From positions 1 to 41,372 of the IMG/VR virus record IMGVR_UViG_3300017752_000037: DNA of 41,372 nucleotides. One strand, given 5' to 3'. This DNA comes from a virus. Numbering within the stretch: the stretch's first letter is position 1; the number at the start of each line of letters is the position of its first letter. Positions 1-41,372 of this stretch are shown here, one piece after another. The notes beneath the pieces are model-generated. The model saw nothing but the letters and a program-made list of their open reading frames with translations. It searched no databases and was not told where the DNA came from. Position numbers and translations under genes: made by a program.

Positions 1-59
1 AGTTGTAGTAGTTGTAGTAGTTGTAGTAGTTGTAGTAGTAGATGTAGTAGTTGTAGTAG
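1..59. repeat. 9-nt tandem repeat encoding a poly-Thr linker
   Basis: Imperfect tandem copies of AGTTGTAGT read on the minus strand as ACT-ACT-ACA, encoding Thr with one Ser interruption. The repeat sits exactly at the contig end. This is the kind of sequence that breaks an assembly or marks an arbitrary opening of a circular map. Confidence 0.85.
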
Positions 60-573
60 GAATAGTACTTTCATCTATATACTGCCAGTACAAGGTATCT
101 AATAAAGATATATCAGTTAGCGTTACAGCAAACGAAGTTATAAATTTGTCTGTATTAGCTTCATCATTGTTGTAATCAGTAAATGATTTATAAAAGTCAT
201 CATACATATTATCAAAATCAGAAGTACTTTGACCAGATTTGTTTTCTGTTTCGCTTGTATTGTCTGCATAATTCCAAGTAACAGAGTACGCACTGTTAAC
301 TGCACCTATCATAAAGCCTACTTCATATACATCTTCTGTAAATTCAAATAGATAAGTACCACTTGTTATTGCTAATGCAGAACCTGTTGTGTTATAAGAA
401 CCTTGTTCTGCTGAATAAATATATGCAGCTTGATTACCACCACTAACAGTTAAACCTGTTTCGTATGTACTATCTTCAAATCCTTCGTTAACTGTAACTT
501 CACCAGGTACTTCATCAGCAAATGCAGGACTAGGTATTAATAAAAAAAGAGCTAGGCATATTCTAAGTAACAC
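1..573 (-). CDS. Secreted Thr-rich surface protein, N-terminal part, cut by the window edge
   Basis: The frame opens with GTG at 573 and stays open to base 1 (191 codons). It starts with a clear Sec signal peptide: a short basic N-terminus (LLR), a hydrophobic core (LALFLLIP) and a likely signal peptidase site after SPAFA. A globular, Asn/Asp/Thr-rich domain of about 150 residues follows, and then a run of Thr codons (PTTTTTTSTTTT) at the window edge. Such Thr linkers are typical of secreted actinobacterial proteins. There is no obvious Shine-Dalgarno. The GTG lies 3 nt after the stop of the upstream 18-aa ORF in the same frame, so translational coupling is likely. The C-terminal part is probably the open frame at 40958-41372. 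The function is unknown; its place beside holin and endolysin genes suggests an envelope role (inference). Confidence 0.72.
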   Translation of the reverse strand, partial: MLLRICLALFLLIPSPAFADEVPGEVTVNEGFEDSTYETGLTVSGGNQAAYIYSAEQGSYNTTGSALAITSGTYLFEFTEDVYEVGFMIGAVNSAYSVTWNYADNTSETENKSGQSTSDFDNMYDDFYKSFTDYNNDEANTDKFITSFAVTLTDISLLDTLYWQYIDESTIPTTTTTSTTTTTTTTTTTTT

Positions 574-576
574 TGA

Positions 577-633
577 TTAAACAGTGCCACAGCAGCCACC
601 ACCACAACAGCCATCGCCATTATATTTAGCCAT
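577..633 (-). CDS. 18-aa cysteine/glycine-rich peptide
   Basis: A tiny ORF translates as MAKYNGDGCCGGGCCGTV, with four cysteines in a CCGGGCC core. A GAGGAG Shine-Dalgarno lies just upstream; it best fits the second of two adjacent ATGs (633), although 636 is also possible. The ORF begins close after the preceding small membrane protein gene (stop at 642) and ends 3 nt before the GTG of the secreted protein in the same frame. It may be a leader peptide that couples translation, or a metal-binding or disulfide-bearing peptide. The reading is direct; the function is unknown. Confidence 0.45.
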   Translation of the reverse strand: MAKYNGDGCCGGGCCGTV

Positions 634-641
634 CATACTCC

Positions 642-809
642 TCACATACTTAGGCTGCCAACAATCAGTATGACTGTGGCAACTAATCCTAATACTTTAT
701 AAAATTCTGATTTGTCTAACTTCTCATCTAGCTTTTTATCTATGTCATCTAGCTTATCAAATATCATTTGATTTAGTTCTTTCTGTGTAAAGCCATTGGA
801 AGTAGTCAT
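642..809 (-). CDS. Small membrane protein with an N-terminal charged helix
   Basis: A 55-aa ORF. Residues 8-33 are strongly charged and helical with Lys/Asp/Leu heptad-like spacing (DKLDDIDKKLDEKLDK). A C-terminal membrane segment follows (VLGLVATVILIVG). The ATG at 809 overlaps the preceding stop by one base (TAATG). Small coiled-coil plus membrane-helix proteins of this shape are common in phage lysis and envelope cassettes, but no family was recognised. Confidence 0.6.
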   Translation of the reverse strand: MTTSNGFTQKELNQMIFDKLDDIDKKLDEKLDKSEFYKVLGLVATVILIVGSLSM

Positions 810-943
810 TATGGTAAGTCATCATGGGATAACATATCCCAGTCCTCATCTAAGAAAATAGTTTCGGATGTGCTTATATACTTAAGTATTCTGTATATTT
901 CTTTGCAACAATATCCTATTATAAATCCGATAAAATAATCCAT
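809..943 (-). CDS. Hypothetical 44-aa protein
   Basis: A 44-aa ORF with a hydrophobic N-terminus (MDYFIGFIIGYCC) and an acidic C-terminus (DEDWDMLSHDDLP). Its TAA forms a TAATG overlap with the next gene. There is no convincing Shine-Dalgarno upstream of 943, so the start is uncertain. The short hydrophobic segment with two cysteines could be a membrane anchor. The function is unknown. Confidence 0.45.
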   Translation of the reverse strand: MDYFIGFIIGYCCKEIYRILKYISTSETIFLDEDWDMLSHDDLP

Positions 944-964
944 AGACTGGATTATAACACAGAT

Positions 965-1303
965 TTATGAAGGTTTAGGATTATCGTCTTTAACTTTTTT
1001 TACAGCCTTGTACCACTCGCCAGTTTTGTCGCCTTTGTCTGCTGTCATGTCGTGGTATAACAAGTCAAGTTGGTCTCCAATAATACCATAAGCAGATTGT
1101 CTAGCTTTCTTATAGTCATTGTCTTGTGAGTCTAACTTAAAAGCAGCTGAGTCAGTTACAGCTTGTGCATATTCTGCATCTGTAAATTCTCTAACTACTC
1201 CGTTAACACTGGCTTTCATACCAGCACCACCGTTAGCAGTTTTTAATGCGTCAATCTCTGTCTGAGCTTCAGCTGTAAATTGTTCTAATGTTTTTATCGC
1301 CAT
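965..1303 (-). CDS. Small tail-associated protein (XkdW-like)
   Basis: A 112-aa soluble protein. The segment RQSAYGIIGDQLDLLYHDM followed by GEWYKAVKKVKDDNPKP matches a pattern I know from many phage tail-region proteins of the XkdW type (R..YGxxGDQLDxLYhD...W...VxxVKxxxPKP). Its position at the end of the fibre cluster fits an accessory role in tail or fibre assembly. A good AGGAGATAG Shine-Dalgarno precedes the ATG. The family resemblance is recalled, not searched. Confidence 0.6.
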   Translation of the reverse strand: MAIKTLEQFTAEAQTEIDALKTANGGAGMKASVNGVVREFTDAEYAQAVTDSAAFKLDSQDNDYKKARQSAYGIIGDQLDLLYHDMTADKGDKTGEWYKAVKKVKDDNPKPS

Positions 1304-1339
1304 ATCTATCTCCTATATTAGCATCTTATATTTATATTA

Positions 1340-1858
1340 CTACTTCTTCATACCGTAAAGTTTAAATTCTCCACTTGCTATGTTACCACTAGCCATATAC
1401 AACTTAATTGCTGTATGTGCCTCTGCAACTTCCAAAACTCCACCACCTTGATTACCAAACATATTTCCATTGTCATCAATACAAACTGATTCAAGAGTAT
1501 ACATAGAATATTCTCCACTATTGCTTGTATTAAAAAGATACATAACACCATTACCTGTTTGTTGTGTACCTGTACCTAACTCTTGGTCTGTTAATTCAAA
1601 TGCTGTTTCTCCTTGTCCTGCGTCATTATCAAAACCACTAGCAGTTTTTAAAACTTTATGAGCAAAATCATAATTAGATGATGTAACATCTCCACTTCCA
1701 TTTTGAAACCTCGCATGTAATTTTACATTATCTGTTGCAGGTACTACATTTTCAAAGACAATTTTATAAACATTATAGGTACTGTCTAAAGGATTTAATA
1801 AAACAAACCCACTTGAACTTGCAGTTTCACTATCAATTAAAATTAAACTTCCTGCCAT
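1340..1858 (-). CDS. Beta-sandwich virion protein, paralog 6 of a tandem array
   Basis: A 172-aa protein, last of six consecutive related genes. It carries the array's shared signature: a YNVYKIVFENV strand, then a strand with RFQNGSGDVTSSNYDFA, and a C-terminal strand ending FKLYGMKK. The composition is Gly/Ser/Thr/Asn-rich with no charged clusters, as in exposed beta-sandwich fibre or receptor-binding proteins. It starts 4 nt before the preceding stop on the transcript. It is likely part of the adsorption apparatus, by position and composition. Confidence 0.65.
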   Translation of the reverse strand: MAGSLILIDSETASSSGFVLLNPLDSTYNVYKIVFENVVPATDNVKLHARFQNGSGDVTSSNYDFAHKVLKTASGFDNDAGQGETAFELTDQELGTGTQQTGNGVMYLFNTSNSGEYSMYTLESVCIDDNGNMFGNQGGGVLEVAEAHTAIKLYMASGNIASGEFKLYGMKK

Positions 1859-1862
1859 TTTT

Positions 1863-2384
1863 TTACCTCACTCCGTATACTGAAATATTACTATCTGCTA
1901 CTGGATTAGTACTTGATAAAAATATATTTAATCCTGTAATACTTGTTGTTTCTTTTAATGCTGCAATACCTTTCCAACCTGCTCTAGAACCATTATGACT
2001 ATTACTAGCTTGTTGTGAAATAAATGTATAAGTTGATGAAGAAAATGGATTATAAACTTCAAACTTTCCTGTAACTCCCTCAGGTGGAAAGTCCGTTGCA
2101 CCTAACATACCTGTCACATGGTCTTGTCCTGTGTTTTTTGTGTCTGTAAATGTACCTCCTGTGTTCATTTGTTGATAAGCATAATCATAGTTTGAATTAG
2201 TAACAATAGTATCACTTGAATTTATTAACCTTAAATGTACATCTTTAGGACTACCACTATCAGTAGTAATACTATAAGTAACTACATAAACATTATATTG
2301 TGCTGAAAAAACATTTGTTATAGATAATGATGAAGCAGAGCCGTCTGGTGTAAAAGATTTTATAAACTGTAAATTAGTAGCCAT
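1863..2384 (-). CDS. Beta-sandwich virion protein, paralog 5 of a tandem array
   Basis: A 173-aa member of the array. It shows the shared pattern: an N-terminal LQFIKSF, then FSAQYNVYVVTYSI, VHLRLINSSDTIVTNSNYDYAY, a middle segment FEVYNPFSSSTYTFIS, and a C-terminus ending ISVYGVR. It closely parallels paralog 3 at 3566-4102 (the YNPFSSS segment is in both), so these two look like a more recent duplication. It overlaps the upstream gene by TAATG. It is presumed to be a fibre or receptor-binding component. Confidence 0.65.
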   Translation of the reverse strand: MATNLQFIKSFTPDGSASSLSITNVFSAQYNVYVVTYSITTDSGSPKDVHLRLINSSDTIVTNSNYDYAYQQMNTGGTFTDTKNTGQDHVTGMLGATDFPPEGVTGKFEVYNPFSSSTYTFISQQASNSHNGSRAGWKGIAALKETTSITGLNIFLSSTNPVADSNISVYGVR

Positions 2385-3025
2385 TATGAATATCTCTTTA
2401 TGCCATATAGGGATATGGTTGCACTTGTCAAAGCCGTTACACCTGTTCCTGCACCAAATCTAATTGCGTTATTTCGTTCTACGGTATTATACTGTTGTCC
2501 ACCATATTCCATAGCACCTATATCTTGAAAATCTTCAAAAACCATGTGGCTATTACTAAAAGTATTTGTCGCACTATCCCCTGCATTATGTAAATACAGA
2601 TAACCATTAGCTAAAGAATGAGCTGCAGCGTCTATATCTCCACATAACCTTGCACTATCTTGACCTGTGCTAACTCTTTCTGCGTGTCCTGCATCTGCTA
2701 TAAGTCTTGTATTTCCAAAGCGATAAGTTGTTTCAAAAGAACTGCCACCGTCATTACTTAGTCTATAACCAAATTCTGTTTGACTACCAATATGCACATC
2801 TGTAAAAGTAAAGAAATGAATATCGTAAGTTGATTCTTGTAAAGCAGTAAAATCACATACAGCACTTGAAACTGTTTGAGTTTGTATTAATTCAAGTTGT
2901 CCAAAGGATAATATCTTTTCATCTTCTATTAACTCTTTATGTTCATTAACACTAAACACACCTGAGTTACTTTTAACTGCTTGTGTTGGTTTAGCTGTAC
3001 CTATATATCCAAATTCATTACTCAT
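2384..3025 (-). CDS. Beta-sandwich virion protein, paralog 4, with N-terminal extension
   Basis: 213 aa. It has a 35-residue N-terminal extension (FGYIGTAKPTQAVKSNSGVF then SVNEHKELI) that closely matches the N-terminus of paralog 1 at 4099-4731 (GYLGTAPNQIKNNSGVFSVS). The extension is likely a docking segment. The common domain follows: TYDIHFFTFTDV, GYRLSNDGGSSFETTYRF, LYLHNAG and a C-terminal ISLYGIKRYS. Two array members share the extension and the others lack it, which suggests adaptor-bearing and stacked subunits. Confidence 0.65.
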   Translation of the reverse strand: MSNEFGYIGTAKPTQAVKSNSGVFSVNEHKELIEDEKILSFGQLELIQTQTVSSAVCDFTALQESTYDIHFFTFTDVHIGSQTEFGYRLSNDGGSSFETTYRFGNTRLIADAGHAERVSTGQDSARLCGDIDAAAHSLANGYLYLHNAGDSATNTFSNSHMVFEDFQDIGAMEYGGQQYNTVERNNAIRFGAGTGVTALTSATISLYGIKRYS

Positions 3026-3029
3026 AATT

Positions 3030-3566
3030 TTATATTACCTTATATAGTGTAAACACACCATTAGCTATAGCATTAGCATTTGCAACAAATTGTACACCGT
3101 CACATGCTTGATGAGTTGTTAAAGCAAAACCACCCATAGGTCCTGCATACTCAGGTGTTTCAGTTGCGACTGCCATTTCTTCTTGCACAAACGATGCTTT
3201 GTTTGAATCATTAAAGTTATATAAATAAAATACACCTTGTTGACTTTCTACTTGTGTAGTACCACATGACAACATATTGAACTGTGTTAGATTTACATCT
3301 CCTGGATTTGAAAACCCTTGATTAGAATACATAGTTTTTCCTGACCTATCATAGTTAGCATTTGAATCAGCACTACCACCAACAGTCAATCTAACATTTG
3401 GAACTCTACCATCAACAGACATATAAAGACTATGAAAGGTTAACATATAAACATCATCAGTATTAATAGCAAAGTTTGTTGTTGAACTACCACTACTACC
3501 ACCACCTATAATTACATTTGCTACATCGCTAGTTACTGTGAAGTGGTCTACTTGTATTAATCCCAT
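3030..3566 (-). CDS. Beta-sandwich virion protein, paralog 3 of the gene order (178 aa)
   Basis: 178 aa with a Gly/Ser-rich N-terminal part (GGGSSGSS). The array signature is recognisable but diverged: DVYMLTFHSLYM, VRLTVGGSADSNANYDRSG, FYLYNFNDSNKASF and a C-terminal FTLYKVI. It lies between two better conserved members. Function is presumed in host adsorption from the neighbourhood; no family name is assigned. Confidence 0.62.
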   Translation of the reverse strand: MGLIQVDHFTVTSDVANVIIGGGSSGSSTTNFAINTDDVYMLTFHSLYMSVDGRVPNVRLTVGGSADSNANYDRSGKTMYSNQGFSNPGDVNLTQFNMLSCGTTQVESQQGVFYLYNFNDSNKASFVQEEMAVATETPEYAGPMGGFALTTHQACDGVQFVANANAIANGVFTLYKVI

Positions 3567-4102
3567 TAACTATCAACTCTCAATCCGTGTACAGTTACAG
3601 TTGCTTGAAATGTATTAGATGCGTTACCAGAATAAAGTTCTATACCTGTTACGCTTGAAAGGTGTTTACAAAAACCTGCACATTTAGAACTTCTTCCTCT
3701 GTTACTTGATACATCATATCCACCTGCACCTTCGCCAGTCATAACTGTGTGACAACTAGAGCTAAAAGGATTATAGATGTACATCATTCCACCTGCATTT
3801 TCATAGTTTCCTATATTTACAGGAGAATAAAAATATGCACCATCTTGAAATTTATCTTCATCTTTTGTAGCGTCTGCTTTCATATTCATATTCATAGCTT
3901 CATAAAGAGTAATTATAGTAGAACCACTACTATTGATAAACCTTACCCTTAAAGATGCAACATCAGTATTAGAAGGACCATATTGAGTATCAAATATTGA
4001 TACTTTATAAATATCATAGTCTGCACTAAAACAATCTTCTACTTTCATACTAGATACAGCACTTGTAGATTTTTCTTGTTTTACAAATCTTAAATTACTC
4101 AT
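3566..4102 (-). CDS. Beta-sandwich virion protein, paralog 2 of the gene order (178 aa)
   Basis: 178 aa with LRFVKQE at the N-terminus, YDIYKVSIFDTQ, RVRFINSSGSTI, MYIYNPFSSSCHTVM and a C-terminal VTVHGLRVDS. It is most similar to the gene at 1863-2384. It overlaps the upstream gene by a few bases (ATGA-type junction), so the array is translated as one coupled unit. It is likely a receptor-binding or decoration subunit. Confidence 0.65.
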   Translation of the reverse strand: MSNLRFVKQEKSTSAVSSMKVEDCFSADYDIYKVSIFDTQYGPSNTDVASLRVRFINSSGSTIITLYEAMNMNMKADATKDEDKFQDGAYFYSPVNIGNYENAGGMMYIYNPFSSSCHTVMTGEGAGGYDVSSNRGRSSKCAGFCKHLSSVTGIELYSGNASNTFQATVTVHGLRVDS

Positions 4103-4731
4103 AAGGATTTAACTCCATAAACAGAAACATCAAGACTATTTATATTTCCTAATGTACCACCTGATGCAATACTTCTAAACATAAAACCAGGTGTAGCTTC
4201 TGCTGTACCACTATTTCCTCCACCCATTTCGTGATTGTATAAAGCATTTTGGTCAATAAAAGTGGAAGAATAAGAAGCCATTGTTCTATCAGAACCTGCA
4301 GGAGCATACACAAAAATGTGTCCATTTTGAGCTTCGCTAGTACCAGTACCACCACCACCATGAACTTTTATAAATGCAGCACTTGTTGATTTTTCTTCTC
4401 CACTACCACCTGAAGCATTATTACGAAAATTTGCATACTGATAACCACTTGTGACTTCTCCACTTGCATTTTTTAATCTAAAGTAAATTGCATTTTCATC
4501 ATTAGCAGGTACGAAATCTTTCCAATGTATTAAATACATACCATATTTTGCAGTAAAACAATTATCAAATGCTAAAGTTTGTGCTGAGTTATCTGCACTT
4601 CCTGTAACAATAAGTTCGTATGAGCCACCGAAGTGACCCTTAGCTTCTAATTCATTTATATCAGATACAGAAAATACTCCACTGTTATTCTTTATTTGAT
4701 TAGGAGCAGTACCTAAATATCCATAAGGCAT
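4099..4731 (-). CDS. Beta-sandwich virion protein, paralog 1, with N-terminal extension
   Basis: 210 aa, the first array member transcribed. It carries the same N-terminal extension as the 2384-3025 gene (GYLGTAPNQIKNNSGVF) and then the common domain: YGMYLIHWKDFVPANDENA, YFRLKNASGEVTSGYQYAN, GHIFVYAPAGSDRTM and a C-terminal VSVYGVKSL. The extension probably anchors the protein to the tail or to another fibre. It follows directly after a small structural gene. Confidence 0.65.
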   Translation of the reverse strand: MPYGYLGTAPNQIKNNSGVFSVSDINELEAKGHFGGSYELIVTGSADNSAQTLAFDNCFTAKYGMYLIHWKDFVPANDENAIYFRLKNASGEVTSGYQYANFRNNASGGSGEEKSTSAAFIKVHGGGGTGTSEAQNGHIFVYAPAGSDRTMASYSSTFIDQNALYNHEMGGGNSGTAEATPGFMFRSIASGGTLGNINSLDVSVYGVKSL

Positions 4732-4740
4732 AATCTACTC

Positions 4741-5076
4741 CTAGTCTGTTATTTCAAGATAACTTGCAAAAAATTCTATGTCTGAAGCTGCTGATGCTAA
4801 TACTTGGATTTTATCAGTTGCTTCTAAAACTAACTTAGATGTACCTGCTAACTCTATTGAGCTATCTGCAGGAACTGTTAAAGTCTTAGCAACATAACTA
4901 TCCAATGACCCACCACCATCAACTATTCTGACATCTACCGTAGCATCGTTAGTTCCATCAACATTAGTAGCTCTCAACGAGAGAACTATAGCTTCATGGT
5001 TCGCATCCAATGCAGGTATTAAATCAGCTAGTGATGTTGTTGCATCTTTATAAGCATTCTTAAATACATTTGCCAT
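4741..5076 (-). CDS. Small beta-rich tail/fibre-associated protein
   Basis: 111 aa. The pattern MANVFKNA...IVLSLRATNVDGTNDATVDVRIVDG then VPADSSIELAGTSKLVLEATDKIQVLA followed by a terminal strand resembles a beta-sandwich protein common next to fibre genes in marine phages. Its GD/LEATD-type strand pattern resembles small collar or fibre-tip proteins. It lies between the repeat fibre and the paralog array. The assignment is by recalled resemblance and position. Confidence 0.55.
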   Translation of the reverse strand: MANVFKNAYKDATTSLADLIPALDANHEAIVLSLRATNVDGTNDATVDVRIVDGGGSLDSYVAKTLTVPADSSIELAGTSKLVLEATDKIQVLASAASDIEFFASYLEITD

Positions 5077-5087
5077 ATTTTATTCCT

Positions 5088-6200
5088 CTATCCTAGTGCC
5101 ACTATCAGACCTACATCTGCTAGACCACTTGTCTTACTATCTACATACGCTTTGATTGACTGTTGCGTAGCTAAAAAAGTAGCACTGTCGCTACTCATAT
5201 TGTCTTCGTCTTTAACAGGAACTACAAAATCTAAGTTCCCATTTGTGTCGTCATATCCTACAGTTATAAATGTTTCTGTACCATCTAACATACCACCAAC
5301 GAAGTCTTCTACTTGTTCTTGTGACAACTGTGTATTATCGTTAGCTGTCATATCAGTAACTACTAAGTCTATAGTGCCATCTGAGTCTTCATAAGTAGCA
5401 GCAATTCTAGTTTCAGTATTGCTAGTAAACATAGCTCCAACTATGTCTTGAACTGCTTCAGTAGTAAGCTGTGTATCAGCAGTCATGTCATCTGCAACTA
5501 AATCAATAGTGCCATCGGCATCTTGATATGTTGCACTAATTCTTGTTTCTGTGTTACTTGTGAACATAGCACCGACTATATCTTGTACAGCCTCTGTAGT
5601 TAGGGTTGTATCAGTAGATACTAAGTCTATAGTGCCGTCACTATCTTCATAAGTAGCAGAGATATTTGTCTCTGTATTGCTTGTGAACATTGCACCAACA
5701 ATGTCCTGGACTGCTTCTGTTGATAACTGTGTATCGGCAGTCATATCTGTAACAACTAGGTCAATAGTTCCATCACTATCTTCGTAGGTTGCAGAGATTC
5801 GAGTCTCTGTGTTACTGGTAAACATAGCTCCCACAATGTCTTGGACAGCTTCTGTTGTTAAAGTTGTGTCAGTAGAAACTAAATCTATAGTTCCATCTGC
5901 GTCTTGGTATGTAGCAGATATATTTGTTTCTGTATTAGAACTAAACATAGCTCCAACAATATCTTGTATGGCTTCTGTAGTTGCACCTGTTCCATCAAGT
6001 GATACCCAACTAGAACCATTGTAAAATTCAAATGCTGCAAGTGTAGAGTTATACGCTATTTCACCAGTGCTTGGTGAGCTATTTCTTTGTGCTGTTGTAT
6101 GTGTAGGTATTAATAAACCTGCGTCAGCACCATCAGGAAACTCTCTTAATCCATCTGTATCAGAACCTGTACTGGTTACATGTATTGGTCTCTCTGCCAT
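5088..6200 (-). CDS. Tail fibre protein with tandem 34-38-residue repeats
   Basis: 370 aa. The N-terminus contains HTTAQRNSSPSTGEIAYNST followed by AAFEFYNGSSWVSL, a familiar fibre head motif. Residues about 79-305 contain six copies of a repeat with core TEAVQDIVGAMFTSNTET and ISATYEDSDGTIDLV, alternating shorter and longer spacers. The C-terminus (ATFLATQQSIKAYVDSKTSG) is the helix-forming TxxxVKxYVD motif found at the end of many phage fibres. The repeats predict a rod-like trimeric shaft. Function: a side or tail fibre linking the nozzle to the receptor-binding array. Confidence 0.75.
   Translation of the reverse strand: MAERPIHVTSTGSDTDGLREFPDGADAGLLIPTHTTAQRNSSPSTGEIAYNSTLAAFEFYNGSSWVSLDGTGATTEAIQDIVGAMFSSNTETNISATYQDADGTIDLVSTDTTLTTEAVQDIVGAMFTSNTETRISATYEDSDGTIDLVVTDMTADTQLSTEAVQDIVGAMFTSNTETNISATYEDSDGTIDLVSTDTTLTTEAVQDIVGAMFTSNTETRISATYQDADGTIDLVADDMTADTQLTTEAVQDIVGAMFTSNTETRIAATYEDSDGTIDLVVTDMTANDNTQLSQEQVEDFVGGMLDGTETFITVGYDDTNGNLDFVVPVKDEDNMSSDSATFLATQQSIKAYVDSKTSGLADVGLIVALG
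5300..5975. repeat. Six direct repeats inside the tail fibre gene
   Basis: Tandem units of about 102-120 bp encode the TEAVQDIVGAMF...GTIDLV repeat. Nucleotide identity between units is moderate, with many synonymous differences, while the protein core is nearly constant. This points to selection on protein sequence rather than very recent expansion. The unit number could change by recombination. Confidence 0.75.
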
Positions 6201-6214
6201 TTAACTATTCCTCA

Positions 6215-6481
6215 TTATATTAGATTGATATTATCTACTGTACCATCAGCTTTAGTAAATTTCAATAAGCTGCCGATAACAGATATATCATCCTGCGTAC
6301 CATTATACTCTAAAAATGTCAGTGTGCTGTTAGCTATAGTAATATTATCTTGCGTTCCATTGTATTCTACAAACTTTAAGAAATCTAATAAATCTACATC
6401 TTCATCTACTGTATAGGATTGTGTAAATCTTTTGTCTATTACTAGAGAGCCACCTTCTTTAAGCATAAGTAACATACTCAT
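6215..6481 (-). CDS. Small protein with three tandem 22-residue beta repeats
   Basis: 88 aa. After an N-terminal stretch rich in hydrophobics and Gly, three repeats follow: LKFVEYNGTQDNITIANST, LTFLEYNGTQDDISVIGSL and LKFTKADGTVDNINLI. The NGTQDNI turns suggest a short beta-solenoid or hairpin stack. It lies between two fibre genes and likely contributes to a fibre or its chaperone. The family was not recognised. Confidence 0.55.
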   Translation of the reverse strand: MSMLLMLKEGGSLVIDKRFTQSYTVDEDVDLLDFLKFVEYNGTQDNITIANSTLTFLEYNGTQDDISVIGSLLKFTKADGTVDNINLI

Positions 6482-6482
6482 G

Positions 6483-7157
6483 CTATCCTCCTAGTGCCAG
6501 TGCCACGCCTAAACTTATTCCACCATTAGCGTCTACATAATCTTTAACTGCTGCAGATGTCGGTATTGTTGTATCGTTATCATTAGATGCAATACCTTCT
6601 GACTCTATTACGAGTGTACCTGCTGCTATCTCAGAGGTTGTAAGTCCTGTTATTGTAAATGTTAAATCGTATGGGTCTCCATCTGAGCCTGTTGATACAT
6701 CAGTCCAGTTAATATCTATACCTGCACCTTCAACGAACTTTACTTCTCTTGATGTATATACACCTGAAGCAACGCTAGGTGCAATAGTAACTTCTGTACC
6801 ATCACCATCTTCTAATACAAAACCTTGTTGTACAGCATCGTGTACTTCTTCTATGTGTTGTTTAACTACAGCTAGTCTTACTGTTGCACCTGCAGCATGT
6901 GATGGAGCAGTAGCAGCATCTTCTGCTGTACCGTGTTTTCCATCCATGTCTCTAGTAACTGTAGCATTAGAATGGTCAGAACCTGATGACCACAATACAA
7001 CTTCTCTGTTGCTGTCATTATCAGGGTCTATAACAAAATACGCAGGAGAATCTACTCCTGGGTCTGCTGCTAAATTCATAGATGTACCACCACTACTTAG
7101 CTGTGCAGCTAGTGTAGTTTCAAAAGCGTTTACTAAATTTGTTTCTCTTGCTACCAT
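6483..7157 (-). CDS. Tail fibre / adsorption protein
   Basis: 224 aa. It contains a domain of the type REVVLWSSGSDHSNATVTRD then MDGKHGTAEDAATAPSHAAG and VRLAVVKQHIEEVHDAV. This resembles the fibre N-terminal module in which a coordinate-rich strand precedes xxHxAGxxVR. The C-terminus TTIPTSAAVKDYVDANGG is a standard fibre-end motif, also seen in the gene at 5088-6200. It probably forms the proximal fibre attached to the nozzle. Confidence 0.65.
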   Translation of the reverse strand: MVARETNLVNAFETTLAAQLSSGGTSMNLAADPGVDSPAYFVIDPDNDSNREVVLWSSGSDHSNATVTRDMDGKHGTAEDAATAPSHAAGATVRLAVVKQHIEEVHDAVQQGFVLEDGDGTEVTIAPSVASGVYTSREVKFVEGAGIDINWTDVSTGSDGDPYDLTFTITGLTTSEIAAGTLVIESEGIASNDNDTTIPTSAAVKDYVDANGGISLGVALALGG

Positions 7158-7378
7158 TAGTTAGGACCTTTTTCGCTACCATAAGATGACCTCTTAGTTG
7201 GTTTATATTGTTTAGATATTTTATTTATACTTTTATCTAATTTTTTTACTTTGTAAATAGATTTTCCTAAACCAATAACTCCAATTTTGCCACTCTTTAC
7301 ACCTGCTAGTGTTCTTTTGTGTATGTTATCTCTTATATTTTTTTGTTGAGTGTATCTTTTAAAAACTTCGTTATTCAT
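7157..7378 (-). CDS. Small basic hypothetical protein in the tail operon
   Basis: 73 aa, very Lys/Arg-rich (KRYTQQKNIRDNIHKRTL; KVKKLDKSINKISKQYKP). There are no membrane segments or cysteines. It overlaps the following fibre gene by one base and follows the nozzle gene directly. It could be a nucleic-acid-binding or assembly factor; no family was recognised. Confidence 0.5.
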   Translation of the reverse strand: MNNEVFKRYTQQKNIRDNIHKRTLAGVKSGKIGVIGLGKSIYKVKKLDKSINKISKQYKPTKRSSYGSEKGPN

Positions 7379-9319
7379 TTATCCAAATCTCATTCTTCCA
7401 TAAGCATTAACTGCGTACACATCACCTGATGTAATAGCAGCAAAAGCTGTCTGTCTTGTACCTCTGACCGTTAGTATAGCATACTGTGTCACGCTTCCAA
7501 GGTTAGGATTACTTTGTATTGGATAGCTAATTTTTTCTACAACTCCCACTATTGTCTCTGCAGGGTCAAATATTTCTAGGGTTACAGCAGTACCTTCTTT
7601 AGATTTTAATGATTGATAAATAGCTTCTCCTAGATTCTTAACTCTTATAGGTTTCCTAAATGGTCTCTCGACTCTATCAGATATATTTACTGGTATCTGT
7701 GCTACAACTAACTCAGGTCTACCTAATGCACGAATCTGTATAGATTCTAACTTAGGTGTTGATGTTGTTGTAGCAGACTTTAATACTATCTTAGCTGTTA
7801 CATATCGTGCAACCCTACTCATCTGTGTTTCTATACCACCTGCACCTGACCTTTGTTCAAGTTCTAATGCCCATGAACTATCGTTTGAGTCATTTATAGC
7901 TTTTAAATTATTAGATATAAATACATCTACTGTGTTGTTATCTGTTAATGTCTCTGTTTCAACCTCTACACCTACATATTGTTTAGCTTCTGCTGTAAAA
8001 AAATCAGCAGGTGATGTAATTAAATACCCTTCGCTCTCAAACGCAGTTGCAGATTGTTGATGTAAACCACTACCATTTACAGTAGCAATAAATTGTTCGT
8101 TGACTTTGTTAATTCCTTGCACTAAAGAACCTGCACCAAGTTTGTAATATCTAGCTATACCTGCAGTAGGTAAGTAGTATCTCCATAAATAACTTGTACT
8201 TGCTGATTCTTTTATACCAGTATAAACAGAATCTCTAGTCACAAAAATTTCTCTAGGTGCTGCGTCTATGCTATCTATATCCCACTCTTTAATTAATTGA
8301 TTGTTAGCTAGTACATACAAATCATCAGCAACTTTAATATCTGCACGATATAATCTACCAATTTTTTTGGCTCCTGTTTGATTTACTTTTGTACCATAAA
8401 ATACAATACCTTGTGCTTCAGCAACGCATGTAGGTATTTCTCCTGAAATTTCTGTTTGACCTTTAGCTGTTAGTGTACCTGCAACATCTTTTATAGAATA
8501 TATTCTACTGTCTGTAGCTGTTGCTAAGATTACTGCACCAACATCTGCTACATCTGTCCATGTTTCTCCTGTTGGTAAAGTTAACATAGCTGATGCAACG
8601 GTAGTAACACCATCATAATCATGTAATGCTGTTCCTATAGACACAACTAAGTGCCCTTTTACAGACCATATACCATCGTAGATAGCTGCAGTTAATTTTG
8701 TTGCAGCAGAACTACCATTGTATAAAATTATTTGTGACGCACTACCGTTACTTGTAACTATGTACAAGCTAGTGCCATGTGCAGCTATAGCTTTTATAGT
8801 GTAACCACCTGTAATACCAGTAGTTACAGTAGAAAAACTACTACCGTTGTTTGTTGATTTATAAAGAACTGCTTCATCTGCTACATAAATATCTGTACCA
8901 ACAACTGCTAAATAGTTATCATCATTAGCAGCATCACTAAATGTTCTTATGTTTGTTGTAGAGTTAAGTAAAGATATATTATAGGCTTTACCCAAGTCAC
9001 TATTAAATACATCTATGTGTTCGCTATCCCAAAATCTTTTTATGTCTTTAGCTGTAGTGTCAGTTTTATGTGCTTTATCTAAATTACTACCACCACTAAA
9101 ATCATTCCTGGAAAAAACTCTACCAATGTTAGTAGTAAAGTCTTCTGCATTTTGTTTAACATTTACAGCATTTTCTTGACCTACATCAGATGATTGTATA
9201 ACCATCTGTCTATCTTGTGTTGGTCCAATAGCTGCTCTTAAAAGAAAATCATCTATTCTAAAATCGTAACCTTTTCTTTGTGGATTAGTTACATCTGACT
9301 GTGTGGTTAACCTAGGCAT
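7379..9319 (-). CDS. Tail nozzle / tail tube B-like protein
   Basis: 646 aa. It has many short beta strands with repeated patterns such as YLAVVGTDIYVADEAVLYKS, SLYIVTSNGSASQIILYNG and HLVVSIGTALHDYDG, as in a beta-propeller. The C-terminal half has the form VGVEVETETLTDNNTVDVFI ... RYVTAKIVLKS. Size, fold pattern and position just after a 337-aa adaptor-like gene match the nozzle (T7 gp12-like) proteins of podoviruses. TAATG coupling with the upstream gene supports a joint function. Assignment is by architecture, not by homology search. Confidence 0.55.
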   Translation of the reverse strand: MPRLTTQSDVTNPQRKGYDFRIDDFLLRAAIGPTQDRQMVIQSSDVGQENAVNVKQNAEDFTTNIGRVFSRNDFSGGSNLDKAHKTDTTAKDIKRFWDSEHIDVFNSDLGKAYNISLLNSTTNIRTFSDAANDDNYLAVVGTDIYVADEAVLYKSTNNGSSFSTVTTGITGGYTIKAIAAHGTSLYIVTSNGSASQIILYNGSSAATKLTAAIYDGIWSVKGHLVVSIGTALHDYDGVTTVASAMLTLPTGETWTDVADVGAVILATATDSRIYSIKDVAGTLTAKGQTEISGEIPTCVAEAQGIVFYGTKVNQTGAKKIGRLYRADIKVADDLYVLANNQLIKEWDIDSIDAAPREIFVTRDSVYTGIKESASTSYLWRYYLPTAGIARYYKLGAGSLVQGINKVNEQFIATVNGSGLHQQSATAFESEGYLITSPADFFTAEAKQYVGVEVETETLTDNNTVDVFISNNLKAINDSNDSSWALELEQRSGAGGIETQMSRVARYVTAKIVLKSATTTSTPKLESIQIRALGRPELVVAQIPVNISDRVERPFRKPIRVKNLGEAIYQSLKSKEGTAVTLEIFDPAETIVGVVEKISYPIQSNPNLGSVTQYAILTVRGTRQTAFAAITSGDVYAVNAYGRMRFG

Positions 9320-10332
9320 TATGCCTGTATTCCAAACACCTTGCCATCAACGGAGACTGCTTCAGGATATTTAGCTCGTAAATATTTTCTTGCCTGATTT
9401 AATAATAATTGTTGATACTGCAACAAAGAGTTTCTAATACTATTAGTGCTACCTACTGGGTAGCTGCCTACAGCAAGTTGTTCTGATATGTAATCTGCAG
9501 TTACTGTTGGTATGTCTCTACCAGATATAAGTTGTGCAGTTACACCTGCCATAATAATTGGTTCGTATTCGTTTTCTAAACCAACTGTTGCCAATGTATC
9601 TGTCTCTGCAGTAGGTTCTATAAATTTCTTTTTAAAAGTTACATAAGCTGTGTGACCTGATGCTATGCCACTAAATTGTATTGCGTGTGCAACACTTGGT
9701 CCAGTTGAATAAGTAATTGTTCTTTCTGTACCATTAGAATCTACATAAACAAACGGGTTAGGTAACTCTACTAATGAACAAGTTACTGGTAAAAAGTTTA
9801 CTCCTGTGGTATCTGCACCAGAAGAAAAATCTGTGTATTGAGATATCGCACTTAGTATAGAGACAAGATAGTTGTTTGTTCCTGGTGAGTCATAGCTTCC
9901 AAGTAATGTATACCCTGTTCCTGTTGTTACACTTTGTGTTTCTACAGCAAATAGTGTAGGAAATAAATTATTAATCTGGTCTTTGACAGCATCAAATACA
10001 ACTTTTCTAGGAAATGGTGGAGCTATTTTAACTACATCACCTATTGCATGTGTAGTTGCAGTAGAACCTCTTGCACTTCTAACTACTGTAACTTGATTAT
10101 TTATAGTATCAATAGAACTACAAAACATAAGTTCTTGTCCTATTTCTATAACAGAACCTGCGTCCATCATATCTTCTTCTTCTTGTGTAAGAAGGTCACC
10201 GTTAAAACTAACAGTTGTGGCAGATGTGCTGCTAATAGCAGAAGTTAAAACTGTATACGGTTGTAAATCGTCCATAGGTTCGAGATATTCTCGATACACT
10301 CTATCGACTAGATTACCTATAGTAGTACTCAT
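9319..10332 (-). CDS. Tail adaptor / tail tube A-like protein
   Basis: 337 aa. The N-terminus (TIGNLVDRVYREYLEPMDD) resembles adaptor-type head-tail proteins. It is followed by a beta domain with VIEIGQELMFCSSIDTINN and VTVVRSARGSTATTHAIGD, a Thr/Gly module common in tail-associated proteins, and later by helical segments such as IRNSLLQYQQLLLNQARKYL. It sits between the head genes and the nozzle, where podoviruses encode the adaptor (T7 gp11-like). Function inferred from context. Confidence 0.5.
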   Translation of the reverse strand: MSTTIGNLVDRVYREYLEPMDDLQPYTVLTSAISSTSATTVSFNGDLLTQEEEDMMDAGSVIEIGQELMFCSSIDTINNQVTVVRSARGSTATTHAIGDVVKIAPPFPRKVVFDAVKDQINNLFPTLFAVETQSVTTGTGYTLLGSYDSPGTNNYLVSILSAISQYTDFSSGADTTGVNFLPVTCSLVELPNPFVYVDSNGTERTITYSTGPSVAHAIQFSGIASGHTAYVTFKKKFIEPTAETDTLATVGLENEYEPIIMAGVTAQLISGRDIPTVTADYISEQLAVGSYPVGSTNSIRNSLLQYQQLLLNQARKYLRAKYPEAVSVDGKVFGIQA

Positions 10333-10336
10333 GGTA

Positions 10337-10675
10337 CTAAGCGTCTCTAAGTAATACTGTTATTGCTGAACTTGTGTCTTCTGTTGCACCTGATACAAAC
10401 CTAATAGAACCTGTAGATGCAAAAGCCCAACCTGATGGGTCAACTCTTGTAAGTTTGTCTGCAGCAACTGTGTAAGATACTGCTGAACCATCTGTCTCTT
10501 TTACATCAATATATGTACCACCACCATCTTGGTCTGCTGACCATTGAAAGGTGACTGTTGTTCCATTAAAAGCTGAATTAGGTATAAACCCTGCTAGTAA
10601 CATCCCATCCGTTGGTATAGGTGGACTTTGTGTAGCACTACCAGTGTAAGTTACGCCTACTAATTTATTTGCCAT
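10337..10675 (-). CDS. Small capsid-associated beta protein (possible decoration protein)
   Basis: 112 aa. The form LAGFIPNSAFNGTTVTFQWS ... ADQDGGGTYIDVKETDGSA ... GSIRFVSGATEDTSSAITVL is a single beta-sandwich seen in small proteins that directly follow capsid genes. Location immediately after the major capsid gene supports a head decoration or head-completion role. It follows an 83-nt gap that contains a hairpin. Confidence 0.5.
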   Translation of the reverse strand: MANKLVGVTYTGSATQSPPIPTDGMLLAGFIPNSAFNGTTVTFQWSADQDGGGTYIDVKETDGSAVSYTVAADKLTRVDPSGWAFASTGSIRFVSGATEDTSSAITVLLRDA

Positions 10676-10718
10676 TAATTTTTTTCCTTATATATTTATT
10701 TGATTATAGCAGAACTAA

Positions 10719-10740
10719 GGGAGCAGGTGGAGCTACTCCC
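10719..10740 (-). other. Hairpin after the capsid gene
   Basis: GGGAG and CTCCC flank a 12-nt loop in the intergenic gap between the capsid stop (10759) and the next start (10675). No U-run follows on the minus strand, so it is better read as an mRNA-stabilising or partial-termination hairpin than as a full terminator. Confidence 0.4.
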
Positions 10741-10758
10741 AAAGTTCCAATATTTACT

Positions 10759-11880
10759 TTAGCTATTTGTTTGTTCAAATAGTAAGTGATATGAAGGAGG
10801 TCCGAAATCGAATCCCATCTCCATATAAATTGCTTTACCGATTCTAGCGTTAGCATCTTGGTCAATATCTCTTACAAACACTGTTCCCTTTCCTGGGATG
10901 TTTGTGAATATTGGCTTAATGAATGCCAAGTCTAAGATGTAAGCAGTTCCTGCAGGCATGATATTAGGGTCTAAGACCATCATACCAATAGAACCAAACG
11001 GTGTTACAACGGTATCAATGTCGATACCTGCTACATTTCTATCCCTTGGGATAATTGCTGCAGCTAAACCAATGGTGCCTTTAGCTAGTTCTTTGTTAAG
11101 AGCTAGTAATTGCTTTGGTGTAACTACCAATACAGGTTGCTTCATTGGAGCATGAGCGTCATAAAGTCGCTTCATGCCATCAGCGATAGCATCCCATGTA
11201 AGGTCACGAGCTGCAGATGTTGCATCTCCGTCAGCATCACAATAATGTATGTTACCACCAACATAAGTTGGGGCTACTGTATTGTTAGCATTTGCATTTA
11301 AACCAATCCATTGTTTAAGACCACGCATTTCACGAGTTCCTGAACCTGGAGTGGTGTTAGCACCGTCAGCAAATGTTCCGTTAAATGCGAACCATTCTAC
11401 TTCTCTTGCTACTTTTTCCATTGCTAATTCTAATTGATTAGCAAATTCATCGGTTACTGGGTTACCACCAAAAAGACCAAGTTTGTCTCCTGCTGTAACA
11501 GTTCCATCTCCGTCTGAGGAGTTGGCTATGTTTGCAGATAAGTCAAATGGATTTTGATTCATGTAACTTGCTAAAGCTGTGTATGTCATTTGGACACCCT
11601 TATGGAATACCTGTGTAACGAAAGTATAAGCTACTCTGTCACGACCTAGATATTCTGTCGGAGCTGCACCTTCTTGACCTTTAGTAGGTTCTGAAGATAC
11701 TGTCTGATTATCAGCTGCTTGGATTTGAAAGAAGGTTGACTGTATTGCAGTTCCTCCATTTAAACCACCAACGGCAGATAGGAAAGGTGTTCTTTGACCA
11801 CCAACTTTAAACAATTCACCAGTAAAGTTATTAATATTTTGAGCATAAATGCTACTGTTAGTCAGGGATATTGCTCCCAT
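10759..11880 (-). CDS. Major capsid protein (HK97-fold, SU10/DUF5309-like)
   Basis: 373 aa. The N-terminal part (FTGELFKVGGQRTPFLSAVG ... FFQIQAADNQTVSSEPTKGQ) and the following VTQVFHKGVQMTYTALASYM ... LELAMEKVAREVEWFAFNGT correspond to the layout of SU10-type major capsid proteins. The P-domain segment PVLVVTPKQLLALNKELAKG and the GFDFGPPSYHLLFE end also fit. The gene has a strong AGGAGAAG Shine-Dalgarno and more G+C-rich, regular codons than its neighbours, as expected for the most abundant protein. It is preceded by the scaffold gene and an upstream promoter at 12.57 kb. Confidence 0.82.
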   Translation of the reverse strand: MGAISLTNSSIYAQNINNFTGELFKVGGQRTPFLSAVGGLNGGTAIQSTFFQIQAADNQTVSSEPTKGQEGAAPTEYLGRDRVAYTFVTQVFHKGVQMTYTALASYMNQNPFDLSANIANSSDGDGTVTAGDKLGLFGGNPVTDEFANQLELAMEKVAREVEWFAFNGTFADGANTTPGSGTREMRGLKQWIGLNANANNTVAPTYVGGNIHYCDADGDATSAARDLTWDAIADGMKRLYDAHAPMKQPVLVVTPKQLLALNKELAKGTIGLAAAIIPRDRNVAGIDIDTVVTPFGSIGMMVLDPNIMPAGTAYILDLAFIKPIFTNIPGKGTVFVRDIDQDANARIGKAIYMEMGFDFGPPSYHLLFEQTNS

Positions 11881-11939
11881 AATTAATCTTCTCCTAGTTA
11901 TTATCTAATACTTAAATTTTTCGAAGAAGTAAAAGCTAC

Positions 11940-12398
11940 TTAGTTGTTCTTTTTTGCTTCTTCTTGTGCGTATAACTTAGCAGCTATAGATTGTTTTACG
12001 GTTCCTTTGTTGACAATTTCATCAAGCTGTGCAACTGCATCTGTGTTGTAGTTGTCTACCACAGAATTTTGTTGTATATTGTTTAGCCTGTCTTGACTTG
12101 CTTCAACTTGTTGTTGTAGTCCAACATCTTGTTGTAATCCGTCTTGTTGCCCAAACTCTACTCCAAATTCTTCTGTAGCATATTGCTTGATGTTATCAAC
12201 ATTTAGTTCGCCTTCAAACATCATATCTACTGCTTTACCAACACCTTTAGTAGGGTCTAGACCTGCTAATTTAAAAACTTGCGTTCTCTCTTTAGCTTCA
12301 TACTCTGCAACTTTTCCTTTTAGAAATTCATTTTGTTCTCGAATCTCTTTCCAGTTCTTATCGCCTGTGTTAGTTTGAGAGTTGTTCTCTTCTGTCAT
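11940..12398 (-). CDS. Capsid scaffolding protein
   Basis: 152 aa, acidic and Gln-rich, with a coiled-coil N-terminal half (KEIREQNEFLKGKVAEYEAK) and Gln repeats (GQQDGLQQDVGLQQQVEASQ). The GLDPTKGVGKAVDMMFEGEL segment resembles scaffold proteins upstream of the capsid gene in actinophages. It directly precedes the major capsid gene, as scaffolds normally do. It assembles the procapsid and leaves the mature head (family knowledge). Confidence 0.75.
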   Translation of the reverse strand: MTEENNSQTNTGDKNWKEIREQNEFLKGKVAEYEAKERTQVFKLAGLDPTKGVGKAVDMMFEGELNVDNIKQYATEEFGVEFGQQDGLQQDVGLQQQVEASQDRLNNIQQNSVVDNYNTDAVAQLDEIVNKGTVKQSIAAKLYAQEEAKKNN

Positions 12399-12566
12399 TA
12401 TTCACTTGTCTTTCTTCATACAGGTTTTTACAAGTGGTGTATGAGTAACCACTGGTTTATTCTACGCTACTGTTTTTATTTGACAGGTCTTGTCAGTAGG
12501 CATCAAGACCGATTACAATTTTGAAAGGTCATTTTTACCCCCAGACCTAACTATGGGGTCATATTG

Positions 12567-12594
12567 AGTATACCACATATTGTGGTTGTGCAAG
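12567..12594 (-). promoter_or_regulatory. Second late promoter, upstream of scaffold and capsid
   Basis: On the minus strand: -35 CTTGCA (12594-12589), 16-nt spacer, extended -10 TGG plus TATACT (12575-12567). The spacer contains the perfect inverted repeat CCACA-TAT-TGTGG, a likely operator. 23 of the 28 bases match the promoter at 32917-32944. It lies about 170 nt upstream of the scaffold ATG. The leader between them contains a small hairpin (ACCCC with GGGGT, 12537-12559) and no ORF, so the 12.40-12.60 kb gap is regulatory. It would boost scaffold and capsid expression. Confidence 0.7.
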
Positions 12595-12596
12595 TA

Positions 12597-13658
12597 CTAA
12601 CCTTCTAAAAGACCAGTTACTGCTCCTGTTTGTCCTTGGACTGCTCCTAATGATACAGAGCTTTGTGTCTGTTGCTGATTCATAATATTCATAACTGTTG
12701 ACAGTTCTTCTTGTTGACCTAATTCAGTTCCTTCTAAAATATCTTGGACTGATGGTACATCTCTACCCTGTGCTAGTGCTTGTTGCTGTATAGTTCTTAC
12801 CTGTGCAAAACCTCTTCGTGCTTTTTCTACACTTAAACCTAAGTTACTTAATTCCTCTGCAGCTTCAATAGATATATCTGTTCCTGCAAGTAATGCTTCT
12901 GCACCTATCCTTGCTGTCCTAATTTGCTGATTTAATATTTCGCTAGAAGTCAATGTACCAGAAACTAAACCTTTACCTATCTCTGGGTCTATAGCACTTG
13001 CTATTATTTCTTCATCTGTCAACACTCTGTTAAAGTTTCTTAAATAAAATTCTTTAACTTGTGGTATAGCGTTTAAAACATTTGTACGAACAGTATTTAT
13101 TCTTTGACCAAACTCATCTGGTGACACAACATTTTCTATAAGCTGTGCTCTTCTTTCTTCTGTCAAAATAACATCTGGGTTTATATTAATGTTTTCTAAT
13201 CTCCTTTTATAAGAGTTTTGTATAGAGGTATACTCTGATTCTGAAAATTTTACTGTTGCTCCATCTGCATTTAGATTTCCTGGAAATAAGGTTTTATATA
13301 AATCTGTTTGTCTAACTGTGGCTATGGCACTATCAGCATCGTTACCAAATTCTATATAAGCATTTGTGTATTCTTCAATTAGTTCCTCTGGTAAAGAATT
13401 ACCAAATTTTAATTTAGCTGAATCTTTAATTCTTTTTTTAGCTTGTGGTGTTAAGGTCGTGCTGTCAACAGTAGAATTATTTTCATTTGTCGGAGCTGTA
13501 TAATTAATACCACCAACAGTTGTTTTCGATTCTCTTAATGCTTGTTCATAATTAGTTGTATAACCAGATGATTTAAAATTATCTATTGATGCTGTATCAT
13601 TTTCATCAACTGTATAACCTTTTAAATAATCACTTCTATAATAAGTTACTGTTGCCAT
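12597..13658 (-). CDS. Virion (ejection-block) protein, 353 aa
   Basis: 353 aa, mainly helical. The C-terminal half has GAEALLAGTDISIEAAEELS, LGLSVEKARRGFAQVRTIQQ and Gln-rich stretches, similar in feel to internal head or tail proteins in actinophages. It is the last of six genes joined by TAATG overlaps (20818, 19781, 18792, 15109, 13658), and ends just before the scaffold promoter. It is likely a structural or ejected internal protein. Family not recognised. Confidence 0.5.
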   Translation of the reverse strand: MATVTYYRSDYLKGYTVDENDTASIDNFKSSGYTTNYEQALRESKTTVGGINYTAPTNENNSTVDSTTLTPQAKKRIKDSAKLKFGNSLPEELIEEYTNAYIEFGNDADSAIATVRQTDLYKTLFPGNLNADGATVKFSESEYTSIQNSYKRRLENININPDVILTEERRAQLIENVVSPDEFGQRINTVRTNVLNAIPQVKEFYLRNFNRVLTDEEIIASAIDPEIGKGLVSGTLTSSEILNQQIRTARIGAEALLAGTDISIEAAEELSNLGLSVEKARRGFAQVRTIQQQALAQGRDVPSVQDILEGTELGQQEELSTVMNIMNQQQTQSSVSLGAVQGQTGAVTGLLEG

Positions 13659-15109
13659 TATCTCTGTGCTCTGACTATACCAGATTGTACACCTATAGAT
13701 GAAGACATATTATCTGTAAGGTCGTCTAGTACTTTCATATTATTATTATTTAGACCGTATGTAGTTAATAATTGGTTTGCTACTGTCTGGTCATTAGCTT
13801 GTAAAATTTTAATCCATATATCAGAAGTTTCATTCACTCTTTCACCTAAAGCGTTAAAAGAAAAGTTACGCCACGGTCCTGCTATTTCTTCATAAGTTAA
13901 ACTTTCATCGTAATTAGGAAACAAAACTTTTCTCTGTCCTAATAATAAATTGTTTATAATCATTAAACCATCTGCTTCAGATTCAGCGTTATTATATTTG
14001 TCTGCGTATTCAGCTAAAGTAGTATCATCTAATTTGCCATACAATGGACCTAGTACTGCTTTGCCTCTATTGCTAACAACACCATATCCTTTTCTAGACT
14101 CGCCTAATGTTCCTCTACCGTCTAACCAATTCGTTATGTCTGTTGCTACTTTAATACCAGATGAACTGTCAGCTAAAGCAGTTATCTGTGCAGAAGCCAA
14201 AGTATCACTTAAAGGTGCTGTGCCTGTTGTTCCTTGTGTTACAGAATCTGCAAACCATGTTGCAAAAGAAACTCCGTTGTTGTCAACTATTGTATCTACT
14301 CCATCTACTCCTGCATCTATAAGTGCATTTCTCCACAAAACTCTATTCTCATCTCTGTAAACAGCAGCATCAACAGGTAAATTATCAGCATTAATATCTC
14401 TACCTCTTGATAGTATTAACCAATCTATTGTTTCTTGGCTTTGTCTTGTAAACCAATCAGTATTATTCCATTCATAATCTGCTATGTCTCTATCTTCAAC
14501 AAGACCTTGAATCCATAACTCCATCATTTCTGGGTCTGACTTTAACCAAGGTTGCCCTTCTACTGCAGCATTCCATTGTTCTGTAAAACCTATAAAAGGA
14601 TTTTCTCCTTGTAATATAACGCGTTCTGGTAATTCTTCTATAGCACCAAAATATATAGCAGTCGTCCACATATCATCACTAGCTGTTTGTACCTGTGGTT
14701 TTTCTCTACCACTATAAAAACCATCTAACTGTTGTTGTGTGGCTGTGTACCTCATGTAAATTTCTGTATTAGGTATTTGCCAAACAACATGCTGTTGACC
14801 TTCGTATTCCCATATTTCAGAATTAACAAAACCTTGTGTAGGTGGTACTACTGGTACTACTGTTTCTGGTGTTTCTTGTTCTACTGTTTCTTCTTTATCA
14901 ATCTTTTCTTCTTGGTTAAATAAAAACTCATAAAACCCTGGTTGTAATTCTGTAGTTTGCATTTCTTCTAATGTAAAAGGACCGAAACTCTTATATAAAT
15001 TTGTAGCGTAATTAGTGTAGTCTTCAATATCTAATGATTTACCTGCTGCAGGTCCATTAGTTTTAATATAGTTATTTAAATTTCTTACAAATAATTCTAA
15101 TTCATCCAT
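13658..15109 (-). CDS. Virion (ejection-block) protein, 483 aa
   Basis: 483 aa. It has an acidic N-terminal region with a Pro/Val linker (EETVVPVV-type), Trp-rich segments (IWEYEGQQHVVWQIPNTEIY; WNNTDWFTRQSQETIDWLIL) and a helical C-terminal half. It has no signal peptide or membrane segment. It is TAATG-coupled to the 1227-aa gene upstream and the 353-aa gene downstream. Its place in the cluster suggests an internal virion protein. Family not recognised. Confidence 0.5.
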   Translation of the reverse strand: MDELELFVRNLNNYIKTNGPAAGKSLDIEDYTNYATNLYKSFGPFTLEEMQTTELQPGFYEFLFNQEEKIDKEETVEQETPETVVPVVPPTQGFVNSEIWEYEGQQHVVWQIPNTEIYMRYTATQQQLDGFYSGREKPQVQTASDDMWTTAIYFGAIEELPERVILQGENPFIGFTEQWNAAVEGQPWLKSDPEMMELWIQGLVEDRDIADYEWNNTDWFTRQSQETIDWLILSRGRDINADNLPVDAAVYRDENRVLWRNALIDAGVDGVDTIVDNNGVSFATWFADSVTQGTTGTAPLSDTLASAQITALADSSSGIKVATDITNWLDGRGTLGESRKGYGVVSNRGKAVLGPLYGKLDDTTLAEYADKYNNAESEADGLMIINNLLLGQRKVLFPNYDESLTYEEIAGPWRNFSFNALGERVNETSDIWIKILQANDQTVANQLLTTYGLNNNNMKVLDDLTDNMSSSIGVQSGIVRAQR

Positions 15110-18100
15110 TATCTCGGTGAGACTCCTGTTTCAATATTACTGATATAATCTTGTTCTTCTCTTTTATTTTTAAGTTCAGTATACTCTTTAAATACATAAT
15201 TAATTATAGGTTCACTTATTTTCCATGACAAGGACCAGTCGTCTGATACTTCACCAAATTGTTTAAATGTATCTTTACCCAATTTTCTCCAATCAGCGTT
15301 TTCAGTTCCACCAAATATTGCACCACCTGCTTCTGCTACAGTACCTAAACCTTGATTTACTCTTGCTTTATTTAATGCTTGACCTACATCTACAAGTAAT
15401 ACACCTACTTCATAAGCTACATAAGCAGATAATGCAGGTGCTGCTATTGATGCTAAACCTAATGCAGGTGCTAGTCTTCTTAAACTTTCTACTATAACTA
15501 TATCTCCTGGGTCAAAGACTTGCAAAGCAGATAATCCCTTACCTACTAATTTTTTAGACGCTTTGTATATATCTTCAAATACTTCTGGTGCTTCGTCAAC
15601 TAATTCCATCCATTTATTTCTTCCTTCATCTGTAACATATTCGGAAACATCTTTAGAACCAAAGCGTGGGTCGTTTGCTTTTGCTGCACCAACTGTTCCT
15701 CCTTCAGTTCTCGGCACTATCTTAGCTATATCTTCATCAATAGTATCTCCCTGCATAATTTTTTCTAAAGTACTTTCGTCTAATTCTATAAATGCACTAT
15801 CAGGAGCTAAAATTTCCATTTCATTACCATCAATACCACCTCTTATACCTAATGCTTCTGTGTCAATTATTTCTGCTGTATTTACCAAATAAGCCTTTAC
15901 TTTTGGGTCTGCTTCTCCTGCATTTCTACCCATCGAAGATTGATAAAACAACATCCCTTCAGATACATTATAAGATTTACTAGCACTACTTATAGGTGTA
16001 GCACCACCGTGTACTCCTAATTCACCTGCTCTAAACACAACAATATAATCTGTGTCAGGAAGGTATGAATTTTGTACTTTAGCTAAATGTGTTTGCATAA
16101 TGTTTTTAATTTCAATTTGATTATCTACTACTAAATCGACTACAGTTTTGTCTACACCTGCTATGTTTAATAAATCAATTTCTTGATTTATAGAGTTAGT
16201 ATTAAAATCTACACCTGTTTCCATAACAGGTACATCACCATATATAACTTTTTTAATAATGTCTGCTTTAGAATCATAGGCATCAAAAGCACCTGAGGTT
16301 TCAAAATGATGTAGATAATATATAAATTTAGATAAGTTTGTTCTGTTAACATCATCAAATTTACTTAATGTTTTATTTTCTAAGGCAGGTATTAATGTAT
16401 TTTCAATAAAATCCACAGTGTCTGTGTTGTTAAAATAATTTCTAACTGTGTATCTTGTATATAAAGATTCCCCTATCTTGTTAGTAAAATCTCTTTTATC
16501 TGAAAAAACACCAAAAGGATTTGTAGGACGGTCATCTAAATTTTGTATTAAAGTAGCTGCTCCTGCATTTGGGTCTATGTTCGGCATCATTTTAATTAGT
16601 TGTTGCATTACTGGATGATTTTTAATAGGAGCATTTAATCTAATAAGTTCGTCTACAAATTCATCTATTTTATATTGTTGTCCAAAAATTGCATCCTCTG
16701 GGTTTGTCCAAAAATTTTCTGGGTTTTGGTTAATAGGATAACCATCTACCATTTCTACATTGTAATGATAAGAACTTGCTACATTTGTAGGTGTGTCTGT
16801 TTCATTTAGTAAAGCATCTATTAAAACTTGATACCTTTCAGGTTTTGTAAACGCTTCTTCTCTGGCTAATTTGGACACTGTTGCGTATGGGTTATTTTTA
16901 ATATGTTTATTTGCAACATCAATATTAAATTGTGCATCATCTATTTTTTCTAATCCATAAGAGTTTTCATTCATAAAAATGTATGATTTACTACCAACAT
17001 CTTCTATGTCATTGGTATAAACTAATACATCTGCATCTTTAAAATGTTTTTGTAATGCTTGTGCTGATGTAAAATCATTTGTTATATCGTATGTTTTACC
17101 ATCAATTTTTATTTGTGTTACATTTGTATATTGATTTACATCACCTGGTCGTTCTATAAACCCCTGTATAAAATCTGCACTCATTTCTTTTTCTATACCG
17201 AACTCTACAAATATTGCTGTATTTGGTATGTTTACTACATTTGCACCAGGTTTTATGTTTACTTTGTATAAATCGTAACCATTTCTTAAATTAAAATCTC
17301 CTGCTTGACTTTTTAAACCTAATTCATCTAAAAATCCTGCAGCAACATTTTCATCATCAATAATATTTATAGTAGATGTAGAACTTTTTAAACTATTAGG
17401 TTCATTTTCTATATCCCACAATGTTTCACTATATATTTCTTCACCATCATATCCATCTAAATCTTGAAATTTTACAGTTAAATCATTATTAGAAGTTTCT
17501 GCAACAATGTTGAAATCTGCTTCTACGCCTGTTGGTAATGTAATAGTTATTTCTCTCGTAACCATACCATCTGTTACTTCATAAAAATCTCCTACTTTTT
17601 CAAAACTTACTTGTTCTGATAATTCACTAACTAAATCATTGACTTGTTCTTGTATAAAATTTAAATTATCATTGGCTATTTTATATAATTGTTCACCACC
17701 ATAAAATTGACTTGCTCTATCTAAAGCTGCATTGTAAGTTCCTGCGTGAAACTTTTTATTTACTGTTTCACCTTTAGATATAGAATGATATAACTCTATA
17801 CCATCATCTACTACATTTGTAGGTGTGATTGCAAAAATGCCTTCGCCTTTTAATGCTTGTTTATACTCTGTTTCTGATATTGCACCATTATCATATAATT
17901 TTTTAACTTTTTGTTCTTCTGTTAAATTTTCAGGAGGTGTTTCTAAATCTTTAACTATATCATCAAATTTAGATTCATCACTTATTCTTGGGTCATCAGG
18001 ACTAACTTCTTCTCCATAAAAATCTGTGTATGTAACTTTGCCATCTGCATCAGTAGATTTTATTATCAAGTTTTCTTTTACTTCTGGCAACCAGTCACCT

Positions 18101-18792
18101 TCTGGAGTCATACCCATTTTCTCCATATTTCGTCTGTGACTTTCATCTAAGTATGCTTCGTAAGAACCACCAGGAAATAAATTGTTTACAAATTTTATTT
18201 TTACATCACTTGCTTTATTGTAAAGAGATTGTTTTTCAAAAAACTTTTTAAATTTTAATTTTTTTAAATCACCTTCTGTATATTCTCCACTAATTATTTT
18301 TGCTTGTTGTATTAATTTTTGTTCTGGTCCTTGTGCATCTGCACCTTTAAGTGCATATTCTGCCATGTAATGACTAGGTGGAGCATCTATAATTTCATCC
18401 AAATCAAAATCATAAACACCTGATGGTGTTCTTCTTGTAACTGAAATCATATACTCTATTAAATCATTTGTGTAATATTCATTTCTTTGACCTAGTTGAA
18501 AAATTAAATATGGTGATAATCTTTTATTTTCTGGTATAAAATCGTATACATCTATTTCACTATAATGGATATCATTTGCGTCCATGTAATCCATAATTTC
18601 GCTAAAAGCTGTATCTTCAATAATTTTTAATTCATCACCACCATAACCCATTTGCCTTCCACCAATATAATTCCACAAAAATTTATTATCTATAGGTTCG
18701 TCATATCCTTTATTAAATAAAGCAGTGTCTTGTTCCTGCTTTAAAAATTCTAGCTCACTATCGTCAGGGATAAAGTTGTCGTCTTCTACCAT
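15109..18792 (-). CDS. Giant virion protein with two ADP-ribosyltransferase-like regions
   Basis: 1227 aa. Residues 334-360 (ELYHSIS ... KFHAGTYNAALDRA) have the H(A/F)GTxxAAxxR pattern of polyvalent-type ART domains, followed by YKVNIKPGANVVNIPN (509-524) and VLVYTNDIEDVGSKSYIF (589-606). A second region has VVFRAGE (918-924), SSASKSY (935-941) and EMEILAPD (991-998). These match the order Arg, Ser-rich strand, ExE of R-S-E ADP-ribosyltransferases. An amphipathic hydrophobic stretch lies at about 1102-1137. The neighbours are a lytic transglycosylase-like protein and other large virion proteins, so it is probably packaged and ejected, as T4 Alt is. The virion role is fairly likely; ART activity is a motif-level inference, with confidence of about 0.5. 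Confidence 0.6.
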   Translation of the reverse strand: MVEDDNFIPDDSELEFLKQEQDTALFNKGYDEPIDNKFLWNYIGGRQMGYGGDELKIIEDTAFSEIMDYMDANDIHYSEIDVYDFIPENKRLSPYLIFQLGQRNEYYTNDLIEYMISVTRRTPSGVYDFDLDEIIDAPPSHYMAEYALKGADAQGPEQKLIQQAKIISGEYTEGDLKKLKFKKFFEKQSLYNKASDVKIKFVNNLFPGGSYEAYLDESHRRNMEKMGMTPEGDWLPEVKENLIIKSTDADGKVTYTDFYGEEVSPDDPRISDESKFDDIVKDLETPPENLTEEQKVKKLYDNGAISETEYKQALKGEGIFAITPTNVVDDGIELYHSISKGETVNKKFHAGTYNAALDRASQFYGGEQLYKIANDNLNFIQEQVNDLVSELSEQVSFEKVGDFYEVTDGMVTREITITLPTGVEADFNIVAETSNNDLTVKFQDLDGYDGEEIYSETLWDIENEPNSLKSSTSTINIIDDENVAAGFLDELGLKSQAGDFNLRNGYDLYKVNIKPGANVVNIPNTAIFVEFGIEKEMSADFIQGFIERPGDVNQYTNVTQIKIDGKTYDITNDFTSAQALQKHFKDADVLVYTNDIEDVGSKSYIFMNENSYGLEKIDDAQFNIDVANKHIKNNPYATVSKLAREEAFTKPERYQVLIDALLNETDTPTNVASSYHYNVEMVDGYPINQNPENFWTNPEDAIFGQQYKIDEFVDELIRLNAPIKNHPVMQQLIKMMPNIDPNAGAATLIQNLDDRPTNPFGVFSDKRDFTNKIGESLYTRYTVRNYFNNTDTVDFIENTLIPALENKTLSKFDDVNRTNLSKFIYYLHHFETSGAFDAYDSKADIIKKVIYGDVPVMETGVDFNTNSINQEIDLLNIAGVDKTVVDLVVDNQIEIKNIMQTHLAKVQNSYLPDTDYIVVFRAGELGVHGGATPISSASKSYNVSEGMLFYQSSMGRNAGEADPKVKAYLVNTAEIIDTEALGIRGGIDGNEMEILAPDSAFIELDESTLEKIMQGDTIDEDIAKIVPRTEGGTVGAAKANDPRFGSKDVSEYVTDEGRNKWMELVDEAPEVFEDIYKASKKLVGKGLSALQVFDPGDIVIVESLRRLAPALGLASIAAPALSAYVAYEVGVLLVDVGQALNKARVNQGLGTVAEAGGAIFGGTENADWRKLGKDTFKQFGEVSDDWSLSWKISEPIINYVFKEYTELKNKREEQDYISNIETGVSPR

Positions 18793-19781
18793 TATCCACC
18801 AAGTAATCTAATAGCTTCTTCTATTTCCTTCGACATTGTTTTTCTGGTATTCGGTTGTTGTTGTTGTATTGGTTCTAGATTTTTCTGTGTTCTTTTTTCA
18901 TTAATACTAGATACCATTCTATCTATCAACATTTGTATTGGTGTATTACCATCTCTTATTTTTTGTGTAATAGGACCTACAGGAATATTACTAAATGCTT
19001 CATTACCTTTATCTACTAAACTCATATCCGACCTTAAAGGTCTGTCTGGTTCCGTAGGTGAGTCAAACATAGGGTTTAATAATTTATAAAAATCTGATTG
19101 TTCAAAATCTCTTTCTCTTGGTGGTTTACCAAATTGATTAGTTATCCCTGCACTTCTTGATGTTGTATCAATTTCTGTATCTTCAGGTATTGTAGTTGTA
19201 GTTGTAGGTGGTACTGTCGTAGTTGTAGGTGGAACTGTTGTAGTAACAGGAACATCATCAATATTGCCGAAAGATATTTGGTTGTAATTTTTAATGTAAT
19301 CTACAGCTTTAGTTATCTCTGCATCTAACCCATCTATAAGTACCAATTCATTGTCTGCTCCTAATCTTGACATGTTAGGTTTTATATATTTTGTGTATGT
19401 CTTCCAAGCATCAAAAGGGTCTGGACCATAAGATTTAGGATTTCTTCGTCTGTAGTCAACTATATGTGCAGCAAAGGCTGTTGCATACTTAATATCATAT
19501 TTAACTGATTTAGTAAAATCTTCTAATGACAAAGTCTTACCTTGATTTTCAAAAAACTCTACAGTCATATTGTCTGGTTTTTCTCCAGTAAAATATCTTG
19601 GAGGATTAATTTGCCATAAACCTTTATCATCAATGTCAGTATCACCATCTATACCATGTTTAAATTTTGATTCTAAGTAAGCAATAGCAATTAATATTCT
19701 AGCATCATCGCCTGGAACCTCTTGTTGTGATAATAATTCTTTAACTTGTTCTACTGTATATTGCGTTTCTACTTCTTCCAT
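18792..19781 (-). CDS. Virion lytic transglycosylase-like protein with Thr/Pro linker
   Basis: 329 aa. Residues 29-59 have an SLT/goose-lysozyme-type core: ILIAIAYLESKF with the presumptive catalytic Glu37, then DDKGLWQIN (51-59). Further conserved-looking residues are in KYATAFAAHIVDYRRRNPKS. A VTTTVPPTTTTVPPTTTTT linker (about 181-199) separates this domain from a helical C-terminal tail. The linker style is actinobacterial. No signal peptide is present, and the gene sits in the ejection block, so it most likely acts from the virion to open peptidoglycan during DNA entry, like the SLT domain of T7 gp16 (inference). Confidence 0.72.
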   Translation of the reverse strand: MEEVETQYTVEQVKELLSQQEVPGDDARILIAIAYLESKFKHGIDGDTDIDDKGLWQINPPRYFTGEKPDNMTVEFFENQGKTLSLEDFTKSVKYDIKYATAFAAHIVDYRRRNPKSYGPDPFDAWKTYTKYIKPNMSRLGADNELVLIDGLDAEITKAVDYIKNYNQISFGNIDDVPVTTTVPPTTTTVPPTTTTTIPEDTEIDTTSRSAGITNQFGKPPRERDFEQSDFYKLLNPMFDSPTEPDRPLRSDMSLVDKGNEAFSNIPVGPITQKIRDGNTPIQMLIDRMVSSINEKRTQKNLEPIQQQQPNTRKTMSKEIEEAIRLLGG

Positions 19782-20818
19782 TAGCCTCTCCTCATTGGTG
19801 TACTAGATTGTGCCGAAGATAGACCTGCCATATTTTTTTGTATTCTATAAAAAGTATCATCTTCTATATCTGCTTGTCTACTTACTTCTTCTCTAGGTGC
19901 AAAGACTTCATCTTGTATATCTTCTGTGTCTGTCAAGATACTTGTGTCAGGTTCTTCAGCAGGAGTACCTTCTACAAATCCTGCAAACTCTCCTGTATCT
20001 GTAGACAATAAGGTATCTGGTACAGCAGGAGCTAAGTTATCAACGCTTTCTAAAAATTGAGCAGCAGGTCCACTAGCAAATTTGTTACTAAAATAATTTG
20101 TTTCATATTCAGACAAAGGTGCACCTTTTCGTAATTCTACTTCTTTCAAAAAACCGTTATAGAAATCTTCTAAGTCTTCGTTTTTATATTCATAAGTAGT
20201 CGTGTTACCTGCTTGATACGCTTGGGAAAATTCTCCCATCATTGTAGTTGATGCAACCCAAGAAAGTTTACCATTATTATCCATAGAAAAGTCCATAGCT
20301 TTTTTGATGCCTTTCATGGTTTCAGCATCTAAATTAGCACCGTAAGTTTTACTTAAATTTATTAGACCTGCTTTAGCTAAAGCATTTTTAAGAGGTATTC
20401 TTTGTGCTTTATCTAAAGCAGTCCATTGATTCTTTATATCTTTTGTGTAATATATATTTAAAAAAGCATCTGATGTTCCAAACAAATCTCTTCTTTCAAC
20501 TTGGTATTTATCTGATGTTAAAAACTCCTCTGCAGAAATAGGTTCAACAATAGGGTTTCCAGTATTTGCTTCATATTCTATGTTACCTGCATCGTCTTTT
20601 TTGTATACACTGTATTCTTTTTGAAATCCTGTTCCTAATAATTTGTTAGGGTCTGAAAACATAGACATATTTAATAGATTTTCGTATATGTCACCACCAG
20701 TTTCATCCATACCGATTGGAGCATTGTCACCTTGTGGAGGCATAAGGTCTAATGGACCTACACTTTTTTGACCATCTTTCTCATCTGTTATGTTTTCAGG
20801 CATAAAGAAATTAACCAT
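19781..20818 (-). CDS. Virion (ejection-block) protein, 345 aa
   Basis: 345 aa. It is soluble and acidic, with an N-terminal segment PLDLMPPQGDNAPIGMDETG. A helical middle (KNQWTALDKAQRIPLKNALA) and low-complexity acidic stretches near the C-terminus (PAEEPDTSILTDTEDIQDEV) follow. It is TAATG-coupled between the 2301-aa protein and the transglycosylase. Likely a structural component; no family recognised. Confidence 0.5.
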   Translation of the reverse strand: MVNFFMPENITDEKDGQKSVGPLDLMPPQGDNAPIGMDETGGDIYENLLNMSMFSDPNKLLGTGFQKEYSVYKKDDAGNIEYEANTGNPIVEPISAEEFLTSDKYQVERRDLFGTSDAFLNIYYTKDIKNQWTALDKAQRIPLKNALAKAGLINLSKTYGANLDAETMKGIKKAMDFSMDNNGKLSWVASTTMMGEFSQAYQAGNTTTYEYKNEDLEDFYNGFLKEVELRKGAPLSEYETNYFSNKFASGPAAQFLESVDNLAPAVPDTLLSTDTGEFAGFVEGTPAEEPDTSILTDTEDIQDEVFAPREEVSRQADIEDDTFYRIQKNMAGLSSAQSSTPMRRG

Positions 20819-23800
20819 TAATCTATTACTCCAAATCTATCTACTTCATTAACTAACACTTCATCGTATACTACCATAAACAATGGGTATTTTTCTATAA
20901 TCTTAAAGGCTTGTGTTTGCAATTCTAGACGAACAGCATCTGCACCAGGTGATGTATTGTTTTTTAAATAATTAACTGCTTGTTCTATATTAGGATAATT
21001 TTTGTTTTTTCTGATAGCATCTAACGCTCTTGTTCGTTCAGCGAAATATTCTTGTAAGTAACCAGTTAATTCAAACTGTGCAAACTCAGGATGTTCTGCT
21101 GCTCTAGTTAAATAATCTATCATTATATCATTGTCTAATCGTTCAGCAGTTTCGCCACCAAGAACACTGTTGTATGCTTCTGACTTACCATAAGCTATAG
21201 GAAACATAGACGCTAACCAAGCATCAATCTTTGCGTTTTCTGCTTTTACAATGTTTGCAAAATTAGAATCAGGTTTATATTTTACTGTTGCTTCAAGTTC
21301 TCTTAGCTTATCTTCTTTCATAGCTTTACCAATTACAGAAGCTAAAAACTTTTGTACATCTGCAAACATTTCTTGTTCGTTTTTAGGTGTTACTAGCTCT
21401 AAAGGTAAAGATTCGTAACCACTAAAATCTAATAAACCCTCATCTAGATTTCTAGAAAAGTAAGTTAATACTGGTCCAAAATCTTTTGCAAGTTCTGGGT
21501 GTGATAACACAAAATCATATTCTAATGTTGTTCTTGGTACTCTACCTGCTTCAGATACAGCTTTACCTTTTAGTTGCAAACCTGCAGATGTAAACCCTTG
21601 TATACCATATTTATCTAAACCTAATAGTCTTACAACTTCTACTAATGCGTAGTATTCACCTTGTGTTGGTCCTAATGTGGCTACCCATTGGCTTCTCATT
21701 GATTGGTAAAAACCATGTATTGCTGCAAGTTCAACCATATTGTTATAAAAAATACCAGAATCAAAACCTTCTTCATCGTACCATTTTTTAAAAGTTGCAG
21801 GATTACCTTCTATCGCATAAAGAACATTTAGCTTTGGTGCAAACGGACTTATAAATCTATCGTATGCCATTAATGTATAAATGTTTTCTCTTACCTGCTC
21901 GGTAATAGTTTCTAATGCTTCAAAATCATCAGCTAACTCTGGGTGTAACTGTGCTGATATTTGAAAGGCTTTTGTTGTTGCACCTAACCATATATCTTCA
22001 TCTACACCTGCTATGTTAAAATCTTTTGCCATAGCGTTAAACCAGTTCTGAGCTACTGAAGGTATAGCACTTCTTATAAATTCTTCTGGTATATCTAATA
22101 AATCTATTTCACCTTTGCCACTGAAAGGTAAGTTATAACCTGCCATGATATATCGTTCTACAAATCTTTTAGCTGATGGCTTATCTCTTAATAAAAAACC
22201 TACTGGCATACTCATACCTGCACCTAAAGATGGTAGTACTCCTGCACCACCTACGCCTAAAGCACTTAGTCTAAGACTTCTTTTAGCGTAAACTCTTTCA
22301 CTAGGCACTGATGCGTCTTCAGAATACTCGCCAAAACCATTTGATTTTGCATACGAATCTAACGGTGTACCACCTGTCGGTATAAAAAGATAATTGTCAC
22401 CAAACTTATCTTTAAAGATAACATTATTTTCTACACCTTTTCTATAACCTTCTGCAATTTGATACGCTGCTTTTACATTGTTTTTACTTAACAAGTAATA
22501 CCTACCTGCGTATTCTCTCCATGCTTCAAAAAAAGCAAAACCACTTCTGTAGGCTTGTGCAAAATATCCACGCTCTGTTAAATTAAACAATAGATTAGTC
22601 TGTGCTTCCATAGCAAACTCTATTGCTCTTTGGTGTATGTCTTCAAAACTCATATTTCTTACAATATTTGCTCTAACATCATTCATGTCTAATACAGATG
22701 TATAACTCCACTCGTTCATATTTGGCATTATGGTATTGTCAGCAGGTTTAAATATTTCCATAGTCTTTTCTTTTCTATTAAAGATGCCTTTAATATTTAA
22801 TTTTTCAAATATTTTGTCTGCAACAATAGCTTTTTCTGTAACATCTAAGCCTTGTCTTTCTTTTAAATATCCAGGGTTTGTTACTATTGTTTCTTCACCT
22901 AATGCTTTTACTTGATTATCTGTTAGTAATTTCTTTCCTCTTAATCTAAGTGTGTTATACACAGCACCATTGTTAATTATTTCATAAGTATCATCATATT
23001 TAAATATACTTTCAATAATCTCGTCACCTTCTTTTCTTAAATACACTTCACCAAAAGATATTTGGTCAGCAGCTAATCCTAAATACTTAGCTTTGTCATA
23101 CGCTTTTTTACTAGCATTGATAGTTGTATCTTGTACACCACGATTAATTTTAACTGACACATCTAAAAACCATTGTCCTCTAGCTTCATCCCATCTACCA
23201 CCTAGTACATGGTCGGTCAATCTTAACTTATCTCCATTATCAAGTATGTATGATTTCAATACATTCGGTGTTAAAGAATTTTTACCACTTACAACTAATG
23301 TTCTGGTGTTGTATGGAGATACAAACAAACTAGCAACTTTACCCCAAGATTCTTGATTGCCTAAATCTAGGCTAAAACCTTCTGGATTTTCTCGTACAAA
23401 TCTATATACACTATCAGTGAGTTCTTCGTTTAATGCGTTCTTAGGTACAGCTATTCTTACTGGTTGATTTAAAACTTTTTCTATAGTTTTTCTACCTACA
23501 TCAAATGTTTGTTCACCTGTGTATTTAGCTTTTTGCGTTTTACCTTTGGTAGATGCTTGGAAATTTTTACGGATTTGTAATAAATTAGGTTTACTACCAG
23601 ATAAACCTAATATTTTTTCTAACCCTTTTTTGTTAGCACCAGGTTCTGAAAGATACTTAACTGCGTCTTTAATGATTAATGCTACATCTTCTGCACCATA
23701 ACCAATGTCATAGGCATTTAATAAAACATCTTGTACAATTTTTTCATTAGCAAATTGTCCATTGTAAATTATTTCATCTTTATTAAATCTAGATATGTAA

Positions 23801-26800
23801 GTACCTACTTTACTGTCATCAAAACCTAATCTTCCTTCAGCTATTTTATTAGCAGCTCCATAAACTTGTGCTTCTGCTTTTTGTACATCAGTAGTAAAAG
23901 TTATACTGTCAGCATTCCGAGCATTTGTAGATAAATAATCTACAGTTTTTTGTCCTTGTTCTGTAAACAAAGTAACAACAAACTCTGTAACACCATTCGC
24001 AGTGTTCTTAGAAATAATAGGTTTTATGTTAACATTTAAAACTTCGTCATAATCAGCAAGTGTATTATCTGCTTTCTTTATATTATCTTTTACAGATTTA
24101 ATAACTTCTTTATTTAAATTTACTGCTGTGTCTGGGTCCAAATGAACTTTTAACATTTCTTCTAATGCAGATTTTTGACCAAAATTTGCAAAAGAGTCTA
24201 CTGCTAAATTGTATGCTTGTTTAATAAATGGTATACGAATAGCAGTACCTTCTCCTTGTGATGTAGCAAAAAACATAGAGTCTAATAAATTTCTAATAAC
24301 ACCTTTTTGTTCAGCTAAACTTTTTTTATCTCCCTTTGGAAATGGTATCTCTGCAGGTACTTTTTCTTTTACCTCATTGTAAAGTTTTATAATTTTTCTT
24401 GATGCTTGTTCTTGTAGTTCTGGTTGCAATATATCCAAGTTTCTTAAATTAATGTTGCCTATTTTTCCATCAGCAATGACATCAAGAAGTTTTAAACTAC
24501 CACCTGTGTAATTATCTATTGATTGCGAATAATGTGTTGCTAGTCTTATAAAATCTTCGTCAGTTTTTATTGAACCTGCAGCAGCATTTCTACTAGCAGG
24601 TCCTCTTTTAATAAGACCATCATTATTTTTCTGAATTATTTTTCTTATTGATTCTGTATTTTTGAGATAGTCAGCCATTTGGTCTATAGTAAAACCTTTT
24701 CTTTTCATGCCTGAAACAATATTGGCTAATGGGTCGTCTATATATCTATCTAAAAAATACACAAATGCTTTTGGATGTTTAACGGTATCTACAATAGTAA
24801 CGAGGTCATGTCCTGTAATGTTCATTAATTGATTATCAACAAATTTAACATCTGCAGAAAAAAGTTGTGCTAATTCTGGTGTGCCAAATTGTTGTGAATC
24901 AGACAATATGCCCAAAGCCTTTCTTACTGATTTAGGAATAACATCTTCTAGTAACTCAGTAGCTTTATTGTCTAAAGGTTTTGTAGTTCTATAAGGACCT
25001 ACCATAGTTGTATCTGGATTTATCTTAAATACTCTTGCAAGAAGTCCTTCTGAATCATTAAGCATTAATTTAAAATAAGTTACAAGACCATCTAGAGGTC
25101 CTCGTGTACCTAGAAATTTATTTTTAATAATTGCATCAGTTATAAGTTTTAATGGATATGACAACCTGCCTAATAAAAAAGCAGGGTATTGAAAATTTCT
25201 CATATATCCAAAAAATAATCTATCAAAACCTCCTGAAAAACCTTCTACACTTTTAAACAAAACATTAGGGTTTTCAAAATCTGGTTTAATGTCTGATAAC
25301 AATTCATTTAAATGTGAGCCTTCACGCCAAAAATCTACTTCTTCTCCTTCATCTGCAGCTTTACGCACTACTTCAAATATATCTTCGTTACCCTCTGCAT
25401 TTAAATATTTGCTTCTAAGTCTTCTTTTGTTACTTGTTGCTTTAATCAATCCTTGTATATCAGGACCATGTATAGTTAAATTTTTTAATTGACTGTATAG
25501 CTCTAAAGAGTTTTGTGTTAGTTGTATCATTTGTTCTTCACTTGCTACATCTGAAAATTGTTTTTGTGTTATTATATCTACTTCATCTAGAGGATAAAAT
25601 TCTGGATTTCTACTTGGTGACATTGGTTTAGCAAATGTATCATCAAAACCTTGTGCGTCATTGTTATAAAATTTATTAAAGAAATTATCTATTTCATTAT
25701 CTGTTAAACCAAAAGTAGTTTTAAGTTGTAAACCTATTTCACCAGATACAAGTTTGTCCTTAAATATACTTTTAGCTTCCATTGTTTTTCCATCTTTCAA
25801 TGCGTTATAAAACTCTGTGCTTAATTCACCTAATCTTTGTTCTGGTACAGAACCTAGATAACCATATCTTGTAAAATATCTTAATGATTCTTGTATGTCA
25901 TTTAAATCTGCAGGTTTAGTTTTAGGTAATTTAATATCTTGTGCTAACATTTGGTCTCTAAAACTTCCACCTCTTCTTGCTGTAGTTGTTATACCATCAT
26001 CTAACGGTGTGTCTAATGCAGCTAATAAATTTTCATTTAATATTTTCGATTGTAAATGTTTGTTTTTACCTCTACCTATCCATCGACCACCATAATACAA
26101 ATCTGCTACATAACCATTTTGTATACCGTCTTGCATAATATTTATAACATCATTTACTGTAGTATCTGCATTTTGTATTTTAAAAGCAAAGTCTGGATGC
26201 AAACCTGCATTTATTAATTTTAATCCAACAGGTACACCATTGTCCTTAGCATTTACTAATATTTCTGCTAAACCCTCAAAAACATCTATATTTTCATCAT
26301 AAATATTTTGTAGTGTTTTACCTTTATCAAGTTCCTCTGGTAGAGATTTAGCTAAAATAGTTAAGGCTTCATCCATATTTTTAAGAGGTTGTCTTACAAT
26401 TCCTTGACCAGGAACAACAATATTAGCTAAGTCTAAATAAATATATTTACCAACATTTATAGTACCTGCAAAAAATCCTGCCATACTATATTCTTTTTTG
26501 TAACCTATATCTTGTATTAAATTATTTCTTTGTACAGTAGCTTCATCTAATATTTCATAATATGTTGTACCATTAATTCGACCTTCGCTTAATAAATCTT
26601 GTGCTTGTGATTGTACTAATAAATATTGATTATCTACAAACTCTGTAATCTGGTTTCCTGGACCATAACTTGCACTTAAATTACCTGTTAAAGAATATGC
26701 TAGACCATCTCCTATTGTTACTGGTAAACCTACTGTCATGTAATCTTGTGCAAAACTTCTGTTCTCGTCAAACTCAGGAGCTGAAGATAACATAGCTGCA

Positions 26801-27723
26801 AAACCTGTTTGTTCTGTATCAGGGTTCATAATATCATTTATAGTCTTTAAATATAAACCTGTTTTTTCAGTAAAAGTTAATGGTCTTCCTAATACTTGTT
26901 CTTCTTGTTCTAAATTTTCTGCTAAGTAATCTGGGAATATTTCTAAATAAATATCTAAATCTGTTTTTCTAACTAGAGGATTTCCTTCATCATCTACTAA
27001 ACCTCGTGCAATCATAAATTGTTTTGCTTGTGTTGAAGCATCATAATAAGGTAAACCATTTTTATATTGTGTTTTTTTTTGTGACCTGTAAATTTGTTGT
27101 GCTTCAAAATGTGCTTTAAGAGCAGCTCCAATAGGTGTGTTGTTATCTTTTAGTCTTTCGTAACCTGCAATACTTATAGAATCTTCTAATGTTTTACCAT
27201 CTTCATTTAATTGTTTTTCTAATGCTGCTGTATATTCTAAATTATAATTATAAGCAGCCCTATCAGCATCTTGAATTGCAGCTTCTAAAAATATGCGAGA
27301 GCCATTAAAAAAATAAGAACCCATTGTTTCTTTAAAATTTCTTAAATTTTCTTTAACTGCTGCTCCTAGGGTACCAAGAGTATCTGCATTTAATTGAAGA
27401 AACAGTTGTGTTTGTGCATTGTAATGTTGTTGTACTTCTTCATTTACTTTTGCACTTCTATTATTTTGATTTAATAATTCTTCGTTTTTAGTTTCTGACC
27501 AAATTTCTAAATATTGCTCGTCAGTCAAGTTCATGTCCACTGCTGCAAGTAATAGTTCTGGTGTTTCGTTAGGTGTAAGTGCTTCTAATTGTTCATACCT
27601 ATTAGCTAATTCTTTAGCTTTAGGACCTAATGCCTGTTCTGTATTATTTAATTGTGTATTGTACTGTTGATTTTTTTTATAACTTTCATTCCAGTTGTCA
27701 CCCCATTCTGTCCAGATTGACAT
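20818..27723 (-). CDS. Giant 2301-aa virion protein
   Basis: 2301 aa, the largest gene (6.9 kb, 17% of the window). It is mostly helical, with a Gln/Asn-rich N-terminus. A segment near residue 1730 (FAFFEAWREYAGRYYLL) resembles the conserved FxFFxAWxE core I recall from giant internal proteins of marine phages. A Gly-rich hydrophobic region follows at about 1810-1840 (LGVGGAGVLPSLGAGMSMPV). There is no signal peptide, no recognisable polymerase motif and no full ART motif set. It lies between the portal region and the transglycosylase, TAATG-coupled to both neighbours. The likely role is an ejected internal protein that forms or fills the DNA channel (inference). Confidence 0.6.
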   Translation of the reverse strand: MSIWTEWGDNWNESYKKNQQYNTQLNNTEQALGPKAKELANRYEQLEALTPNETPELLLAAVDMNLTDEQYLEIWSETKNEELLNQNNRSAKVNEEVQQHYNAQTQLFLQLNADTLGTLGAAVKENLRNFKETMGSYFFNGSRIFLEAAIQDADRAAYNYNLEYTAALEKQLNEDGKTLEDSISIAGYERLKDNNTPIGAALKAHFEAQQIYRSQKKTQYKNGLPYYDASTQAKQFMIARGLVDDEGNPLVRKTDLDIYLEIFPDYLAENLEQEEQVLGRPLTFTEKTGLYLKTINDIMNPDTEQTGFAAMLSSAPEFDENRSFAQDYMTVGLPVTIGDGLAYSLTGNLSASYGPGNQITEFVDNQYLLVQSQAQDLLSEGRINGTTYYEILDEATVQRNNLIQDIGYKKEYSMAGFFAGTINVGKYIYLDLANIVVPGQGIVRQPLKNMDEALTILAKSLPEELDKGKTLQNIYDENIDVFEGLAEILVNAKDNGVPVGLKLINAGLHPDFAFKIQNADTTVNDVINIMQDGIQNGYVADLYYGGRWIGRGKNKHLQSKILNENLLAALDTPLDDGITTTARRGGSFRDQMLAQDIKLPKTKPADLNDIQESLRYFTRYGYLGSVPEQRLGELSTEFYNALKDGKTMEAKSIFKDKLVSGEIGLQLKTTFGLTDNEIDNFFNKFYNNDAQGFDDTFAKPMSPSRNPEFYPLDEVDIITQKQFSDVASEEQMIQLTQNSLELYSQLKNLTIHGPDIQGLIKATSNKRRLRSKYLNAEGNEDIFEVVRKAADEGEEVDFWREGSHLNELLSDIKPDFENPNVLFKSVEGFSGGFDRLFFGYMRNFQYPAFLLGRLSYPLKLITDAIIKNKFLGTRGPLDGLVTYFKLMLNDSEGLLARVFKINPDTTMVGPYRTTKPLDNKATELLEDVIPKSVRKALGILSDSQQFGTPELAQLFSADVKFVDNQLMNITGHDLVTIVDTVKHPKAFVYFLDRYIDDPLANIVSGMKRKGFTIDQMADYLKNTESIRKIIQKNNDGLIKRGPASRNAAAGSIKTDEDFIRLATHYSQSIDNYTGGSLKLLDVIADGKIGNINLRNLDILQPELQEQASRKIIKLYNEVKEKVPAEIPFPKGDKKSLAEQKGVIRNLLDSMFFATSQGEGTAIRIPFIKQAYNLAVDSFANFGQKSALEEMLKVHLDPDTAVNLNKEVIKSVKDNIKKADNTLADYDEVLNVNIKPIISKNTANGVTEFVVTLFTEQGQKTVDYLSTNARNADSITFTTDVQKAEAQVYGAANKIAEGRLGFDDSKVGTYISRFNKDEIIYNGQFANEKIVQDVLLNAYDIGYGAEDVALIIKDAVKYLSEPGANKKGLEKILGLSGSKPNLLQIRKNFQASTKGKTQKAKYTGEQTFDVGRKTIEKVLNQPVRIAVPKNALNEELTDSVYRFVRENPEGFSLDLGNQESWGKVASLFVSPYNTRTLVVSGKNSLTPNVLKSYILDNGDKLRLTDHVLGGRWDEARGQWFLDVSVKINRGVQDTTINASKKAYDKAKYLGLAADQISFGEVYLRKEGDEIIESIFKYDDTYEIINNGAVYNTLRLRGKKLLTDNQVKALGEETIVTNPGYLKERQGLDVTEKAIVADKIFEKLNIKGIFNRKEKTMEIFKPADNTIMPNMNEWSYTSVLDMNDVRANIVRNMSFEDIHQRAIEFAMEAQTNLLFNLTERGYFAQAYRSGFAFFEAWREYAGRYYLLSKNNVKAAYQIAEGYRKGVENNVIFKDKFGDNYLFIPTGGTPLDSYAKSNGFGEYSEDASVPSERVYAKRSLRLSALGVGGAGVLPSLGAGMSMPVGFLLRDKPSAKRFVERYIMAGYNLPFSGKGEIDLLDIPEEFIRSAIPSVAQNWFNAMAKDFNIAGVDEDIWLGATTKAFQISAQLHPELADDFEALETITEQVRENIYTLMAYDRFISPFAPKLNVLYAIEGNPATFKKWYDEEGFDSGIFYNNMVELAAIHGFYQSMRSQWVATLGPTQGEYYALVEVVRLLGLDKYGIQGFTSAGLQLKGKAVSEAGRVPRTTLEYDFVLSHPELAKDFGPVLTYFSRNLDEGLLDFSGYESLPLELVTPKNEQEMFADVQKFLASVIGKAMKEDKLRELEATVKYKPDSNFANIVKAENAKIDAWLASMFPIAYGKSEAYNSVLGGETAERLDNDIMIDYLTRAAEHPEFAQFELTGYLQEYFAERTRALDAIRKNKNYPNIEQAVNYLKNNTSPGADAVRLELQTQAFKIIEKYPLFMVVYDEVLVNEVDRFGVID

Positions 27724-28061
27724 TAAAACCTACTTCGTACTTTATATCCATAATTGTTTTGTATAATCTCTTTAAGAATTTGTGTATTAGTACCGTCTGG
27801 CATTTGTATATTTTGTTCTACACCTAGAGCATTGCCTGGTTCGTTAGTTCTTTCTGTATTTCTAAAAACATCTTGCATTTCACCTATGTTAGGTATACCA
27901 CCTGTTGTTGTTGTTTCTCTTTTAACAGCGTCAATACCTGCTTGTTGTTGTGCTCTGCCACCATACTCATCATCAGGTATAGCTTTCAAATCTGCATAAG
28001 CACCATCTAATTTTGTATCTGTATTTTGGGTTAACTTACTTGGTTTTCTACCACCTGGCAT
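27723..28061 (-). CDS. Small head-region protein
   Basis: About 112 aa, starting at MPGGRKPSKLTQ. Of the ATGs at 28070, 28067 and 28061, the last has the best spacing (9 nt) from the AAGGAG motif; the earlier ones are too close. The protein is hydrophilic, with a Thr run (TTTTGG) and a helical C-terminal end. Its stop overlaps the giant gene's ATG (TAATG). It lies two genes after the portal and may be a head-completion or connector-associated protein. Family not recognised. Confidence 0.5.
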   Translation of the reverse strand: MPGGRKPSKLTQNTDTKLDGAYADLKAIPDDEYGGRAQQQAGIDAVKRETTTTGGIPNIGEMQDVFRNTERTNEPGNALGVEQNIQMPDGTNTQILKEIIQNNYGYKVRSRF

Positions 28062-28287
28062 CGTCATCATCTCCTTCTGGTTTTTCTATATCCAAACTTA
28101 AATTAATATTAATCCACAATCCAGGAATAGATGTAGGTAATATATATGCACCTATAGGTACTTCTCTAGACGCAAACATTTCTCTAATTAAAATTGGCGT
28201 ATCGTCTAAGTCAACATTTACAGTATCAGACCAATCTTCACCGTTAATTATATCATAAAATATTTTATTAATTATTTCTTCATCCAA
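28048..28287 (-). CDS. Hypothetical protein after the portal
   Basis: 79 aa, acidic (DEEIINKIFYDIINGEDWSD; C-terminal EKPEGDDDDARW) with beta-prone middle strands (VPIGAYILPTSIPGLWININ). It overlaps the portal gene end (28280) and the next gene start. Its place suggests a small connector or portal-associated factor. Unknown family. Confidence 0.5.
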   Translation of the reverse strand: MDEEIINKIFYDIINGEDWSDTVNVDLDDTPILIREMFASREVPIGAYILPTSIPGLWININLSLDIEKPEGDDDDARW

Positions 28288-30058
28288 GAGGACCTCCTTG
28301 TGGTGGACCTCCTTGTGGTGGAGCTCCTGCTAAACCTGCTAACACAGATGCTATATCTGGTTCTCCTTGTGGTACAGGTCCTAATCCTTGTTGTGTTAAT
28401 GCTTCTTCTTGTGGTGACATAGCAGGTTCTTCAGGAGTATAGAATTTATCTAATATGTCAGAAATTTTTTGTGGATTTTTACGAATCTCAATAGCAGCCA
28501 TAGTAGCTTTAGGATTACCTTGTGCTGCTTGTGCCATTAATGATTCAAACAAAACTGTTTCTGCTTTTTCTTTATTAACTCGTTGTTGTATTTTTGTTAT
28601 ATCTTCTAAGCCATCCATGTTTTCTTGTAATGTTTGTGTGTCAATAATTCCTTGTTGTTTTAATTGCAACCCTGTAATTATTTTTTGTGGCTCATCAAAT
28701 CCTGCCATTACTCCATACACTCTTCTAGTTTTGTACATTTCTTTTATGTCAGTGCTAGGTGTATAAGATTCTTTAAAAGCTGTACCTTTGTGCATACCTG
28801 CCATAGGTTTTCTTAAATCCCCAAACAAGCTGTCATCATACTCTAATCTTTTAGAATCTAATTCCTCTAAAGCATCTGCAAGAACACTTTGATATTCTCT
28901 AACATGCAAAGAAGCAGATTGTCCTAGTTCCTCTAATCCTCTACCAGTAACAAAACTGTTAGGAGATTGACCATCATCAGCAACTGGATATGATGCACCA
29001 AGTCTTAAATGTCTTTCAAGTCTATCTACTTGTTGAAATAATTGATATGGTAGATTGTTGACTGGCTTAGACACTGAAGAGCCTGGAGCCATGTAGTTTA
29101 CGGCAAATCTACCTTTACGGTATTTACCTGATTCTATTTCTCCAACAATATTTGTTTCTGTAAACACTGCATCTTCCATAGCAATAGTTCCAAGAATATT
29201 TATTTTTGCCATGTTAGCCATAAGTCCTGTTATGTGTTGGAACTGACTTTGTAATTGGTCAAACGAATATCGTTTAGCTACAACAAAACAAGGTCCTGAC
29301 CTTAACGGATTAGGCATAAAATCTATTGTCTTACGGTTTTCTGGTAAGTAAACATAAGTACCATCACCATTCATAAACTCAACAACAACTTTTCCATACC
29401 CTGTAGAGTTAGACCAACTACCGTTTCTAGAACCTGTAGTTAATAAAACTGAGTAAGGGTCAACTTGTCCATCCTCATCTTTTTCATAAATATATTTTTT
29501 AGCATTGGGATATTGTTTAGCTAATGTATCGTGTGGCACACGAGATATAATTGCTAGTTCGTCTGGTTGTTGGTCATTACCAAAGTTACCAGGAAAACAA
29601 GTAAAGGGGTCTCTTAATTGTGCGTAAGGATAAGGATTACCGTCTTTATCTTTTTTGTGATTTATAACCCATACAACAAAACCATAACCAGGTAGCCATC
29701 TACCTACTTGTGGTAATTGCATATTAAGTTTTTGAAAACCATCGTAAGAATTTACTATGCGTTCTAGTTTTTCAGATTTTTTTCTAGCTCTTTCTGAATC
29801 TTTTTCGTTTACTATATCTACTTTTAAATCAGGACTACGCCCTAGTTTTTGTGCAAATCGTTCTAACGCTGTTAAAAATAAATTAGGTGCAGGTAATTCG
29901 TGGTATTCCACATCAACGCTTTTGCCTAGCAAAGCTGTTACTGCTGCTTCTCCACCATTCATAATATCTCTAATACGAGACCTATCAACTGAAGCGTCAT
30001 TGTTTATACTTCTTAGGTAATCTATTCTGTCATAAATTTCATCGTTATTTAAAGGCAC
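28280..30058 (-). CDS. Portal protein
   Basis: 592 aa. The gene is directly downstream of terminase, with one base between them. Content fits portal proteins: an N-terminal helical clip (YDRIDYLRSINNDASVDRSR), wing-type strands, RSGPCFVVAKRYSFDQLQSQ and GMHKGTAFKESYTP, and a helical C-terminal barrel. The tail is Gly/Pro/Gln-rich (GAPPQGGPPQGGPLG), encoded by a short direct repeat. It forms the dodecameric DNA channel at one capsid vertex. The identification rests on gene order and length more than on a single motif. Confidence 0.75.
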   Translation of the reverse strand: MPLNNDEIYDRIDYLRSINNDASVDRSRIRDIMNGGEAAVTALLGKSVDVEYHELPAPNLFLTALERFAQKLGRSPDLKVDIVNEKDSERARKKSEKLERIVNSYDGFQKLNMQLPQVGRWLPGYGFVVWVINHKKDKDGNPYPYAQLRDPFTCFPGNFGNDQQPDELAIISRVPHDTLAKQYPNAKKYIYEKDEDGQVDPYSVLLTTGSRNGSWSNSTGYGKVVVEFMNGDGTYVYLPENRKTIDFMPNPLRSGPCFVVAKRYSFDQLQSQFQHITGLMANMAKINILGTIAMEDAVFTETNIVGEIESGKYRKGRFAVNYMAPGSSVSKPVNNLPYQLFQQVDRLERHLRLGASYPVADDGQSPNSFVTGRGLEELGQSASLHVREYQSVLADALEELDSKRLEYDDSLFGDLRKPMAGMHKGTAFKESYTPSTDIKEMYKTRRVYGVMAGFDEPQKIITGLQLKQQGIIDTQTLQENMDGLEDITKIQQRVNKEKAETVLFESLMAQAAQGNPKATMAAIEIRKNPQKISDILDKFYTPEEPAMSPQEEALTQQGLGPVPQGEPDIASVLAGLAGAPPQGGPPQGGPLG

Positions 30059-30059
30059 T

Positions 30060-31982
30060 TTATCTCCATGTATCTACATCCATATTACTAGGTTCGTAAC
30101 CAGAAAAGCTAGGAGTATAATCATGACCCAGTTCTGCGAACCGTTCTTTTTGCATACGCCTAATAGCTCTTAGTGGAAACCAACTAGCCATTACTATGTC
30201 AGTCTTTGTACCTATAGACTTGCTTCTGTTTTTAGCAGAACTAAAATACACTAACTGACTTGTATATAAGTTTACCTTCTCTTGTGCTTCAAAGCTAAGA
30301 TATGGCAAAGAAATTATTTTTTCTTGAAACATTGGTCTCATAGCTGTAACTCCATACAAAGGGTCAAATTTATTGTTATGAGTTTGATGTCCTTCTAAAA
30401 ACACACCATGAGCAGAAGCAAATTCTCTTATGCTTCTATCTTGTCGTATTGCTTTCTGAAAACCATTTTCTTCTATAACCCAGTGAGAACAATTATATTT
30501 TTTCCACCAATCTTTAATAACATCTAGTGCTTGTGGTATACCACCACCCAAACTGTTATTCATATCTACCATAGATAATTTATTTGTTTCGGAATCGTAT
30601 GCCCACAAAAAAGCAGCTTGATAGCCAGTAGAGGCAGGGTCAAGTCCTGCAATTAACCTAACTCCTGCAGGTATCTGCCCTATATCCCTCTTCTGGTCTC
30701 TACACTCTTCTATCTCTACTCTGTCAAATAATGCAAGACCATCTGGCATAGCTACATTAAGATATACCATTTCGTATATAGCTCTACCACCTGTAGTTTC
30801 TGCAGCTCGTTTTCTATCCATTAACCACTTGTAAGTTCTTTTGCTTGACCACAACATACAATCAACATGGTCTCCTTCATCCCAGTCAGGCAAAGTACAA
30901 CCTGTATCATGTGCTTCTTCTACTGTTGTTATCCATGATTCGTTTTCTAAAAGATGTGAATACAAATCGTCATAGTGTTGTCTTGAACCTATTACAACCA
31001 TAGCTGTATGTTCCTCTTTACGACTAGACAATGTTGTTGTCCACCAGTTTCTTGTGTTGTCTCTAGACGCAGGTTGCATAGTAGAACTGTGGTCTTCAAT
31101 GTCATCTGCAATTATTATGTCACAGTCACGAGATAAAATTTTACCTCCTCGACCTATACCTACCATTGTCGGACTTTTAATACCAGTAACAGTTCTTGTA
31201 CCTACAGTAAACTCTGTAGATGACCACGCTTTACCACTTCTGTTTTGTGGTTTAAATTTTGCACCTGGACCACATATCTCTTCTACTAATAATTCATTGT
31301 TTTCTAATTGGTCCATAACAGAAGATACAGAGTTCTTAGCTATGTCTTCGTTACCACCAACCCACAATATTCTTATGTTCGGATTATTACAGATAAGCCA
31401 GACAGTAAAATGTATAAGTAGTTCTGTTTTACCGTGTCTCGGTGGTGAGAGAATCATGTGTTGTTGACCATTTTCTATTGCTTTCAAAATAGACTTAATC
31501 CATTCTATATGAAAGTCTGCTGTCTCAAAAGCTATGCCCTGTTCTGTCTGAAAGTACCTGTCTCTAAATTCTTTAAAACCTTCTAAAGTTATTTCTTTTT
31601 TTGTTACAGGTTCCCAGTTTTTTTGTTGTTCTATAGTTTCTAAATCTTCTATGTAGGCATTGTATGCCATAGACACTGCAGCAACTGATGTTTCTAAAAC
31701 ACGAGCTACATCAGATAAAGTCATTTTCTTTTTTAAAATATTTTCAGCTAAACCAGATTCTTTTAAATCTTCGTATACTTTACCTCTACGAGTTTGTACA
31801 TTTTTTTTCTGGCTAGGTATATCAAGTTTATCATCAACTTGTGTCCATTCTTTACCTGCTTGTTTAGCTCTAGCTTTTTGTTTGTTGACTCTGTTGCGAC
31901 ATCGTTCACTACAGAACTTTCTTGCTTTAGCAGGTAGTACTTTGTGACATCCACCTGCATAACATAATTGTTTATCTACCAT
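30060..31982 (-). CDS. terL: Terminase large subunit with N-terminal zinc finger and HTH
   Basis: 640 aa from ATG 31982, which overlaps the previous stop (ATGGTAG); a TTG at 31997 would add 5 residues. The ATPase domain has Walker A SPPRHGKT (179-186) and Walker B CDIIIADDIED (287-297). The nuclease part has LIAGLDPAS (D448), WVIEEN (E504/E505) and KTDIVMASW (D595), the expected acidic set. Unusually, residues 1-31 hold a C-x4-C-x11-C-x3-C zinc finger, and about 87-111 an HTH-like segment (TLSDVARVLETSVAAVSMAY). Such DNA-recognition modules normally belong to the small subunit, and no separate small terminase was found. It packages DNA into the procapsid. Confidence 0.88.
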   Translation of the reverse strand: MVDKQLCYAGGCHKVLPAKARKFCSERCRNRVNKQKARAKQAGKEWTQVDDKLDIPSQKKNVQTRRGKVYEDLKESGLAENILKKKMTLSDVARVLETSVAAVSMAYNAYIEDLETIEQQKNWEPVTKKEITLEGFKEFRDRYFQTEQGIAFETADFHIEWIKSILKAIENGQQHMILSPPRHGKTELLIHFTVWLICNNPNIRILWVGGNEDIAKNSVSSVMDQLENNELLVEEICGPGAKFKPQNRSGKAWSSTEFTVGTRTVTGIKSPTMVGIGRGGKILSRDCDIIIADDIEDHSSTMQPASRDNTRNWWTTTLSSRKEEHTAMVVIGSRQHYDDLYSHLLENESWITTVEEAHDTGCTLPDWDEGDHVDCMLWSSKRTYKWLMDRKRAAETTGGRAIYEMVYLNVAMPDGLALFDRVEIEECRDQKRDIGQIPAGVRLIAGLDPASTGYQAAFLWAYDSETNKLSMVDMNNSLGGGIPQALDVIKDWWKKYNCSHWVIEENGFQKAIRQDRSIREFASAHGVFLEGHQTHNNKFDPLYGVTAMRPMFQEKIISLPYLSFEAQEKVNLYTSQLVYFSSAKNRSKSIGTKTDIVMASWFPLRAIRRMQKERFAELGHDYTPSFSGYEPSNMDVDTWR

Positions 31983-32233
31983 GCCTTGCAAGACCAATAT
32001 CTTGCTGTGGTTTTGTCTGTTGCAGTATCACAGTTGTGTCTTGCTCTAAAAGATTTTCTTGCTCCTGGGTTGTTTTTTCGTATAGCCATGTTTGGGTCAC
32101 CAAACATTACTTTGACTACTTTGTCACCCTTAGTAACATATACTTTAGATTTTTTTCTACCATACCCTGGTTCACCCTTACCTATTGCAGAAGGCGAATT
32201 TAACTTAACTGATTTACCTTGGTATGTTGCCAT
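31976..32233 (-). CDS. Small basic protein with ARHNCD...ARYWSCKxW motif
   Basis: 85 aa, very basic. The C-terminal block (RKSFRARHNCDTATDKTTAR then YWSCKAW) is a widespread but uncharacterised motif in marine phages, with two cysteines and a histidine that could bind metal. Middle residues KVYVTKGDKVVKVMFGDPN form a small beta unit. It sits immediately before terminase with an overlapping ATGGTAG junction, as part of a cluster of basic proteins. Probable virion or DNA-binding role (inference). Confidence 0.65.
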   Translation of the reverse strand: MATYQGKSVKLNSPSAIGKGEPGYGRKKSKVYVTKGDKVVKVMFGDPNMAIRKNNPGARKSFRARHNCDTATDKTTARYWSCKAW

Positions 32234-32361
32234 TATCTTTTCTTTGTTTTATATAAACGCTTACTATTTTTACTATGTTTTTTTCCTGAATGGATTTGTC
32301 CATTAGGCATTTTGTGGTGAGAGCCTTTAAACTCTTTACCTGCTTTTGTATATACTTTCAT
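32233..32361 (-). CDS. Very basic 42-aa protein
   Basis: 42 aa, 14 of them Lys or Arg, with six His: MKVYTKAGKEFKG, SHHKMPNGQIHSGKKHSKNS, KRLYKTKKR. The HKMPNGxxHxGxxH core is recurrent in marine phage genomes. It is TAATG-coupled to the next gene and overlaps the previous stop (ATGA). Likely nucleic-acid-binding; the exact role is unknown. Confidence 0.55.
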   Translation of the reverse strand: MKVYTKAGKEFKGSHHKMPNGQIHSGKKHSKNSKRLYKTKKR

Positions 32362-32495
32362 TTTTTCTTTTTAGGAAAACCTTTTTTCATATTGGCATAC
32401 GCCTTAGGTGAGATAGTAGAGTTTTTCTTTGACCTACTTGTACCTGCTTTTTTTCTTTTGTTCATATTGTGATACAAACCTTTTTTAGCAGCCAT
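32358..32495 (-). CDS. Very basic 45-aa protein
   Basis: 45 aa starting MAAKKGLYHNMNKRKKAG and ending SPKAYANMKKGFPKKKK. This GLYxNxxxRKKAG...KAYxxMKKGFPKKK pattern is familiar from many marine phage genomes near terminase, but has no assigned function. It overlaps the next ORF by ATGA. It may condense DNA in the head or guide packaging (inference). Confidence 0.6.
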   Translation of the reverse strand: MAAKKGLYHNMNKRKKAGTSRSKKNSTISPKAYANMKKGFPKKKK

Positions 32496-32510
32496 TAGTA
32501 CATACCTCGT

Positions 32511-32678
32511 TTACTCTTCCTCTTGGGGCTGTATTTTTTCTTTTTTCCTTTTTTGCCTATTGGCATCATATCTCCTAAGTTTTTTCTTATACTCTGTACA
32601 ACCTAGGTTAGCACAATATTTCCATTTCCGAATAAACTTCAGACGGTTATTACAAAGTTTGCAATCTTTAATAAGCAT
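32511..32678 (-). CDS. Small zinc-finger protein, first gene of the late operon
   Basis: From ATG 32678 it encodes 55 aa; a TTG at 32699 would add 7. It has CKLC then YCANLGC (C-x2-C ... C-x4-C) and a basic tail (KKKLRRYDANRQKRKKEKI). This resembles the zinc finger at the terminase N-terminus. It is the first gene after an intrinsic terminator and could be a small DNA-binding packaging factor or regulator. Function unknown. Confidence 0.55.
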   Translation of the reverse strand: MLIKDCKLCNNRLKFIRKWKYCANLGCTEYKKKLRRYDANRQKRKKEKIQPQEEE

Positions 32679-32691
32679 TAAATCAGTATAG

Positions 32692-32721
32692 TAAAACAAA
32701 ACCCTCTCGGACAGAAAGGGT
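32692..32721 (-). terminator. Intrinsic terminator in the late leader, just before the first gene
   Basis: On the minus strand ACCCTTTC-TGTCC-GAGAGGGT forms an 8-bp stem with a 5-nt loop (one G-U), followed at once by a T-rich run (TTTGTTTTA). It lies immediately upstream of the first late gene, so without antitermination it should block the operon from the 32.9 kb promoter. If the TTG start were used, its U-run would overlap the coding start. Confidence 0.65.
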
Positions 32722-32826
32722 CTTATTTACCTTGTACAGAGTGTCATCTGTTATTCTATTGTGCTTGTATTGTAAGTTACTTATAAATTTATGTAGGTGT
32801 AAAAAAAATTTTTATGTCTAGCCTCT

Positions 32827-32910
32827 CCCTCACTTGCGTGAGGGGTCGACTAACAAACAAAGAAGGGGAAGCTATGTGAATAGCCATCTTCTGAATCACT
32901 ATAAAGTGAT
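32827..32910 (-). promoter_or_regulatory. Structured late-operon leader with three perfect hairpins
   Basis: Reading the minus strand from the predicted start near 32910: ATCACT-TTAT-AGTGAT (32910-32895), GCTAT-TCAC-ATAGC (32884-32871) and CCCTCAC-GCAA-GTGAGGG (32844-32827, a C(GCAA)G tetraloop). A T-rich run of about 13 nt follows near 32812-32798. The first hairpin falls right at the predicted 5' end. Together with the terminator 130 nt further on, this looks like a regulatory RNA leader, possibly a cis-acting antiterminator. The stems are direct observations; the function is inferred. Confidence 0.5.
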
Positions 32911-32916
32911 GTTCTT

Positions 32917-32944
32917 AGTATACCATATATTGTGTATATACAAG
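32917..32944 (-). promoter_or_regulatory. Main leftward late promoter
   Basis: On the minus strand: -35 CTTGTA (32944-32939), 16-nt spacer and extended -10 TGG plus TATACT (32925-32917). The spacer carries an imperfect inverted repeat (ACACAATATATGG) that corresponds to the perfect one at 12.58 kb. The near-identity of the two sites, both at gaps ahead of leftward genes, is the main support. Host sigma70-type recognition is expected, as no phage polymerase was seen. Confidence 0.68.
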
Positions 32945-32950
32945 TAAAAC

Positions 32951-33015
32951 TGATGGGATTCTTGAGTTAGGCGTAAGCGAAAGGAGGAAACTCTTACTAT
33001 ACAAAAACCCCATCA
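32951..33015. other. Structured intergenic element closed by a 7-bp stem
   Basis: TGATGGG (32951-32957) pairs with CCCATCA (33009-33015). Inside, GAGTT pairs with AACTC around a purine-rich loop that contains AAGGAGG. On the minus strand it lies between two TGGTATACT elements and is followed by TTTTAC. Function unknown. It could be an operator region, a small RNA or a terminator of upstream transcription. Confidence 0.35.
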
Positions 33016-33019
33016 AAAA

Positions 33020-33029
33020 AAGTATACCA
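33020..33029 (-). promoter_or_regulatory. Third TGGTATACT element (possible tandem late promoter)
   Basis: The minus strand reads ATGGTATACT, the same extended -10 as the two late promoters, about 100 nt upstream of the main one. The -35 region is poor and the operator repeat is absent. It may be a secondary or activator-dependent start. Confidence 0.35.
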
Positions 33030-33040
33030 TAGAAAAAATA

Positions 33041-33129
33041 CCTGCTATAGTAGAACTACAAGCAAAGGTTTCTTCCTGCTTTTAGAAAAGAAATCTTGAC
33101 AATTACAGTCAATAAAGTGGATTAGCAGG
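33041..33129 (+). ncRNA. Candidate four-arm structured RNA
   Basis: CCTGCTA (33041-33047) pairs with TAGCAGG (33123-33129). Inside are a short TAGT/ACTA arm, a 10-bp arm AAGGTTTCTT/AAGAAATCTT (33065-33097, one G-U) and a TTGAC/GTCAA arm with a 7-nt loop (33096-33112). A second CCTGCT at 33075-33080 could compete for the same partner, giving two alternative folds. It resembles a cloverleaf but lacks tRNA consensus bases. Existence as a transcript is unproven. Confidence 0.35.
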
Positions 33130-33132
33130 ACC

Positions 33133-33213
33133 ATGGTAACTAGGGTAAAAGCCTATTACTTCATATATTACAATAAGTCATTAAATGGTTTGTTATCGGT
33201 TTGGGAGGGATGA
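33133..33213 (+). CDS. Possible 26-aa peptide
   Basis: ATG at 33133 opens a 26-codon frame, MVTRVKAYYFIYYNKSLNGL and so on, ending with TGA exactly where a terminator hairpin starts. Only a weak AGG precedes it. It is the only plausible ORF in the 0.9 kb divergent region. Low confidence. Confidence 0.2.
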   Translation: MVTRVKAYYFIYYNKSLNGLLSVWEG

Positions 33214-33240
33214 CACAGGGTTAGCTGTGTTTATCTTTTA
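33213..33240 (+). terminator. Rightward terminator-like hairpin in the divergent region
   Basis: ACACAG-GGTTAG-CTGTGT (33213-33230) is followed by TTATCTTTTA on the plus strand. The 6-bp stem and imperfect U-run suggest a weak intrinsic terminator. With the upstream structured element it would define a short rightward transcript of roughly 200 nt. Confidence 0.4.
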
Positions 33241-33363
33241 CTTTATTACTATAACTATATATAGTACATACTACATCTAGTACCACTACATGTTGTACCA
33301 CATTACTGCAGTGTAAATCAATAGATTTAACAGCATATTTTTAGCGTCTACATATAATATAAT

Positions 33364-33461
33364 ATAGGGGGCGACATTGAACCCCCACCTAATTAATGCA
33401 ACAATAATTTAATTATGTTGCGTTGGGTTACATACATAAATATAGAAATACTAATGCAACA
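33364..33461. promoter_or_regulatory. Inverted and direct repeats upstream of the early operon
   Basis: A GGGGG/CCCCC hairpin (33367-33386) is followed by a 24-bp near-palindrome, GCAACA...TGTTGC (33398-33421), with TAATT/AATTA inside. TAATGCAACA occurs twice in direct orientation (33394 and 33452). Such clustered repeats in the only long non-coding region are typical of regulator operators or of an origin. Between here and the early gene the sequence is AT-rich (TATAAT-like at 33560-33580) with no clear -35. Confidence 0.4.
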
Positions 33462-33617
33462 TAATAATATATAATGGTATCGTTCTGTCCTAGGTTGTAC
33501 TAAATTTAAACGATAACTAAGGGGGGTATGACTGTTAATAATTTATCTTATATATAGCTTGTATAATTTATAATGTATAGTAGAGTAGACATATAAACAA
33601 ACAAAGGAAAGAATACT

Positions 33618-33797
33618 ATGGAAAATACAGAGATAGTTAAAGAGTTAAACGACATATTAAAACTGGCTAGTAATTGGTTACCTGATATGAAATATCAAAC
33701 TCTAAAGGATGACCTTGAACAGTCAGCACTAGATTATATCCAACGCTCAGCAGACTATAAGCAAAAGAAACTAAGTGATTTACTAAATAAAGATTAG
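33618..33797 (+). CDS. Hypothetical early protein, 59 aa
   Basis: 59 aa, helical and charged (MENTEIVKELNDILKLASNW ... YKQKKLSDLLNKD). No cysteine, membrane segment or known motif. It has a good AAAGGAAAG Shine-Dalgarno in the recurrent ACAAACAAAGG context used by early genes. First gene of the rightward arm. Function unknown. Confidence 0.6.
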   Translation: MENTEIVKELNDILKLASNWLPDMKYQTLKDDLEQSALDYIQRSADYKQKKLSDLLNKD

Positions 33798-33802
33798 TAA
33801 TT

Positions 33803-33851
33803 ATCTAACTGCCCACTTAGTAGTGGGTAGATAGATACTTATATAAGTATC
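33803..33851. promoter_or_regulatory. Two stacked hairpins/palindromes between early genes
   Basis: ATCTA and CCCACT pair with AGTGGG and TAGAT (33803-33832), followed two bases later by the perfect 18-bp palindrome GATACTTATATAAGTATC (33834-33851). The latter ends 10 nt before the GGAG of the next gene. It could be a repressor operator or an mRNA stem controlling translation. Confidence 0.5.
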
Positions 33852-33873
33852 ATAAACAAAGGAGAATACAACA

Positions 33874-34014
33874 ATGAAATATAAATGCTGGTGCTGTAAG
33901 TTACAGGGTATCAATAACGAAGTAGAGATAGAAGATGAATTGTGTAATGACTGTTCGCTAGGTATATGCGAAACTGAGCAAAAATATTATAATGGTGAAG
34001 GTCTTTATGTGTAG
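33874..34014 (+). CDS. Mini zinc-ribbon protein, 46 aa
   Basis: 46 aa with KCWCC near the N-terminus and LCNDC about 24 residues later, a plausible zinc ribbon, plus another Cys (GICE). Strong AAAGGAGAA Shine-Dalgarno. It overlaps the next, similar 30-aa gene by 8 bases. Probably a small DNA- or protein-binding early regulator of host functions (inference). Confidence 0.6.
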   Translation: MKYKCWCCKLQGINNEVEIEDELCNDCSLGICETEQKYYNGEGLYV

Positions 34015-34099
34015 ATATTGTTTCAAAATGGAAGATGAAAACATCAACTTCTTTATTTGTAATGATTGCTTTAATAAAAAAAAGAAGGAGAGAAACTAA
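34007..34099 (+). CDS. Mini zinc-ribbon protein, 30 aa
   Basis: 30 aa: MCRYCFKMEDENINFFICND, then CFNKKKKERN. It has two CxxC pairs 12-13 residues apart and a basic tail. The ICNDC/LCNDC similarity to the overlapping upstream ORF suggests a tandem duplication. Its start lies inside the previous gene (8-nt overlap). Its 3' end holds the AAGGAG used by the next gene. Function unknown. Confidence 0.5.
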   Translation: MCRYCFKMEDENINFFICNDCFNKKKKERN

Positions 34100-34101
34100 A
34101 A

Positions 34102-34548
34102 ATGGAAGAAACAAAGACTGTTAATAATACATTAGCAATAAGACCGTCAGCAGATGACCAGACAGAATTGTTTGAGCATACATTAATTCAAGGGAGTAAA
34201 TACTTTACTTTAGCAAATCGTAAATGGTTTAATGCTAAGATAAAAAGAATTGGATTTGTAGATACTAAAAGCAATCACGGAAATCTATTTAATATATATG
34301 GTCATGGTATCTATGAAAGTAGTGACTTAATCCTAGCATTAGAAGAGAGTGAAGACTTTCACCACGAGAAGCAGTATAAAATTATATTAGTAGACGGTAA
34401 AAATATACTTTACTTCTCACAAAATCTAAAAGATGCAGATTATTATAACCACTACAACGATGTGAAGGCAGACTTTGAATATCTACTTGATAGATTCAAG
34501 GGGAGCGTTTCATATAATCACAAGCACAAACTCTATTTTAATAAATAG
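34102..34548 (+). CDS. Hypothetical early protein, 148 aa
   Basis: 148 aa, soluble, mixed alpha/beta. Visible segments: KYFTLANRKWFNAKIKRIGF, NIYGHGIYESSDLILALEES, YKIILVDGKNILYFSQNL. The Shine-Dalgarno AAGGAG is inside the 30-aa ORF upstream. Transcription ends at a strong terminator 40 nt downstream. No family recognised; likely an early host-takeover protein by position only. Confidence 0.6.
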   Translation: MEETKTVNNTLAIRPSADDQTELFEHTLIQGSKYFTLANRKWFNAKIKRIGFVDTKSNHGNLFNIYGHGIYESSDLILALEESEDFHHEKQYKIILVDGKNILYFSQNLKDADYYNHYNDVKADFEYLLDRFKGSVSYNHKHKLYFNK

Positions 34549-34583
34549 ATAGTCGTATACCTGCCCTTTGTTATACGATACCA

Positions 34584-34616
34584 GAAGAACCTTCTTTAAT
34601 TAGAAGGTTTTTCTTT
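34584..34616 (+). terminator. Strong intrinsic terminator of the first early unit
   Basis: GAAGAACCTTC pairs with GAAGGTTTTTC (11 bp with one G-U) around an 8-nt loop, with the U-rich tail TTTTCTTTG. It closes the 33.6-34.5 kb transcription unit just before the next promoter. Confidence 0.8.
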
Positions 34617-34627
34617 GTCAATAATAC

Positions 34628-34655
34628 TTGACATGGAAGACAAGGGCGTTATAAT
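34628..34655 (+). promoter_or_regulatory. Consensus sigma70-type early promoter
   Basis: TTGACA (34628-34633), a 16-nt spacer and TATAAT (34650-34655) give a perfect hexamer pair about 30 nt upstream of the next ATG and right behind a terminator. It drives the main early operon (34.7-38.3 kb). Both hexamers are exact, so host RNA polymerase should use it without phage help. Confidence 0.85.
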
Positions 34656-34685
34656 ATTAAGTAACAAACAAAGGAGAAGAAAACA

Positions 34686-35030
34686 ATGGCTAACCAAATA
34701 AAAGGATTTCAAGGCATAGTTCTTGAAAGTGGGTATAGAAATAAACAATATAAAGCTAATGACTATTTTAAAATGACTGAAAAATTACATAAAGAAGGTC
34801 ATTTGACTATGGATATGGTTTTTATGTTTTATAAGCACATTATTAATAATGAGAAAGTTGCACGAAAAGTTATTACAGATGAAATAATTTTGGATAACAT
34901 AACAGCTTCAATAGAAAACAATTTCATCACGCCAGACGGAAAATTTACTGACCATGCAAAATTAGTATTTGATGGTGAGGGATTTTATATTGATAATAAA
35001 GATGTAATACAAACAAAGGAGGTGTCATAA
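34686..35030 (+). CDS. Hypothetical early protein, 114 aa
   Basis: 114 aa, first gene of the consensus-promoter operon, with an excellent AAAGGAGAAG Shine-Dalgarno. Features: FQGIVLESGYRNKQYKANDY, helical LTMDMVFMFYKHIINNEKVA, then DGKFTDHAKLVFDGEGFYID. No cysteine or membrane segment. No family recognised. Its first place in the strongest promoter's unit suggests high early expression. Confidence 0.6.
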   Translation: MANQIKGFQGIVLESGYRNKQYKANDYFKMTEKLHKEGHLTMDMVFMFYKHIINNEKVARKVITDEIILDNITASIENNFITPDGKFTDHAKLVFDGEGFYIDNKDVIQTKEVS

Positions 35031-35032
35031 AT

Positions 35033-35251
35033 ATGGTGTATGTAATTGGAGGATTAATAGCCATAGCTTGGATTATATCTGGGCTAATGGCTGACAACTA
35101 CGCACTACGGAAAGACTACAAGGAGCAAAGAAGACAGAATAATATAAACATGGATAGATATAACTGGGTTGTAGGAATGTTAAACGAAGAGCAACAACAC
35201 GAACTACACGAATATTATATTGCTATTGGTGTAATAGAAGGTACAAAGTAA
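35033..35251 (+). CDS. Small membrane-anchored early protein
   Basis: 72 aa. An N-terminal membrane helix (VYVIGGLIAIAWIISGLM) is followed by a charged cytoplasmic domain (ALRKDYKEQRRQNNINMDRY). A strong GGAGG is 10 nt upstream. It overlaps the next gene by TAATG. It could be a membrane-located host-modifying or exclusion factor (inference from topology). Confidence 0.6.
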   Translation: MVYVIGGLIAIAWIISGLMADNYALRKDYKEQRRQNNINMDRYNWVVGMLNEEQQHELHEYYIAIGVIEGTK

Positions 35252-35496
35252 TGGCTATACACGAATACACATTAGAAGAATCATCTCATGATATTAGAAG
35301 GTGGACTGTTACCAGCGAAAAAAAACTAACAGAACATGAACTCAATATGATAGCAGAAGATGCACACATGCATGAGTATAGTATTGAAGTGATACGATAT
35401 GATGACAATATCATACAAGTAAAATATGATGGCGTTGAATATGGAGATGACAGTTTTGTCAGTGTCTACGGAGATACAAAAGAGGAGGAAGAATAA
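35251..35496 (+). CDS. Hypothetical early protein, 81 aa
   Basis: 81 aa, acidic, with beta-prone N-terminal strands (EYTLEESSHDIRRWTVTSEK), helical LTEHELNMIAEDAHM and then IEVIRYDDNIIQVKYDGVEY. It ends with an acidic EEEE tail whose codons contain the next gene's Shine-Dalgarno. TAATG-coupled on both sides. Function unknown. Confidence 0.58.
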   Translation: MAIHEYTLEESSHDIRRWTVTSEKKLTEHELNMIAEDAHMHEYSIEVIRYDDNIIQVKYDGVEYGDDSFVSVYGDTKEEEE

Positions 35497-35660
35497 TGGC
35501 TAAAGAATATAACTGTTTAGTAGAATTACATTTTGTTGGAAACAGGTTCAAAGCTAACAATATAGAAGAATACAAACAAAAAGTAAGGGATAGTTTTGAC
35601 CAAGAGTTTGGTGTTATGCTAGGAGAAGATGACATTAGCTGTATAGAGGTCATAAAATAA
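35496..35660 (+). CDS. Hypothetical early protein, 54 aa
   Basis: 54 aa: KEYNCLVELHFVGNRFKANN, IEEYKQKVRDSFDQEFGVM, then an acidic end with ISCIEVIK. The pattern beta-alpha-beta suggests a tiny ferredoxin-like unit. TAATG overlaps link it with both neighbours, and AGGAGGAAG provides the Shine-Dalgarno. Unknown family. Confidence 0.6.
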   Translation: MAKEYNCLVELHFVGNRFKANNIEEYKQKVRDSFDQEFGVMLGEDDISCIEVIK

Positions 35661-35878
35661 TGTTCGCAGTATCAACTAAAGAATGTATACATTGTAGGCA
35701 GACAGGTACAGTAATGGTGGACCCAGAAAAGTACATTGAGTTTACCCAAACACCAAGACACCTACGCAGATTAATACAGGACATATTTCCAGAACATAGC
35801 AGAGCAGAGCGAGAACAACTGTTGACTGGCGTACACCCAGAATGTTTTGAGGAGATGTTCAGAGGAGAAGGAGAATAA
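35660..35878 (+). CDS. Small CxxC protein of an actinophage-type family
   Basis: 72 aa. An N-terminal CIHC is followed by RQTGTVMVDPEKYIEF and then HLRRLIQDIFPEHSRAEREQ and LLTGVHPECFEEMF. This CxxCGxTGTVxVD ... Q.xFPxxxxxEREQLxxGxHPxC pattern is, from memory, common in actinobacteriophage genomes. Function is unknown; the cysteines and His could bind zinc. It supports the actinobacterial host assignment. Confidence 0.62.
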   Translation: MFAVSTKECIHCRQTGTVMVDPEKYIEFTQTPRHLRRLIQDIFPEHSRAEREQLLTGVHPECFEEMFRGEGE

Positions 35879-35884
35879 ATTTAA

Positions 35885-35919
35885 TGAGGTGGAGTTTAAT
35901 CCATTTGTACTTCACCTCA
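35885..35919 (+). other. Long mRNA hairpin between early genes
   Basis: TGAGGTGGAGT (35885-35895) pairs with ACTTCACCTCA (35909-35919): 11 bp with one G-U and a 13-nt loop. No U-run follows, so it is more likely an mRNA processing or stability element than a terminator. A non-coding gap of about 120 bases surrounds it. Confidence 0.5.
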
Positions 35920-36001
35920 ACCTCACATAAAATAAACATAAGTTTACACGGAATGACGACAAGGAGACTATAATTAAATGGTAGTTTACATAGGAGAATC
36001 T

Positions 36002-36154
36002 ATGATATACGAAGTACATAGCGTAAGCGTTTACGGTGGGAGTATGATATTTAAGTACGACAACAAGCATGATGCGAAGTGCAAAGTTAGAGAGCTTAAA
36101 GATTTAGGTGGTATGTTCTTAGTAAGAGTCATTGAATTAGAATCAAGCGAATAA
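36002..36154 (+). CDS. Hypothetical early protein, 50 aa
   Basis: 50 aa: MIYEVHSVSVYGGSMIFKYD, NKHDAKCKVRELKDLGGM, FLVRVIELESSE. GGAG 5 nt upstream favours this ATG; an in-frame ATG at 35978 with a distant AAGGAG would give 58 aa. The beta-alpha-beta pattern resembles the gene at 35496-35660. Function unknown. Confidence 0.55.
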   Translation: MIYEVHSVSVYGGSMIFKYDNKHDAKCKVRELKDLGGMFLVRVIELESSE

Positions 36155-36180
36155 CACACAAATAAAATAGAGGAGGAAAA

Positions 36181-36402
36181 ATGCCTAATATATTTAGGGA
36201 ACCTAAAGCACTTAAAAAATGGGCTATACAATTAGCTAATGCGTGTGGTGGACAAGAGGTAAGCACCTCTCCACTACTTACAACACTGAACACAAATAAG
36301 ATTAAAGATTTATTAGATGTATTTGTTGAAGACCATAACGAAAACACACAAGCAATAGCAGAAGAGATGATGAGTAAGCAAGCAAATAAGGAGGAAGAAT
36401 GA
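36181..36402 (+). CDS. Hypothetical early protein, 73 aa
   Basis: 73 aa, helical (EPKALKKWAIQLANACGGQE; NTNKIKDLLDVFVEDHNENT), with an acidic EEE end. A perfect AGGAGG Shine-Dalgarno is present. It overlaps the next gene start (ATGA). No known motif; perhaps a helper of the recombination genes that follow. Confidence 0.58.
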   Translation: MPNIFREPKALKKWAIQLANACGGQEVSTSPLLTTLNTNKIKDLLDVFVEDHNENTQAIAEEMMSKQANKEEE

Positions 36403-36644
36403 AAGCATTAGTACTACAACATTTACTAGAAATGGGTTCAATTAAATCTTTATTAAAAACACAAAGTAAAGATATAAATAAACTAAAGAAGCAACTGACA
36501 AGTATGATAGTTGCAAGAAATAATGTCGTACTGTTTTGTTATAGTAACGGTATAAGTGCTATTGAAATTGCAGAACTTTTAGGATGCAGTAGACAAATGG
36601 TTTATAAAATTATAGAAACAGACAAGCAAGGAGAGGAAGAATGA
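36399..36644 (+). CDS. Small HTH protein
   Basis: 81 aa. A Lys-rich helical N-terminal half (KTQSKDINKLKKQLTSM) precedes a clear helix-turn-helix of the homeodomain-like/sigma-region type at the C-terminus: NGISAIEIAELLGCSRQMVY then KIIET. It overlaps both neighbours by 4 nt. It is the clearest candidate regulator in the window and could bind the late promoter operators (inference). It may instead act in recombination. Confidence 0.65.
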   Translation: MKALVLQHLLEMGSIKSLLKTQSKDINKLKKQLTSMIVARNNVVLFCYSNGISAIEIAELLGCSRQMVYKIIETDKQGEEE

Positions 36645-37558
36645 ATAAGGAAACACAAAAAAAATTAACCAAAGATTTTCCAAAGAGTGTTGTAAAGAAA
36701 GCACCTCAGGGCAAATTTGGTGACTATGTACCACATCACATATACACACAACGATTAGTAGATGTCATTGGTGGTGGTTACGACTTTACCTTTGAAGAAA
36801 CTAGAGATAAAACTGGGGCAATCATTGGAGCAAAGTGCAGACTGTATATTAAATCAACAGACCAGACCATAGAAGAAGTTGGGGATGTTGATGTAAACGC
36901 AGTAAAAAGAAACATAACTGAATCAGAGATACTTAAACTGGCAGTATCAGACGGTATTAAAAGATGTTGCATGAGATTAGGTATTGGTTTAGAACTATGG
37001 ACAGGTGGTGTAACTGAAGAGGAACACTACGCAGAAGTACAGACATCCAAACCTAAGATGACTAAAGACAAAGAGGACATCAAGGTATTAGAGAAAGCAA
37101 AGAAAGATTTTGCTAAGGATGTTGAAGAACAACCTAACAACGCACAACAACTTAATACTTTTATGACTGCGACTGTAAGTGATGAGGTAGTTAAAGCAGT
37201 TATTAAGAGAGATGTGTACAGGGATGTAGTTTCTAAGGGATTTCCAGAGGAAGTAGAAGACTGGGATGATAAACAAATAGAAATATTTAAAGACTTAGTC
37301 TTTGAAACACAGCAAGTTGACGAAAAAAAAACTGATGTAGAAATAGTTGAAGAAGTATTTGGTGAGGTACAAGACAAGACAAGAAGTTGTCCAGAGTGTA
37401 GCAAGACAGAATACATTGAAGACAATAGACAAAAGAAACAGGATGACCCAGACAAGTACGGCAAGATACCTAGTTGGAGTTGCAGTAAGTATCAAGGCAA
37501 CGAGGGTTGTGGATGGACAGCTTGGGGTGACACTGACTGCCCAACAGAATGGCTTTAG
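36641..37558 (+). CDS. Rad52-like single-strand annealing protein with C-terminal zinc ribbon
   Basis: 305 aa. The N-terminal domain has YVPHHIYTQRLVDVIGGGYD (29-48), beta strands with a conserved EEVGDVDVNAVK, and ESEILKLAVSDGIKRCCMRL then GIGLELW (94-120), which follows the Rad52/SSAP signature (A.xDAxKRAxRxxGxxLY). The C-terminal part holds CPEC (250-253), C281, C290 and C300, a zinc ribbon. It anneals complementary single strands, supporting recombination-dependent replication or circularisation. Neighbouring nuclease fits an annealing/exonuclease pair. Good confidence for the domain, less for the exact subfamily. Confidence 0.78.
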   Translation: MNKETQKKLTKDFPKSVVKKAPQGKFGDYVPHHIYTQRLVDVIGGGYDFTFEETRDKTGAIIGAKCRLYIKSTDQTIEEVGDVDVNAVKRNITESEILKLAVSDGIKRCCMRLGIGLELWTGGVTEEEHYAEVQTSKPKMTKDKEDIKVLEKAKKDFAKDVEEQPNNAQQLNTFMTATVSDEVVKAVIKRDVYRDVVSKGFPEEVEDWDDKQIEIFKDLVFETQQVDEKKTDVEIVEEVFGEVQDKTRSCPECSKTEYIEDNRQKKQDDPDKYGKIPSWSCSKYQGNEGCGWTAWGDTDCPTEWL

Positions 37559-37845
37559 AACAAGCAGGTAGTAACTTAGATAAACTTATTGATAGGATTA
37601 AGGAAAAATATCCTGAACATAATTTTGATATACCACCTGCACCTGATACTAAATGTAAAAGTTCTTTTAATTGCAAAGGAGTTAATAACATAACTTACTA
37701 TGACCAAGAGGGAAATGTCTATTGTGGTAGAAGATATAAGTTAGTAGCTGATGAAACAAAACCTTGGTCATGGGAGTACCGAGAGTGCCATGCCTTATTA
37801 GATAAAAAATCACAGGGCGTTAAGACAAAAGAGATACCATTTTAG
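37549..37845 (+). CDS. Small cysteine-containing protein beside the annealing protein
   Basis: 98 aa. It overlaps the annealing protein gene by 10 nt. Conserved-looking C-x5-C (CKSSFNC), a later YCGRRY and ECHALL suggest a metal site. No family recognised. Its place between annealing protein and nuclease suggests a recombination or DNA-processing helper. Confidence 0.55.
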   Translation: MALEQAGSNLDKLIDRIKEKYPEHNFDIPPAPDTKCKSSFNCKGVNNITYYDQEGNVYCGRRYKLVADETKPWSWEYRECHALLDKKSQGVKTKEIPF

Positions 37846-37853
37846 GAGATGAT

Positions 37854-38330
37854 ATGAAATTTACAAACAGTTGGAAAGAAAGACAGTCAGTACCAGACAT
37901 GGCTGACGAGTGTATGCAAAAGTATTTTAAAAAGAATAATCTAATAGAAGGTGAGGACTGGATTAAACTTGGACCTGACCCTAAGCTAACACCAAACATG
38001 AAGAAGATGTGGATAGCATTACAGATAATATTAGTTCCAGACTATGTCTTTGTTATTAAAGACAAACTCTATATAGCAGAGGTTAAAGGAACTTTAAAGT
38101 TTAAAGGCAGTGACTATCAACATCTATCCGAGATGTATGAGAAAGCTAAACCGTATTCTAATGTTAGGGTAGGCATAACTTACTTTGCACATCCTGATGC
38201 TGAACCAGTGTGGTTATCATACACAAAGGTAACAACACAATGGAATGACGAAAGAATACCTATGAAGTTTTATCCAGAGTTAGATTTGCATGGCAATAAG
38301 AAACCATACAAGATATTATTAAACAATTAA
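37854..38330 (+). CDS. PD-(D/E)XK nuclease-like protein
   Basis: 158 aa. PDYVFVIKDKLYIAEVKGT gives the catalytic pattern PD...ExK (D63, E76, K78), followed by a helix SDYQHLSEMYEKAKPYSN and strand VRVGITYFAH. This is the core of PD-(D/E)XK endonucleases or exonucleases. It is the last gene of the early arm, paired with the Rad52-like protein. It may resolve recombination intermediates or degrade host DNA (inference). Confidence 0.68.
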   Translation: MKFTNSWKERQSVPDMADECMQKYFKKNNLIEGEDWIKLGPDPKLTPNMKKMWIALQIILVPDYVFVIKDKLYIAEVKGTLKFKGSDYQHLSEMYEKAKPYSNVRVGITYFAHPDAEPVWLSYTKVTTQWNDERIPMKFYPELDLHGNKKPYKILLNN

Positions 38331-38341
38331 AAGCCTACAAA

Positions 38342-38396
38342 CACTAAGGTTTTACCCCTGCGAGGATGCTCTCAGACACGAGCAATAATCTTAGTG
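38342..38396. terminator. Structured convergent junction between early and late arms
   Basis: CACTAAG (38342-38348) pairs with CTTAGTG (38390-38396). Inside, TGCTC pairs with GAGCA (38367-38384). It lies between the stops of two convergent operons (38330 and 38407). The position suggests bidirectional termination or protection of 3' ends, although no long U-run is seen. Confidence 0.5.
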
Positions 38397-38406
38397 GCAC
38401 TATGTG

Positions 38407-39585
38407 TTATAAGATTCTAAGGTTATCCCATCCTTTTTTGTTTATTGTGTATGTAAGGACACCAGGATGTGACCACATACCAGACCGAGCAGTAAAATCT
38501 ATACTCTTATCTAATGACGGTGATTGAAACCAAGTTCTATCTCCCTGCTGCTTCGCTCTGAAGTGATGATAGTGACCAGTATTAAGTATCTGACACTCAC
38601 CTGCAGGTAGAAAGCCATACATCTGACCCTTCCACCAATTTTCTACCTTTGCTTCTGCGTTACCACCACCACCACTCATGTGACCATGACTGAAGCCAGT
38701 CTTTATTCCTTTTATGTCTAACACCTGATGAAATCCAGTAGCTACATTGACTGCAACCTTACTGTATCTTTCTGGGTTAGCCTCCATAATCTCACCACAA
38801 ATATCTAAGTGCATAGTATCAGAGTTGTCTAATCGTGATGTAGTTACCTGACCTTTACCAGACCTTGACATCTCACCATGATTTCCTGGTACCCCTGCGA
38901 GTACTAAGTTATCAGCATGAGGTAGGAATGTATCAATAGTTTTCATAATTAAACTTCTAGCTAATGCGTATTGTTCAATGAGTGATAGCTCTATGTTGTG
39001 TGGTTGTGAGTCGTAGAATCCATAACAGTTTTCAGTGAGGTCACCTAATCCTACCATGTATATCTCGTCTATCTTTACACCTGACTTACGCAACTCTTTG
39101 ATTCTATTGACAGCATCTTGTAAAGCCACATCATATCTCTTGATTGTATTCTCAACTCCGAAGTCTTTCTTTCCTAGTTGCCAGTCAGCCATCAAAAACA
39201 TAAAGGCAGTGTCTCCACCTAATGTTTTTCTTTTTAATGGTGCTTTCTTCTTAGCTTGTTTAAATAACTCTTGAAAGTATTTGTCGTGACCTGGTGATTT
39301 ATGTTTTACTATTCCTTTAAACGCAAAGAATGTCTCTACTTGACCACCTTTTAGTTGTGTATTCCAACTGGATGCACGAACTTCACCAACGATTTCATAT
39401 TTCTTTGGGTCGAATCCCCAGTCTCTAAGTATCTCATCGTACTTTGATTGGTAGTTTGGGTCAGTACCTACATGAGTAAGCTCACCCATACCTGTTTGTG
39501 GATTGATGTCATAGCCAGGCATCCATCCTGATTTGTAGAAATTATTACCTAGTTGTTCACTAGTATATTTCTTTTTCTTAGGCAT
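38407..39585 (-). CDS. Calcineurin-like metallophosphoesterase
   Basis: 392 aa. Motifs in order: MADWQLGKKD (D134, with Q136 where the family usually has His), GLGDLTE (180-185), GVPGNHGE (231-237), SHGH (299-302) and GHYHH (337-341). The N-terminal 115 residues form an extra domain with KYEIVGEVRASSWNTQLKGG, similar to actinophage metallophosphoesterases. It probably cleaves phosphodiester bonds in nucleotides or DNA. It is the last gene of the late arm, after the lysis genes. The D-x-Q substitution is noted in the findings. Confidence 0.82.
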   Translation of the reverse strand: MPKKKKYTSEQLGNNFYKSGWMPGYDINPQTGMGELTHVGTDPNYQSKYDEILRDWGFDPKKYEIVGEVRASSWNTQLKGGQVETFFAFKGIVKHKSPGHDKYFQELFKQAKKKAPLKRKTLGGDTAFMFLMADWQLGKKDFGVENTIKRYDVALQDAVNRIKELRKSGVKIDEIYMVGLGDLTENCYGFYDSQPHNIELSLIEQYALARSLIMKTIDTFLPHADNLVLAGVPGNHGEMSRSGKGQVTTSRLDNSDTMHLDICGEIMEANPERYSKVAVNVATGFHQVLDIKGIKTGFSHGHMSGGGGNAEAKVENWWKGQMYGFLPAGECQILNTGHYHHFRAKQQGDRTWFQSPSLDKSIDFTARSGMWSHPGVLTYTINKKGWDNLRIL

Positions 39586-39632
39586 ACTAGCCTCCTTTAG
39601 CCCTGTAAGCTATCTAGTTATGTTTAAATGTA

Positions 39633-39839
39633 TTACTTGCTAACAGATGAACTTCCACCAATTTGTTTTTTGGCGTAAGTTTTAATTACTGTTAACGCTG
39701 CACCACCACCTGCAAGAGCAGCTAACTGAACTACTTCAGCATCTACACCCACTAGTGGAGCGACAGTTAAAGCACCGATGAACGCTTCAATGAAGGTCCA
39801 ACCAGTTCTTTCTAACATATCTTTGAGTTCTGCACTCAT
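39633..39839 (-). CDS. Holin (r1t-type)
   Basis: 68 aa. The form ELKDMLERTGWTFIEAFIGA, LTVAPLVG, AEVVQLAALAGGGAALTVI and KTYAKKQIGG matches r1t-type holins of actinophages: an amphipathic start, two hydrophobic segments and a basic tail. It follows the endolysin-like gene by 9 nt. It would permeabilise the membrane and start lysis. Confidence 0.75.
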   Translation of the reverse strand: MSAELKDMLERTGWTFIEAFIGALTVAPLVGVDAEVVQLAALAGGGAALTVIKTYAKKQIGGSSSVSK

Positions 39840-39848
39840 ATATATCTC

Positions 39849-40442
39849 CTAGTTTATTAATCTACCTTTAATCATAGCATTAGTCTTGATGACATTACCG
39901 TTTATCTCTTGTAATTTATCATATACAGACTCAGCTAATATCAAATGGTCTTTAGCTTTATTATCTAAAGGTTTATTCTCCAACAAATTATTAATAGTAT
40001 TGTATTTAATGCTAACTTTCTTACCTTGTAGTAATTGATTAGCCACTTTTGAATACATCTTCTTGTACGCCACAGCACTTGAGCCGATGAATCCGTCAGC
40101 AGATATATCTAAATCTTGTTGACTTTCTCCGACAATAAGACAGCCCGAGGTATGTTCATCGGTGTTGCCAGTATGTATCAGTATGTATGTAAAGTTAGGT
40201 ACATTTTGTATGTGCAACATACCATAATGTGCGTTCTTATATCTCTCAGAGTACTTGGCATGAAAACCACCAGTCTTTCTAAACTCTACATCGTATGTAC
40301 CCTCGGGTATGCAGGTCTCATGCATTACTTTGACTGCTTGATACTGGTCTTCTAGTGTATAACACTCAAAGATACCATCAATAAACAGCATCCCATTGGT
40401 AGCATCTTTGCCAAACTGAGTTCTAATAACATCTAACTGCAA
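39849..40442 (-). CDS. DUF5675-like protein, putative endolysin
   Basis: 197 aa. It starts at TTG 40442, because no upstream ATG exists in frame and the DUF5675 N-terminus (GKDATNGMLFIDGIFECYTL) requires it. Conserved: CYTLED (27-32), IPEGTY (45-50), GMLHIQNVPNFTYILIHTGN and SGCLIVG (99-105). The His77, HTGN and SGC arrangement recalls LD-transpeptidase/carboxypeptidase-like sites. A helical C-terminal tail could bind the wall. Placement beside the holin supports a lysis role. The enzymatic activity of the family is not established to my knowledge. Confidence 0.68.
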   Translation of the reverse strand: MQLDVIRTQFGKDATNGMLFIDGIFECYTLEDQYQAVKVMHETCIPEGTYDVEFRKTGGFHAKYSERYKNAHYGMLHIQNVPNFTYILIHTGNTDEHTSGCLIVGESQQDLDISADGFIGSSAVAYKKMYSKVANQLLQGKKVSIKYNTINNLLENKPLDNKAKDHLILAESVYDKLQEINGNVIKTNAMIKGRLIN

Positions 40443-40513
40443 TGTTCTGACCCATATTTATAGTTACATACCTGTATGTATGTACCATTATCTTTTTGAT
40501 TTATAAAACACAT
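40433..40513 (-). CDS. Possible 26-aa peptide between lysis-region genes
   Basis: The frame MCFINQKDNGTYIQVCNYKY then GSEHCS has three cysteines. It overlaps the previous stop by TAATG and the start of the DUF5675-like gene by 10 nt, the same tight coupling as real genes here. It could be a coupling leader peptide for the TTG-started gene. A TACATAC/GTATGTA inverted repeat lies within it. Low to moderate support. Confidence 0.35.
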   Translation of the reverse strand: MCFINQKDNGTYIQVCNYKYGSEHCS

Positions 40514-40773
40514 TACTCTGTACCTTCTTTAGGGTTTTCCCATGCTTCATTGTCTGCAGTAGTTATATCATCTGATACGAATTTACCTTCTTCATCTCTT
40601 GCTCTGACTTCTCCGTCTTTTTTTGCATTAAGATACAGTGGTATATTTGAAGATAACCCTGTAACAATAGGTGTCTCACCATTTAACATTACTGTTGGTG
40701 TAAAGACTTTCTTACCATCTTTTTCTATTGTTAACAGTTCCTCAATTAGATATTGTAATTTTTTGTCGGACAT
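40513..40773 (-). CDS. Hypothetical protein in the lysis cluster, 86 aa
   Basis: 86 aa, acidic. It has an N-terminal helix (SDKKLQYLIEELLTIEKDGK), a beta-prone middle (VFTPTVMLNGETPIVTGLSS) and a charged C-terminus. No membrane segment or known motif. It lies between a small membrane protein and the endolysin-like gene. Unknown function. Confidence 0.55.
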   Translation of the reverse strand: MSDKKLQYLIEELLTIEKDGKKVFTPTVMLNGETPIVTGLSSNIPLYLNAKKDGEVRARDEEGKFVSDDITTADNEAWENPKEGTE

Positions 40774-40782
40774 ATTGTACTC

Positions 40783-40965
40783 TCACTTTCTAAATCCTAT
40801 GGTTAATAACCATATAGCTAATGTAACTATTGTAGCAAGTCCTGTCACCTGTTGTGCAGAACCAGTCAAAGTTAATGTTGCAATAACTAAACCCACTAGA
40901 GTCCAACTAAGGTTTAATGTTTCCTTAATTGCTTCTATTATCCAGTTACCTAGTTGTTTAAACAT
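40783..40965 (-). CDS. Two-helix membrane protein, possible second holin or antiholin
   Basis: 60 aa. An amphipathic start (FKQLGNWIIEAIKETLN) is followed by two hydrophobic segments: LSWTLVGLVIATLTLTG and VTGLATIVTLAIWLLTI. A basic end (GFRK) follows. It overlaps the upstream gene by 8 nt. The topology resembles holins and antiholins. Together with the r1t-type holin it may time lysis (inference). Confidence 0.6.
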   Translation of the reverse strand: MFKQLGNWIIEAIKETLNLSWTLVGLVIATLTLTGSAQQVTGLATIVTLAIWLLTIGFRK

Positions 40966-41372
40966 TACCTCTCCTATATATAAAAGCAGCCATAGTAGCT
41001 ATTCTAGTCAAAATTACTGGCACTACAACCTCTTGTGCTTTTTCCTTTTGGTCATTGGTCATGTCATCACCTATGTTTGCAATGGTTATATCACCTAAAT
41101 TATTAAAATCTACGAAGGTCTCTATAGGATTTTCTATGAATGATTCGTAAGATATCTCTGTAACAACATCAGCAAGGGTGTAATTCTCTACATCAGCATT
41201 CTCTACAGCTCTTTCCACATACTCTTCTACTGCTTCAGCTATAACCTCGTCATCTTTAACAGACTCAGCAATGATAGCTACATCTTCTGCTTCTACTTGT
41301 AAGACTTCAGCTACAACTTCTATTTGTTCTTCAGTAAGTTCTTCAACATCTGCAATAGCTTCCTCTACAACA
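40958..41372 (-). CDS. Glu-rich membrane-anchored C-terminal part of a surface protein, cut by the window edge
   Basis: An open frame from the right edge to stop at 40958 (137 residues seen). It begins VVEEAIADVEELTEEQIEVV and continues with helical, acidic, Ala/Val-rich sequence (EEYVERAVENADVENYTLAD). It ends with a membrane helix (VVVPVILTRIATMAAFIY) and a basic RRGNV tail, the topology of a C-terminally anchored protein. Thr-linker followed by VEEAI/ELTEEQI-like helical domain is an architecture I associate with secreted actinobacterial proteins. It is probably the second half of the gene at 1-573 across a broken Thr repeat. Confidence 0.6.
   Translation of the reverse strand, partial: VVEEAIADVEELTEEQIEVVAEVLQVEAEDVAIIAESVKDDEVIAEAVEEYVERAVENADVENYTLADVVTEISYESFIENPIETFVDFNNLGDITIANIGDDMTNDQKEKAQEVVVPVILTRIATMAAFIYRRGNV

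Follow-up and report, generated by a model that had tools for sequence, protein, structure and literature searches.

The six consecutive genes at 1340-4731 of the 41,372-base virus record analysed here (the window) are, judged by the tree and the profile labels of their proteins, a three-gene unit that has been duplicated, (A-B-C)x2, and not six loose copies. The array is, with a probability of roughly 60%, a host-recognition cassette making two heterotrimeric receptor-binding heads, each attached via its A protein. In such a cassette A, B and C would assemble 1:1:1 into a beta-sandwich head, and the two A-B-C sets would form orthogonal heads. The first-pass annotation had proposed a hetero-oligomeric receptor-binding complex. 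This is still the best supported reading, with two putative A-B-C assemblies in place of one six-part complex.

Three classes in a fixed order

The open reading frames (210, 178, 178, 213, 173 and 172 aa) all lie on the minus strand with gaps of at most 4 nt, exactly where six tandem paralogues had been noted (Table 1). By sequence comparison they are true homologues, beyond chance. One member retrieves two others in the window (E=4.6e-12 and 3e-7), and profile-profile comparison joins A to B (E=2.5e-28) and B to C (E=5.7e-32). A Pfam search with all six proteins returned nothing at E<=1, including the PF07484 phage collar domain, and an NCBIfam search with the three proteins tried gave no match. 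The single strong match of the array in PHROG is that of C2 to phrog_14820, a function-unassigned family ('hypothetical protein').

Table 1. Array genes, docking segments and neighbouring genes, with positions in the window
Feature	Position	Strand	Description
A1, class A paralogue, triplet 1	4099..4731	-	210 aa; bears N-terminal docking segment
A1 docking segment (MPYGYLGTAPNQIKNNSGVFSVSDINELEAKGHFGG)	4612..4731	-	~92% nt identity in relative G023; A1 body not conserved
B1, class B paralogue	3566..4102	-	178 aa; 4-nt overlap with A1
C1, class C paralogue	3030..3566	-	178 aa; 1-nt overlap with B1; end LYKVI is the C1 slot code
A2, class A paralogue, triplet 2	2384..3025	-	213 aa; bears docking segment; AF2 pLDDT 86, pTM 0.80
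A2 docking segment (FGYIGTAKPTQAVKSNSGVFSVNEHKELIEDEK)	2900..3025	-	modelled helix at residues 26-34; 89% nt identity in G023
B2, class B paralogue	1863..2384	-	173 aa; 1-nt overlap with A2
C2, class C paralogue	1340..1858	-	172 aa; phrog_14820 match, 2e-17
Downstream flanking gene	965..1303	-	112 aa; phrog_1787/9114; DQLD motif
Upstream flanking gene	4741..5076	-	111 aa; phrog_1276/26609
Repetitive fibre-like protein	5088..6200	-	370 aa; putative fibre role, from repeats and position
Second fibre-like protein	6483..7157	-	224 aa; putative fibre role

Relatives were drawn from IMG/VR. A tree of 96 proteins resolves subfamilies A (positions 1 and 4), B (2 and 5) and C (3 and 6), with SH-aLRT values of 94-100 at the main splits. 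Class HMMs label every array A-B-C-A-B-C or A-B-C, with margins mostly of tens of bits or more. The 42 complete non-redundant arrays (207 proteins) comprise 27 ABCABC and 15 ABC, and neither an AAB array nor the loss of a class occurs among them. For these proteins the class label changes three times on the tree, against a minimum of two and a shuffled mean of 98. Two apparent exceptions were set aside. The extra 'B' of contig L118 lies about 2.6 kb away and is a stand-alone protein of 207 aa whose N-terminus is fibre-like, and contig L135, without A1, has an abrupt junction with an unrelated gene on the opposite strand and is probably chimeric. Aligning fused together with single proteins misplaced the paralogues, and that alignment was dropped. 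Homologues of the downstream flanking gene, possibly an assembly factor, occur at 39 of the 42 loci and those of the upstream flanking gene at 27. Terminase relatives with no detectable array number 18 (many of the records are fragments), which suggests that the ABC cassette is independent of terminase lineage.

Fibre tips of tailed phages are usually homotrimers. In arrays of three or six genes, each gene could thus make a homotrimeric receptor-binding protein of its own, with several receptor specificities as the outcome, an explanation considered unlikely here. Against it, each of the 42 arrays has either three or six genes, every triplet with a single A, B and C; the gene junctions argue against it too. 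Coupled, overlapping junctions lie mostly inside triplets (118 of 138 A-B and B-C junctions versus five of 27 C1-A2 junctions, p=1.6e-11), and each A-B-C set may be translated as a coupled three-gene unit.

Slot-specific ends and exchanged bodies

Identity of the N- and C-termini is 0.50-0.74 within a slot versus 0.23-0.46 with the other slot of the same class. For the bodies the corresponding values are 0.33-0.38 and 0.28-0.35. By these identities the gene ends are slot-specific and the bodies nearly slot-neutral. The usual C-terminal ends are LYKVV (mostly) for C1, YGLKK for C2, LRVDS/T for B1 and VYGVK for B2. A terminal (L/V)YG(I/V)(K/R) ending, reported earlier for all six proteins, is present but not universal, with LYKVI in C1 and VHGLRVDS in B1 of the window. 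The slot-specific N- and C-terminal strands would join the correct three chains and keep set 1 and set 2 separate.

The bodies are hypervariable. Contig G023 (41,381 bases) is 90-97% identical to the window in the fibre genes, a hub-like gene, both flanking genes and the capsid (flanks ~92%), whereas its six array proteins are only 37-42% identical by tblastn and 34-47% by global alignment. At the nucleotide level the docking segments are 89-92% identical and the bodies fail to align. Conservation without variation would have spoken against the first-pass reading, and the array is hypervariable instead. The terminase of G023 is 56% identical to that of the window and a module at 13.6-28 kb has no match, which indicates that the recognition cassette moves along with a genome that is itself a mosaic.

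Near-identical bodies are found in different phages within the same class only, in exchanges that span slots 1, 2 and single. All cross-phage pairs with common interior 10-mers likewise fall within one class and none between classes. Present diversity of the array is, on these matches, due to body swapping within class between phages. Recombination in the conserved gene ends would exchange bodies among co-circulating phages, and its restriction to one class is proposed to let recognition shift while assembly is kept. The dN/dS ratios of close pairs, a check suggested at the outset, are 0.1-0.7 with no sign of positive selection, so recent point mutation appears to be under purifying selection. 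Diversification by duplication, as first envisaged, is therefore only part of the picture, since the ABC duplication is fixed and of long standing, with 27 ABCABC arrays, and diversity comes from the within-class swaps. The recombination among copies that was to be sought is likewise found between phages within a class, but not across classes.

Bodies swap singly (e.g. L107 vs L169). Such gene-by-gene swaps suit separate homotrimers, and a tight heterotrimeric interface would resist them; that bodies are never exchanged across classes tells against the homotrimers.

Body divergence in the 27 double arrays is correlated at 0.53-0.56 within triplet 1 and 0.26-0.30 within triplet 2, with a cross-triplet mean of 0.12. 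C1 and A2, adjacent but of different triplets, are correlated at 0.19, below A1 and C1 at 0.56. Of 200 bootstraps 199 favour the true triplet partition, although the triplet-2 signal leans largely on L112, a divergent genome without which 0.30 drops to ~0.12, and in a strict subset of 10 arrays another partition is preferred. Co-divergence is moderate, not decisive, support for triplets as units. It bears also on a further alternative, in which all six proteins form one hetero-hexamer, a pseudo-sixfold collar or baseplate ring round the tail, with single-triplet phages using two copies of each. Copy numbers of three and six would suit a sixfold tail. Co-divergence inside but not across triplets, together with hypervariability expected of tips and not of rings, makes such a ring very improbable.

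Putative docking segment, predicted fold and SAR11 phage relatives

Among the classes A alone carries an N-terminal segment of ~40 residues. In the window the GY(L/I)GTA...NSGVF segment is on exactly two members, A1 and A2, as had been noted. In phages with two triplets both A proteins have it, each in its own version; in phages with one triplet, A lacks it. It is also present on two otherwise unrelated glycine-rich adhesin-like (Gly_rich_2) proteins, one in L161, which matches PF21722, and one in L163, inserted between the two triplets of that contig. A search for the segment in a phage collection gave no match. The segment may dock each head on a tail fibre or hub encoded immediately upstream, for which the repetitive fibre-like protein is a candidate attachment point. 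B and C of the window family have no such segment by which to attach as separate homotrimers, and a single ring is difficult to reconcile with each A bearing a docking segment of its own.

The AF2 model of A2 has an all-beta core and a single short helix, in the docking segment. A read-through A-B-C fusion of natural DNA (contig L150, two internal stops read as glycine) is modelled as three domains whose strand patterns agree closely. At model level the beta-sandwich assignment therefore holds, and a fold common to all classes is predicted, with no difference between members of the kind that could have contradicted shared structure. Mutual packing in the fusion is not confident (pTM 0.41), with short linkers (1-2 residues) and a shallow alignment (19 rows) weakening this as a test.

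Foldseek matches in the PDB are weak (best TM about 0.4, galectin/LamG-like). A galectin or LamG-like lectin fold was not adopted, its recurrent matches reaching TM of about 0.40 at most. One weak match is a baseplate-cup chain (TM 0.21), as the ring would have it. The T4 gp37-tip fold (2XGF) is absent among the PDB matches listed, and a PDB sequence search gave nothing credible. Predicted viral proteins (BFVD) provide 131 structural matches at E<=1e-3, with listed TM mostly 0.6-0.77, and several of these are sections of longer proteins annotated as tail fibre.

The cultured SAR11 phages HTVC010P (gp30-32), HTVC019P (gp45-47) and HTVC034P (gp35-37) each have one independent triplet of adjacent members. 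The triplets resemble the window array in their homologous domain, three adjacent copies and slot-specific ends (same versus other slot: N-terminus 0.59 vs 0.32, C-terminus 0.85 vs 0.57, body 0.54 vs 0.51). The class C profile matches HTVC019P gp45 at 1.5e-12. The family of the HTVC019P triplet is phrog_14820, matched directly by C2 and linked to the other members via the A-B-C profiles. The SAR11-phage triplets nevertheless form a separate lineage outside classes A, B and C, occur singly, and bear an NNNS-type N-terminal extension on all three chains. They lie after tail-fibre genes and directly before a phrog_4912 fibre-assembly gene, whereas the downstream gene of the window is phrog_1787-like with no match to HTVC010P gp33.

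That each SAR11-phage chain has its own extension is in keeping with separate homotrimers, as is the presence of the same domain at the end of single-chain fibres. In HTVC034P gp39, a longer fibre with a phrog_18673 N-terminus, it is C-terminal, and single copies occur in EXVC029P and as the C-terminal domain of long fibres; thus the fold needs no heterotrimer. A C1q-like head was considered because EXVC029P has a C1q-annotated neighbour, and no C1q is among the matches listed.

The array proteins are very probably receptor-binding proteins, and the variable body loops would touch the host surface. Head fibres, decoration proteins or secreted glycan-binding proteins, varying for reasons other than receptor binding, are very improbable, marginally more so than the ring. 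The lack of any Pfam or NCBIfam match would be compatible with such roles, but the array adjoins fibre-like genes, its domain and docking segment are common to fibre and adhesin proteins, and a fibre-assembly gene stands behind the SAR11-phage triplets.

Known systems, host and implications

Receptor-binding modules are already known, and for heterotrimeric tail proteins there is one precedent. In the virophage DSLV2 the products of three adjacent paralogous tail-protein genes assemble into a heterotrimer, as seen by co-purification, native PAGE and EM (PMC12724248). In both systems three neighbouring paralogous genes of ~200 aa point the same way, fall into position-specific clades and have conserved ends and a variable region, which is receptor-binding in DSLV2 and probably so in the window. 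The window proteins match neither the PF07484 collar domain nor the T4 gp37-like needle fold of the DSLV2 proteins. The window and its relatives, unlike DSLV2, are tailed phages whose array is often doubled (ABCABC), with a docking segment on A and body exchange by recombination.

Host-recognition metaviromic islands of marine phages contain strongly varying genes (tail fibre, C1q-like, lectin-like and hypothetical) with size and gene number kept and conserved flanks (PMC3909814), as in the window array. That study does not mention a three-class copy rule, slot codes, triplets, paralogues or duplication. Variable recognition genes, and not the A-B-C rule, are described for marine phage islands (PMC3909814, PMC10504331), and the literature searched gave no account of an A-B-C cassette in tailed phages that is doubled, slot-coded and recombining.

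In the Candidatus Actinomarina single-cell genome AG-919-G14, one phage contig has an A-B-C-A-B-C array flanked on each side by a homologue of the corresponding neighbour gene in the window. The study of that genome regards the contig as a genuine phage of Actinomarinales whose recognition region is variable, and describes the variable part as sialic-acid-removing proteins and not as a paralogue array (PMC7771536). In contrast to the window, it carries a tape-measure-like protein, and nothing related to the terminase or capsid of the window was detected in it, so the cassette appears to cross phage types. A search for cultured relatives of the window by terminase and capsid gave only matches of 23-30% identity, mostly in phages of actinobacteria and enterobacteria. 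These distant matches, largely in actinobacterial phages, and the AG-919-G14 cassette make Actinomarina a plausible host of the window.

The strict three-class rule and the independent SAR11 parallel, HTVC010P included, point to heteromeric tips being a strategy common in the ocean. The broader proposition, that many abundant marine phages have obligate heterotrimer heads of three paralogues, often as two orthogonal sets per virion, with slot-coded ends and population-recombined bodies giving combinatorial recognition, stands at about even odds. If the heads are heteromeric, one variant body could alter a third of a head at once, and if there are two sets per virion, two receptors could be bound. 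The single-cell cassette relative provides a host lead for an uncultured group. Marine-phage host-recognition islands become directly testable, and arrays of 'hypothetical protein' genes become candidate host-range predictors.

Family domains outside the triplets

The docking segment of class A, some 40 residues at the N-terminus of A1 and A2, is also found on glycine-rich adhesin-like proteins of two other phage contigs, L163 and L161. In L163 the adhesin-like gene lies between C1 and A2, thus the same docking socket may be occupied by a different kind of head.

A 207-aa protein of L118, encoded outside that phage's own array, has a fibre-type N-terminus and a class-B-like C-terminal domain. 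Pelagiphage EXVC029P carries a single member of phrog_14820, the family matched by C2, behind a C1q-annotated fibre gene; the family, therefore, does not always occur in threes. At the expected place of A1, the sequence of L135 passes through a sharp junction into a radical-SAM-like gene that runs in the opposite orientation, and this contig is probably chimeric.

Differences from the relative contig G023

A 73-aa ORF (~217 bp) of the window, without a match in the PHROG comparison, is cleanly missing from G023, the surrounding region being ~92% identical. The large module (ORFs of 483, 1227, 329, 345, 2301, and 115 aa) finds no match in G023 despite adjoining capsid and fibre genes that are 90-97% identical, and its 2301-aa ORF matched neither PHROG nor Pfam. 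The fibre-like protein contains ~6 copies of TEAVQDIVGAMFTSNTETxISATYxDxDGTIDLV, which cross-align between the window and G023.

Recombination genes

Strand and skew switch from minus to plus near 33-38 kb, in a region with few long ORFs. The single-strand annealing protein and exonuclease genes could aid mosaic exchange.

Coordinates of features in the window and in compared contigs
Feature	Sequence	Position	Type
Fibre-like protein	window	5088-6200	
73-aa ORF	window	7157-7378	
Large module	window	13658-28070	
Switch region	window	32000-39585	
Single-strand annealing protein	window	36641-37558	recombination gene
Exonuclease	window	38407-39585	recombination gene
Adhesin-like protein	L163	3224-4159	
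Adhesin-like protein	L161	1905-2897	
207-aa protein	L118	935-1558	
phrog_14820 member	L195 (EXVC029P)	5935-6531	
Junction	L135	474-1416

Follow-up and report, generated by a model that had tools for sequence, protein, structure and literature searches.

Why does a nearly identical promoter sequence occur twice in a viral genome, and does its repetition point to a shared regulator or to something else? The question is raised by a stretch of 41,372 nucleotides (positions 1 to 41,372 of the IMG/VR virus record IMGVR_UViG_3300017752_000037; hereafter the window). An earlier note, made from the sequence alone, had described two 28-base sites at 12567-12594 and 32917-32944 as a duplicated late promoter with an operator embedded in its spacer. 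The coordinates, the bases and the 23/28 identity given there were all correct. Both sites are on the (-) strand, and their identity is 25/30 when they are extended to 30 bp. The sites and the genes next to them are as follows.

12567..12593, (-) strand: putative late promoter P1, with the -35-like box TTGCAC (12593-12588), a 15-bp spacer (12587-12573) with CCACAATATGTGG, and the extended -10 TGG-TATACT ending at 12567; predicted transcript start at about 12561-12559, the same place in relatives
11940..12398, (-) strand: scaffold-like open reading frame of 152 aa, the first gene past the P1 leader (phrog_7813, unknown function)
10759..11880, (-) strand: major capsid protein (phrog_1328, 4.6e-29)
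32917..32943, (-) strand: putative late promoter P2, with TTGTAT (32943-32938), a 15-bp spacer and TGG-TATACT ending at 32917; the terminase operon lies downstream
30060..31997, (-) strand: terminase large subunit (phrog_38, 9.5e-66)

The duplication is not significant by itself and was rejected as such, since pairs matching at 23/28 positions or more also arose after dinucleotide shuffling of the window, with a mean of about 1.8 per shuffle (20 shuffles). It is the promoter motif in place, and not similarity alone, that makes the pair meaningful. Scored for the combination of -35-like box, 15-bp spacer and extended -10, just two places in the window reached at least 14, and each is intergenic and on the late strand; the same scan of 60 shuffles found a mean of 0.28 places, and two places were reached in 2/60. 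P1 lies in the gap that separates a 353-aa gene from the scaffold and capsid genes downstream, P2 in the gap upstream of the terminase operon. Both showed TGn directly before a TATAAT-like hexamer, as in extended -10 promoters. Their spacers of 15 bp fall outside the 16-18 bp of the sigma-70 class, a spacing that is not needed with an extended -10. The search pattern proposed in the earlier note, TACTTGYA-N14-TGGTATACT, found nothing as given because the true gap is 13, so that it was off by one. A third perfect ATGGTATACT, without a -35-like box, is located at 33021-33030 (-) inside a large divergent intergenic region.

We collected relatives by a capsid search and a terminase search, each of which yielded 80 loci. 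At the places of P1 and P2 these carried promoter-like sites composed of TTGCAY or TTGACA, a spacer of usually 15 bp, and TGn-TATAMT. On the capsid side the best match had a 15-bp spacer (TTGCAY/TTGACA-like box plus TATAMT) in 46/80 loci, where it was situated 678-736 bases before the capsid gene, and a 17-bp version was present in ten further loci; on the terminase side a like motif occurred in many loci at variable distance. Among 19 clade-A records, 26 of 31 matches scoring at least 14 were at P1 or P2, a count that is descriptive and not a test because the threshold was chosen after the sites had been seen. The motif thus did not turn up at similar frequency at random coding positions, the outcome that the earlier note had named as speaking against it. 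With promoter-like sites at the same two places in relatives, the duplicated late promoter is supported, and P1 and P2 would behave as late promoters as far as their sequence context indicates.

The embedded operator did not find such support. It would require a phage regulator, perhaps the HTH protein encoded at 36399-36644, that binds CACAATATRTGG in both spacers and switches late genes on or off. The dyad underlying this proposal is perfect at site 1 (CCACA-ATA-TGTGG) and broken at site 2 (ACACA-ATA-TATGG), where 3/5 arm pairs are left. A single protein reading both spacers would call for similarity between the P1 and P2 spacers of a genome, which was not seen: in the nine genomes with both spacers readable, identity was 4.9/12 within a genome versus 5.1 between genomes (permutation p 0.78). 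Spacers were lineage-specific and unrelated in most relatives, the same binding sequence was not kept at both promoters across relatives, and spacer dyads showed no excess over shuffles (2.75 versus 2.62 at P1; 2.57 versus 2.59 at P2). In favor of an operator are an 18-mer common to both window sites and the recurrence of CACAATATRTGGTATACT or its core, both in several relatives (at P1 or P2) and within sigma-70-like promoters of three unrelated phages. A further point is the coincidence of the best matches to the HTH protein with P2 type ACAATATGTGG. This protein belongs to HTH_23 and had a match in 16/30 records, and its three best matches (window excluded) were the records with P2 reading ACAATATGTGGTATACT. 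Both the spacer recurrence and the HTH coincidence are confounded by kinship, and we regard them as leads only and not as evidence for a shared operator, which appears improbable.

CACAATATRTGGTATACT was found in 16 IMG/VR stretches, four of which represent P1 or P2 of this phage family. Nine belong to a cousin group, where they lie close to the terminase gene and are oriented away from it; in these phages (L083, L085, L086, L089, L090, L092, L093, L094 and L097), whose terminase is about 52% identical where long enough, ACACAATATRTGGTATAC stands about 350 bp before the terminase and points away. The other three (L084, L096 and L098) are phages without a match to eleven query proteins, in which CACAATATATGGTATACT lies within TTGACA-like/TATACT promoters, a sigma-70-like context assigned by reading. 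The recurrence is a lead for some recurring factor.

The region between P1 and the scaffold gene offers another answer to the opening question. It can be drawn as follows.

12396..12566, (-) strand: P1 leader RNA (5' UTR) of 171 nt, beginning just past the -10 and running as far as the start codon of the scaffold gene
12526..12558, (-) strand: pseudoknot 1 (PK1), with covariation; stem 1 pairs CCCC (12558-12555) with GGGG (12542-12539), stem 2 pairs AGGTC (12548-12544) with GACCT (12530-12526)
12467..12510, (-) strand: pseudoknot 2 (PK2), nearly invariant in sequence; stem 1 pairs GGTCTTG (12510-12504) with CAAGACC (12492-12486), stem 2 pairs CTACTG (12499-12494) with CAGTAG (12472-12467)
12416..12453, (-) strand: pseudoknot 3 (PK3), with its 3' end adjoining the ribosome-binding site; stem 1 pairs AGTGG (12453-12449) with CCACT (12437-12433), stem 2 pairs TCATAC (12444-12439) with GTATGA (12421-12416)

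By comparison of relatives, the P1 leader folds into three tandem H-type pseudoknots, in each of which a hairpin loop pairs with a strand past an often A-rich linker. PK1 begins at about the predicted transcript start. The last pseudoknot ends 2-5 nt from the core of the ribosome site in 52/59 leaders of this type, called type A (the other seven were not scored), and 3-7 nt from it in 19/19 leaders of type B; in type C it ends 1 nt before GGAGG, by reading. The window's own scaffold ribosome site, GAAAGAC, is weak.

Covariation among relatives supported this structure. Alignment A1 comprises 26 distinct leaders, each covering the stretch between the -10 and the start codon of the scaffold gene; 94.7% of its cells were paired, compared with 87.2% after shuffling and 32-51% for slid structures. 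Ten pairs changed on both sides, and double-change cells numbered 64 versus 19.9 in shuffles (0/500). RNAalifold, which cannot draw pseudoknots, recovered one stem of each pseudoknot from the leader. A scan with the most conserved 27 bases of PK2 gave 83 stretches, of which the 80 listed ones were examined, and the 59 distinct leaders drawn from the scan (A6) were 96.5% paired with 145 double-change cells versus 46.1 (0/500). TGnTATAnT was present upstream in 79/80 of the PK2-bearing loci, the remaining one being without that stretch of sequence, and the promoter was 81-88 nt upstream of PK2 in 78/80, the other two having no upstream sequence. Some helices had unpaired cells, such as PK3 stem 2, 90% paired in A6 and formed by 59/59 of its sequences when searched individually, and helix 6 of clade C, also 90%. 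PK2 letters were fixed by the search in A6 and partly so in A1 by the choice of rows. PK2 is near-invariant, so its own pairs are without covariation support; the capsid loci, collected by protein searches, contained no leftover type-A leader with a different PK2.

The same gap in the cousin clades B and C also holds tandem pseudoknots, three or four in number, with sequences different from type A. The three units of clade B (19 leaders) were 96.8% paired, with 13 versus 7.7 pairs changing on both sides and 64 versus 19.0 double-change cells (0/500); for the four units of clade C (20 leaders) the values were 98.5%, 13 versus 3.8 and 31 versus 5.6 (0/500). Two of the 80 capsid loci were too short to judge. 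By pattern, 28 were of type A, 23 of type B and 18 of type C, and the nine remaining loci were by reading variants of B (six) and C (three) whose changes compensate one another, six of the nine having entered A7 and A8. All testable capsid relatives (78/78, partly by reading) therefore carried one of the three leader types. Scans with conserved parts of the B and C leaders gave 78 stretches each, and a scaffold homologue followed in 75/78 of either type, as it did within 1 kb in 74/80 type-A stretches (the 80 listed of 83). The 12 stretches without the homologue end early, six of type A within 180 nt and six of type B or C within 125 nt. On the level of sequence, comparison of relatives thus establishes the promoter positions, the pseudoknots and the constant link to the scaffold gene. 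In three cultured capsid relatives (Bernal13, B22 and Dulem virus 32) the gaps before the scaffold gene measured 68-201 bp and contained ordinary hairpins, and no array was seen by reading. One contig of 40559 bp carried the same leader and the same promoter at two places (L282 and L299), which suggests end redundancy and hence a complete permuted or circular genome.

No Rfam covariance model matched at the gathering score anywhere in the window, and the leaders gave only chance-level hits at E<=5. Literature titles and abstracts yielded none describing such a leader, in a search too narrow to establish its absence from print. We rejected the possibility of a leader peptide, suggested by an ATG and short open frame in PK2 of the window, as three relatives (L040, L053 and L060) have indels inside the frame. 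No ribosome site precedes the PK2 ATG either, and clades B and C are without the frame, by reading.

The scaffold assignment of the gene downstream is based on its position before the capsid gene and on Mycobacterium phage Bernal13, where the gene in this position is annotated as scaffolding. Directly past the capsid gene we found a further conserved element:

10719..10743, (-) strand: conserved hairpin followed by TGCTATAAT, an extended -10-like sequence

In relatives the hairpin is likewise directly followed by TGnTATAnT (TGCTATAGT/TGCTATAAT), which was present in 64/78 capsid loci. It is a candidate for the end of the P1 transcript and the start of the next. The stretch from P1 to the scaffold gene yielded no intrinsic terminator, which argues against attenuation, and the simplest reading is that P1 gives an mRNA of its own for scaffold and capsid. 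The capsid gene itself has been exchanged recently, as capsid proteins with 97% identity (G001 (L008), window 10759-11880) go together with terminases at 56% and scaffolds at 30% identity. Promoter switching between near-identical phages was accordingly rejected, the 97% capsid relatives with other promoters being another clade. Elsewhere in the window there are short direct repeats at the very left end (1-44) and repeats 123 bp apart in a late gene (5539-5681 and 5816-5942).

Downstream of P2 the picture is less clean, and one region is relevant here:

32801..32916, (-) strand: P2 leader region with two hairpins and compensatory changes in relatives

Both-side changes affected 8/10 predicted pairs of this leader (alignment A2). 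We nevertheless rejected it as a clean RNA element, because its pairs are Watson-Crick and leave the strand unsettled, and because the opposite strand carries a strong ribosome site and, after it, an ATG that soon meets a stop codon (in the window, ATG-TGA). A hairpin with a T-run between P2 and the terminase genes was present in many relatives and, by reading only, in the window. At window 32697-32730 (-), a terminator-like hairpin (in relatives CTCCACTTCGGTGGAG plus TTTTG) is fused to the extended -10-like TGTTATAGT; this fusion lies just before the terminase operon and occurs about once per clade-A genome.

A scan of GTDB genomes with the capsid alignment found only two loci, on contigs of one Actinomycetota MAG that carry type C and type B leaders, respectively; two MAG contigs of this kind can be mis-binned. 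Relatives of capsid and terminase in phage collections included many actinobacteriophages. The window has a G+C content of about 34%, and PMC7771536 gives about 32.5% for Ca. Actinomarinales genomes. The host is likely a marine actinomycetote.

We infer from these observations that P1 is transcribed and that its leader acts in cis. P1 and P2 would be late promoters of the host-RNA-polymerase type in a lytic-looking phage of marine Actinomycetota, with P2 starting the late strand ahead of the terminase genes and P1, an internal promoter, supplying additional scaffold-capsid mRNA. The array would act on translation start and/or 5' decay of this mRNA, its last pseudoknot docking beside the ribosome site and its first shielding the 5' end. 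We put the probability of such control at roughly 60% and favor it since the leader is taken up by the array, whose end lies at the ribosome site. A broader claim is advanced only tentatively: these leaders might form a new class of phage cis-regulatory RNA, widespread among the phages of marine Actinomycetota, with three or four tandem pseudoknots along the entire scaffold-capsid leader. Such an RNA would set capsid output via ribosome gating and resistance to 5' decay, and would keep its architecture while the unit sequences are replaced from clade to clade.

Protection alone might also account for the array, if the tandem pseudoknots mainly blocked 5'-end-dependent or 5'-3' exonucleolytic decay of the RNase J type and made the capsid mRNA long-lived without any regulator. 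That the array begins at the predicted 5' end is consistent with this, as is the report in PMC5760640 that bacterial RNase J1 can be halted in vitro by a folded tandem element from a virus. The element described there has a ring topology that is not demonstrated for the P1 array, however, and the near-invariance of PK2 suggests recognition of specific letters, so that we consider pure protection unlikely. Processive antitermination of the lambda Q or put kind, in which the late polymerase is modified at the promoter or by leader RNA and then passes terminators, is rather more doubtful. Terminator-like hairpins do lie between P2 and the terminase genes and past the capsid gene, and the two covarying hairpins of the P2 leader equal in number those of HK022 put. 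A terminator is absent, however, between P1 and the first gene, and antitermination does not require an array that ends at the ribosome site. The spacers, moreover, do not show the conservation expected of a Q binding element. The 158-aa protein at the end of the early operon (37854-38330) has no Q family match; neither Pfam at 0.01 nor PHROGs at 0.1 gave a match for it, the other early genes having been partly scanned. Very unlikely, finally, is an array of ligand-sensing riboswitches controlling scaffold translation. The H-type pseudoknots with A-rich third loops beside the ribosome site resemble the layout of preQ1-I and SAM-II, but no Rfam family was found at the gathering score and nothing meaningful at E<=5, the three or four units are dissimilar, and a phage structural operon would be an unusual target.

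The leader is of interest in several respects. Pseudoknot leaders of DNA phages are rarely documented, and here a multi-pseudoknot leader is fixed before the scaffold-capsid genes in 78/78 testable members of a large group of marine phages. Strongly covarying as it is, the leader offers a ready test case for how a phage adjusts its amounts of scaffold and capsid. It can serve, too, as a marker of phages whose hosts are uncultured marine Actinomycetota. The case further illustrates that a repeated promoter can point to an RNA element and not to an operator.

Among known systems, sigma-70 extended -10 promoters are similar to P1 and P2 in TGn-TATAMT and a TTGnnn-like -35, the difference being a conserved spacer of 15 bp here and not of 16-18 bp. 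T4 middle (MotA) promoters combine a box near -30 with an extended -10, a layout shared by P1 and P2, whose box differs. At lambda pR' the Q binding element lies in the spacer of a late promoter. A possible protein site in the spacer and terminator-like hairpins downstream of P2 recall this arrangement; unlike it, the spacers of P1 and P2 are not conserved among relatives, and there is no Q family match. In HK022 put, a pair of stem-loops formed by the beginning of the transcript acts on RNA polymerase; structured RNA at the transcript start is alike, and the P2 leader with its two covarying hairpins would resemble put if these form on the transcribed strand, whereas the P1 leader is a pseudoknot array tied to the ribosome site of one gene. 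Flaviviral tandem exonuclease-resistant RNAs also place tandem pseudoknotted units in an untranslated region. They differ from the P1 array in topology, position (3' UTR) and virus.

The nearest known kind is the pseudoknot of the T4/T2/RB69 gene 32 mRNA, an autogenous translational operator that likewise lies in a phage mRNA 5' leader upstream of the ribosome site (PMC3014915). This 2010 review regards it as maybe the only viral case of a pseudoknot autoregulating translation. The P1 leader shares with it, by covariation, a pseudoknot in the mRNA 5' leader, and differs in number, place and gene: in gene 32, which encodes a single-stranded DNA-binding protein, a single pseudoknot precedes the start codon by 67 nt (PMC3014915), whereas the P1 leader has three or four in tandem, ends beside the ribosome site and precedes a scaffold-like gene.
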